From Rhodopseudomonas sp. AAP120 (GTDB taxonomy: Bacteria > Pseudomonadota > Alphaproteobacteria > Rhizobiales > Xanthobacteraceae): 36,172 nucleotides of DNA. Where the stretch lies: contig NZ_LJIC01000008.1 in assembly GCF_001295845.1 (NCBI RefSeq), forward strand, positions 1 through 36,172, given 5' to 3'. This document shows, piece after piece, positions 1-36,172 of the stretch (positions are counted from its first letter, which is position 1; each line of letters begins with the position of its first letter). The notes beneath the pieces are model-generated. The model made no database searches and had not been told where the DNA came from. It was given only the letters and a program-made list of their open reading frames with translations. A program made the position numbers and the translations under genes.

Positions 1-172
1 CGGCGGGAAACTCCCGCCACTCGATCTTGTAGGGAACGTCCTTGAGCACACCGGCGGCTTCCATCACCGCCTGCGAGTTGCCCTTCTGATCGCCGACGCG
101 CAGCACGGTCTGCGTCGCCGCACTACCAGCCGCGCCGATCAGCAGCGCGGCCGCAACGACGACCCGGATCAT
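1..172 (-). CDS. Sulfonate-type ABC transporter substrate-binding protein, N-terminal part
   Basis: Only the first 57 codons lie in the window; the gene continues past position 1. The ATG at 172-170 overlaps the stop of the monooxygenase gene upstream (ATGA, 4 nt), so the two are translationally coupled. The start of the protein is a hydrophobic signal peptide (MIRVVVAAALLIGAAGSAA), followed by LRVGDQKGNSQAVMEAAG and a later IEWREFPA. This pattern (LRxGxQKGNS, then VEWxEFPAG about 30 residues on) is typical of SsuA-like periplasmic proteins that bind aliphatic sulfonates. Inference: it delivers an organosulfur compound to an ABC importer whose other genes lie outside the window. Nitrate or taurine binding proteins of the same fold cannot be excluded from this fragment. 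Confidence 0.75.
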   Translation of the reverse strand, partial: MIRVVVAAALLIGAAGSAATQTVLRVGDQKGNSQAVMEAAGVLKDVPYKIEWREFPA

Positions 173-1257
173 GCCGCCACCGCTTCGCGGCGGGCGACGA
201 GTTCGCGGGTCAACGGGATCAGTTCGCGGCCGTATTCGATGGCGTCGACCAGCGGATCGAAGCCGCGGATCAGGAAGATGTCGACGCCGAGCGCGTAGTA
301 ATCGAGCAGCGACTCCGCCACCTGCTGCGGCGTGCCGACCAGCGAGGTCGAGTTGCCGCGCGCGCCGGTGAGCTTGGCGAGCCCGGTCCACAGCCGCTTG
401 TCGAGCCGCTCGCCCTGCGCGGCGAGCGCCAGCAGACGGCGCGAGCCTTCGTTGGCCGGCTGTCCCGGGCCGCGTTTGAAGCCGCTGAGCTCCTGCACCG
501 CCTGCGCCCGCGCCAAAATCGCGTCGGCCTTGGCCCAGGCGAGTTCTTCGGTCTCGGCCAGGATCGGCCGGAACGACAGGCTGAAGCGCGGCGACGGACG
601 GTTGTTCTTGGCGGCAGCGGCGCGCACCCGCGCGATGATCGACCGCACCTCCTCATAGGTCTCGCCCCACAGCGCGAAGATGTCGGCGTGCCGGCCGGCA
701 ACCTCGATTGCCGCGTCCGACGCCCCGGCGACGAACACCGGAATGCCCTCGGGCCGCAGCGGCTTGATCTGCGAGAAGCCGCCTTTCACCTGATAGTACT
801 TGCCGTCATAGTCGAACGGCGTGTCGCTGCTCCACTCCGCCCGCACGATGTCGAGGAACTCACTGGTCCGTGCATAGCGCTCGTCCTTGTCGGGCACGGT
901 GTTGCCGTCGTGGACGAGCTCGGCGTGATCGCCGCCGGTGATCACGTTCAGTGAGATGCGGCCTTTGGTCAGATGATCGAGCGTCGCGAATTGCCGCGCG
1001 AACACGGTCGGCGCGGTGAAGCCGGGACGCTGTGCGATGAATACGTTGAGCCGCTGGGTGACGCTGGCGATATGCTGGCCGACCTGCAGCGGATCGGGAA
1101 GATCGGAATGAAACGCCAGCAGCGCCCGGTCGAAGCCGGCGTTCTCGTGCGCCTTGGCGACGGTCTCGACATGATCGATGTCGAGCACCGGCCCGGAGCG
1201 CAGAATGGTTTCCGACGAATTGTTGTTGCCGACGTAACCGATGAATTCGAGAGCCAT
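169..1257 (-). CDS. SsuD-like LLM-class FMNH2-dependent monooxygenase
   Basis: 362 residues of the luciferase-like (LLM) flavin monooxygenase family, closest in overall pattern to alkanesulfonate monooxygenase SsuD: an early GNNNSSE segment, VTQRLNVFIAQRPGFTAPT, FARQFATLDHLTKGRISLN, GGDHAEL, and the late LVGTPQQVAESLLDYYALGV. Such enzymes use reduced FMN and O2 to release sulfite from sulfonates or sulfones. The start at 1257 is chosen over an upstream in-frame alternative because AAGGAG lies just before it. By comparison with E. coli SsuD from memory, the catalytic Cys54, Arg226 and His228 positions are not conserved: the Arg-Leu-His segment reads Ser-Phe-Arg. The substrate may therefore differ, for example a sulfone (SfnG-like) or another C-S compound. 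It lies 20 nt after the acyl-CoA-dehydrogenase-like gene and overlaps the binding-protein gene. Confidence 0.85.
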   Translation of the reverse strand: MALEFIGYVGNNNSSETILRSGPVLDIDHVETVAKAHENAGFDRALLAFHSDLPDPLQVGQHIASVTQRLNVFIAQRPGFTAPTVFARQFATLDHLTKGRISLNVITGGDHAELVHDGNTVPDKDERYARTSEFLDIVRAEWSSDTPFDYDGKYYQVKGGFSQIKPLRPEGIPVFVAGASDAAIEVAGRHADIFALWGETYEEVRSIIARVRAAAAKNNRPSPRFSLSFRPILAETEELAWAKADAILARAQAVQELSGFKRGPGQPANEGSRRLLALAAQGERLDKRLWTGLAKLTGARGNSTSLVGTPQQVAESLLDYYALGVDIFLIRGFDPLVDAIEYGRELIPLTRELVARREAVAA

Positions 1258-1277
1258 GCTGTCTCCTTGCGATGATG

Positions 1278-2417
1278 TCAGATGCCGAGCGCGGCGCGGC
1301 CGGCGGCGAGCTTGATGGAATCGTCCTGCGGGGTGTGGACGCGGCCGCACAACACGTCGCGATAGTACCGCTCGAGCGGATTGCGGCGCGACAGGCCGTG
1401 ATTGCTCGACAGCGACAGCGCGGTCTGCACCGCCTCGATGGCGTTGGTCGTCACCGTCAGCTTGACGGCGTGTGCGTCGGAGACCGCGACGCCGCCGAGA
1501 TCCTGCTCGGCCGCCGCGGTTTCGATCAGCCGCGTATTGACGGCGAGCCGGACCTCGATGTCGCCGAGCGCCTCCTGGGCGCGCGGCAGTGTCGCCAGCG
1601 CGGCGCCGAGATTGGCCGGTTTGCGCTGCTGCAGAAAATCGACCAGCCAGTTTCGCGCGGCGCGCGCGACGCCGTCATAGATCGCGGCGATGAACAGGCT
1701 GTGGATCGCGTTTTGGACCGCGTTCGGCGTCTGCCACTCGGCCGGTAGGCGCACGTCGATCGCATGATCGAGCGGCACCCGGACCTGGTCGAACACGACG
1801 TCGTGGCTGCCGCTGGCGCGCTGGCCGAGATGATCCCAGGTCTCGACGATCGTGGTGCCCGGCAATCCCGCCGGCACCAGGAACGAGCCGACGCGCGGCT
1901 CCGGCTCGTCGGTCTTGGCCCAGACCAGATAGTACTTCAGGATCGGCGCGCCGGTGGAATAGATCTTCCGTCCTGATATCAGCCAGTGGTCGCCTTGCCG
2001 CGACGCCGTCGTCGCCGGCAGTCCGCCGCGCGCGGGCGAGCCGAGTTCCGGCTCGACCCGCAGCGCGTTGATCAGCGCCACGCCGCGCACCGACTCGGTC
2101 GACAGCCGCCGCGTCAGATGCAACGGGAAGCGGTCGTCGCGCTGCAGCAGATAGTGCTGGATGTAGTGCATCGACAGCACCAGCGCGGTGGCGGCGTCGC
2201 CCTGCGCGATCAGCCCGAGCACCCGCACCAGTTCCAGCGCGCCGGCCCCCTGCCCGCCGAAGCCGCGCGCTACCGGCAGCGCAAGCAGCCCGGCCTCGGA
2301 CAGCCGGTCGAAATTCTCGAACGGGAAGCTGGCGTCGCGATCGTGTTGCGCGGCCCGCGCCGCAAACTCGGCCACGAGCAAACGCGCACGATCGAGCGGT
2401 CCGATTGCGGCGTCCAT
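1278..2417 (-). CDS. Acyl-CoA dehydrogenase-family flavoenzyme (SfnB/DszC-like)
   Basis: 379 residues. The acyl-CoA dehydrogenase fold is seen in order: an N-terminal helical part (LARLLVAEFAAR-like, then FENFDRLSEAGLLALPV), FGGQGAGALELVRVLGLIAQGDAATALVLSMH, the beta domain with WLISGRKIYSTGAPILKYYLVWA, the RVPLD segment, and a C-terminal HGLSRRNPLERYYRDVLCG. Members next to SsuD-like monooxygenases and sulfonate transporters are usually annotated as sulfur-acquisition oxidoreductases (SfnB) or DszC-like FMNH2-dependent monooxygenases rather than true fatty-acid enzymes; that role is inferred here from context. The start is uncertain. ATG 2417 gives the usual family length but lacks a clear ribosome site, and the frame stays open to a TTG at 2543. 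It is the first gene of the three-gene operon. Confidence 0.75.
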   Translation of the reverse strand: MDAAIGPLDRARLLVAEFAARAAQHDRDASFPFENFDRLSEAGLLALPVARGFGGQGAGALELVRVLGLIAQGDAATALVLSMHYIQHYLLQRDDRFPLHLTRRLSTESVRGVALINALRVEPELGSPARGGLPATTASRQGDHWLISGRKIYSTGAPILKYYLVWAKTDEPEPRVGSFLVPAGLPGTTIVETWDHLGQRASGSHDVVFDQVRVPLDHAIDVRLPAEWQTPNAVQNAIHSLFIAAIYDGVARAARNWLVDFLQQRKPANLGAALATLPRAQEALGDIEVRLAVNTRLIETAAAEQDLGGVAVSDAHAVKLTVTTNAIEAVQTALSLSSNHGLSRRNPLERYYRDVLCGRVHTPQDDSIKLAAGRAALGI

Positions 2418-2576
2418 CACGGTGCCGTCGCTGCGGGCAGCCGAGATCGTTCGGCCGCGCAACCCCGCGCAGCCGGGATCGGTCCGCCCGGTGTTGGTGA
2501 TCAGATCAGGGCCGCCCTTGCTGCAGTTTTGCAGCGTCGACAAGGTCGGCTGATGCAGCGAATGATGCGGACAGGT

Positions 2577-2590
2577 TTGATCGAGGTCAA
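2577..2590. promoter_or_regulatory. FixK/FNR/AadR-like binding site
   Basis: TTGATCGAGGTCAA matches the TTGAT-N4-(A/G)TCAA consensus of the Crp-Fnr family oxygen and redox regulators (FNR, FixK, AadR). It lies between the minus-strand sulfur operon (ATG at 2417, possible TTG at 2543) and the plus-strand DUF3551 gene (2754). Which gene it serves cannot be read from the sequence. A class II activator position (about -41) would put a minus-strand start near 2542. Confidence 0.45.
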
Positions 2591-2753
2591 TGAAATGGAT
2601 TTTCGAATGTCATTGGCAAAACAGAGAACCGTTTCGATCGGGCCGTCGTCACGAGACGCTTTGAGTTGCCGTGATATAAGGCTTGGCGTTCTAAAAGTGA
2701 TCGAAGCAGGCCGACGCCGCCCTTGTCGCCACCTCATCGAGAAAGGATCGAAC

Positions 2754-2999
2754 ATGCGCAGCCTGTTCCTGCTGACGATGCTCGCCGGGATCGGCCTGTC
2801 CTCGGCCGCCCAGGCCCGGGACTATCCGGTCTGCCTGCGGGTCTATCTGAACTATCACGACTGGTACGACGAGTGCAGCTACGACACTATGCAGCAATGC
2901 CGGATGTCGGCCTCCGGCCGCGCCGCCGATTGCATGGACAACCCGTGGTACAAGGCCCCGGAGCCCCGCAAGAAGCCGCGGCGGTCGCAGCGGGACTGA
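2754..2999 (+). CDS. DUF3551 small secreted protein
   Basis: 81 residues, unknown function. It has a clear signal peptide (MRSLFLLTMLAGIGLSSAAQA), then a short mature part with YPVCLRVY, ECSYDTMQQC, ASGRAADC and NPWY and a basic tail (RKKPRRSQRD). The four cysteines and the SGRAAxCxxNPxY pattern are those of DUF3551, a family found in many copies in Bradyrhizobium and relatives. The cysteines probably form two disulfides in the periplasm. The AAAGGA ahead of the ATG supports the start. A TATAAG at 2675-2680 could be its -10 element, with no good -35 partner. Confidence 0.85.
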   Translation: MRSLFLLTMLAGIGLSSAAQARDYPVCLRVYLNYHDWYDECSYDTMQQCRMSASGRAADCMDNPWYKAPEPRKKPRRSQRD

Positions 3000-3050
3000 G
3001 GCGCTTTACCGATTGATGGAAGTAACAAACCCTATCCACTGGCACTGAAT

Positions 3051-3156
3051 CCTCATCCTGAGGAGCCCGGCCAAGCCGGGCGTCTCGAAGGATGGGGCCA
3101 CGTCGGACCCGCGGCGCATGCTTCGAGACGGCGCTGCGCGCCTCCTCAGCATGAGG
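3051..3156. repeat. Imperfect palindromic intergenic repeat, copy A
   Basis: The ends are inverted copies: CCTCATCCTGAGGAG (3051-3065) against CTCCTCAGCATGAGG (3142-3156), with 14 of 15 positions pairing. Inside lie a perfect inverted pair, CGTCTCGAAG (3081-3090) and CTTCGAGACG (3121-3130), and a small CCCGGCCAAGCCGGG hairpin. A second copy of the same architecture lies at 12827-12933. Both are preceded by GGCACTGA. As RNA it would fold into a long branched hairpin. It sits downstream of DUF3551 and of lolD, which converge on it, so it may act as a bidirectional terminator or RNA-stability element. No coding sequence. Confidence 0.85.
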
Positions 3157-3204
3157 TTGTGCGTGTGGGGAGCGATATCCGAGAATGCGGGCGGATGCGG
3201 CCGC

Positions 3205-3918
3205 CTATTCCAGCTCCACCACCACGCCGTCTTCGATCGACACGCGGCGGTCCATGCGGCCGGCGAGGTCCATGTTGTGGGTGGCGATCAGCATCGACAC
3301 CTGGGTGGCGCGCACGAGCTGCATCAGCGCCTGGAAGACGTGGTCGGCGGTGTGCGGGTCGAGGTTGCCGGTCGGCTCGTCGGCGAACAGCACCCGCGGC
3401 GCGTTGGCCACCGCGCGGGCGATGGCGACCCGCTGCTGCTCGCCGCCCGAGAGTTCGGCGGGACGATGGGTGATGCGGTCGCCGAGGCCGAGATAGGCCA
3501 GGATTTCCTTGGAGCGGCTGATGGTCTCGCTGCGCTTCAGGCCGCGGATCATCTGCGGCATCATCACATTTTCCAGCGCGGTGAATTCCGGCAGCAGCCG
3601 GTGCGACTGGTAGACGAAGCCGATGTCGGTGCGGCGGATCTGAGTGCGCTCGGCGTCGGACAGCGCCGAGGTCGCGGTGCCGCCGACATAGACTTCGCCC
3701 TCGTCGGGATGCTCGAGCAGCCCGGCGATGTGCAGCAGCGTCGATTTGCCGGACCCCGACGGCGCGACCAGCGCCACCGACTGCCCGGCCCACAGCGCCA
3801 GCTTGGCGCCGTTGAGGATCGTCAGCTGCGCTTCGCCCTGGGCGTATTGCCGCTTGATGTCGTGCAGATACACGACCGGGATGTCGTCGCCCTGCTCCAT
3901 GTCGCCCGTCTCACTCAT
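3205..3918 (-). CDS. lolD: Lipoprotein-releasing ABC transporter ATPase LolD
   Basis: 237 residues, full length for LolD. ATPase of the LolCDE complex, which extracts outer-membrane lipoproteins from the inner membrane and hands them to LolA. ABC motifs visible: Walker A PSGSGKST (53-60), Q-loop [16 protein letters not shown], signature [14 protein letters not shown] (156-169), Walker [13 protein letters not shown] (176-187), H-loop His214. The Walker A context APSGSGKST and [15 protein letters not shown] are typical of LolD rather than MacB. ATG 3918 is preferred because it overlaps the end of the permease gene (ATGAGTGA, 8 nt), indicating coupled synthesis. Last gene of proS-lolC-lolD. Confidence 0.95.
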
Positions 3919-5191
3919 AGCGGAGCGCATCGACGGGATCGAGCCGCGCCGCCCGCCACGACGGATACAGCGTCGCCAGGAACGACAGCGTCAGCGCCAT
4001 GATCACCACCGCGCTGGTCTCGGCAAAGTCGACCTCGGCCGGCAGCTTGGACAGGAAGTACAATTCCGGCGAGAACAGCTCGGTGTTGGTGACCCAGGAC
4101 AGGAATTGCCGGATCGACTCGATGTTCATGCAGATCAGCAGACCGACCGCGAAGCCGGTCAGCGTGCCGACCACGCCGATCGCCGCGCCGGTGATCAGGA
4201 AGATCCGCATGATCGAGCCCTGCGTCGCCCCCATGGTGCGCAGGATGGCGATGTCGCTGCCCTTGTCTTTCACCAGCATGATCAGGCCGGAGACGATGTT
4301 GAGCGCCGCCACCAGCACGATCAGCGTCAGGATCAGGAACATCACGTTGCGCTCGACCTGCAGCGCGTTGAAGAAGGTCGAATTGCGTTGCCGCCAGTCG
4401 ACCAAAAACACCGGCCGCCCCGCCGCTTCGGTCACCGCCTTGCGGAAGACGTCGATGCGGTCCGGATTGGTGGTGTAGACCTCGATCGCCGTGACGTCGT
4501 TGTTGCGGTTGAAGTAGGCCTGGGCCTCCTTCAGCGGCATGAACACGAAGGTCGAGTCGTATTCGGACATGCCGATCTCGAACACCGCCGCGACCTTGTA
4601 GGGCTTGATCCGCGGCGTGGTGCCCATCGGCGTCACGGCGCCGCGCGGCGCCACCAGGGTGACGCTGTCGCCGGCGTGCAGGGACAGCTGATCGGCGAGC
4701 CGGCGTCCGATCGCGACGCCCTGGCCCTCGTCGAAGCCTTCGAGCGAGCCCTGCTTGATGTGATTGGCGATCGACGACAAATTGTTGAGGTCGTCGGCGC
4801 GGATGCCGCGCACGAACACGCCCGACGCGTTGAACGGCGACGACGCCAGCGCCTGGCCATCGACCACTGGCGCCGCGAGCTTGATGCCCGACACGCCGCT
4901 GATGCGGTCGGCGACTTCCTTCCAGTCGGTCAGCGGGCTTTCCAGCGGCTGCACAAGCAGATGGCCGTTGAGGCCGAGGATCTTGTCGAGCAGTTCCTTG
5001 CGGAAGCCGTTCATCACCGCCATCACGATGATCAGCGTCGCGACGCCCAGCATGATGCCGAGGAACGAGAAGCCGGCGATCACCGAGATGAATCCCTCGC
5101 GGCGGCGCGCACGGAGGTAACGCCCGGAGAGGAGCCACTCGAATGGCGCGAAGGGAGGAGTTCGAACTGGCTCAGTCATGCTGTGATCCAT
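3911..5191 (-). CDS. lolC: Lipoprotein-releasing permease LolC/LolE
   Basis: 426 residues. MacB-like/FtsX topology: a first membrane helix near residues 35-60 ([23 protein letters not shown]), a large periplasmic domain (about 65-275), then three helices (about 278-305, 330-355, 385-410). The C-terminus [17 protein letters not shown] is the family hallmark. The early [18 protein letters not shown] motif is LolC/E-like. Alphaproteobacteria often have one LolC/E-type protein acting as a homodimer with LolD, which fits the single gene here. Start at 5191 (MDHSMTEP) or at the inner ATG 5179. It follows proS by 54 nt and overlaps lolD. Confidence 0.93.
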
Positions 5192-5245
5192 GCTCCGAAT
5201 TTCACACGATTCGGGCTAATTTCAGCCGAGCCGCCAGTGGATATC

Positions 5246-6565
5246 TTACGGCGCCAGCCGCGCCGCCGCCTCCGCAAGCGCGACCGACTCTTTCGACCCG
5301 TCGCTGCGTCGCTTGAGTTCGATCTTGCCTTCGGCGAGCCCGCGCGGGCCGACATGCACCTGCCACGGAATGCCGATCAGGTCCGCGGTCGCGAACTTGG
5401 CGCCGGCGCGCTGGTCGGTGTCGTCGTAGAGCACGTCGACACCCTTGGCGGTCAGCTCCTTGTAGAGCTGCTCGCAGGCCGCGTCGGTCGCCGCATCGCC
5501 CTGCTTCAGGTTCAGGATGGTGACGCGGAACGGCGCCACCTCCTCCGGCCAGATGATGCCGTTGTCGTCATGGCAGGCCTCGATGATCGCGCCGACCAGG
5601 CGCGACACGCCGACCCCGTAGGAGCCGCCGTGGATCGGCGTATCGGTGCCGTCCGGGCCCGCCACATTGGCCTTCATCGAGTCGGAATATTTGGTGCCGA
5701 AGTAGAAGATCTGGCCGACCTCGATGCCGCGGGTCTGCAGCCGGTTGGCCTCCGGCACTTCGCTCTCGTAGCGCGCCGCCTCGTGGACGTCCTCGGTCGC
5801 CGCGTAGACCGAGGTCCACTGCTTGATGATCGGGGTCAGGTCGCCGTCGTAGTCGACGTTTTCGTCCGGCACCGGCAGGTTGAGGACGTCCTTGTCGCAA
5901 TACACGCCGGACTCGCCGGTCTCGGCCAGAACGATGAATTCGTGGCTGAGGTCGCCGCCGATCGGGCCGGTTTCGGCGCGCATCGGGATCGCCTTCAGGC
6001 CCATCCGGGCGAAGGTCCGCAAGTAAGCGACGAACATCTTGTTGTAGGACTTGCGCGCCGCCGCCTCGTCGACGTCGAACGAATACGCGTCCTTCATCAG
6101 GAATTCGCGACCACGCATGACGCCGAAGCGCGGGCGCTGCTCGTCGCGGAATTTCCATTGAATATGATAGAGATTCAGCGGCAGGCTCTTGTAGGACTTC
6201 ACATAGGCCCGGAAGATCTCGGTGATCATTTCCTCGTTGGTCGGCCCGTACAGCAGCTCGCGCTTGTGCCGGTCGGCGATGCGCAACATCTCGGGACCAT
6301 AGGCGTCGTAGCGGCCGCTCTCGCGCCACAGATCGGCGAGCTGCAGCGTCGGCATCAGCAATTCGATCGCGCCGGCGCGGTTCTGCTCTTCGCGGACGAT
6401 CTGCTCGATCTTCTTCAGCACCCGATGGCCGAGCGGCAGCCAGGCGTAGATGCCGGCGGCCTCCTGCCGCAGCATGCCGGCGCGCAGCATCAGCCGGTGC
6501 GAGACGATCTCGGCCTCCTTCGGGTTTTCCTTCAGGATCGGCAGGAAGTAACGCGACAAACGCAT
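5246..6565 (-). CDS. proS: Proline--tRNA ligase, short alphaproteobacterial type
   Basis: 439 residues. Class II aminoacyl-tRNA synthetase that charges tRNA-Pro. Motif 2 is seen as FRDE (139-142) with RGREF (151-155), and motif 3 as [17 protein letters not shown] near residues 320-340, followed by the anticodon-binding domain ([10 protein letters not shown] to the end). It lacks the approximately 180-residue INS editing domain found in E. coli ProS, as is usual in alphaproteobacteria; proofreading is therefore expected from a separate protein, not visible here. ATG 6565 ([10 protein letters not shown]) is chosen because this is the conserved N-terminus; the open frame upstream is not conserved-looking. 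First gene of proS-lolC-lolD. Confidence 0.96.
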
Positions 6566-6722
6566 GGGATTTGCTCGAGAATCAGGGAATTCGGGATGTG
6601 GGCGCCAGTGAAACCGGATCGGACCGCAAAACACAAGGGCGGCCGCACGCAACTTTATGAAACCGCAGGACTCACCACGGCTTCGCCGCTCATAGCACGG
6701 CCGATGCGCCGCAGGCACCCAC

Positions 6723-8366
6723 CTATCGGATCACGACCGGGGCCTCGATGCTGACTTTCTCGAAATCCGAAATCAGGATGCCGAGCGTCAGCGTCCAGGC
6801 TCCCGGTAGCGGCGCCGACATCCGCACCCGCCAAGCCCCGTCCGGCTGACGCTGCGCCTCCGCGCTGGCCGGCTCGATCCCGGCAGCCGGGTTGGCCAGC
6901 GTCACCGTCACCCCCTGCGCGGCCAGCGGCGCCTCGTCGGGCGTCTGCAGTACGATGCTGAACTCGACCGGACCGGCACGGTCCGGCGCCAGCGTCACCC
7001 CGGCCATCGCCCGATCGCCGTGAATGTGCACAAAGGCACTGCCGGTCGCGATGGCGCTGGGCGCCGTGTTGCGAGGCGGTGGCGTGAAGCGCCACACGCC
7101 GACCAGCCCCAGGATTGCCACAACCAGCACCAGCTCCGCCGCGATGCTCATGCGTATCGTCCGCACCGCCCCCGGCTCGCCGGCGAGCAGCAGCGGCGTC
7201 ACTCTGATCCGGTTCCACAGCGCCAGACCGAGCAGCACCATGACCAGCGTCAGCTTGGCGATCAGAACCCGGCCATAGTCGCTCTGCCACAACGCGCCGA
7301 GCCGGCCGAGCTCGATCGCCGCCAGTGCAATGCCGCTGATCAGCAGCGTCGCGACCGCCGCAGGAATGGCCCGCGAGAACCGCCGCAAAACAGCCGGTGC
7401 CGCATCGCGCCAACCGACCGCAATCGCCAGCGGCAGCAGCGCGCCGATCCACAGCGCCAGACTGACGCCGTGCACCCACACGGCGGCACTCGCGACTAGC
7501 CGAGGTTCGGCCGTCGCCGCATGGCCGCTGACGGCGAACGCCGTCCCCAAACTCACCACCGCGCCGAGCGACAGCAGCCGCGCGTTCCAGCCGCGCCAGC
7601 GCAGCGACGCCAGCGCCACCACGAAAGCCAGCCCTGTCAGGGTCGCGGCATCGCCGAACGATCCCGCGCCGCCGGCGCGCCACACGGCGACATCGCCGAT
7701 CCGGCGAAGCGGCAGGTCGAGCGCGTCCAGCCCCTGCAGTCCAACCGAGCCGATCAGCGCAGCGAGGCCGAGCAGCGAAAGGCTCGCACTCACCCTGCCC
7801 GCGCCGGTGAGCGGCGCCGCGGCGATCCAGGCAAGAAATACGGCGCCGCCGACGGCGGTGAACAGCGCGAGTTCGACGACAATCCGCGTTCCCCAAATCG
7901 CGGCACGGCGCAGCGGATCGTCAGGCACGATGATCGCCGGCAGTGCCGATCCGGGCGCGCCGATCCAGAACGTCAGCGAGCCGCCGATCGGATGACCATC
8001 GGCCGAGATCACCCGCCAGCTCAGCACGTGACCGCCGGCGCTCAGCGTGGCCGGCGGTGCAAAGCGAAGGCTGTCGCCCTCGCGCGCGATGTCAGTGATC
8101 GGATGCGAGCCGCCCTGAGCGTCGATCAAGCTGATCGCCAGCGGCTCGACCGCTTCGTTGAAGGTCAGCGACAACGTCGCCGGTGCCGTCGCCAGCACCG
8201 CTTCGGCAGCGGGCTCGCTGGCGACCAGACTGGCATGGGCATGCGCCAGCGCCGGCAATAGCAACACGACGGCAACTGCAATCAGCCAGCTTCGCCGGCA
8301 CACGTCGTGAAGTGATCGGGCAGCGCGCCCGATCACATTTGCGTCGTCCGCAGTGCCGACGGTCAC
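6723..8366 (-). CDS. CopC-CopD fusion, copper-binding/uptake membrane protein
   Basis: About 547 residues from a GTG at 8366 that overlaps the stop of the DUF1775 gene (GTGA). Later GTG starts at 8336 and 8303 are also possible, and the signal peptide ([18 protein letters not shown]) is kept with all of them. After cleavage the mature protein begins HASLVASEP, the copper-ligand N-terminus of Cop[23 protein letters not shown] completes the CopC beta domain. Next come about eight membrane helices of the CopD domain ([21 protein letters not shown], then [31 protein letters not shown] in part), and a C-terminal periplasmic domain of about 110 residues resembling the YtkA-like part of such fusions. 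Function inferred from family: periplasmic copper binding and import to the cytoplasm or membrane enzymes. Confidence 0.85.
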
Positions 8367-8890
8367 GGCGCTTTGGGCTTGAGCCGGAGCCCCGGCGCCG
8401 GCTCCTTCAGCGCATCGCCCGCCTGCCCCGCCGCCGGCAGTTCGATCCAGCGATGCAAGCTCTTTTCGCACTCTTGCACGACCGGGAAGTACAATGTCTT
8501 GCCGGCGGCGTCGGGCAGCTTCATCACCAGGCCGAAGGTGTCGTAGAGATTGTCGGGCAACGGCCCGCCGCGCCACGACACTTCGTCGACGGTCTCGGTG
8601 ATGGTCTTGCCGTGCAGCTTCGGCTGGTCGCCCTCGATCTTGCGGGTCTTGATGTCGACGGTCCAGCCCGGCTTCATCTGCGGCTTCACCGACAGCACAC
8701 CGTCCGGAATCTTGACCCGGACCGCGACGGTGGCGGTGCCGTCACAGCCATGCGGCACACTGAGCGCGGTCTGGAAGTAATTGCCCGCCACAGCCTCGTT
8801 CGGCTGCAGCGTGACATGCGCGAGCGCCGGGGCCGCGCCAAGCGCAGCGGCCGCTAAAGCCGCTGCGCCCCATACGAATGGCGCGCGCAT
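8363..8890 (-). CDS. YcnI-type DUF1775 copper-associated protein
   Basis: 175 residues. Signal peptide (APFVWGAAALAAAALGAAPALA) followed by HVTLQPNEAVAGNYFQT, so the mature protein begins with histidine, the copper ligand in YcnI-family proteins. VPHGCDGTATVAVRVKIPDGV and WRGGPLPDNLYDTF are family-typical, with the tryptophan implicated in copper binding. Located in the periplasm, possibly membrane-tethered in other members but without a C-terminal anchor here. The start overlaps the PCu(A)C stop by one base (TAATG), and the end overlaps CopC-CopD by four (GTGA), so the operon is tightly coupled. Inferred copper chaperone or buffer. Confidence 0.9.
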   Translation of the reverse strand: MRAPFVWGAAALAAAALGAAPALAHVTLQPNEAVAGNYFQTALSVPHGCDGTATVAVRVKIPDGVLSVKPQMKPGWTVDIKTRKIEGDQPKLHGKTITETVDEVSWRGGPLPDNLYDTFGLVMKLPDAAGKTLYFPVVQECEKSLHRWIELPAAGQAGDALKEPAPGLRLKPKAP

Positions 8891-9429
8891 TACTTCTTCA
8901 TCCCGTGGCCGGAGTGATCCATCGTACCGTGGTCCATCTTCATCATGCTGCCGCCGGCGTCGCCCGGCGCCTTGGCGCCGACGCCTTCGACATCGAACGT
9001 CACCTGGACCTTGCCGGCCTTCTCGAACTGCAAGGTCACCGGCAGCTTGTCGCCTTCCTTCAGCGGTGACTTCAGCTCCTGGAACATGATGTGGTAGCCG
9101 CCCGGCGCGAGCTTGACGGTCTTGCCGGGCTCGATCGGCAGGCCCTTCTCGAGCATCCGCATCTTCATCACGCCGCCGTCCATCGACATCTCGTGAATCT
9201 CGACCTTGCCGGAGATATCGGCGGTGGCGGACACCAGCCGGTCGGCGGCGCTGCCCTTGTTCTCGATCGTCAGATAGCCGCCGGCGACCTTGGCGCCGCC
9301 CGGCGTGGCGCGGCTCCAGGCCTGGTCAATCACCAGATCGCCGGCCTTGACCTCGGCCGCCTGCACGGCAGCGGTGGAGAGCAGGCTGATGACGGCGGCG
9401 GACGCGAAGGCGCGGATGAGTTTGGTCAT
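8890..9429 (-). CDS. PCu(A)C periplasmic copper(I) chaperone
   Basis: 179 residues. Signal peptide (MTKLIRAFASAAVISLLSTA...AVQA) then DLVIDQAWSRATPGGAKVAGGYLTIEN, the family hallmark. Copper(I) ligands of the PCu(A)C motif are in place: His79, Met90, His113 and Met115 (HIM). A Met/His-rich tail (GGSMMKMDHGTMDHSGHGMKK, in part) adds a second likely copper site, as in several alphaproteobacterial homologues that bind Cu(II) there. The family delivers copper to the CuA/CuB centres of cytochrome oxidase. ATG 9429 follows GAGGAC. It precedes DUF1775 with a TAATG overlap. Confidence 0.93.
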   Translation of the reverse strand: MTKLIRAFASAAVISLLSTAAVQAAEVKAGDLVIDQAWSRATPGGAKVAGGYLTIENKGSAADRLVSATADISGKVEIHEMSMDGGVMKMRMLEKGLPIEPGKTVKLAPGGYHIMFQELKSPLKEGDKLPVTLQFEKAGKVQVTFDVEGVGAKAPGDAGGSMMKMDHGTMDHSGHGMKK

Positions 9430-9471
9430 GGGAGTCCTCGATGAGGTTGTTGAAAGGGTCGGCCGGGCCGC

Positions 9472-9498
9472 GAACGAAACCGCATGCTGCGTTCGTTC
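9472..9498 (-). other. Intercistronic hairpin in the copper operon
   Basis: GAACGAA and TTCGTTC pair around an inner CGCA/TGCG stem, giving 11 base pairs with a two-base bulge and a three-base loop. It lies in the 128-nt gap between the DUF2946 and PCu(A)C genes. There is no U-run after it, so it is more likely an RNA-processing or stability element than a terminator. Confidence 0.4.
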
Positions 9499-9557
9499 TC
9501 GGCTCGGTCCGATGGAAGGGAATGAAAGGATGGCGCGCAGGCTGCAGGCGCGTGACG

Positions 9558-9926
9558 TCAGGCCGCCGGAGGCGCCCGGGCCTGGGCGCTGGCGCTGAGG
9601 CGCTGAACCGGCGGAGCAGCTTCGCGATGCAGCCACGTCAGCCGATGATAGCTGCGTTCGAGCGTGACAAAAGTCAGCGGCGCGGCGGCCGGAGTCGGGG
9701 CGCCGCCGAGGCCGACCGCACAGATCGCGCAGCAGCCGCTATCATGCGGCAAACCTGTGGCAGGCGCGCCGTCCTGGTCGGACGCCATCGCGGAGCACAG
9801 ATGGACGGCAGCGAGCGGATCGGCGGACGCGGAGGCGACGAAACGGACGGCTCCGATCGGCGACAGCAGCTGCACCAGCAGCGTGAGCGCGAAGATCGGA
9901 ATCGTGAGTTTCAGACATCGGCGCAT
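9558..9926 (-). CDS. DUF2946-family copper-cluster protein
   Basis: 122 residues from ATG 9926, which is preceded by GGAGGA at good spacing; an upstream in-frame start at 9959 lacks this. An N-terminal hydrophobic segment (LKLTIPIFALTLLVQLLSPIGAV) serves as signal or anchor. The mature part has VHLCSA, then PHDSGCCAICAVGLG with closely spaced Cys and His residues, suggesting metal binding. DUF2946 proteins are commonly found beside copper chaperone genes; their function is not established. First gene of the four-gene copper operon ending at 6723. No CueR or CsoR-type regulator gene lies nearby. Confidence 0.75.
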   Translation of the reverse strand: MRRCLKLTIPIFALTLLVQLLSPIGAVRFVASASADPLAAVHLCSAMASDQDGAPATGLPHDSGCCAICAVGLGGAPTPAAAPLTFVTLERSYHRLTWLHREAAPPVQRLSASAQARAPPAA

Positions 9927-10159
9927 CGCGGCCTGTCCTCCATTGTGGCGCAATAACATGCAGATTTACCGCTGTCGATTGTCACTGGCGCCACCCTGCC
10001 CCAACCCCGCCGTATCAGATGCTAGCGCCACTTACACTCAAGTTGCGAGTTGCCGTTCATTTCGCCCGCCGCCTTAAATTTGAACATTCGTTGCCGTAAA
10101 TGGTGACAAGTCAAAAAACTTCGGCTACCAATATGACAACAGGCTTAGCTGTAAGGCGA
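9927..10159. other. Intergenic region upstream of the copper operon
   Basis: No protein gene is supported here. It must hold the promoter of the copper operon (minus strand), but no convincing -35/-10 pair and no CueR-like inverted repeat were found. The plus strand turns distinctly A/T-rich after about 10070, which suits a promoter for the RNA candidate that follows. Confidence 0.4.
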
Positions 10160-10304
10160 AAGTCTGGTGGTCCAAGTCTCGGGAGGAACCCTGACGCGCA
10201 ATAATGCAGCGTCGCCCGTCAATCAAAACAATAAATCCAAAACGTTCGGGAAAATATTAGGGTCGACAAGGTTTTCAGCAGGGCACCCGCCCTGCTTTTT
10301 CTTT
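10160..10304 (+). ncRNA. Candidate small structured RNA
   Basis: This A/T-rich plus-strand stretch ends in a strong intrinsic terminator, although no plus-strand protein gene precedes it. It contains a possible stem GACGCGC/GCAGCGTC (10193-10213, one bulged base) and an unpaired A-rich stretch (about 10221-10255) ahead of the terminator hairpin, a layout common in trans-acting small RNAs. The 5' end is unknown; GTGACA about 10106 with an AT-rich stretch 17 nt on could be a promoter. An 18-codon frame (10204-10260, MQRRPSIKTINPKRSGKY) is present, but its GGAGGA is 16 nt upstream, too far for a normal ribosome site. No known RNA family recognised. Confidence 0.35.
10278..10304 (+). terminator. 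Rho-independent terminator
   Basis: GCAGGGC (10278-10284), a four-base loop, GCCCTGC (10289-10295), then TTTTTCTTTT. The U-run is on the plus strand only, so it ends a plus-strand transcript; it also separates that transcript from pncB, which converges from the right. Confidence 0.8.
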
Positions 10305-10417
10305 TCCGTTCACGTTCGGCGCAGTTGTTTTCGCACCGCGTTTCGATGCTGGTCCGCGTTCACGCGAACACACGCGCCATGGCGCCATCGCACCGAGGCA
10401 GCGATTCGGCTGACAAT

Positions 10418-11734
10418 TCACACCGTGACGGCGTGCTCCATCATCCCCTCGGTGCCGAAGATTCGGAGATAGCGCTGGAGGTCGGCGTCGGGACCGGTGG
10501 CTTTGGTGGGATTGTCGGACAGCTTCACCGCAGGCCGGCCGGCGGCTTCGACGACCTTGCACACCAGCGAGATCGGATCGAGCGCGTTGCCGCCGTTCGG
10601 CGCGCAGCCGCGGAAATCGTTGGTGAGATTGGTGCCCCAGCCGTAGCTGACCCGGACGCGGCCCTTGAAGTGCCAGAACGATCGTTCGATCGAATCGATG
10701 TCCATGCCGTCGGACAAGATCAGCAGCTTCTCCCTGGGGTCCCGTCCCTTGGCTCGCCACCATTCGATCAGTTCGTCACCGCCTTCGATCGGCGGCTTGC
10801 TGTCCGGACGCGCGCCCGTCCAATCCGCGACCCAGTCGGGAGCGCTGCGCAGGAACGACGTCGTCCCGTAGGTGTCCGGCAGAATGACCAACAGGTTGCC
10901 GTCATAGAGGTGCTGCCAGTCGTCGAGCACCGTATAGCGCGAGGCCGCGACCTGATCATCGTCGTCGCCGGCCAGCGCCGCATAGACCATCGACAGTTCG
11001 TGCGCATTGGTGCCGATTGCTTCCGAACCGATCTCCATGGCGACGTGAACGTTGCTGGTGCCGACGAAGGCGTCGCCGATGCCTTCCTGCAAGGCTTCGC
11101 AGCACCACCTCTGCCACAGATATCCGTGCCGGCGACGGGTGCCGAAATCACCGACCTTCAGCCGGCCGGTCGCTCTCAGCCCCTGCAGGCGCTCGACTTT
11201 GTCCCACAGCTTCGCCTTGGCGCGCGCATACAGCACGTCGAGTTCGAACCGCCCCATGTTGCGCATCGCCTTGCGGGCGCGCAGTTCGTTGATGATCGAC
11301 AGCGCCGGGATTTCCCACATCGTGGTGAGCGGCCACGGCCCGGCAAAACGAAGCTCGTACTGGCCGTCGCGAACCTCCACCTCGTAGTCCGGCAGCGCGA
11401 AGGTCTCGAGCCACGACAGGAATTCGGGACGAAAGATCTGCTTCTTGCCGTAGAACGTATTGCCGGCGAGCCAGATCATTTCCCGCTTGGACAGGCGAAG
11501 CGTCCGCGCATGGTCGAGTTGCGCCCGCAATTCGCCGATATCGATCTCGTCGGCGATCCGCACCGTCTTGGTGCGGTTGATCACCCCGAAAGTGACCGGC
11601 GTGTCGCGGTGCTTCATCCAGATCAGCTGCAGCATCAGCAGCTTGTAGAAATCGGTATCGAGCAGCGTGCGGACCACCGGGTCCATCCGGTAGTTGTGGT
11701 TGTGGACCCTGGTGGCGATGTCGGTGAAGCTCAT
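10418..11734 (-). CDS. pncB: Nicotinate phosphoribosyltransferase
   Basis: 438 residues, the usual PncB length. First step of the Preiss-Handler route: nicotinate + PRPP (+ ATP) to nicotinate mononucleotide, for NAD salvage in the cytoplasm. Motifs: [19 protein letters not shown] near 24-42, FALKW-type segments absent but [10 protein letters not shown] with the autophosphorylated His (His245), TSNVHVAME, and the late [15 protein letters not shown] and LSDGMDID phosphoribosyl-binding stretch. ATG 11734 ([10 protein letters not shown]) is taken because the conserved region begins shortly after; the frame is open further upstream without family similarity. It stands alone, about 190 nt downstream of DUF1467. 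No NrtR or NadQ site was recognised. Confidence 0.95.
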
Positions 11735-11927
11735 CTGGGAAGCCCTAAACGGTCGGGGGCTGGCGCTGCCGCATCGCGCAGATCGAGCCGCCCCGATCGA
11801 TCCGCTCCCTGGTCGAGATTCACTCTCGCAGTCGAACCTAACAGAATTGCAAACTCGCCGGCGAGTGAGCGACGCCACCACCGGCATTGCCGCGGCGCCG
11901 CGATCATGCGCGTCGACACCAAGCGCC

Positions 11928-12209
11928 CTATAGCGGAATGCCCATCAGCTTGACGAGGCGATCGACCCCGAGCCAACCGGCCCGATAGGCGTACAGCGCG
12001 ACCGCGAAGATCACCGCCGAGATCAGCGTGGTCCACAGCGCCTTGCGAACCATGAGCGCTGCGACCGGCGCGCCCGGATCGGTGCCGTCGATCTCGTCGC
12101 CCTGCCCGGCCTCCGCGCGATTGCGGACGCCGAACGGCAGCGCCATGAACAGCACGACCCACCACAGCACGAAGTAGATCGCCAGCAGACTGCCGATCTG
12201 GCTGATCAT
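11928..12209 (-). CDS. DUF1467 small membrane protein
   Basis: 93 residues with two membrane helices ([23 protein letters not shown] and [19 protein letters not shown]). Between them lies a short loop with [22 protein letters not shown]; the P-F-G-V-R motif and GTDPGAP are the DUF1467 signature. Function unknown. The family typically sits directly after methylmalonyl-CoA epimerase in alphaproteobacteria, and here only 3 nt separate the two genes. Confidence 0.88.
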
Positions 12210-12212
12210 CGC

Positions 12213-12617
12213 TTACGACTGCTCGATCTCGACCAGCGCCCCCGAGAAGTCCTTCGGGTGCAGGAACAGCACCGGCTTGCCGTGCGCGCCGATCTTCGGT
12301 TGACCATCGCCAAGCACCCGCGCACCTTCCTTGATCAGCGTGTCGCGCGCCGCGATGATGTCCGGCACCTCGTAGCAGACGTGATGAATGCCGCCGTCGG
12401 CGTTGCGATCGAGGAACTTGGCGATCGGCGAGGCTTCGCCGAGCGGCTGAATGAATTCTATCTTGGTGTTCGGCAGCGTCACGAACACGGTGATGACGCC
12501 GTGCTCCGGCAGCGGCACCGCGTCGGAAATCTCCGCCTGGAAGGCGCTGCCGTAGATCTTGGCGGCCGACACCGCATCCTTCACCGCAATCGCCACATGA
12601 TTGAGCCGCCCGAGCAT
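12213..12617 (-). CDS. mce: Methylmalonyl-CoA epimerase
   Basis: 134 residues, vicinal oxygen chelate fold. Interconverts (S)- and (R)-methylmalonyl-CoA between propionyl-CoA carboxylase and the B12-dependent mutase. Metal ligands expected from the family are visible: His near residue 7 (LNHVAIAV), GGIHHVCYEV in the middle, and Glu near the end (LVEIEQS). KIEFIQPLGEASPIAKFL and GARVLGDGQPKIGAHGKPVLFLHPKD are characteristic. The frame opens with GTG then ATG; ATG 12617 is preferred, with GGAG 6 nt upstream. It forms an operon with DUF1467. About 345 nt separate it from the RNase J gene, holding repeat copy B and nothing else recognised. Confidence 0.93.
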   Translation of the reverse strand: MLGRLNHVAIAVKDAVSAAKIYGSAFQAEISDAVPLPEHGVITVFVTLPNTKIEFIQPLGEASPIAKFLDRNADGGIHHVCYEVPDIIAARDTLIKEGARVLGDGQPKIGAHGKPVLFLHPKDFSGALVEIEQS

Positions 12618-12826
12618 CACACCGTCTCCGTCGTTGTTTCTTGTCGTTGAGGTTTTTTGTCGCGTTCGATGGCTCCGGTTCTGAGCGAAACAGCCCCGAA
12701 ACTCCAGCCCTTATTTTGTCGCGTAATTGGCCACCGAGCGGTGCCGCAGTGCGGGAAACGGATGTGTTCGACGAAACCGGTTCACGCTCGGATTAGACGA
12801 TCCGGCCGCTCCAAACGGCACTGAGC

Positions 12827-12933
12827 CCTCATCTTGAGGGCGCCCGGCGAAGCCGGGCGTCTCGAAGGATGGGGCCACGAGGTGCATGCGGCCCATGGTT
12901 CGAGACGGCGCTGCGCGCCTCCTCACCATGAGG
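12827..12933. repeat. Imperfect palindromic intergenic repeat, copy B
   Basis: Same architecture as 3051-3156: ends CCTCATCTTGAGG and CTCCTCACCATGAGG, the small CCCGGCGAAGCCGGG hairpin, and inner CGTCTCGAAG paired with GTTCGAGACG. The conserved cores GTCTCGAAGGATGGGGCCAC and CGAGACGGCGCTGCGCGCCT occur in both copies, while the centre differs. It lies 30 nt after the end of the RNase J gene and upstream of mce, so it could end the long nuo-birA-rnj transcript. Long intergenic repeats of this type are common in this bacterial group; mobility has not been shown from this sequence. Confidence 0.85.
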
Positions 12934-12963
12934 CTGTGCCGTGTTCCCGGCCATCACGGATAA

Positions 12964-14634
12964 CTACGCCGTCAGCACGTGGACGACGCAGAGTGGCTTC
13001 TTGCCCCAATGCTGCTGGATGACCGAGCGGACTGTACGCCGGACGGACTCCGCGACCGAGTCGGGATCGCGTCGCTTGGCCCGCGGCAAGCCCTCGACCG
13101 TCGCCACCACGGCGTCGAACACGATGTCATCGAACGGCTCGCCGGCGCTGGTGTTTTCCGGCACGCCGATCAGCTCGACTTCCGGATCGTCGACGAGTTC
13201 GCCCGCCTCGGTCATCGCCAGCGCCACCACGGCGCAGCCGGCGAACGCCATCTTGCGGCGCTCGACGACGGCCCGCGACTTGTCCTCTTCGAGGATGCTG
13301 CCGTCCTTGTAGAGACGACCGGCGGGTAGTTGCTCGATGACCGCGGGATCGCCCGGACCGAGCCGGATCAGATCGCCGTTGCGGCAGGTCATCACCTTCG
13401 GCACGCCCATCTGCCGTGCCAGCTTGGCGTGCTCGTTGAGATGCAGCGCCTCGCCGTGCACCGGGATCAGCAATTGCGGCCGCACCCAGGAGATCAGTTC
13501 GCGCAGCTCGTCCCGGCGCGGATGGCCGGAGACGTGGACCAGGTGATCGCGATCGGTGATCACATCGATGCCCTGATTGACCAAGCCGTTGATGATGCTG
13601 CCCACCGCCTTCTCGTTGCCCGGGATGGTGCGCGACGAGAAGATCACGCAGTCGCCCTTGTTCAGCGTCACTTCCGGATGGTCGTCGCGCGCGATCCGCG
13701 CCAGTGCGGCGCGCGGCTCGCCCTGGCTGCCGGTGCACAGCGCCAGCACCTTGTCCGGCGGGAAATGGCCGTAGTACTCGGGTCCGCGGAAGCTCGGCAC
13801 GCCGTCGAGATAGCCGCATTCGCGGGCGACGTTCGAGACGCGGTCCATCGCTCGGCCGACCAGCACGACCTCGCGGCCAGCCGCCTTCGCGGCATCGGCG
13901 ACGGCGCGAATGCGGCCGACGTTCGACGCGAAGGTCGTCACCGCGACGCGGCCCTTGGCCGATTTGATCAGGCCGGTGAGCGAGACGCCGACTTCGGATT
14001 CCGACGGCGAACGGCCGTCGCGCACCGCGTTGGTCGAGTCGCCGACCAGCGCCAACACCCCCTCGTCGCCGATCTCGCGCAGCCGCTTTTCATCCGTCGG
14101 CGGGCCGACGACCGGCGTCGGGTCGATCTTCCAGTCGCCGGTGTGCAGCACGGTGCCGACGGAAGTGCGGATCGCCAGCGCATGGCTTTCCGGGATCGAG
14201 TGCGCGACCGGGATGAACTCGACGCTGAATGGGCCAAGATCGATCGTGCCGCCGGACGGCACCTCGGTGATCGGAATCTTCAGCGTGGTGCGTTCGGCCG
14301 CGAGCTTGGCGGCGAACAGCGAAGCGCTGAACTTGGTGGCGTAGATCGGGCACTTCAGCTTCGGCCACAGATCGATGATCGCGCCGAAATGATCCTCGTG
14401 GGCATGGGTCAGCACGATGCCAACGAGGTTCTTCTTCTCTTTCTCGAGGAAGCGGATGTCCGGCATGATCAGATCGATGCCGGGCAGATGCTCCTCGTCA
14501 CCGAACGACACACCGAGGTCGACCGCCAGCCAGCTGCGCTGAGCACGGTTGCCGAGGCCGTAGATCGACAGGTTCATGCCGATCTCGCCGACGCCGCCGA
14601 GCGGTGCGAAAAAGAGTTCGTCGGGTCGTGCCAT
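12964..14634 (-). CDS. rnj: Ribonuclease J
   Basis: 556 residues. Metallo-beta-lactamase/beta-CASP ribonuclease with 5'-3' exonuclease and endonuclease activity, used in rRNA maturation and mRNA turnover. Start: PLGGVGEIGMNL (11-22); zinc motif HAHEDH (77-82); later VAHSIPESHA and VLHTGDWKID; beta-CASP stretch with SDSTNA-like GDSTNAVRDGRSPSE, SSRTIPGNE, and HVSGHPRRDEL; C-terminal domain to the end. ATG 14634 overlaps the birA stop by one base (TAATG). It is the last gene of the nuoA-N/birA/rnj chain, a linkage known in alphaproteobacteria. Confidence 0.95.
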   Translation of the reverse strand: MARPDELFFAPLGGVGEIGMNLSIYGLGNRAQRSWLAVDLGVSFGDEEHLPGIDLIMPDIRFLEKEKKNLVGIVLTHAHEDHFGAIIDLWPKLKCPIYATKFSASLFAAKLAAERTTLKIPITEVPSGGTIDLGPFSVEFIPVAHSIPESHALAIRTSVGTVLHTGDWKIDPTPVVGPPTDEKRLREIGDEGVLALVGDSTNAVRDGRSPSESEVGVSLTGLIKSAKGRVAVTTFASNVGRIRAVADAAKAAGREVVLVGRAMDRVSNVARECGYLDGVPSFRGPEYYGHFPPDKVLALCTGSQGEPRAALARIARDDHPEVTLNKGDCVIFSSRTIPGNEKAVGSIINGLVNQGIDVITDRDHLVHVSGHPRRDELRELISWVRPQLLIPVHGEALHLNEHAKLARQMGVPKVMTCRNGDLIRLGPGDPAVIEQLPAGRLYKDGSILEEDKSRAVVERRKMAFAGCAVVALAMTEAGELVDDPEVELIGVPENTSAGEPFDDIVFDAVVATVEGLPRAKRRDPDSVAESVRRTVRSVIQQHWGKKPLCVVHVLTA

Positions 14635-15440
14635 TACGCGGCTCCTGATGACGCAGCCGAGCGGAAATACACGTCCCCGGCGGGGATCGGTACCCTCCTT
14701 CCGTCGGCGGTGCGAACGATGAGGCAGCCGGTGTCGTCGATGGTTTCGAAAATGCCGTCGATGGTGGCCGATCCGGACTGGATCGACACCGGCTCGCCGA
14801 TCCGGGTGGCGCGGGCGAGCCATTGCTTGCGGATTTCGCCGAAGCCCCGCCCCTCGTCCCAGATGCCGCGGATCTCGGTCCAGGCATCGGACAGCGCAGC
14901 GAACAGATCCTCGGCGCTCACTTGAATGCCGAGGCTGTGCAGCGACGCTGCGGGATACGGCGTGTCGTCGGGCGCGGCAACCACATTGGTGCCCATGCCG
15001 ACCACGACGGCGAGCCGGTCGGTGCCGACGTTTTCGGCCTCGAGCAGAATCCCGGTGAGCTTCTTGCCGTCAGCCAGCACGTCGTTCGGCCATTTCAGCG
15101 CGAAGCCGGCGGCGACGCCGCCGCGTGCGCGGGCCTCCAGACTGACTTGCTGCAGCGCGCGTTCGAGCGCGAGGCCGGCGGCGAAGCTCAGCGTCGCGGC
15201 GACGCTCGGCGGCACGTGCATCACTTCGAGAACGCTGGCGGCGAGATTGCCGCGCGGCGCGATCCAGGCCCGCTGACGGCGGCCGCGGCCCGAAGTCTGT
15301 TCGGTGGTGACGAACCAGATCGGACCGGCCTCGCCTGCCCGCGCGCGGGCCAGCGCCTCGGTGTTGGTCGATCCGATGGAATCAAAAGCGGCGAGCCGGT
15401 AGCCCGCCGCTTCCGCTTTCGACCCGAGGCGTAGCGCCAT
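14634..15440 (-). CDS. birA: Biotin--[acetyl-CoA-carboxylase] ligase
   Basis: 268 residues. Activates biotin to biotinyl-AMP and attaches it to the biotin carrier of acetyl-CoA and related carboxylases. Motifs: STNTEA (24-29), TSGRGRRQRAW (49-59, the adenylate loop), APRGNL, FALKWPNDVLADGKKLTGIL, VVVGMGTNV, and a C-terminal SH3-like cap (RTADGRRVPIPAGDVYFR). There is no N-terminal winged helix, so it is a monofunctional ligase and not the biotin repressor. ATG 15440 begins 1 nt after the nuoN stop, and its own stop overlaps rnj. Confidence 0.94.
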   Translation of the reverse strand: MALRLGSKAEAAGYRLAAFDSIGSTNTEALARARAGEAGPIWFVTTEQTSGRGRRQRAWIAPRGNLAASVLEVMHVPPSVAATLSFAAGLALERALQQVSLEARARGGVAAGFALKWPNDVLADGKKLTGILLEAENVGTDRLAVVVGMGTNVVAAPDDTPYPAASLHSLGIQVSAEDLFAALSDAWTEIRGIWDEGRGFGEIRKQWLARATRIGEPVSIQSGSATIDGIFETIDDTGCLIVRTADGRRVPIPAGDVYFRSAASSGAA

Positions 15441-15441
15441 C

Positions 15442-16878
15442 CTAGAACAGCGACTTGGCTGCGGCTGTGGCCGCATTCACCAGCGGCGCTGGATAGATGA
15501 AGAACAGCATGTTGAACAGCCCGGCGACCGCCAGCACGCCGCGCAGCTCCAGCCGCACCCGGTCGATACCCGGGGCCGGCTCGTCGAAATACATCACCTT
15601 GATGATGAGCAGGTAGTAGTAGGCACCCACCACGCTGGTGACGACGCCGATCACCGCGAGCGCGAACAGGCCGGCCTTGATGGCCGCCATGAACACGTAG
15701 AACTTGGCGAAGAAGCCGGCGAGCGGCGGGATGCCGGCCATCGAGAACAGCAGCATCGCGAAGAAGAACGCCAGCGCCGGGTTGGTGCGCGACAGGCCGG
15801 CGAAGTCGCTGATGTTCTCGACGTGCAGACCGTTGCGACGCATCGACAGGATCACCGCGAACGCGCCCAGCGTCATCGCCACATAGATCGAGATGTAGAC
15901 GATCACGCCCTGCGCGCCTTCGACCGTGCCGGCCGACAGGCCGACCAGCGCGAAGCCGATATGGCCGATCGCCGAATAGGCCATCAGGCGTTTGATGTTC
16001 TTCTGGCCGATCGCCGCGAACGAGCCGAGCGCCATCGAGGCGATTGCCACGAACACCACGATCTGCTGCCACTGCGGCACGATGCCGGGGAACGCCGTCA
16101 GCGTCACACGGGTGAAGATCGCCAGACCAGCGACCTTAGGGGCCGAGGCGAAGAACGCGGTGACCGGGGTCGGCGCGCCTTCATAGACGTCCGGCGTCCA
16201 CATGTGGAACGGCACGGCCGAGACCTTGAAGCAGAGCGCGGCGAGCAGGAAGACAAGGCCGAACACCAGGCCGATATTGCCGTCCTTGGCCGCCGCGGCG
16301 ATGCCGGCGAACTGCACGGTGCCGGTGAAGCCATAGATCAGCGAGGCGCCGTAGAGCAGCATGCCGGACGACAGCGCGCCGAGAATGAAATACTTCATGC
16401 CGGCTTCGTTGGACTTAGCGTCCTCGCGGTTGCTGGCGGCGACGACGTAGAGCGCCAGGCTCATCAGCTCGAGGCCGAGATACAGCATGATCAGGTCGCC
16501 GGCCGAGATCAGCAGCATCATGCCGGCCGACGACAGCAGCACCAGGATGGCGTATTCGAACATCCGCTTCGACGGATCGGTCAGGTTCTCGGCCGACAGG
16601 ATCAGCGTCACCGCCGAGCCGATCAGCGCCAGCACCTTCAGGAAGCGGGCGAAGTCGTCGACGATGAAGCTGCCGCCGAAGGTGACCAGCTTGCCGGGCG
16701 GCAGCAGCACGACCAGCGCCCCGACCACGACCAGCAGAACGACCGCGAGCGTTGCGACCAGCCCGGTGGTGCGCGGCCCGCGATAGGCGCCGAGCATCAA
16801 CAGCAGCATCGCGCCGACCACCAGCACGATTTCGGGCAGGACCGGGACCAGCGAATAACCGGCGATATCGATATTCAT
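15442..16878 (-). CDS. nuoN: NADH-quinone oxidoreductase subunit N
   Basis: 478 residues, about 14 membrane helices, one of the three antiporter-like proton channels of complex I. LYLGLELMSLALYVVAASNR carries the conserved glutamate; FKVSAVPFHMWTPDVYEGAP carries the channel lysine and histidine; KRLMAYSAIGHIGFALVG carries the mid-membrane lysine; and MAGIPPLAGFFAKFYVFMAA is typical of NuoN. It follows nuoM by 19 nt and runs into birA after a single base. Confidence 0.97.
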   Translation of the reverse strand: MNIDIAGYSLVPVLPEIVLVVGAMLLLMLGAYRGPRTTGLVATLAVVLLVVVGALVVLLPPGKLVTFGGSFIVDDFARFLKVLALIGSAVTLILSAENLTDPSKRMFEYAILVLLSSAGMMLLISAGDLIMLYLGLELMSLALYVVAASNREDAKSNEAGMKYFILGALSSGMLLYGASLIYGFTGTVQFAGIAAAAKDGNIGLVFGLVFLLAALCFKVSAVPFHMWTPDVYEGAPTPVTAFFASAPKVAGLAIFTRVTLTAFPGIVPQWQQIVVFVAIASMALGSFAAIGQKNIKRLMAYSAIGHIGFALVGLSAGTVEGAQGVIVYISIYVAMTLGAFAVILSMRRNGLHVENISDFAGLSRTNPALAFFFAMLLFSMAGIPPLAGFFAKFYVFMAAIKAGLFALAVIGVVTSVVGAYYYLLIIKVMYFDEPAPGIDRVRLELRGVLAVAGLFNMLFFIYPAPLVNAATAAAKSLF

Positions 16879-16897
16879 AGCGTGCAGTCCTTGCCGG

Positions 16898-18415
16898 TTA
16901 AGGTAGCGCAGCTGCCTTCACGGCAGTCGCGACGGCGGCGTATTGGTTGACGAGGTGCTGGACCGAGGCGGCCGACATGTCGAGCACCGGCTTCGGATAG
17001 AAGCCGAACAGGATGGTCAGCACCACGAACGGCGCCAGAATGACGCTCTCACGCAGGGTCAGGTCCTTGATCGAGGCGAGCGCCGGCTTGGTCAGCGCAC
17101 CGAACACCACCTTGCGATACAGCCAGAGCGCATAGGCCGCCGACAGGATCACGCCCAGCGCCGCGAAGGTCGCGGTCGGGATGTTGGTCCGGAAGGTGCC
17201 CATCAGCGTGAGGAATTCGCCGACGAAGCCCGACGTGCCCGGCAGGCCGACATTGGCCATGGTGAACACCAGGAACACGAAGGCGTACAGCGGCATCCGG
17301 TTGACCAGCCCGCCATAGGCGGCGATCTCGCGGGTGTGCATGCGGTCGTAGATCACGCCGACGCAGAGGAACAGCGCGCCGGACACGATGCCGTGCGAGA
17401 TCATCTGGAACACGCTGCCGGCGACGCCCTGGGTGTTGCCGGCGAAGATCCCCATGGTGACGAAGCCCATATGCGCGACCGAGGAGTACGCGATCAGCTT
17501 CTTGATGTCCTCCTGCATCAGCGCGACCAGCGAGGTGTAGACGATCGCGATCACGGAGAGCGTGTAGACCAGCGGCGCGAAATACACCGAGGCGTCGGGG
17601 AACATCGGCAGCGAGAACCGCAGGAAGCCGTAGCCGCCCATCTTCAGCATGATCGCGGCCAGCACCACGGAGCCGGCGGTCGGCGCCTCGACGTGCGCGT
17701 CGGGGAGCCAGGTGTGTACCGGCCACATCGGCATCTTCACCGCGAACGAGGCGAAGAACGCCAGCCACGCCCAGGTCTGCAGGTTGCGCGGCAGCGCGGT
17801 GGTCATCAGCGTCGGGATGTCGGTGGTGCCCGCGGTCCAGTACATCGCCATGATGGCCAGCAGCATCAGCACCGAGCCGAGCAGCGTGTACAGGAAGAAC
17901 TTGAACGACGCGTACACCCGGCGCGGGCCGCCCCAGACGCCGATGATCAGGAACATCGGGATCAGGCCGCCTTCGAAGAACAGATAGAACAGCACCAGAT
18001 CGAGCGCCGAGAAGGTGCCGATCATCAGCGTTTCCAGGATCAGGAACGCCATCATGTATTCGCGCACCCGGAACGTCACCGACTTCCAGCTGGCGAGGAT
18101 GCAGAACGGCATGATCGCCGTGGTCAGGATCACCAGCGGCAGCGAAATGCCGTCGAGGCCCATGTGGTAGGTGATGGTGTTGCCGAGCCAGGGCGCCTTC
18201 TCGACGAACTGGAAGCCCGGGTTCGACGCATCGAACCGCGCCACCAGGATCAGTGACACCGCGAAAGTGATCAGCGTGGTCCACAGCGAGATCCAGCGCG
18301 CGTTGCGGCGCGCGGCCTCGTCGTCGCCGCGGGCCAGATAGACCAGCAGCGCGCCGACCAGCGGCAGGAAGGTGACGACCGACAGGATCGGCCAAGTCAT
18401 GATTGAAGCCGACAT
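16898..18415 (-). CDS. nuoM: NADH-quinone oxidoreductase subunit M
   Basis: 505 residues, about 14 membrane helices, the middle antiporter-like proton channel. [22 protein letters not shown] holds the essential glutamate, [22 protein letters not shown] the channel lysine, [18 protein letters not shown] the broken-helix lysine, and [19 protein letters not shown] the late helix. ATG 18415 overlaps the nuoL stop by one base (TAATG); an inner ATG at 18400 is also possible. Confidence 0.97.
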
Positions 18416-20556
18416 TACCGGCCTCCCCCGCCGAGCATGAACCAGGTAATCAGACCGGCCACGCCGATCAGCATCGCGAATGCGTAGTGGTAGAGATAGC
18501 CGGTCTGCAGCTTGACCACCCCGCGGGTGACGTCGAGCACGCGGGCCGAGATGCCGTCCGGACCGAGGCCGTCGATCAGCATGCCGTCCCCCTTCTTCCA
18601 GAGCTGGCGGCCGATCCACTTCGCAGGCCGCACGAAGATGACGTCGTACAGCTCGTCGAAGTACCACTTGTTGAGAAGGAAATTGTACAGCAGCGGGTGC
18701 TGGGTCGCGAGTTCGACCGGCAGATACGGCCGGCGGATGTAGAACAGATACGACACCAGGAAGCCCACCACCATCATCACCGTCGGCAGATAGGCGATGC
18801 CGGCCGGGATGTGATGCATCTCCTCGATGATGTGCGGGTGCATCTTCAGCGACTCGCGGAAGAACTCCTCGACGCCGTGCCCGGCGAACAGCTCCTTGAA
18901 CGGATAGCCGGCCGCCAGCGCGCCGAAGGCGAGCACGAACAGCGGGATCGTCATGGTCAGCGGGCTCTCGTGCGCGGCTTCGTAGTGCTTACGATCGGCC
19001 GGCTCGCCGTGGAACGTCTTGAAGATCAGACGCCACGAGTAGAACGAGGTCAGCAGCGCCGCGACGACCGTCATCAGGAAGCCGTAGAACGCCATCGGGT
19101 TGTGCGAGACGTAGGCCGACTCGATGATCGCGTCCTTGGAGAAGTAGCCGGCGGTCAGCGGGAACCCGGTCAGCGCCAGGGTGCCGATCACCATCACCGC
19201 ATAGGTGAAGGGGATGCGGTCCTTGAGGCCGCCCATGTGGCGGATGTCCTGCTCGTGATGCATCGCGTGGATCACCGAGCCGGCGCCCAGGAACAGCAGC
19301 GCCTTGAAGAAGGCGTGCGTGAACAGATGGAACATGCCGACCGAATAGGCCCCTGCTCCCAGCGCCACGAACATATAGCCGAGCTGCGAACAGGTCGAAT
19401 ACGCCACGATCCGCTTGATGTCGTTCTGGACAAGACCGATGGTCGCCGCGAACAGCGCGGTGGTGCCGCCGAAGAACATCACCACGGCCTGGGCGTTCGG
19501 CGCCAGTTCGAACAGCGGCGACATCCGGGCGACCATGAAGACGCCGGCGGTGACCATGGTGGCGGCGTGGATCAGCGCCGACACCGGGGTCGGGCCTTCC
19601 ATCGCGTCCGGCAGCCAGGTGTGCAGCAGGAACTGCGCCGACTTGCCCATCGCGCCCATGAACAGCAGCAGGCAGGCCAGCGTCAGCGCATCGGCGTGCC
19701 AGCCGAAGAAGTTGATGGTCTTGCCGGTCAGCCCGGGCGCGGCCGCGAAGATGGTGTCGAAATCGGTCGACGCCACCAGCACGAAGATCGTGAAGATGCC
19801 GAGCAGGAAGCCGAAGTCGCCGACGCGGTTGACCACGAAGGCCTTGATCGCCGCGGCGTTGGCGGACGGCTTTTGATACCAGAAGCCGATCAAGAGATAG
19901 CTCGCCAGACCGACGCCTTCCCAGCCGAAGAACAGCTGCAGCAGATTGTCGGCGGTCACCAGCATCAGCATCGCGAAGGTGAACAGCGACAGGTAGCCGA
20001 AGAACCGCGGACGATGCGGATCCTCGTGCATGTAGCCGATCGAATACAGGTGGACGAGCGACGACACCGTCGTCACCACCACCAGCATCACGGCGGTCAG
20101 CGTGTCGACGCGGAGCGTCCAGGCGACCTGCAGGTCGCCCGAATTGATCCAGGGCAACACCGGCACGCGGATATCGTGGTGCATGAAGCCGACGTCGACC
20201 AGCGTCACCCAGGACAGCGCCGCCGAGATCAGCAGCAGCGTGGTGGTGACGATCTCGGCGAGGCGTGAGCCTACCGCGGCCGGCTCGACCGGGCCGTGCG
20301 CATGGTCGTCGTGAGCGTGATCGTCATGACCATGGGCCGCGTGCGCGTGGGCGTCGTGGCCGACCGGCTCGGAATGCGTCTCGTGGATCACCGCGGCGTC
20401 ACCGCCGACCGGAGCCGTGTGACCATGGCCGTGGCCGTGGTCATCATGATGCTCGACGGTGTCGCCGCTCGGGTTGCGGGCGTGCGCGCCGACGAGGGCG
20501 ATGACGGCCGCGATCAGCGCGCCGATCAGCGGCAGGAATACGATAGCCTGGATCAT
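18415..20556 (-). CDS. nuoL: NADH-quinone oxidoreductase subunit L with His-rich loop
   Basis: 713 residues, the distal proton channel of complex I with the long lateral helix at the C-terminus. Conserved parts: [58 protein letters not shown] (in pieces), [18 protein letters not shown], and [12 protein letters not shown]. It is longer than the roughly 615 residues of E. coli NuoL. Most of the extra length near the start is a loop between the first and second helices (residues about 28-98), with 17 histidines between residues 36 and 87 in motifs such as [12 protein letters not shown]. The loop is predicted to be disordered and metal-binding; its role is unknown. A 21-codon frame overlaps the start (ATGA). 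Confidence 0.97.
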
Positions 20557-20618
20557 GCGCGCGCCTTCGCCTTGAGCCGGATCGCGTCGCGGGTCAGCGA
20601 CGGGTGATGGACGATCAT
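20553..20618 (-). CDS. Possible 21-residue microprotein or leader between nuoK and nuoL
   Basis: An ATG at 20618 begins 3 nt after the nuoK stop (TAG GGC ATG), and the frame ends in a TGA that overlaps the nuoL start as ATGA. It thus fills the otherwise unexplained 65-nt gap exactly. The peptide begins [17 protein letters not shown] and ends KARA; it is basic, with no membrane helix. AAGG from the end of nuoK lies about 9 nt before the ATG. Its likely role, if translated, is to carry ribosomes from nuoK to nuoL. It may also be chance; I know of no family. Confidence 0.4.
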
Positions 20619-20621
20619 GCC

Positions 20622-20933
20622 CTAGCCCTTCATCAGGTTGATATCTTCAACCGCGATCGTGCCGCGGTTGCGGAAGAACACCACGAGCACCGCAAGGCCG
20701 ATCGCGGCCTCGGCCGCGGCCACGGTCAGCACCAGGAGTGCGAAGACCTGACCGACGATGTCGTTGAGAAAGATCGAGAACGCCACCAGGTTGATGTTCA
20801 CGGCGAGCAGGATCAGCTCGATCGACATCAGGATGATGATGACGTTCTTGCGGTTGAGGAAGATGCCGAGAATGCCGAGCGTGAACAGAACGGCGGCGAC
20901 CGACAGGAAGTGACCCAGACCGATCTCGTTCAT
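20622..20933 (-). CDS. nuoK: NADH-quinone oxidoreductase subunit K
   Basis: 103 residues, three membrane helices, homologous to mitochondrial ND4L and to Mrp[20 protein letters not shown] holds the conserved membrane glutamate of helix 2, and [13 protein letters not shown] that of helix 3, both part of the proton path. ATG 20933 ([10 protein letters not shown]) overlaps the nuoJ stop by 4 nt (ATGA). The open frame has a start 9 nt upstream, less likely by family length. Confidence 0.97.
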
Positions 20934-21568
20934 CGCACCCACTCCGCGGAGTCGCTGTCGGACAGTCCCTGCCCCGGCTTGACCTTGCGCAGCGCCATCG
21001 CGGTCTCCTTCGACCGCGCGTTCTGCTCGGCGATGTTCTGCCGCTTCACCGACTTCTTGTGGCGCAGCGTCAGGACGATCGCGCCGACCATCGCCACCAG
21101 CAGGATCATGCCCGAGATCTGGAAGTAATGGATGTAGCGGGTGTACAGCACCAGGCCGAGCGCCTCGGTGTTGGTGACGCCCGCCGGGATCGGCGCCGTG
21201 ATCGTCTTGGTGACGGTCGGCGTGATCACCCAGCCGCCGGCGAGCAGCAGCAGTTCGGCGAGGAAGATGAAGCCGATCAGGAGGCCGAACGGCAGATATT
21301 CGAGGAAGCCCTCGCGCAGCCGGCTGAAGTCGACGTCGAGCATCATGATCACGAACAGGAACAGCACCGCGACGGCGCCGACATAGACCACGATCAGGAT
21401 CATCGCCAGGAATTCGGCGCCCATCAGCACGAACATGCCGGCGGCGTTGACGAACACCAGGATCAAGAACAGCGCCGAGTGCACCGGGTTGCGCGCGAAC
21501 ACCACCATGACGGCGGCCGCGATCGCTGCGCCGGCGTAGAGATAGAAGAACAGGACTGGCATGGACAT
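20930..21568 (-). CDS. nuoJ: NADH-quinone oxidoreductase subunit J
   Basis: 212 residues, five membrane helices, homologous to mitochondrial ND6. [20 protein letters not shown] and [23 protein letters not shown] (in part) include the helix 3 region with the pi-bulge that changes during turnover. The C-terminal about 40 residues ([19 protein letters not shown] onward) are hydrophilic and basic, as in related bacteria. Start at 21568, with a second ATG two codons on. It lies 9 nt after nuoI and overlaps nuoK. Confidence 0.97.
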
Positions 21569-21577
21569 GGCGTCAGC

Positions 21578-22066
21578 TCACCGGTACGGCGCGTCGAGTT
21601 CGATGGACTTGGCGATCTCACGCTCCCAGCGATCACCGTTCGCGAGCAGCCTGGCCTTGTCGTAGTACAGCTCTTCGCGGGTCTCCGTGGAGAACTCGAA
21701 GTTCGGTCCCTCGACGATGGCGTCGACCGGACAGGCCTCCTGGCACAGACCGCAATAGATGCACTTCACCATGTCGAGGTCGTAGCGCACGGTGCGGCGG
21801 GTGCCGTCGTTGCGCCGCGGACCGGCCTCGATGGTGATCGCCTGCGCCGGACACACCGCCTCGCACAGCTTGCAGGCGATGCAGCGCTCTTCGCCGTTGG
21901 GATAGCGGCGCAGCGCGTGCTCGCCGCGGAAGCGGGGCGAGATCGGGTTCTTCTCGAAAGGATAATTGATCGTCGGCTTCGGCTTGAAGAAATAGCGCAT
22001 GGCGAGGAAGAACGCCGATACGAATTCCGTCAGCAGCAGCGAGCGGGCGGTTGCGTTGATGTTCAT
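21578..22066 (-). CDS. nuoI: NADH-quinone oxidoreductase subunit I
   Basis: 162 residues. Carries clusters N6a and N6b, the path from NuoG to NuoB. Two ferredoxin motifs are intact: [12 protein letters not shown] (Cys62, 65, 68, 72) and [12 protein letters not shown] (Cys102, 105, 108, 112). The N-terminal amphipathic stretch ([20 protein letters not shown]) sits on the membrane, and [20 protein letters not shown] is typical of alphaproteobacterial and mitochondrial TYKY. Starts 7 nt after nuoH. Confidence 0.98.
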
Positions 22067-22073
22067 AGAGGCC

Positions 22074-23099
22074 TCATTTCGGCGCGAGCCCCGCGAATTG
22101 CAGGACGGCGGCGACGATCACCACCATCGCCAGCGACAGCGGCAGGAACACCTTCCAGCCGAGCCGCATCAGTTGGTCGTAGCGGTAGCGCGGCACGATC
22201 GCCTTCGCCATCGCGAACAGGAAGAACATGAACAGGACTTTGAGCGCGAACCAGACGATGCCCGGCACCCAGGTGAACGGCGCGTAAGGCACCGGCGGCA
22301 GCCAGCCGCCGAGGAACAGGATCGTGCCCATCGCGCACATCGTGACGATGGCAACGTATTCGCCGAGCATGAACAGCAGATACGGCGTCGACGAGTATTC
22401 GACCATGAAGCCGGCGACCAGTTCCGATTCCGCTTCGACGAGGTCGAACGGCGGACGGTTGGTCTCGGCCAGCGCCGACACGTAGAACACCACGAACATC
22501 GGGAACAGCGGCAGCCAGTACCAGCCGAGCATGCCCCACTTCGAGTTCTGCGCCTCGACCACCGCGGTCAGGTTCAGCGAGCCGACGCACAGCAGGACGC
22601 AGATCACGACGAAGCCGATCGAGACTTCGTAAGACACCATCTGCGCCGCGGAGCGCAGCGCCGCGAGGAACGGATATTTCGAGTTCGACGACCAGCCGGC
22701 CATGATGATGCCGTAGACCGACAGTGACGACACCGCGAGGATGAACAGCACACCGACATTGATGTCGGCGATCACCCAGCCGGCGTTGACCGGGATGACG
22801 GCCCAGGCCGACAGCGCCAGCACGCAGGTGACCAGCGGCGCCAGCAGGAACACGCCCTTGTTGGCGCTGTCCGGAACCGTCGGCTCCTTCAGCACGAACT
22901 TCAGCAAGTCCGCGAAGGACTGCAGCAGGCCCCAGGGGCCAACCACGTTCGGGCCACGCCGGATCTGCACCGCCGCCCAGATCTTGCGGTCGGCGAGCAG
23001 GATGTAGGCGATCGAGATCAGCAGGATGACCAGCAGCAGCACGCTCTGGCCGATCACGATGATCAGCGGCCACAGGTTGGTCATGAAGAAATCAGCCAT
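22074..23099 (-). CDS. nuoH: NADH-quinone oxidoreductase subunit H
   Basis: 341 residues, eight membrane helices, homologous to mitochondrial ND1. It forms much of the quinone channel with NuoB and Nuo[21 protein letters not shown] and FVLKEPTVP near the start, and [20 protein letters not shown] with the conserved acidic residues of the E-channel, are all present. Follows nuoG by 9 nt. Confidence 0.98.
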
Positions 23100-23108
23100 C
23101 GGTCCTGC

Positions 23109-25184
23109 CTATTCCGCCGCCGTCAGCATTTGGCCCGAGGCGAGACGGGAGCACTCCGCCATCACCGCCGAGGCCCGCGCGATCGGGTTGGTCATGAAGT
23201 AATCCGCAATCACCGGCTTGAACGGCGCCTTGTCGATGCTGCCGCCCGCGGCGGCGAGCGTGCGCACGGCACCGGCGTCGCCGGCTTCGATCTGGTCGAC
23301 CCGCATCAGATGCGGCACGGCGCCGAACATCGCCTTGCGCAGCGCCTGCAGCGAGTCGTAGGGCAGCCGCGCGCCGAGCGCGTCGGACAGCGCCCGGATG
23401 ATCGCCCAGTCCTCGCGCGCGTCACCCGGCGGGAACGACGCGCGGTTGGCGATCTGCACCCGGCCCTCGGTGTTGACGTAGATGCCCGACTTCTCGGTGT
23501 AGGCAGCGCCCGGCAGGATCACGTCGGCGCGGTGCGCGCCGCGGTCGCCATGGGTGCCGATATAGACGACGAAGGCGCCGTCCGGCAGCTTCACCTCGTC
23601 GGCGCCGAGCGCGAACACGACGTCCATCGCGCCCTGCGTGGTCATCTGCGCCAGGTCCTTGCCGCCCTCGCCCGGCGCGAAGCCGATGTCGAGCGCGCCG
23701 ACGCTGGAGGCCGCCGGATGCAGCACGGCAAAACCGTTCCAGCCGTCCTTCACCGCGCCGATATCGCCCGCGAGCTTTGCAGCCGCCGACAGCAGCGCCG
23801 CGCCGTCACGCCGCGACGTCGCCGCGGCGCCGATCAGCACGATCGGGTTCTTGGCGTTCTTCAGCGTCTCGGCGAACGAATGCTTGCCGGCCGCAAGATC
23901 AGCCAGCGTGTCGGAGCCGGCGCCGAGATAGTCGTACGAATAGGTCAGCTCGGCCTGCTCGCCGATCACGCCGATCGCCAGCTGGCCGGTGCGCCAGCGC
24001 TTGCGGATGCGGGCGTTGAGGATCGAGGCTTCCTTGCGCGGGTTGGAGCCGATGATCAGCAACGCATCCGCCTGCTCGATGCCGGCGATGGTCGGGTTGA
24101 AGATGTAGGACGCCCGGCCCGCCTTCGGGTTGAACGCCGCGACGCTTTCGGCCGCCAGATTCGACGAGCCGAGCTGCTCCAGCAGCTGCTTCAGCGCGAA
24201 CATCTCTTCGACCGCGGCGAGATCGCCGGCGATCGCGCCGATCTTCTTGGCATCGGCAGCGGCGACCTTGGCCTTGATCAGGCCGAACGCCTCCGGCCAG
24301 CTCGCCGGGCGCAGCTTGCCGCCCTCGCGGACGTAAGGCTGATCGAGCCGCTGGGTACGCAGGCCGTCGACGATGTGGCGGGTCTTGTCGGAGATCCACT
24401 CCTCGTTGATCGCCTCGTTGACGCGCGGCAGGATGCGCATCACTTCGCGGCCGCGGGTATCGACGCGGATCGAAGAGCCGACGCCGTCCATGACGTCGAC
24501 CGACTGCGTCTTGCCGAGTTCCCAGGGCCGCGCCGCGAAGGCGTAGGGCTTGGAGGTCAGCGCGCCGACCGGGCAGATGTCGACGAGATTGCCCTGCAGC
24601 TCCGAGGTCAGCGCGCTCTCGAGATAGGAGGTGATCTCCATGTCCTCGCCGCGGCCGATCGCGCCCATCTCCGGCACGCCGCAGACTTCCGCGGCGAAGC
24701 GCACACATCGGGTGCACTGGATGCAGCGGTTCATCGAGGTCTTGACCAGCACGCCGAGATACTTGTCCTCGACGGCGCGCTTGTTCTCGGCGAACCGGCT
24801 GGTGTCGACGCCGTAGCCCATCGCCTGATCCTGCAGGTCGCACTCGCCGCCCTGATCGCAGATCGGGCAGTCGAGCGGATGGTTGATCAGCAGGAATTCC
24901 ATCACGCCCTCGCGGGCCTTCTTCACCATCGGAGACTTGGTGTTGATCTCCGGCGGCTCGCCGTTCGGGCCGGGGCGGCAATCGCGCACGCCCCAGGCGC
25001 AGCTCGCGACCGGCTTCGGCGTGCCCTTCAGCTCGACCAGGCACATCCGGCAGTTGCCGGCGATCGACAGCCGCTCGTGATAACAAAATCGCGGAATCTC
25101 GGCGCCGGCCGACTCGCAGGCCTGCAGCAGCGTGTATTCCGGCGGAACCTCGACTTCCTTGCCGTCGACGATGATCTTGATCAT
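23109..25184 (-). CDS. nuoG: NADH-quinone oxidoreductase subunit G
   Basis: 691 residues, the large iron-sulfur subunit of the peripheral arm. Ligands: Cys34, 45, 48, 62 for the 2Fe-2S cluster N1b; His102, Cys106, 109, 115 for N5; Cys154, 157, 160 and 204 for N4. No extra cysteines for N7 are evident, as in mitochondria and Paracoccus. The rest is a molybdopterin-oxidoreductase-like domain without cofactor. ATG 25184 (MIKIIVDGKEVEVPPEYTLL) is chosen for conservation; it is 5 nt after the nuoF stop. Confidence 0.98.
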   Translation of the reverse strand: MIKIIVDGKEVEVPPEYTLLQACESAGAEIPRFCYHERLSIAGNCRMCLVELKGTPKPVASCAWGVRDCRPGPNGEPPEINTKSPMVKKAREGVMEFLLINHPLDCPICDQGGECDLQDQAMGYGVDTSRFAENKRAVEDKYLGVLVKTSMNRCIQCTRCVRFAAEVCGVPEMGAIGRGEDMEITSYLESALTSELQGNLVDICPVGALTSKPYAFAARPWELGKTQSVDVMDGVGSSIRVDTRGREVMRILPRVNEAINEEWISDKTRHIVDGLRTQRLDQPYVREGGKLRPASWPEAFGLIKAKVAAADAKKIGAIAGDLAAVEEMFALKQLLEQLGSSNLAAESVAAFNPKAGRASYIFNPTIAGIEQADALLIIGSNPRKEASILNARIRKRWRTGQLAIGVIGEQAELTYSYDYLGAGSDTLADLAAGKHSFAETLKNAKNPIVLIGAAATSRRDGAALLSAAAKLAGDIGAVKDGWNGFAVLHPAASSVGALDIGFAPGEGGKDLAQMTTQGAMDVVFALGADEVKLPDGAFVVYIGTHGDRGAHRADVILPGAAYTEKSGIYVNTEGRVQIANRASFPPGDAREDWAIIRALSDALGARLPYDSLQALRKAMFGAVPHLMRVDQIEAGDAGAVRTLAAAGGSIDKAPFKPVIADYFMTNPIARASAVMAECSRLASGQMLTAAE

Positions 25185-25189
25185 GGCTG

Positions 25190-26515
25190 TTACTCCGCCG
25201 CCACCATATGCGCCGGATCGAGCACGCCCTGGTCGTCGAGCGTGGCCTTGCGCGAGAAATCGTCGATGCGGCGCTCGATCTCCGGACGGAAGGCGCGGAT
25301 CAGGCCCTGGATCGGCCAGGCCGCGGCGTCGCCGAGCGCACAGATGGTGTGACCTTCGACCTGCTTGGTCACTTCGAGCAGCATGTCGATTTCGCGCTTG
25401 TGGGCGCGGCCTTCGACCATGCGGCTGAGCACGCGCCACATCCAGCCGGTGCCTTCGCGGCACGGCGTGCACTGGCCGCAGCTCTCATGCTTGAAGAAGT
25501 AGCTGATACGGGCGATCGCGGCGACGACGTCGGTGGACTTGTCCATGACGATGACGCCGGCGGTGCCGAAGCTCGACTTCACCGCGCGGGTGCCGTCGAA
25601 GTCCATGATGAGTTCCTGGCAGTCAGCGGCCGGGATCAGCGGGCACGACGCGCCGCCCGGAATGATCGCCAGCAGATTGTCCCAGCCGCCGCGAATGCCG
25701 CCGCCGTGCTTCTCGATCAGCTCGCGGAACGGAATGCCCATCGCGTCTTCGACGACGCAGGGCGTGTTGACGTGGCCGGAGATGCCATAAAGCTTGGTGC
25801 CGACATTGTTCGGCCGGCCGATGCCGGAGAACCAGGCCGCGCCGCGGCGCAGAATGTCCGGCGCCACCGCGATCGACTCGACGTTGTTGACCGTGGTCGG
25901 GCAGCCGTACAGGCCGACGTTCGCCGGAAACGGCGGCTTCAGCCGCGGCTGGCCCTTCTTGCCTTCGAGGCTCTCCAGCAGCGCGGTTTCCTCGCCGCAG
26001 ATATAGGCGCCGGCACCGTGCGCGACGTAGAGGTCGAACGGATAGCCGTGGACGTTGTCCTTGCCGATCAGCTTGGCCTCGTAGGCCTGATCGATCGCCG
26101 CCTGCAGATGCTCGCGTTCGCGGATGAATTCGCCGCGCACGTAGATGTAGCCGACATGGGCGCCCATCGCGCAGCCGGCGATCAGGCAGCCCTCGACCAG
26201 CGTATGCGGGTCGTGCCGCATGATCTCGCGATCCTTGCAGGTGCCCGGCTCGGATTCGTCGGCGTTGACGACCAGATAGCTCGGCCGGCCGTCGGCATTG
26301 TCCTTCGGCATGAAGGACCATTTCAGGCCGGTCGGGAAGCCGGCGCCACCGCGGCCGCGCAGCCCCGACGCCTTCATCTCGCTGATGATCCAGTCGCGAC
26401 CCTTGTCGATGATCGCCTTGGTGCCTTCCCATTGGCCGCGACGGCGCGCGCCTTTGAGGCCCCAGTCGTCGAGGCCGTACAGGTTCCGGAAGATGCGGTC
26501 CTTGTCGTCGAGCAT
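25190..26515 (-). CDS. nuoF: NADH-quinone oxidoreductase subunit F
   Basis: 441 residues. Site of NADH oxidation, carrying FMN and the 4Fe-4S cluster N3. NADH/FMN-binding glycine-rich stretches are seen: [16 protein letters not shown] (51-66), [16 protein letters not shown] (84-99), and [19 protein letters not shown] (167-185). Cluster ligands: [10 protein letters not shown] (Cys346, 349, 352) and Cys392. Start 26515, 18 nt after the small membrane-protein gene. Confidence 0.98.
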
Positions 26516-26533
26516 GGCTTGCGACGTTCCCTG

Positions 26534-26749
26534 TCAGCGATTCGATTGCATGTAGGCGAGCCCGGCAGCGCATCCCCCGAAGGTGAGCGCCCAGATCAGG
26601 CTCGACTCGAATGTCGCGCTGAGCGCGTAGCGCTGCAGCACGAAGATGAAGACGGCCGCGACGACGGCGTGCGTCGCGATGTAGAGCGGCTTGCTCATCG
26701 GTACGGTCCCCTCGGCCCTACCCCGGCCGATGCTCATCGGCGCGGTCAT
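26534..26749 (-). CDS. Small two-helix membrane protein between nuoE and nuoF
   Basis: 71 residues if started at ATG 26749, which overlaps the nuoE stop by 4 nt (ATGA); 54 residues from an inner ATG at 26698, which has a GAGGGG ahead of it. It has two likely membrane helices ([20 protein letters not shown] and [19 protein letters not shown]) joined by a short loop, and ends QSNR. I do not recognise a family. Its place inside the operon, coupled to nuoE and 18 nt before nuoF, suggests a role in complex I assembly or structure, possibly a supernumerary subunit. That is inference only. Confidence 0.75.
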
Positions 26750-27495
26750 GGCGGGTTCTTTTCGGTGGCGTCGGCGGTCGGCGCCTTCGGGTCCGGCCGC
26801 TCGCGCACGTTCGCTTCGGCCGTGGTCCGCTTCGGCTCGTGATCGGTCAGCGCCGGACCTTCATTGCCGCCCGGCTCGACATTGATGCCGCCGGTCTTCA
26901 GCGTCGACGGACCGGTGCTCGGCGCGGCATATTGCCGGCCGTTCTGCGGGCCTGGCTTCGGCGGATTGCCGGCGGCGAAACCGTCGATCACGTTGTTCAG
27001 GAGCTCCGGCGTCAGATCCTCGTAGGTATCCTTCCAGATCTGCACCATCGGCGCGTTGACGCAGGCGCCGGCGCACTCGACCTCTTCCCAGGAGAAGTCG
27101 CCGTCGGCCGACAGATGGAAGGGATCGTGATGGATACGGTTCTTGCAGACTTCGATCAGTTCGCCGGCGCCGCGCAGCATGCAGGGCGTGGTGCCGCAGA
27201 CCTGGACGTGCGCCTTCTTTCCGACCGGATTGAGCTGGAACATGGTGTAGAAGGTCGCCACTTCCAGCGCGCGGATGTACGGCATCTCCAGCATGTCGGC
27301 GACCACGCGGATAGCGGCCTCGGGCAGCCAGCCGCCGGACTGCTCCTGCGCCCGCCACATCATGGCGATCACCGCCGAGAATTGGCGGCCGGGCGGATAT
27401 TTGCCGATTTCGCGCTGCGCCCAGGCGAGGTTGTCCTCGGTGAAGGCGAAGCTGGCGGGTTGCTGCTCTTTCGGAGCCAGACGACGGACGGACAT
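26746..27495 (-). CDS. nuoE: NADH-quinone oxidoreductase subunit E with extended tail
   Basis: 249 residues, the thioredoxin-fold subunit holding the 2Fe-2S cluster N1a, ligated by Cys100, Cys105, Cys141 and Cys145 ([15 protein letters not shown] and [14 protein letters not shown]). The core ends near residue 176. The remaining about 73 residues are rich in Pro, Gly, Thr and charged residues ([13 protein letters not shown], then a tail ending DATEKNPP) and look disordered; E. coli NuoE is about 166 residues. ATG 27495 is 2 nt after the methyltransferase stop, and the end overlaps the small membrane-protein gene by 4 nt. Confidence 0.97.
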
Positions 27496-27497
27496 GA

Positions 27498-28466
27498 TCA
27501 GTTTCTCATCGCGCGCTTCGCCGCGCTCGCATTCAGGTTTTCGATACGGGCCAGCCAGAACGCGCTCGCGGTTCCGACGACGTTGTAGCCGACATTCGAC
27601 GCGACCTTGATCCGATCGAGGATCGCGAGGTCGACGACGGCCTCGAACTGGTTGCTGCCGGGGTCGTACACCACCAGCTTCAGCGGCGTGTGTTCGAGGA
27701 TGAAGCGCGACACGCTGTGGGCCCGGTCGCTGCCGTGTTCCTCGCAGAGAATCGCGGTGTCGCCCTGCAGCAGCCGTTCGCCGCCGCGGATCGCGTCGAT
27801 TTCGACGCCCTCGACGTCGAGCTTCACCAGATACTTGCCGCCGACCGCCAGGTGTCCGTCGTCGATCAGATCGTCGAGGCGGATCACCGGCACTTCTTCG
27901 CCCGTCTCGTCGTCGCCGACGATGCTGAGCGCTTCGTGCTTGGTGCCCGACAGCCGCGCGGTGCCGCGCGTCGCGCCGATCGCGCATTTCATCACGTCGA
28001 ACCGACCGCCATTGACCCGGGCGTTGTTCTCCAGCCGCGCGAAATTGGCGCCCGACGGCTCGATCGCGATGGTGCGATGACTGCCGAACGGACGGCTCGA
28101 CACCAGCACCGACCAGTAGCCGTAATTCGCGCCGCAATCGACGAACGTATAATCGACGTCGGCCGAATGCGCGAACAAAAGGTCGAGCTCGATCTCGTAG
28201 CGGTAGGAGCGTTCGAGCAGCTTGCTCCAGTAGCCGTCGCCGTAGGGGAACACGAAGGTGGCGTCGGGGTTGAGCTTGATCGCGATGTCGCGCTCCGGCA
28301 GCGCCTTGCGCATCAAATTCGCGGCGGCGTTGTAGCCACGATACGAGAACGAGGACGAGACGCGGGCGCCCATCACCAGCGCGCACGCGGCCATGCGCTC
28401 GAGGGCGCTTGCCCCTTCGAGCGCGCCGGTCGCGCGGTCAAACTGGATGGGCGCGGGTGCGATCAC
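27498..28466 (-). CDS. FkbM-family methyltransferase inside the nuo operon
   Basis: 322 residues from a GTG at 28466 that overlaps the nuoD stop by 4 nt (GTGA); the stop is 2 nt before nuoE. S-adenosylmethionine-binding motif I is seen as [12 protein letters not shown] (108-119), motif II as [15 protein letters not shown] (134-148), and the FkbM-type VIRLDDLID (194-202) and [16 protein letters not shown] (215-230). FkbM enzymes are mostly O-methyltransferases of sugars and secondary metabolites. No signal peptide or membrane helix. It is not a standard complex I gene, yet it is as tightly packed and as GC-rich as its neighbours, so it is a settled operon member. The substrate is unknown; a complex I subunit, a quinone or an unrelated cell-surface sugar are all possible. 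Confidence 0.9.
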
Positions 28467-29668
28467 CGATCGACCTCTCCGAACACGATGTCGAGCGAAC
28501 CGAGGATGGCCGAGACGTCGGCGAGCAGATGGCCGCGGTTCATGTAGTCCATCGCCTGCAGATGCGCGAAGCCGGGAGCGCGGACTTTGCACTTGTACGG
28601 CTTGTTAGTGCCGTCGGAGACCAGGAACACGCCGAACTCACCCTTCGGCGCCTCGACGGCGACGTAGACCTGACCGGCCGGCACACGGAAGCCTTCGGTG
28701 TAGAGCTTGAAGTGATGGATCAGCGATTCCATCGAGCGCTTCATCTCGCCCCGGCGCGGCGGGAAGATCTTGTTGTCGTCGACCGCGACACGGCCCTGCC
28801 CGTCCGGCGCGCGCAGCTTGGCGATGCACTGCTTCATGATCTTGACCGACTGCCGCATCTCTTCGACACGGATGCAGTAGCGGTCGTAGCAGTCGCCGTT
28901 CTTGCCGATCGGAACATCGAATTCCATCTCGGCGTAGCACTCGTAGGGCTGAGCCTTGCGCAGGTCCCAGGCGGCGCCCGAGCCGCGCACCATGACGCCG
29001 GAGAAGCCCCACTTCCAGGCGTCGTCCAGCGAGATCACGCCGATGTCGACGTTGCGCTGCTTGAAGATACGGTTGTTGGTCAGCAGCGTCTCGAGGTCAT
29101 CGACGGTCTGCACGAAGGTGTCGCACCAGGCGTCGATGTCGTCGATCAGCTGCGTCGGCATGTCCTGATGCACGCCGCCGACGCGGAAATACGCCGCGTG
29201 CATCCGGCTGCCGGACACGCGCTCGTAGAACATCATCAGCTTTTCGCGCTCTTCGAAGCCCCACAGCGGCGGGGTCAGCGCGCCGACGTCCATCGCCTGC
29301 GTGGTGACGTTGAGCATGTGCGACAGGATGCGGCTGATCTCGCAATACAGCACGCGGATCAGCTGCGCGCGGCGCGGCACTTCGATGCCGAGCAGCTTCT
29401 CGGTCGCGAGGCAGAAGGCGTGCTCCTGGCTCATCGGCGCGACGTAGTCGAGCCGGTCGAAATACGGGATCGCCTGCAGATAGGTCTTGGCTTCGATCAG
29501 CTTCTCGGTGCCGCGATGCAGCAGACCGATATGCGGATCGACCCGCTCCACGACTTCGCCGTCGAGCTCCAGCACCAGCCGCAGCACGCCGTGCGCCGCC
29601 GGATGCTGCGGGCCGAAATTGATCGTGAAGTTGCGAAGACCGGCGGCCTCGGTAGCAGCATCAGCCAT
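28463..29668 (-). CDS. nuoD: NADH-quinone oxidoreductase subunit D
   Basis: 401 residues, the 49-kDa-type subunit that forms the quinone site with Nuo[21 protein letters not shown] (18-37) holds the quinone-binding histidine; [26 protein letters not shown] with the tyrosine and aspartate near the quinone head, and the C-terminal DIVFGEVDR are conserved. A separate nuoC precedes it (42-nt gap), so C and D are not fused as in E. coli. Its TGA overlaps the methyltransferase GTG. Confidence 0.98.
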
Positions 29669-29710
29669 GGGGCAAGCTCCGCTTGGCGGCGAACGATGAA
29701 CAGCGAGCGA

Positions 29711-30325
29711 TCACGGCTTCACCCCTGCCTTCTCGTCTCCCGGGAGGATCGGATAGTCGGCGCCCTCCCAGGGCGAGAGGAAATCGAATTTGCGGAATTC
29801 CTGGTTGAGCCGCACCGGCTCGTACACCACCCGCTTCTGGTCGTCGTCGTAACGGACTTCGACGAAGCCGCTGAGCGGGAAGTCCTTACGCAGCGGATGA
29901 CCGTCGAAGCCGTAATCGGTCAGGATCCGGCGCATATCCGGATGACCGGTGATGATGATGCCGTAGAGGTCGTAGACCTCGCGCTCGAACCAGTCGGCGC
30001 CCGGAAACTCGCTGATGATCGACGGCACCATCGTGGTCTCGCCGACCTGCCCGACCAGCCGCACCCGCTCGTTCAGCGTCGGCGACAGGAAATGGTACAC
30101 CATGTCGAAGCGCAGCTCGCGGCCCGGATAGTCCACCGCGGTCACGTCGATGACGCTGACGAAGCGGAAGCGCGGGTCGTCGCGCAGCACCCGCACGACG
30201 TCCACCACCTTCAGCGGATCGATCGCGATCTCGAGCTGACCATGCGCGACCGAATGACCGATCGCGGCGCCCGGCAAGGCGGCCACGATCGTCTGACCAA
30301 GGGTGTCGAGCCCGTTGTCGTCCAT
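29711..30325 (-). CDS. nuoC: NADH-quinone oxidoreductase subunit C
   Basis: 204 residues, homologous to the mitochondrial 30-kDa subunit, in the peripheral arm next to Nuo[45 protein letters not shown] is the family signature (seen in pieces from residue about 113), followed by [16 protein letters not shown]. Starts 12 nt after the nuoB stop. Confidence 0.98.
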
Positions 30326-30337
30326 GAAGCAGCCTTC

Positions 30338-30955
30338 TTAGCGTTCGATCGTTCCGGTCCGGCGGATCTTCTTCTGCAGCAGCAGCATGCCGTACAGCAA
30401 AGCCTCGGCGGTGGGCGGGCAGCCCGGCACGTAGATGTCGACCGGGACCACGCGATCGCAGCCGCGGACGACCGCGTAGGAATAGTGATAGTAGCCGCCG
30501 CCGTTGGCGCAGGATCCCATCGAGATGACGTAGCGCGGCTCCGGCATCTGGTCGTAGACCTTGCGCAGCGCGGGGGCCATCTTGTTGGTCAGCGTGCCGG
30601 CGACGATCATCACGTCGGACTGGCGCGGCGACGCACGTGGCGCGAAGCCGAACCGCTCGGCGTCGTAGCGCGGCATCGACAGCTGCATCATCTCGACCGC
30701 GCAGCAGGCGAGACCGAAGGTCATCCACATCAGCGAGCCGGTGCGCGCCCAGGTGATCAGGTCGTCGGTCGCGGCGACGAAGAAGCCCTTATCGGACAGC
30801 TCGCGATTGACGTTCTGGAAGAACGGATCATCGGCCCCGATCGGCTTGCCGGTGTTCGGATCGATGATGCCGCGCGGCGCCGGCGCGATCAGCGGCTGAG
30901 CACCGACCGGAGTAGCCGACGGCGTCTGCTGCATCGAGGCTGGCCTCAATCCCAT
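30338..30955 (-). CDS. nuoB: NADH-quinone oxidoreductase subunit B
   Basis: 205 residues. Carries cluster N2, the last electron carrier before quinone, ligated by the tandem Cys84-Cys85 ([12 protein letters not shown]) with Cys149 ([10 protein letters not shown]) and Cys179 (VPGCPPT). The first 45 residues are a Pro/Ala-rich extension. Two starts are plausible: ATG 30955 (MGLRPASM), overlapping nuoA by 10 nt, and ATG 30934 (MQQTPSAT), with GAGG 9 nt upstream; the first resembles the MGL start common in relatives. Confidence 0.96.
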
Positions 30956-31311
30956 TCCAGTGCACCCTTCTTCCACTCATACGCGAAGCCGACGGTCAGC
31001 ACGCCGAGAAACACCATCATCGACCAGAACCCGGTCGCGCCGAGCTTCCCGAACGCCACCGCCCAGGGAAACAGGAACGCGACCTCGAGATCGAAGATGA
31101 TGAAGAGGATCGCGACCAGATAGAACCTCACATCGAACTTCATGCGGGCATCGCCGAAAGCGTTGAACCCGCATTCATAAGCCGAGAGTTTTTCCGGATC
31201 AGGCTGCTGATAGGCGACGGCGAATGGCGCCACCAAGAGCACAAAGCTCAGGCCAGCCGCAACCACAATAAACACGACGATTGGCAGATAACTCGGCAGA
31301 ATGCCGCTCAT
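30946..31311 (-). CDS. nuoA: NADH-quinone oxidoreductase subunit A
   Basis: 121 residues, three membrane helices, homologous to ND3. The loop between helices 1 and 2 has the conserved [20 protein letters not shown], including the cysteine that senses the active/deactive state in mitochondria, followed by [22 protein letters not shown] with the acidic membrane residues. First gene of the operon; AGGGAAC precedes the ATG. Confidence 0.98.
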
Positions 31312-31668
31312 TACCGTTCCCTATCCCGCGGTTGTGCACCGCCGCAGACTCGTTTGCATTTGAATTGTTCTACCTCCGCTTAGCGCAGTGCAACAGGGGG
31401 CGCAAGACAAGCTGTGTTGACAACGAGGTAACGGCCTATCCGGACAAGACATGGGTTCTCCCGGACACATGCGCAAACAGTGGTTCACACCTTCAACGAC
31501 CGCTCCCGGTGGCAGGCCTCTTGGCTGAACCCCGGATCGTATACCGGACGGAAACCATACTCGCAGCGGACGAAACCATTTCCCGGCGCGGCGAAACTAT
31601 CCTGAAACACACCCTGCCTAAGAGTCCAATCGTCGAAGCAGCAACATGCTCTTCGCGGGAGGCGGCAG
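31312..31668. other. Divergent intergenic region upstream of nuoA
   Basis: This 357-nt region must hold the promoter of the nuo operon (minus strand) and of the small membrane-protein gene (plus strand). I found no convincing sigma-70 pair for nuo; a TTGCAC in the minus strand with GAACAA 17 nt on is the best, and weak. A perfect TTGACA at 31417-31422 (plus) lacks a -10. The part near 31551-31608 holds the phased GAAAC repeats. No protein gene is supported. Confidence 0.5.
31551..31608 (+). repeat. Helically phased GAAAC direct repeats
   Basis: GAAACCAT at 31551-31558 and again at 31572-31579, GAAACTAT at 31593-31600, and GAAAC at 31604-31608. The steps are 21, 21 and 11 bp, that is two, two and one turns of the helix, so all copies face the same side of the DNA. 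The first two also share GGAC just upstream. This suits cooperative binding of a regulator about 60-120 bp before the gene at 31669. No known consensus recognised; chance is possible with so short a unit. Confidence 0.45.
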
Positions 31669-31863
31669 ATGAATCACTCAATTCATTCGGCGGATCGCGC
31701 GACCCACCTGAAGATCGTGGTGGTGGCCCTGGTCGCCGGCATCGCAGTGGCGGTGCTCGGGATCTCGGCGCGGGTGAGCGCCGACTATAGCCAGACCGCC
31801 CATGTGGTGAAGGCCACCAAGCAGATCACGGTGACGAGCTCCGAAACCTCGACCGTGAGATAG
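31669..31863 (+). CDS. Small single-helix membrane protein of unknown function
   Basis: 64 residues. A strong GGGAGG lies 6-7 nt before the ATG, and an intrinsic terminator follows 48 nt after the stop, so this is very likely a real single-gene transcript. It has a basic N-terminal part (MNHSIHSADRATHLK), one membrane helix (IVVVALVAGIAVAVLGISA), then a short polar tail (DYSQTAHVVKATKQITVTSS) probably in the periplasm. I do not recognise a family and assign no function. Confidence 0.75.
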   Translation: MNHSIHSADRATHLKIVVVALVAGIAVAVLGISARVSADYSQTAHVVKATKQITVTSSETSTVR

Positions 31864-32183
31864 GCGCCCAGCGCGCGCTTCGCATCGCCCCTCACAGAGG
31901 CTTGACGGCGGCCGCCCAAACGGGCGGCTGTTTTGTTTGAGCGACAGCCGGCTCTTCCCCTGCGGCCCCGAGGCCGCGCAGCTACGGCGACGATCGTCAG
32001 CTTTTCCGCAACGTGCTGGATGACGTCCGAAGAGCGGGATCCTGGCCGCCCTGCCGGCGACCCTCGCCCCACCACCGGCAGCATGCGCGGGCAGGCTGCT
32101 TTCGCGGCCAGAAAGTCAGAGGGCTTCAATCTCCGCAACCGACGTCGGTGCAGGATCAAACTCCCTGTCCAGATGCACGTTCG
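31864..32183. other. Intergenic region without a supported gene
   Basis: It begins with the terminator at 31911-31938. The rest, between the small membrane-protein gene and the end of the SDR gene, holds no frame with a ribosome site or recognisable protein, and no clear structure. Confidence 0.5.
31911..31938 (+). terminator. Rho-independent terminator
   Basis: GCCGCCC (31911-31917), loop AAAC, GGGCGGC (31922-31928), then TGTTTTGTTT. Ends the transcript of the small membrane-protein gene at 31669. Confidence 0.88.
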
Positions 32184-33095
32184 CTAGAACGCCACCCCGG
32201 TCATCTGTTGGGAGACCTCCCACAACCTCCTCCTGGCGACGGAATCCAGGGCCTGTGGAGGAATGCGCGCCGGGTGTGGGTGTCCACGCGTTTCCCAGAA
32301 CTGGTCGGGACCGTAATAGCCACCTCCCTCCGCTTGACCGGACGTTGCCGCGTACAGCTGGGGCAGCGCGCCGTATGAAACGGGCTGGAGCAGGAACCAG
32401 AAAAGTGTTCGCGCCAGCCCCGCCATGCTCCTCCGCCCAAGCGTGTTATGCACCAGATCTGTCCGTGCGATGCCGGGATGAGCAGCCAGGCGCGAAAAAC
32501 CCCATCCCGCAGCGCGGCTGCGGCCCTCGAGTTCGAGTGCAAACATCAAACACGCGAGCTTCGACTGGCTATAACCTGCCATTGGCCGGTAATTCTTCTC
32601 GGCATTGATGTCCTCAAAATCGATCTTTCCGCTGTTCGCCGCGAGACTCGAAAGCGAGACGACGCGGGCATCGCGCCCCTTTGCGAGGAGCGATTTGAGA
32701 CGAACAGTCAATGCGAAGTGACCAAGGTAATTCGTACCCAACTGCAGTTCGAAGCCGTCGCTCGTTGTTCGCCGCTTGGGCGGGAGCATGACGCCTGCGT
32801 TGTTCACCAGAAGGTCCAGGCGCGGCTTCTCGCTCTCCATCTGCTTCGCAAACGAGGCGATTGAGGACAAATCTGCAAGATCGAGCTGCCCGAACCGGAC
32901 AGCCGCACCGGGAATCGCGTGCTCAATGTGAGACACCGCAGCAGCGCCCTTTTGGGGGTCCCGGCCAGCGATCGTGACGTCACATCCTGCGCGGGCCAGC
33001 GCGAGGGCCGTCTCCAATCCCAATCCACCTGTCCCGGTCACTATCGCGATTCGTCCACGCTGATCGGGAATCTCGGCGGTGGTCCACTTTGCCAT
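32184..33095 (-). CDS. Short-chain dehydrogenase/reductase
   Basis: 303 residues, SDR family of the retinol-dehydrogenase/WW-oxidoreductase-like type. Nucleotide site VTGTGGLGLETA (residues 19-30), LDLADLSSIASFA, NNAGV (98-102), serine in VSLSSLAA (146-153), and the catalytic pair Tyr175 and Lys179 (YSQSK). The glycine loop TGTGGLG is one residue shorter than the usual TGxxxGxG. The substrate is unknown. ATG 33095 (MAKWTTAEIP) has GAGG 9 nt upstream; ATG 33101 is also possible. The promoter carries two palindromic operators. Base composition looks less GC-biased than in neighbouring genes, which hints at acquisition. Confidence 0.88.
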   Translation of the reverse strand: MAKWTTAEIPDQRGRIAIVTGTGGLGLETALALARAGCDVTIAGRDPQKGAAAVSHIEHAIPGAAVRFGQLDLADLSSIASFAKQMESEKPRLDLLVNNAGVMLPPKRRTTSDGFELQLGTNYLGHFALTVRLKSLLAKGRDARVVSLSSLAANSGKIDFEDINAEKNYRPMAGYSQSKLACLMFALELEGRSRAAGWGFSRLAAHPGIARTDLVHNTLGRRSMAGLARTLFWFLLQPVSYGALPQLYAATSGQAEGGGYYGPDQFWETRGHPHPARIPPQALDSVARRRLWEVSQQMTGVAF

Positions 33096-33112
33096 TTGCA
33101 TCGCCCTCACAA

Positions 33113-33129
33113 TTTGCACCGGGTGCAAA
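33113..33129. promoter_or_regulatory. Palindromic operator 1 of the SDR gene
   Basis: TTTGCACCGGGTGCAAA, a perfect 17-bp palindrome about 18 nt before the SDR start. A minus-strand TAATAT (33139-33134) could be the -10, which would place this operator at the transcription start. The design fits a TetR-family repressor. Confidence 0.65.
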
Positions 33130-33136
33130 ACAAATA

Positions 33137-33152
33137 TTACACTGAGTGCAAA
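33137..33152. promoter_or_regulatory. Operator 2 of the SDR gene
   Basis: TTACACTGAGTGCAAA; read on the minus strand it is TTTGCAC-TCA-GTGTAA, the same half-sites as operator 1 with one changed base. The two centres are 23 bp apart, about two helical turns. It would overlap the -10 and spacer of the SDR promoter. Confidence 0.55.
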
Positions 33153-33381
33153 TATACAAGAGAGGGTGTTGAACGAAGGGCAGCAAAATCTTGTGCTTTG
33201 ACGGGACGCAAAGCGACAGCGTCGTCAACCGGGCCCCGCGTAGGCGACCGTCCGTGATCCCGCAGATGTAAAAACATCGCGGATGGCAGCGGCTGAGCTT
33301 GAGGAAACCACGGACCGGGTCCGCAGAGTCGAAGCGCGAGCTGACCGATGATCGAAAGGGAGGTTCGGGAAACCGGGCTAA

Positions 33382-33395
33382 GCCATTGAAATCAA

Positions 33396-33399
<4 letters not shown>
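33382..33399 (-). other. Palindrome overlapping the tRNA-Asp 3' end
   Basis: GCCATTGAAATCAATGGC, 8-bp arms around a two-base centre. On the minus strand its first arm starts with the discriminator base and CCA of tRNA-Asp (GCCA). As RNA it would be a hairpin right at the mature 3' end. No U-run follows. Possible processing or termination element. Confidence 0.5.
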
Positions 33400-33472
<73 letters not shown>

Positions 33473-33719
33473 GTGGTTTGCGTCCCGCGCAGGCGGTCGA
33501 TCTACCGGGGCGTCATCGGCAAGTCAAGCCGATTACGCAGAGGTTGTGGGTTCGCGTGTGCGGCATGCCGGATGTCCTTTGGTTTCGGTGCTTTTTGAAC
33601 AGCCGATGCAAAAAATGCACTGTTTTCAGGGGAAACAGCGTATGCAGGCGCCACCCGAATCGTTTAAGGCCTGCTACGTCTTAGTTTCCTAAGCCGCTAC
33701 AAACCCCGGAGGGCTAAAT
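33473..33719. promoter_or_regulatory. Region upstream of the HU gene
   Basis: This region should hold the promoters of tRNA-Asp (minus) and of the HU gene (plus). A TTGAAC at 33595-33600 is a possible -35 for the HU gene without a good -10. An inverted repeat CTGTTTTC/GGAAACAG (33620-33638, one mismatch) follows it. The ribosome site GGAGGG lies 8 nt before the HU ATG. Confidence 0.4.
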
Positions 33720-34031
33720 ATGGCGAAGAAAGCAGTCGCGAAAGCCGCGACCCCCACGACCGTCACCCTGAAGCATCTCGCCGCGGCGCTGGCCGAGGAG
33801 CACGAGCTGTCGAAGAAGCAGACCGAAGCGATCCTCGGTGACATGGTGGCCCGTATCACCAAGCACCTGAAGAAGGGCGAGCGTATCCGCATCGTCGGCC
33901 TCGGCATTCTCCAGGTGCGCAAGCGCGCCGCCCGCACCGGCCGCAACCCGGCCACCGGCGAGACCATCCAGATCAAGGCCAGCAAGAAGGTCGCGTTCCG
34001 CGCCGCCAAGGAACTCAAGGAAGCCATCTGA
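33720..34031 (+). CDS. HU-family DNA-binding protein
   Basis: 103 residues. Nucleoid protein that binds and bends DNA as a dimer. After an Ala/Lys-rich leader (MAKKAVAKAATP) comes the HU fold: helices with LAAALAEEHELSKKQTEAIL, then GERIRIVGLGILQVRKRAARTGRNPATGE with the DNA-arm proline (RNPATGE), and KKVAFRAAKELKEAI. The middle (VGLGILQVRKRAA) matches HU rather than IHF in general form. A strong GGAGGG before the ATG suggests high expression. Confidence 0.93.
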   Translation: MAKKAVAKAATPTTVTLKHLAAALAEEHELSKKQTEAILGDMVARITKHLKKGERIRIVGLGILQVRKRAARTGRNPATGETIQIKASKKVAFRAAKELKEAI

Positions 34032-34051
34032 GGTTTCCGATTCGACATTCG

Positions 34052-34090
34052 CGATCCCGGTCGGCTGCACTGCGGCGGTCCGGGGTCGCG
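34052..34090 (+). other. Hairpin downstream of the HU gene
   Basis: GCGATCCCGG (34052-34061) pairs with CCGGGGTCGC (34081-34090) with one G-U pair, around a 19-base loop. It begins 20 nt after the HU stop. No U-run follows, so it may stabilise the mRNA end or help a Rho-dependent stop before pepT. Confidence 0.4.
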
Positions 34091-34178
34091 TCCCCTGAAT
34101 GGCCTGGCGATTCGGCCGTTCGTAGCTGCCGCAGTCCAGGGGCTTCTCCGGACAGCGGCTCGAGGCAGTGATCCGGCA

Positions 34179-35444
34179 GTGAGCAGCTCACGCGACGCCA
34201 TCGCCTTCAGCCACGGCGTCACCGAGCGCTTCCTGCGCTATGTCGCGATCGACACCCAGTCCGATCCCGCCTCTCCGACCTGCCCTTCGACAGAAAAACA
34301 GAAGACTCTCGGCGCCCTGCTGGCGGATGAGCTGCGTGCGCTCGGCCTGGCCGACGCCCATCTCGACGAGCACGGCTACGTCTATGCGACGATCCCGGCG
34401 ACCAGCGCCAAGCCGAACGTCCCGGTGATCTGCTTCTGCTCGCATATGGACACCTCGCCCGATTGTTCAGGCGAAGGCGTCAAGCCTCAGATCGTGAAGA
34501 ACTATCAGGGTGGCGACATCGTCCTGCCGGCGGATCCGGCTCAGGTCATCCGATTCGCCGAGCACCCGGCGCTGGCGCAGCAGATCGCCCACGACATCAT
34601 CACCACCGACGGCACCACGCTCCTGGGCGCCGACAACAAGGCCGGAATCGCCGAGATCATGGACGCCGCCGCGTTCCTGATCGCGCATCCCGAGATCAAG
34701 CACGGCACGCTCAAAATCCTGTTCACGCCGGACGAAGAGATCGGCCGCGGCGTCGACAAGGTGGACCTGACAAAGCTCGGCGCCGACTTCGCCTACACGA
34801 TGGACGGCGAGACCGCCGGCAATATCGAGGACGAGACCTTCTCGGCCGACGGCGCGGTGATCACCATCACCGGCGTCAGCGCCCATCCGGGCTTCGCCAA
34901 AGGCAAGATCGAGCACGCCATCAAGATCGCCGCCGCAATCGTCGAGCGGCTGCCGAAGGACACCTGCTCGCCCGAAACCACCGAGGGCCGCGAAGGCTTC
35001 CTGCACCCGATCGGCATCACCGGCACGCTGGAGCAGGCCACGCTGAGCCTGATCGTGCGCGACTTCACCGAGCAGGGCCTGCAGGAGAAGGCAGCGCTGC
35101 TGCAGCGAATCGTCGACGAGGTGATGCGCGGCTATCCGCGCTCGACCGCCACGGTCGAGATCAAGCCGCAGTACCGCAACATGAAGCAGGTGCTCGACCA
35201 TCATCCCGAACTGGTCGCCAACGCCCGCGATGCGATTCGCCGGGCCGGCCTGGAGCCGGTCACCACCGCGATTCGCGGCGGCACCGATGGCTCGCGGCTG
35301 TCGTTCATGGGCCTGCCCTGCCCCAACATCTTCGCCGGCGAACACGCCTTCCACTCCCGGCTCGAATGGGTCAGCCGCCAGGACATGGAAGCCGCGGTGC
35401 GAACCATCGTGCATCTGGCGATGATCTTCGAAGAACGGGCATAG
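34179..35444 (+). CDS. pepT: Peptidase T (tripeptide aminopeptidase)
   Basis: 421 residues, M20B metallopeptidase. Removes N-terminal residues from tripeptides in the cytoplasm using two zinc ions. Metal and catalytic residues: His89 and Asp91 (SHMDTSPD), Asp152 (LGADNKAG), Glu186-Glu187 (FTPDEEIGRG), the IRGGTDGSRLSFMG stretch, and a late His in GEHAFHSRLEWV. YVAIDTQSDPAS near the start is typical of PepT. The only suitable start is a GTG at 34179 without a strong ribosome site. Confidence 0.95.
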   Translation: MSSSRDAIAFSHGVTERFLRYVAIDTQSDPASPTCPSTEKQKTLGALLADELRALGLADAHLDEHGYVYATIPATSAKPNVPVICFCSHMDTSPDCSGEGVKPQIVKNYQGGDIVLPADPAQVIRFAEHPALAQQIAHDIITTDGTTLLGADNKAGIAEIMDAAAFLIAHPEIKHGTLKILFTPDEEIGRGVDKVDLTKLGADFAYTMDGETAGNIEDETFSADGAVITITGVSAHPGFAKGKIEHAIKIAAAIVERLPKDTCSPETTEGREGFLHPIGITGTLEQATLSLIVRDFTEQGLQEKAALLQRIVDEVMRGYPRSTATVEIKPQYRNMKQVLDHHPELVANARDAIRRAGLEPVTTAIRGGTDGSRLSFMGLPCPNIFAGEHAFHSRLEWVSRQDMEAAVRTIVHLAMIFEERA

Positions 35445-35501
35445 CGAATCGACAGCCCGGTCCGACGGCCGCCGTGCTGTCTCAAAGCCGTGAGTCAGCA
35501 G

Positions 35502-35867
35502 ATGGCCGTGACCCGCATCGTTACCAATATCGCAATCGCTCCATTCGATGCCGCCCGGATCGATGCCGCCAGAGCGTTCTACGGCACGATCCTCGGAATG
35601 ACGGTCGCCATGGACCACGGCTGGATCGTCACCTTTGTGGGGGACGGCGCCGCCACGCCGCAGATCAGCTTCGCGGCCGAGGGCGGCTCCGGCACGCCGG
35701 TGCCCGACCTGTCGATCGAGGTCGACGACCTCACCGACGTGCAGCGGCGCCTCTTCAAGGCGGGCTACCCGATCGAATATGGCCCGGCGGATGAGCCCTG
35801 GGGCGTCCGCCGCTTCTTCGTGCGCGATCCATTCGGCCGCCTGCTCAATATTCTCAGCCACATCTGA
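35502..35867 (+). CDS. VOC-family (glyoxalase/bleomycin-resistance-like) protein
   Basis: About 121 residues, vicinal oxygen chelate fold: ARAFYGTILGMTVAMDHGWI, PDLSIEVDDLTDVQRRLFKAGYPIEYG, and FFVRDPFGRLLNILSHI, the usual pattern of single-domain VOC proteins. The substrate is unknown; the family includes dioxygenases, isomerases and antibiotic-binding proteins. Either the ATG at 35502 or a GTG at 35490 could start it; neither has a clear ribosome site. It follows pepT by about 57 nt and may share its transcript. Confidence 0.8.
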   Translation: MAVTRIVTNIAIAPFDAARIDAARAFYGTILGMTVAMDHGWIVTFVGDGAATPQISFAAEGGSGTPVPDLSIEVDDLTDVQRRLFKAGYPIEYGPADEPWGVRRFFVRDPFGRLLNILSHI

Positions 35868-36007
35868 CGGCCAGCCCGGGCTCTGTCCCGCCCTCCTCGA
35901 CACCTCGCTTGCCTCCCCGCGCAAGCCGCTGCGACCGCAGGGATTAGGAACGGCCCACGCAACGCTGGATTGGCTCGGCGTGTAGGCAGCAATCGAGAGG
36001 ACGCAGA

Positions 36008-36172
36008 ATGCAGATGAAGAAATCGATGGCGATGATCGCGCTCGCAGCCGGTCTGGCTCTGACGGCAAGCCAGGTGATGGCACAAGGCGGCGGAGCCGGC
36101 GGCGGCGGTGCGGGTGCTGGCGGCGGCGCCGGCGCGGGTGGCGCAGGAGCCGGCGGCGCGGGTGCCGGTGGT
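36008..36172 (+). CDS. Glycine/alanine-rich secreted protein, N-terminal part
   Basis: 55 residues are visible; the gene runs past the window end. AGAGGA before ATG 36008 supports the start. Signal peptide (MKKSMAMIALAAGLALTASQ, cut after VMA), then an almost pure Gly-Ala sequence (QGGGAGGGGAGAGGGAGAGG and on) built of GAGG units. Low-complexity Gly-rich secreted proteins occur in cell-surface and envelope roles; no function is assigned. Confidence 0.8.
   Translation, partial: MQMKKSMAMIALAAGLALTASQVMAQGGGAGGGGAGAGGGAGAGGAGAGGAGAGG

Follow-up and report, generated by a model that had tools for sequence, protein, structure and literature searches.

Known methyltransferases of the FkbM family act on hydroxyl groups of natural products or sugars and are encoded in biosynthetic clusters. 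O-methyl sugars are found in the LPS of R. palustris as well as in the exopolysaccharide of Bradyrhizobium. A methyltransferase of respiratory complex I is also known, namely NDUFAF7, which is responsible for the arginine methylation of the 49-kDa subunit of the mitochondrial enzyme. Rhodopseudomonas sp. AAP120 harbors an FkbM-family gene within its nuo operon for complex I, directly between nuoD, which encodes the 49-kDa subunit, and nuoE. The locus was analyzed in a window of 36,172 nucleotides (contig NZ_LJIC01000008.1, positions 1 to 36,172), which is the whole stretch of DNA considered here and to which the following coordinates refer:

27498..28466, minus strand: FkbM-family SAM-dependent methyltransferase, 322 amino acids, GTG start (profile searches and AlphaFold model)
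28463..28466, minus strand: GTGA, FkbM start overlapping the nuoD stop by 4 nt (sequence; overlap kept in relatives)
28473..28480, minus strand: GGAGAGGT, Shine-Dalgarno-like stretch ahead of the FkbM start, within the final codons of nuoD, the protein of which ends in FGEVDR (sequence; putative role)
28110..28142, minus strand: SAM-binding motif, residues 109-119 (translation and alignment)
27801..27824, minus strand: conserved motif KLDVEGVE, residues 215-222 (translation and alignment)
28463..29668, minus strand: nuoD (49-kDa subunit), upstream neighbor (PF00346, 404.8 bits)
26746..27495, minus strand: nuoE, downstream neighbor (PF01257, 168.2 bits)
15442..31311, minus strand: nuo operon from nuoA (31311) to nuoN (15442), by profiles; probably a single transcript, judging from the layout

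The FkbM reading frame runs from a GTG at 28466 to a TGA at 27500..27498 on the minus strand, without an internal stop. The GTGA at 28466..28463 also holds the stop codon of nuoD, so that both genes overlap by 4 nt, and the ATG of nuoE at 27495 follows after a spacing of 2 nt. The first-pass annotation had described the gene as embedded in the nuo operon in exactly this way and with intact SAM motifs, both of which are confirmed here, as residues 109-119 and KLDVEGVE are present. Around FkbM, profiles confirm nuoC-nuoH, nuoM, nuoN, nuoA, nuoB, nuoJ, nuoK, and nuoL; nuoI shows Fe-S domains alone by profile and takes its name from its place in the operon. The FkbM protein itself scores above both curated cut-offs of its family, with 77.1 bits against 37.7 for TIGR01444 and 50.9 bits against 22.7 for PF05050, and it resembles the described family also in its SAM motif and in the span of the domain. 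What sets it apart is the location, since the described members belong to biosynthetic clusters, whereas the nuo-sited gene is part of a respiratory operon. The residues D110, G112, A113, and G116 are invariant over 22 aligned FkbM sequences, and an AlphaFold model of the protein has a mean pLDDT of 91.1; motif, invariant residues, and predicted model are those of a methyltransferase fold with SAM-binding motif as in the FkbM family. The 50 PDB matches listed for the model are mostly named methyltransferases with a TM-score over the query of at most 0.40, so that there is no close solved structure among them, and profile matches to solved structures comprise 2py6 at an E-value of 0.00077, followed by 3cp0 at 0.34. 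As a clue to the substrate, the structure search gave general methyltransferase matches only among the 50 listed. Pairwise dN/dS values of FkbM range from 0.11 to 0.31 in eight comparisons covering seven genomes (L004 and L230 being the same genome); in most of them the value is near that of nuoE and in most it is above that of nuoD. FkbM is under purifying selection, like nuoE. Because of these dN/dS values and of the synteny, which is conserved in all 80 named loci considered (the best ones out of 243 relatives, see below), the gene is not a chance reading frame: an intact FkbM-family gene in the nuo operon is real and kept by selection.

The arrangement is common among close relatives. Out of 16 genomes of the genus Rhodopseudomonas, the window's own included, 14 contain an FkbM copy of at least 83% identity, and all 14 copies are located between nuoD and nuoE; in the same-genus search G003 gave no FkbM match and G001 a 36% fragment elsewhere only. 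Among named genomes 243 relatives were found, the best 80 of which all have the order nuoD-FkbM-nuoE, with titles that are mostly Rhodopseudomonas or Bradyrhizobium. Conservation in these two groups is thus supported. Absence of the gene from the nuo operon of close relatives, named in the first-pass annotation as speaking against a role in complex I, was found in two genomes (G001, G003) with a nuoD-nuoE gap of 91 nt that contains a remnant, and not in 13 of the 15 other genomes of the genus. A recent insert in a single strain was considered and rejected, as FkbM is at nuo across the genus and in the best 80 of 243 named relatives.

At larger distance the distribution becomes patchy. A relative is present in 45 of 119 genomes of a family sample, with 33 of these having it at nuo without a large deletion, one (G057) at nuo with such a deletion, and seven elsewhere than nuo only; four genomes (G080, G096, G114, G094) were left out of this sorting by position. 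In a larger family sample, 121 of 296 genomes have a match, wherever placed. For the order and class samples the best few first-look candidates per genome were scored, and on this basis a relative occurs in 31 of 397 genomes of the order at E 1e-35 (an earlier order search with a single protein had given 15 of 249) and in three of 337 genomes of the class besides the window's own, the short loci analyzed for these three matches being free of nuo genes. Among the 31 matching genomes of the order, 28 carry FkbM at nuo, with identities down to 36%: 17 belong to the window's family and 11 to the families coded f11, f16, f22, f25, f28, f35, and f41. In two genomes (G306, G814) FkbM begins about 270 nt after nuoD, and nuoE is located at a further distance of more than 1 kb; the three matches away from nuo are those of G140, G371, and G721. 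From the order and class counts it follows that the nuoD-FkbM-nuoE arrangement is centered on one order and patchy therein.

With this distribution it can be asked whether FkbM, acting either as an assembly factor or for a modification specific to the lineage, methylates a component of complex I, e.g., a residue in one of the subunits of the peripheral arm. The position at nuo in 28 of the 31 matching order genomes speaks for it, as do NuoD and NuoE being operon neighbors, the purifying selection, and the fact that the genome has just one other PF05050 match, which is weaker (27 bits, over the cut-off). On the other side, 366 of the 397 order genomes have no match at E 1e-35, and FkbM paralogs exist outside nuo. 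Overall we regard a complex I target as unlikely, though as an option to be taken seriously. NDUFAF7/MidA and the FkbM protein are alike in being methyltransferases linked to the nuoD product, a link that for FkbM consists of gene position only. They differ in family, as NDUFAF7/MidA belongs to PF02636 and the nuo-sited FkbM to PF05050/TIGR01444. PF02636 was not found in the FkbM protein, in which PF05050 is the sole domain found, and it matches a separate MidA/NDUFAF7-type gene of the same genome (G000:C181) with 224.7 bits. The earlier statement that NDUFAF7 is of an unrelated family is thereby upheld, and the separate homolog speaks against FkbM being devoted to complex I. The idea that FkbM replaces NDUFAF7 was rejected, since the genome has its own PF02636 gene. 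In the open-licence literature no report was found that joins FkbM with complex I, nuo operon, or NADH-quinone oxidoreductase terms. A search of it with nuoD, nuoE, methyltransferase, and Rhodopseudomonas gave no report on this gene as far as titles and the beginnings of abstracts tell, and the word methyltransferase is absent from the main text of PMC4859585 and PMC12361115.

The descent of FkbM was compared with that of its neighbors in 47 nuo-linked sequences (46 for nuoC), a few of which are near-identical. FkbM distances correlate with those of nuoD (0.825), nuoC (0.799), and nuoE (0.742), and the nuo genes correlate among themselves with 0.725-0.808 in the same set. Both the overlap and this co-inheritance with nuoD are in line with a complex I target. 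On a tree of 64 FkbM sequences the label "at nuo" changes six times, compared to a mean of 15.3 after shuffling, and none of 500 shuffles was as low. The copies outside nuo nest inside the nuo-linked ones, except for three long-branched sequences of unsure place. This tree, the root of which is not firm and some deep sequences of which are long-branched, favors the nuo site as ancestral with several exits, which would again fit a complex I target. Non-nuo copies as the source of the nuo-sited gene were rejected, since the tree nests them within the nuo-linked sequences (the three long-branched ones being unsure).

Since FkbM is missing from many nuo operons, it was further considered how it became so. 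A tree of the joined Nuo proteins was made from 43 genomes, after four of 47 sets (L256, L259, L262, L288) had been dropped because of short contigs. On this tree the presence of FkbM changes eight times, a count that is itself blind to gain versus loss. Absences nested among carriers occur in four lineages, namely G001/G003, G085/G105, G100, and G057. None of these six genomes has an intact FkbM at nuo, and as far as aligned their 14 nuo genes contain no stops. Several of these loci bear scars. In the first three lineages, the remnants are similar to the end of a relative's FkbM. G001 and G003 retain a frame of 25 codons from FkbM's start in their 91-nt gap, and in G057 an in-frame deletion takes out much of the SAM domain. 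Comparison of the gap tails with the FkbM tails of relatives gave no shuffle out of 500 as high in five of nine comparisons, which cover each of five loci; in the other four, 9, 12, 20, and 41 of 500 shuffles were as high. For the gap heads, 2 to 17 of 500 shuffles were as high in four of nine comparisons and 100 or more in five. Moreover, G088, one of the 33 genomes of the family sample counted above as having FkbM at nuo without a large deletion, has an FkbM near nuoD with changed motifs and a conserved stretch missing, and this copy looks decayed. The scars mark at least three of the FkbM absences as losses. As the 14 nuo genes are intact in the loss lineages, the complex I genes persist without FkbM, and a loss leaves the host operon unharmed, with nuoD and nuoE still open beside remnants or deletion. 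A required subunit or assembly factor should be present wherever the nuo operon is complete, and in six genomes it is not. These losses weigh against a complex I target, and it is more likely due to them that FkbM is a passenger than a part of the machine.

A target within complex I was also looked for in the Nuo proteins themselves. Among 3,196 Nuo columns that are conserved in the clade of carriers, no column shows a change in three or more of the four nested losses and 25 changed in exactly two, in a test that is weak, because it lacks a null control and because the residue modified by an enzyme could remain unaltered once the enzyme is lost. Thirty-three columns differ by at least 0.45 in residue frequency between 21 carriers and 22 other genomes, a difference uncorrected for kinship, which may alone explain it. 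The lack of a co-varying Nuo residue in the column test counts against a complex I target. The hypothesis of the first-pass annotation, that FkbM is a modifying enzyme for a Nuo subunit, for a component of the quinone site, or for a molecule required in assembly, finds no support in view of four nested losses with complete nuo genes. Its alternative of a passenger gene that profits from the operon's expression fits better with the repeated losses, the unrelated reading frames at the same junction, the non-respiratory contexts of relatives, and the lack, in the weak test, of Nuo residues that change in step with the losses.

Other genes have occupied this junction as well. Within the window's own family, the nuoD-nuoE junctions of genomes without an FkbM match were checked, and unrelated ORFs were found there in other genera (L171, L183, L175, L180-L182), some of them Uma2-type or DUF559-type by eye, besides small secreted-looking ones. 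In seven out of 21 genomes that lack FkbM, the start of nuoE follows the last sense codon of nuoD at a distance of 2 nt, and the nuoE ATG and the nuoD stop have one base in common. At the end of nuoD, 43 of 47 operon loci have the sequence GGNGAGGT, regardless of whether FkbM is present or absent. An NTGA-type overlap of 4 nt with nuoD is found in 77 of 80 named loci and in 48 of 64 further loci, and its sequence is GTGA in 118 of the 125 overlapping loci, with some genomes shared between both sets. FkbM could be suspected to be a mobile or selfish element that has inserted into nuo junctions again and again, as suggested by its patchy spread (eight changes in the Nuo tree, which comprises 43 genomes) and by the other inserts at the same junction. 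This is very improbable, as FkbM distances follow those of the nuo genes, the gene is under purifying selection, and the scars mark at least three absences as losses. A further point in favor of mobility comes from the genus coded g24, of which G077 (L247) and G098 (L246) hold a divergent FkbM at the nuoD-nuoE junction. In their near relative G038 (L253) nuoD is followed directly by nuoE, with neither FkbM nor scar. No closer relative of the g24 FkbM was found among the 31 of 397 matching order genomes, the best identity being 40%. The case could be a recent gain or a loss by recombination, and a second independent arrival at the same junction, if this is what happened, would favor a functional tie.

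The best explanation, to which we give about an even chance, is that FkbM is a sugar or glycan O-methyltransferase that is carried in the nuo operon as an old passenger. The gene would have entered the nuo operon early in the order, or spread among the nuo operons of the order, and then have been largely inherited with the operon. Ribosomes that finish nuoD would translate FkbM, presumably with the aid of the Shine-Dalgarno-like codons in the final part of nuoD, and such a built-in ribosome site may make the junction receptive to an inserted gene. Since changes at this place must spare nuoD and nuoE, FkbM stays put and is either kept or cleanly lost. The product is probably a soluble cytoplasmic enzyme, as no signal peptide is evident by eye, which may use SAM to methylate the hydroxyl of a sugar, a glycan precursor, or a similar small acceptor rather than complex I. 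Other genes for non-subunits are located by nuo, too. birA, encoding biotin ligase, and an RNase J-like gene follow nuoN (12964-15476, minus strand), and FkbM is similar to them in having the same direction as the nuo genes but different in lying between two subunit genes and in being patchy. What argues against a passenger is that the site is kept over eight family codes at 36-44% identity, as a functional tie would give.

The suggested sugar chemistry draws on knowledge of the family and on the neighbors of a few relatives, of which 18 proteins were profile-scanned. Distant relatives are accompanied by a group-1 glycosyltransferase (L225), a sulfotransferase (L226), and a Wzy_C protein (L222). 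OpgC, a glucan-modifying protein, accompanies one clade of derived paralogs, being directly next to the gene in L144 and about 3 kb off in L143. Derived paralogs are also close to copper proteins, namely multicopper oxidases (L144, L145), CusF (L145), and PCuAC (L138, L140), and a protein that is weakly ATP-grasp-like is near those of L131 and L135. Hence glycan chemistry appears to be one thread in the relatives' neighborhoods and copper another, and the copper proteins speak against the sugar reading. They are among the points in favor of a further explanation, that FkbM methylates a small molecule linked to respiration (quinone, lipid, hopanoid, or cofactor), so that being expressed together with complex I would be of use although the latter is not the substrate. 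Two derived paralog clades beside PCuAC, CusF, and multicopper oxidase would suit this, as would the co-expression expected from the position and the confident model with listed PDB matches that are mostly methyltransferases. A quinone or lipid gene, however, was found among none of the 18 profile-scanned neighbor proteins, and we consider this explanation distinctly unlikely. In the window itself a copper cluster is located at 6723-9636 on the minus strand, which comprises a protein with CopC and CopD parts, both scoring below the NCBIfam cut-offs, DUF1775, and PCuAC.

Taken by itself the position points to a link with complex I, whereas the losses, the other inserts, the separate NDUFAF7-type homolog, and the relatives' contexts argue for FkbM as a passenger. 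A version of the complex I target that accommodates the losses would be a dedicated FkbM in Rhodopseudomonas, Bradyrhizobium, and scattered relatives of the order that methylates a peripheral-arm subunit or a Q-site component, tuning and not enabling complex I; its losses would then be understandable. This is doubtful, albeit conceivable, and such an enzyme would possibly be the first FkbM-family member with a respiratory complex as its target. If FkbM does act on complex I, important soil and photosynthetic bacteria would control a central respiratory enzyme post-translationally in a new way. In the case of a passenger, FkbM would clearly illustrate that a conserved operon can harbor an unrelated gene over a very long time, and it would caution against deducing function from the place in an operon. 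In both cases, a natural experiment exists in the form of close relatives that have or lack FkbM and whose nuo operons are otherwise complete.

A further small gene was observed in the operon. Between nuoE and nuoF, an ORF of 54 amino acids with hydrophobic stretches is located at 26534-26698 on the minus strand, for which no Pfam or NCBIfam match was found up to an E-value of 1. It has matches in 144 sequences, the window and overlapping loci being counted. Operon loci with an FkbM match contain it more often (14 of 22, G057 counted) than those without (three of 25). Possibly, this ORF encodes an unnamed small accessory protein of complex I.
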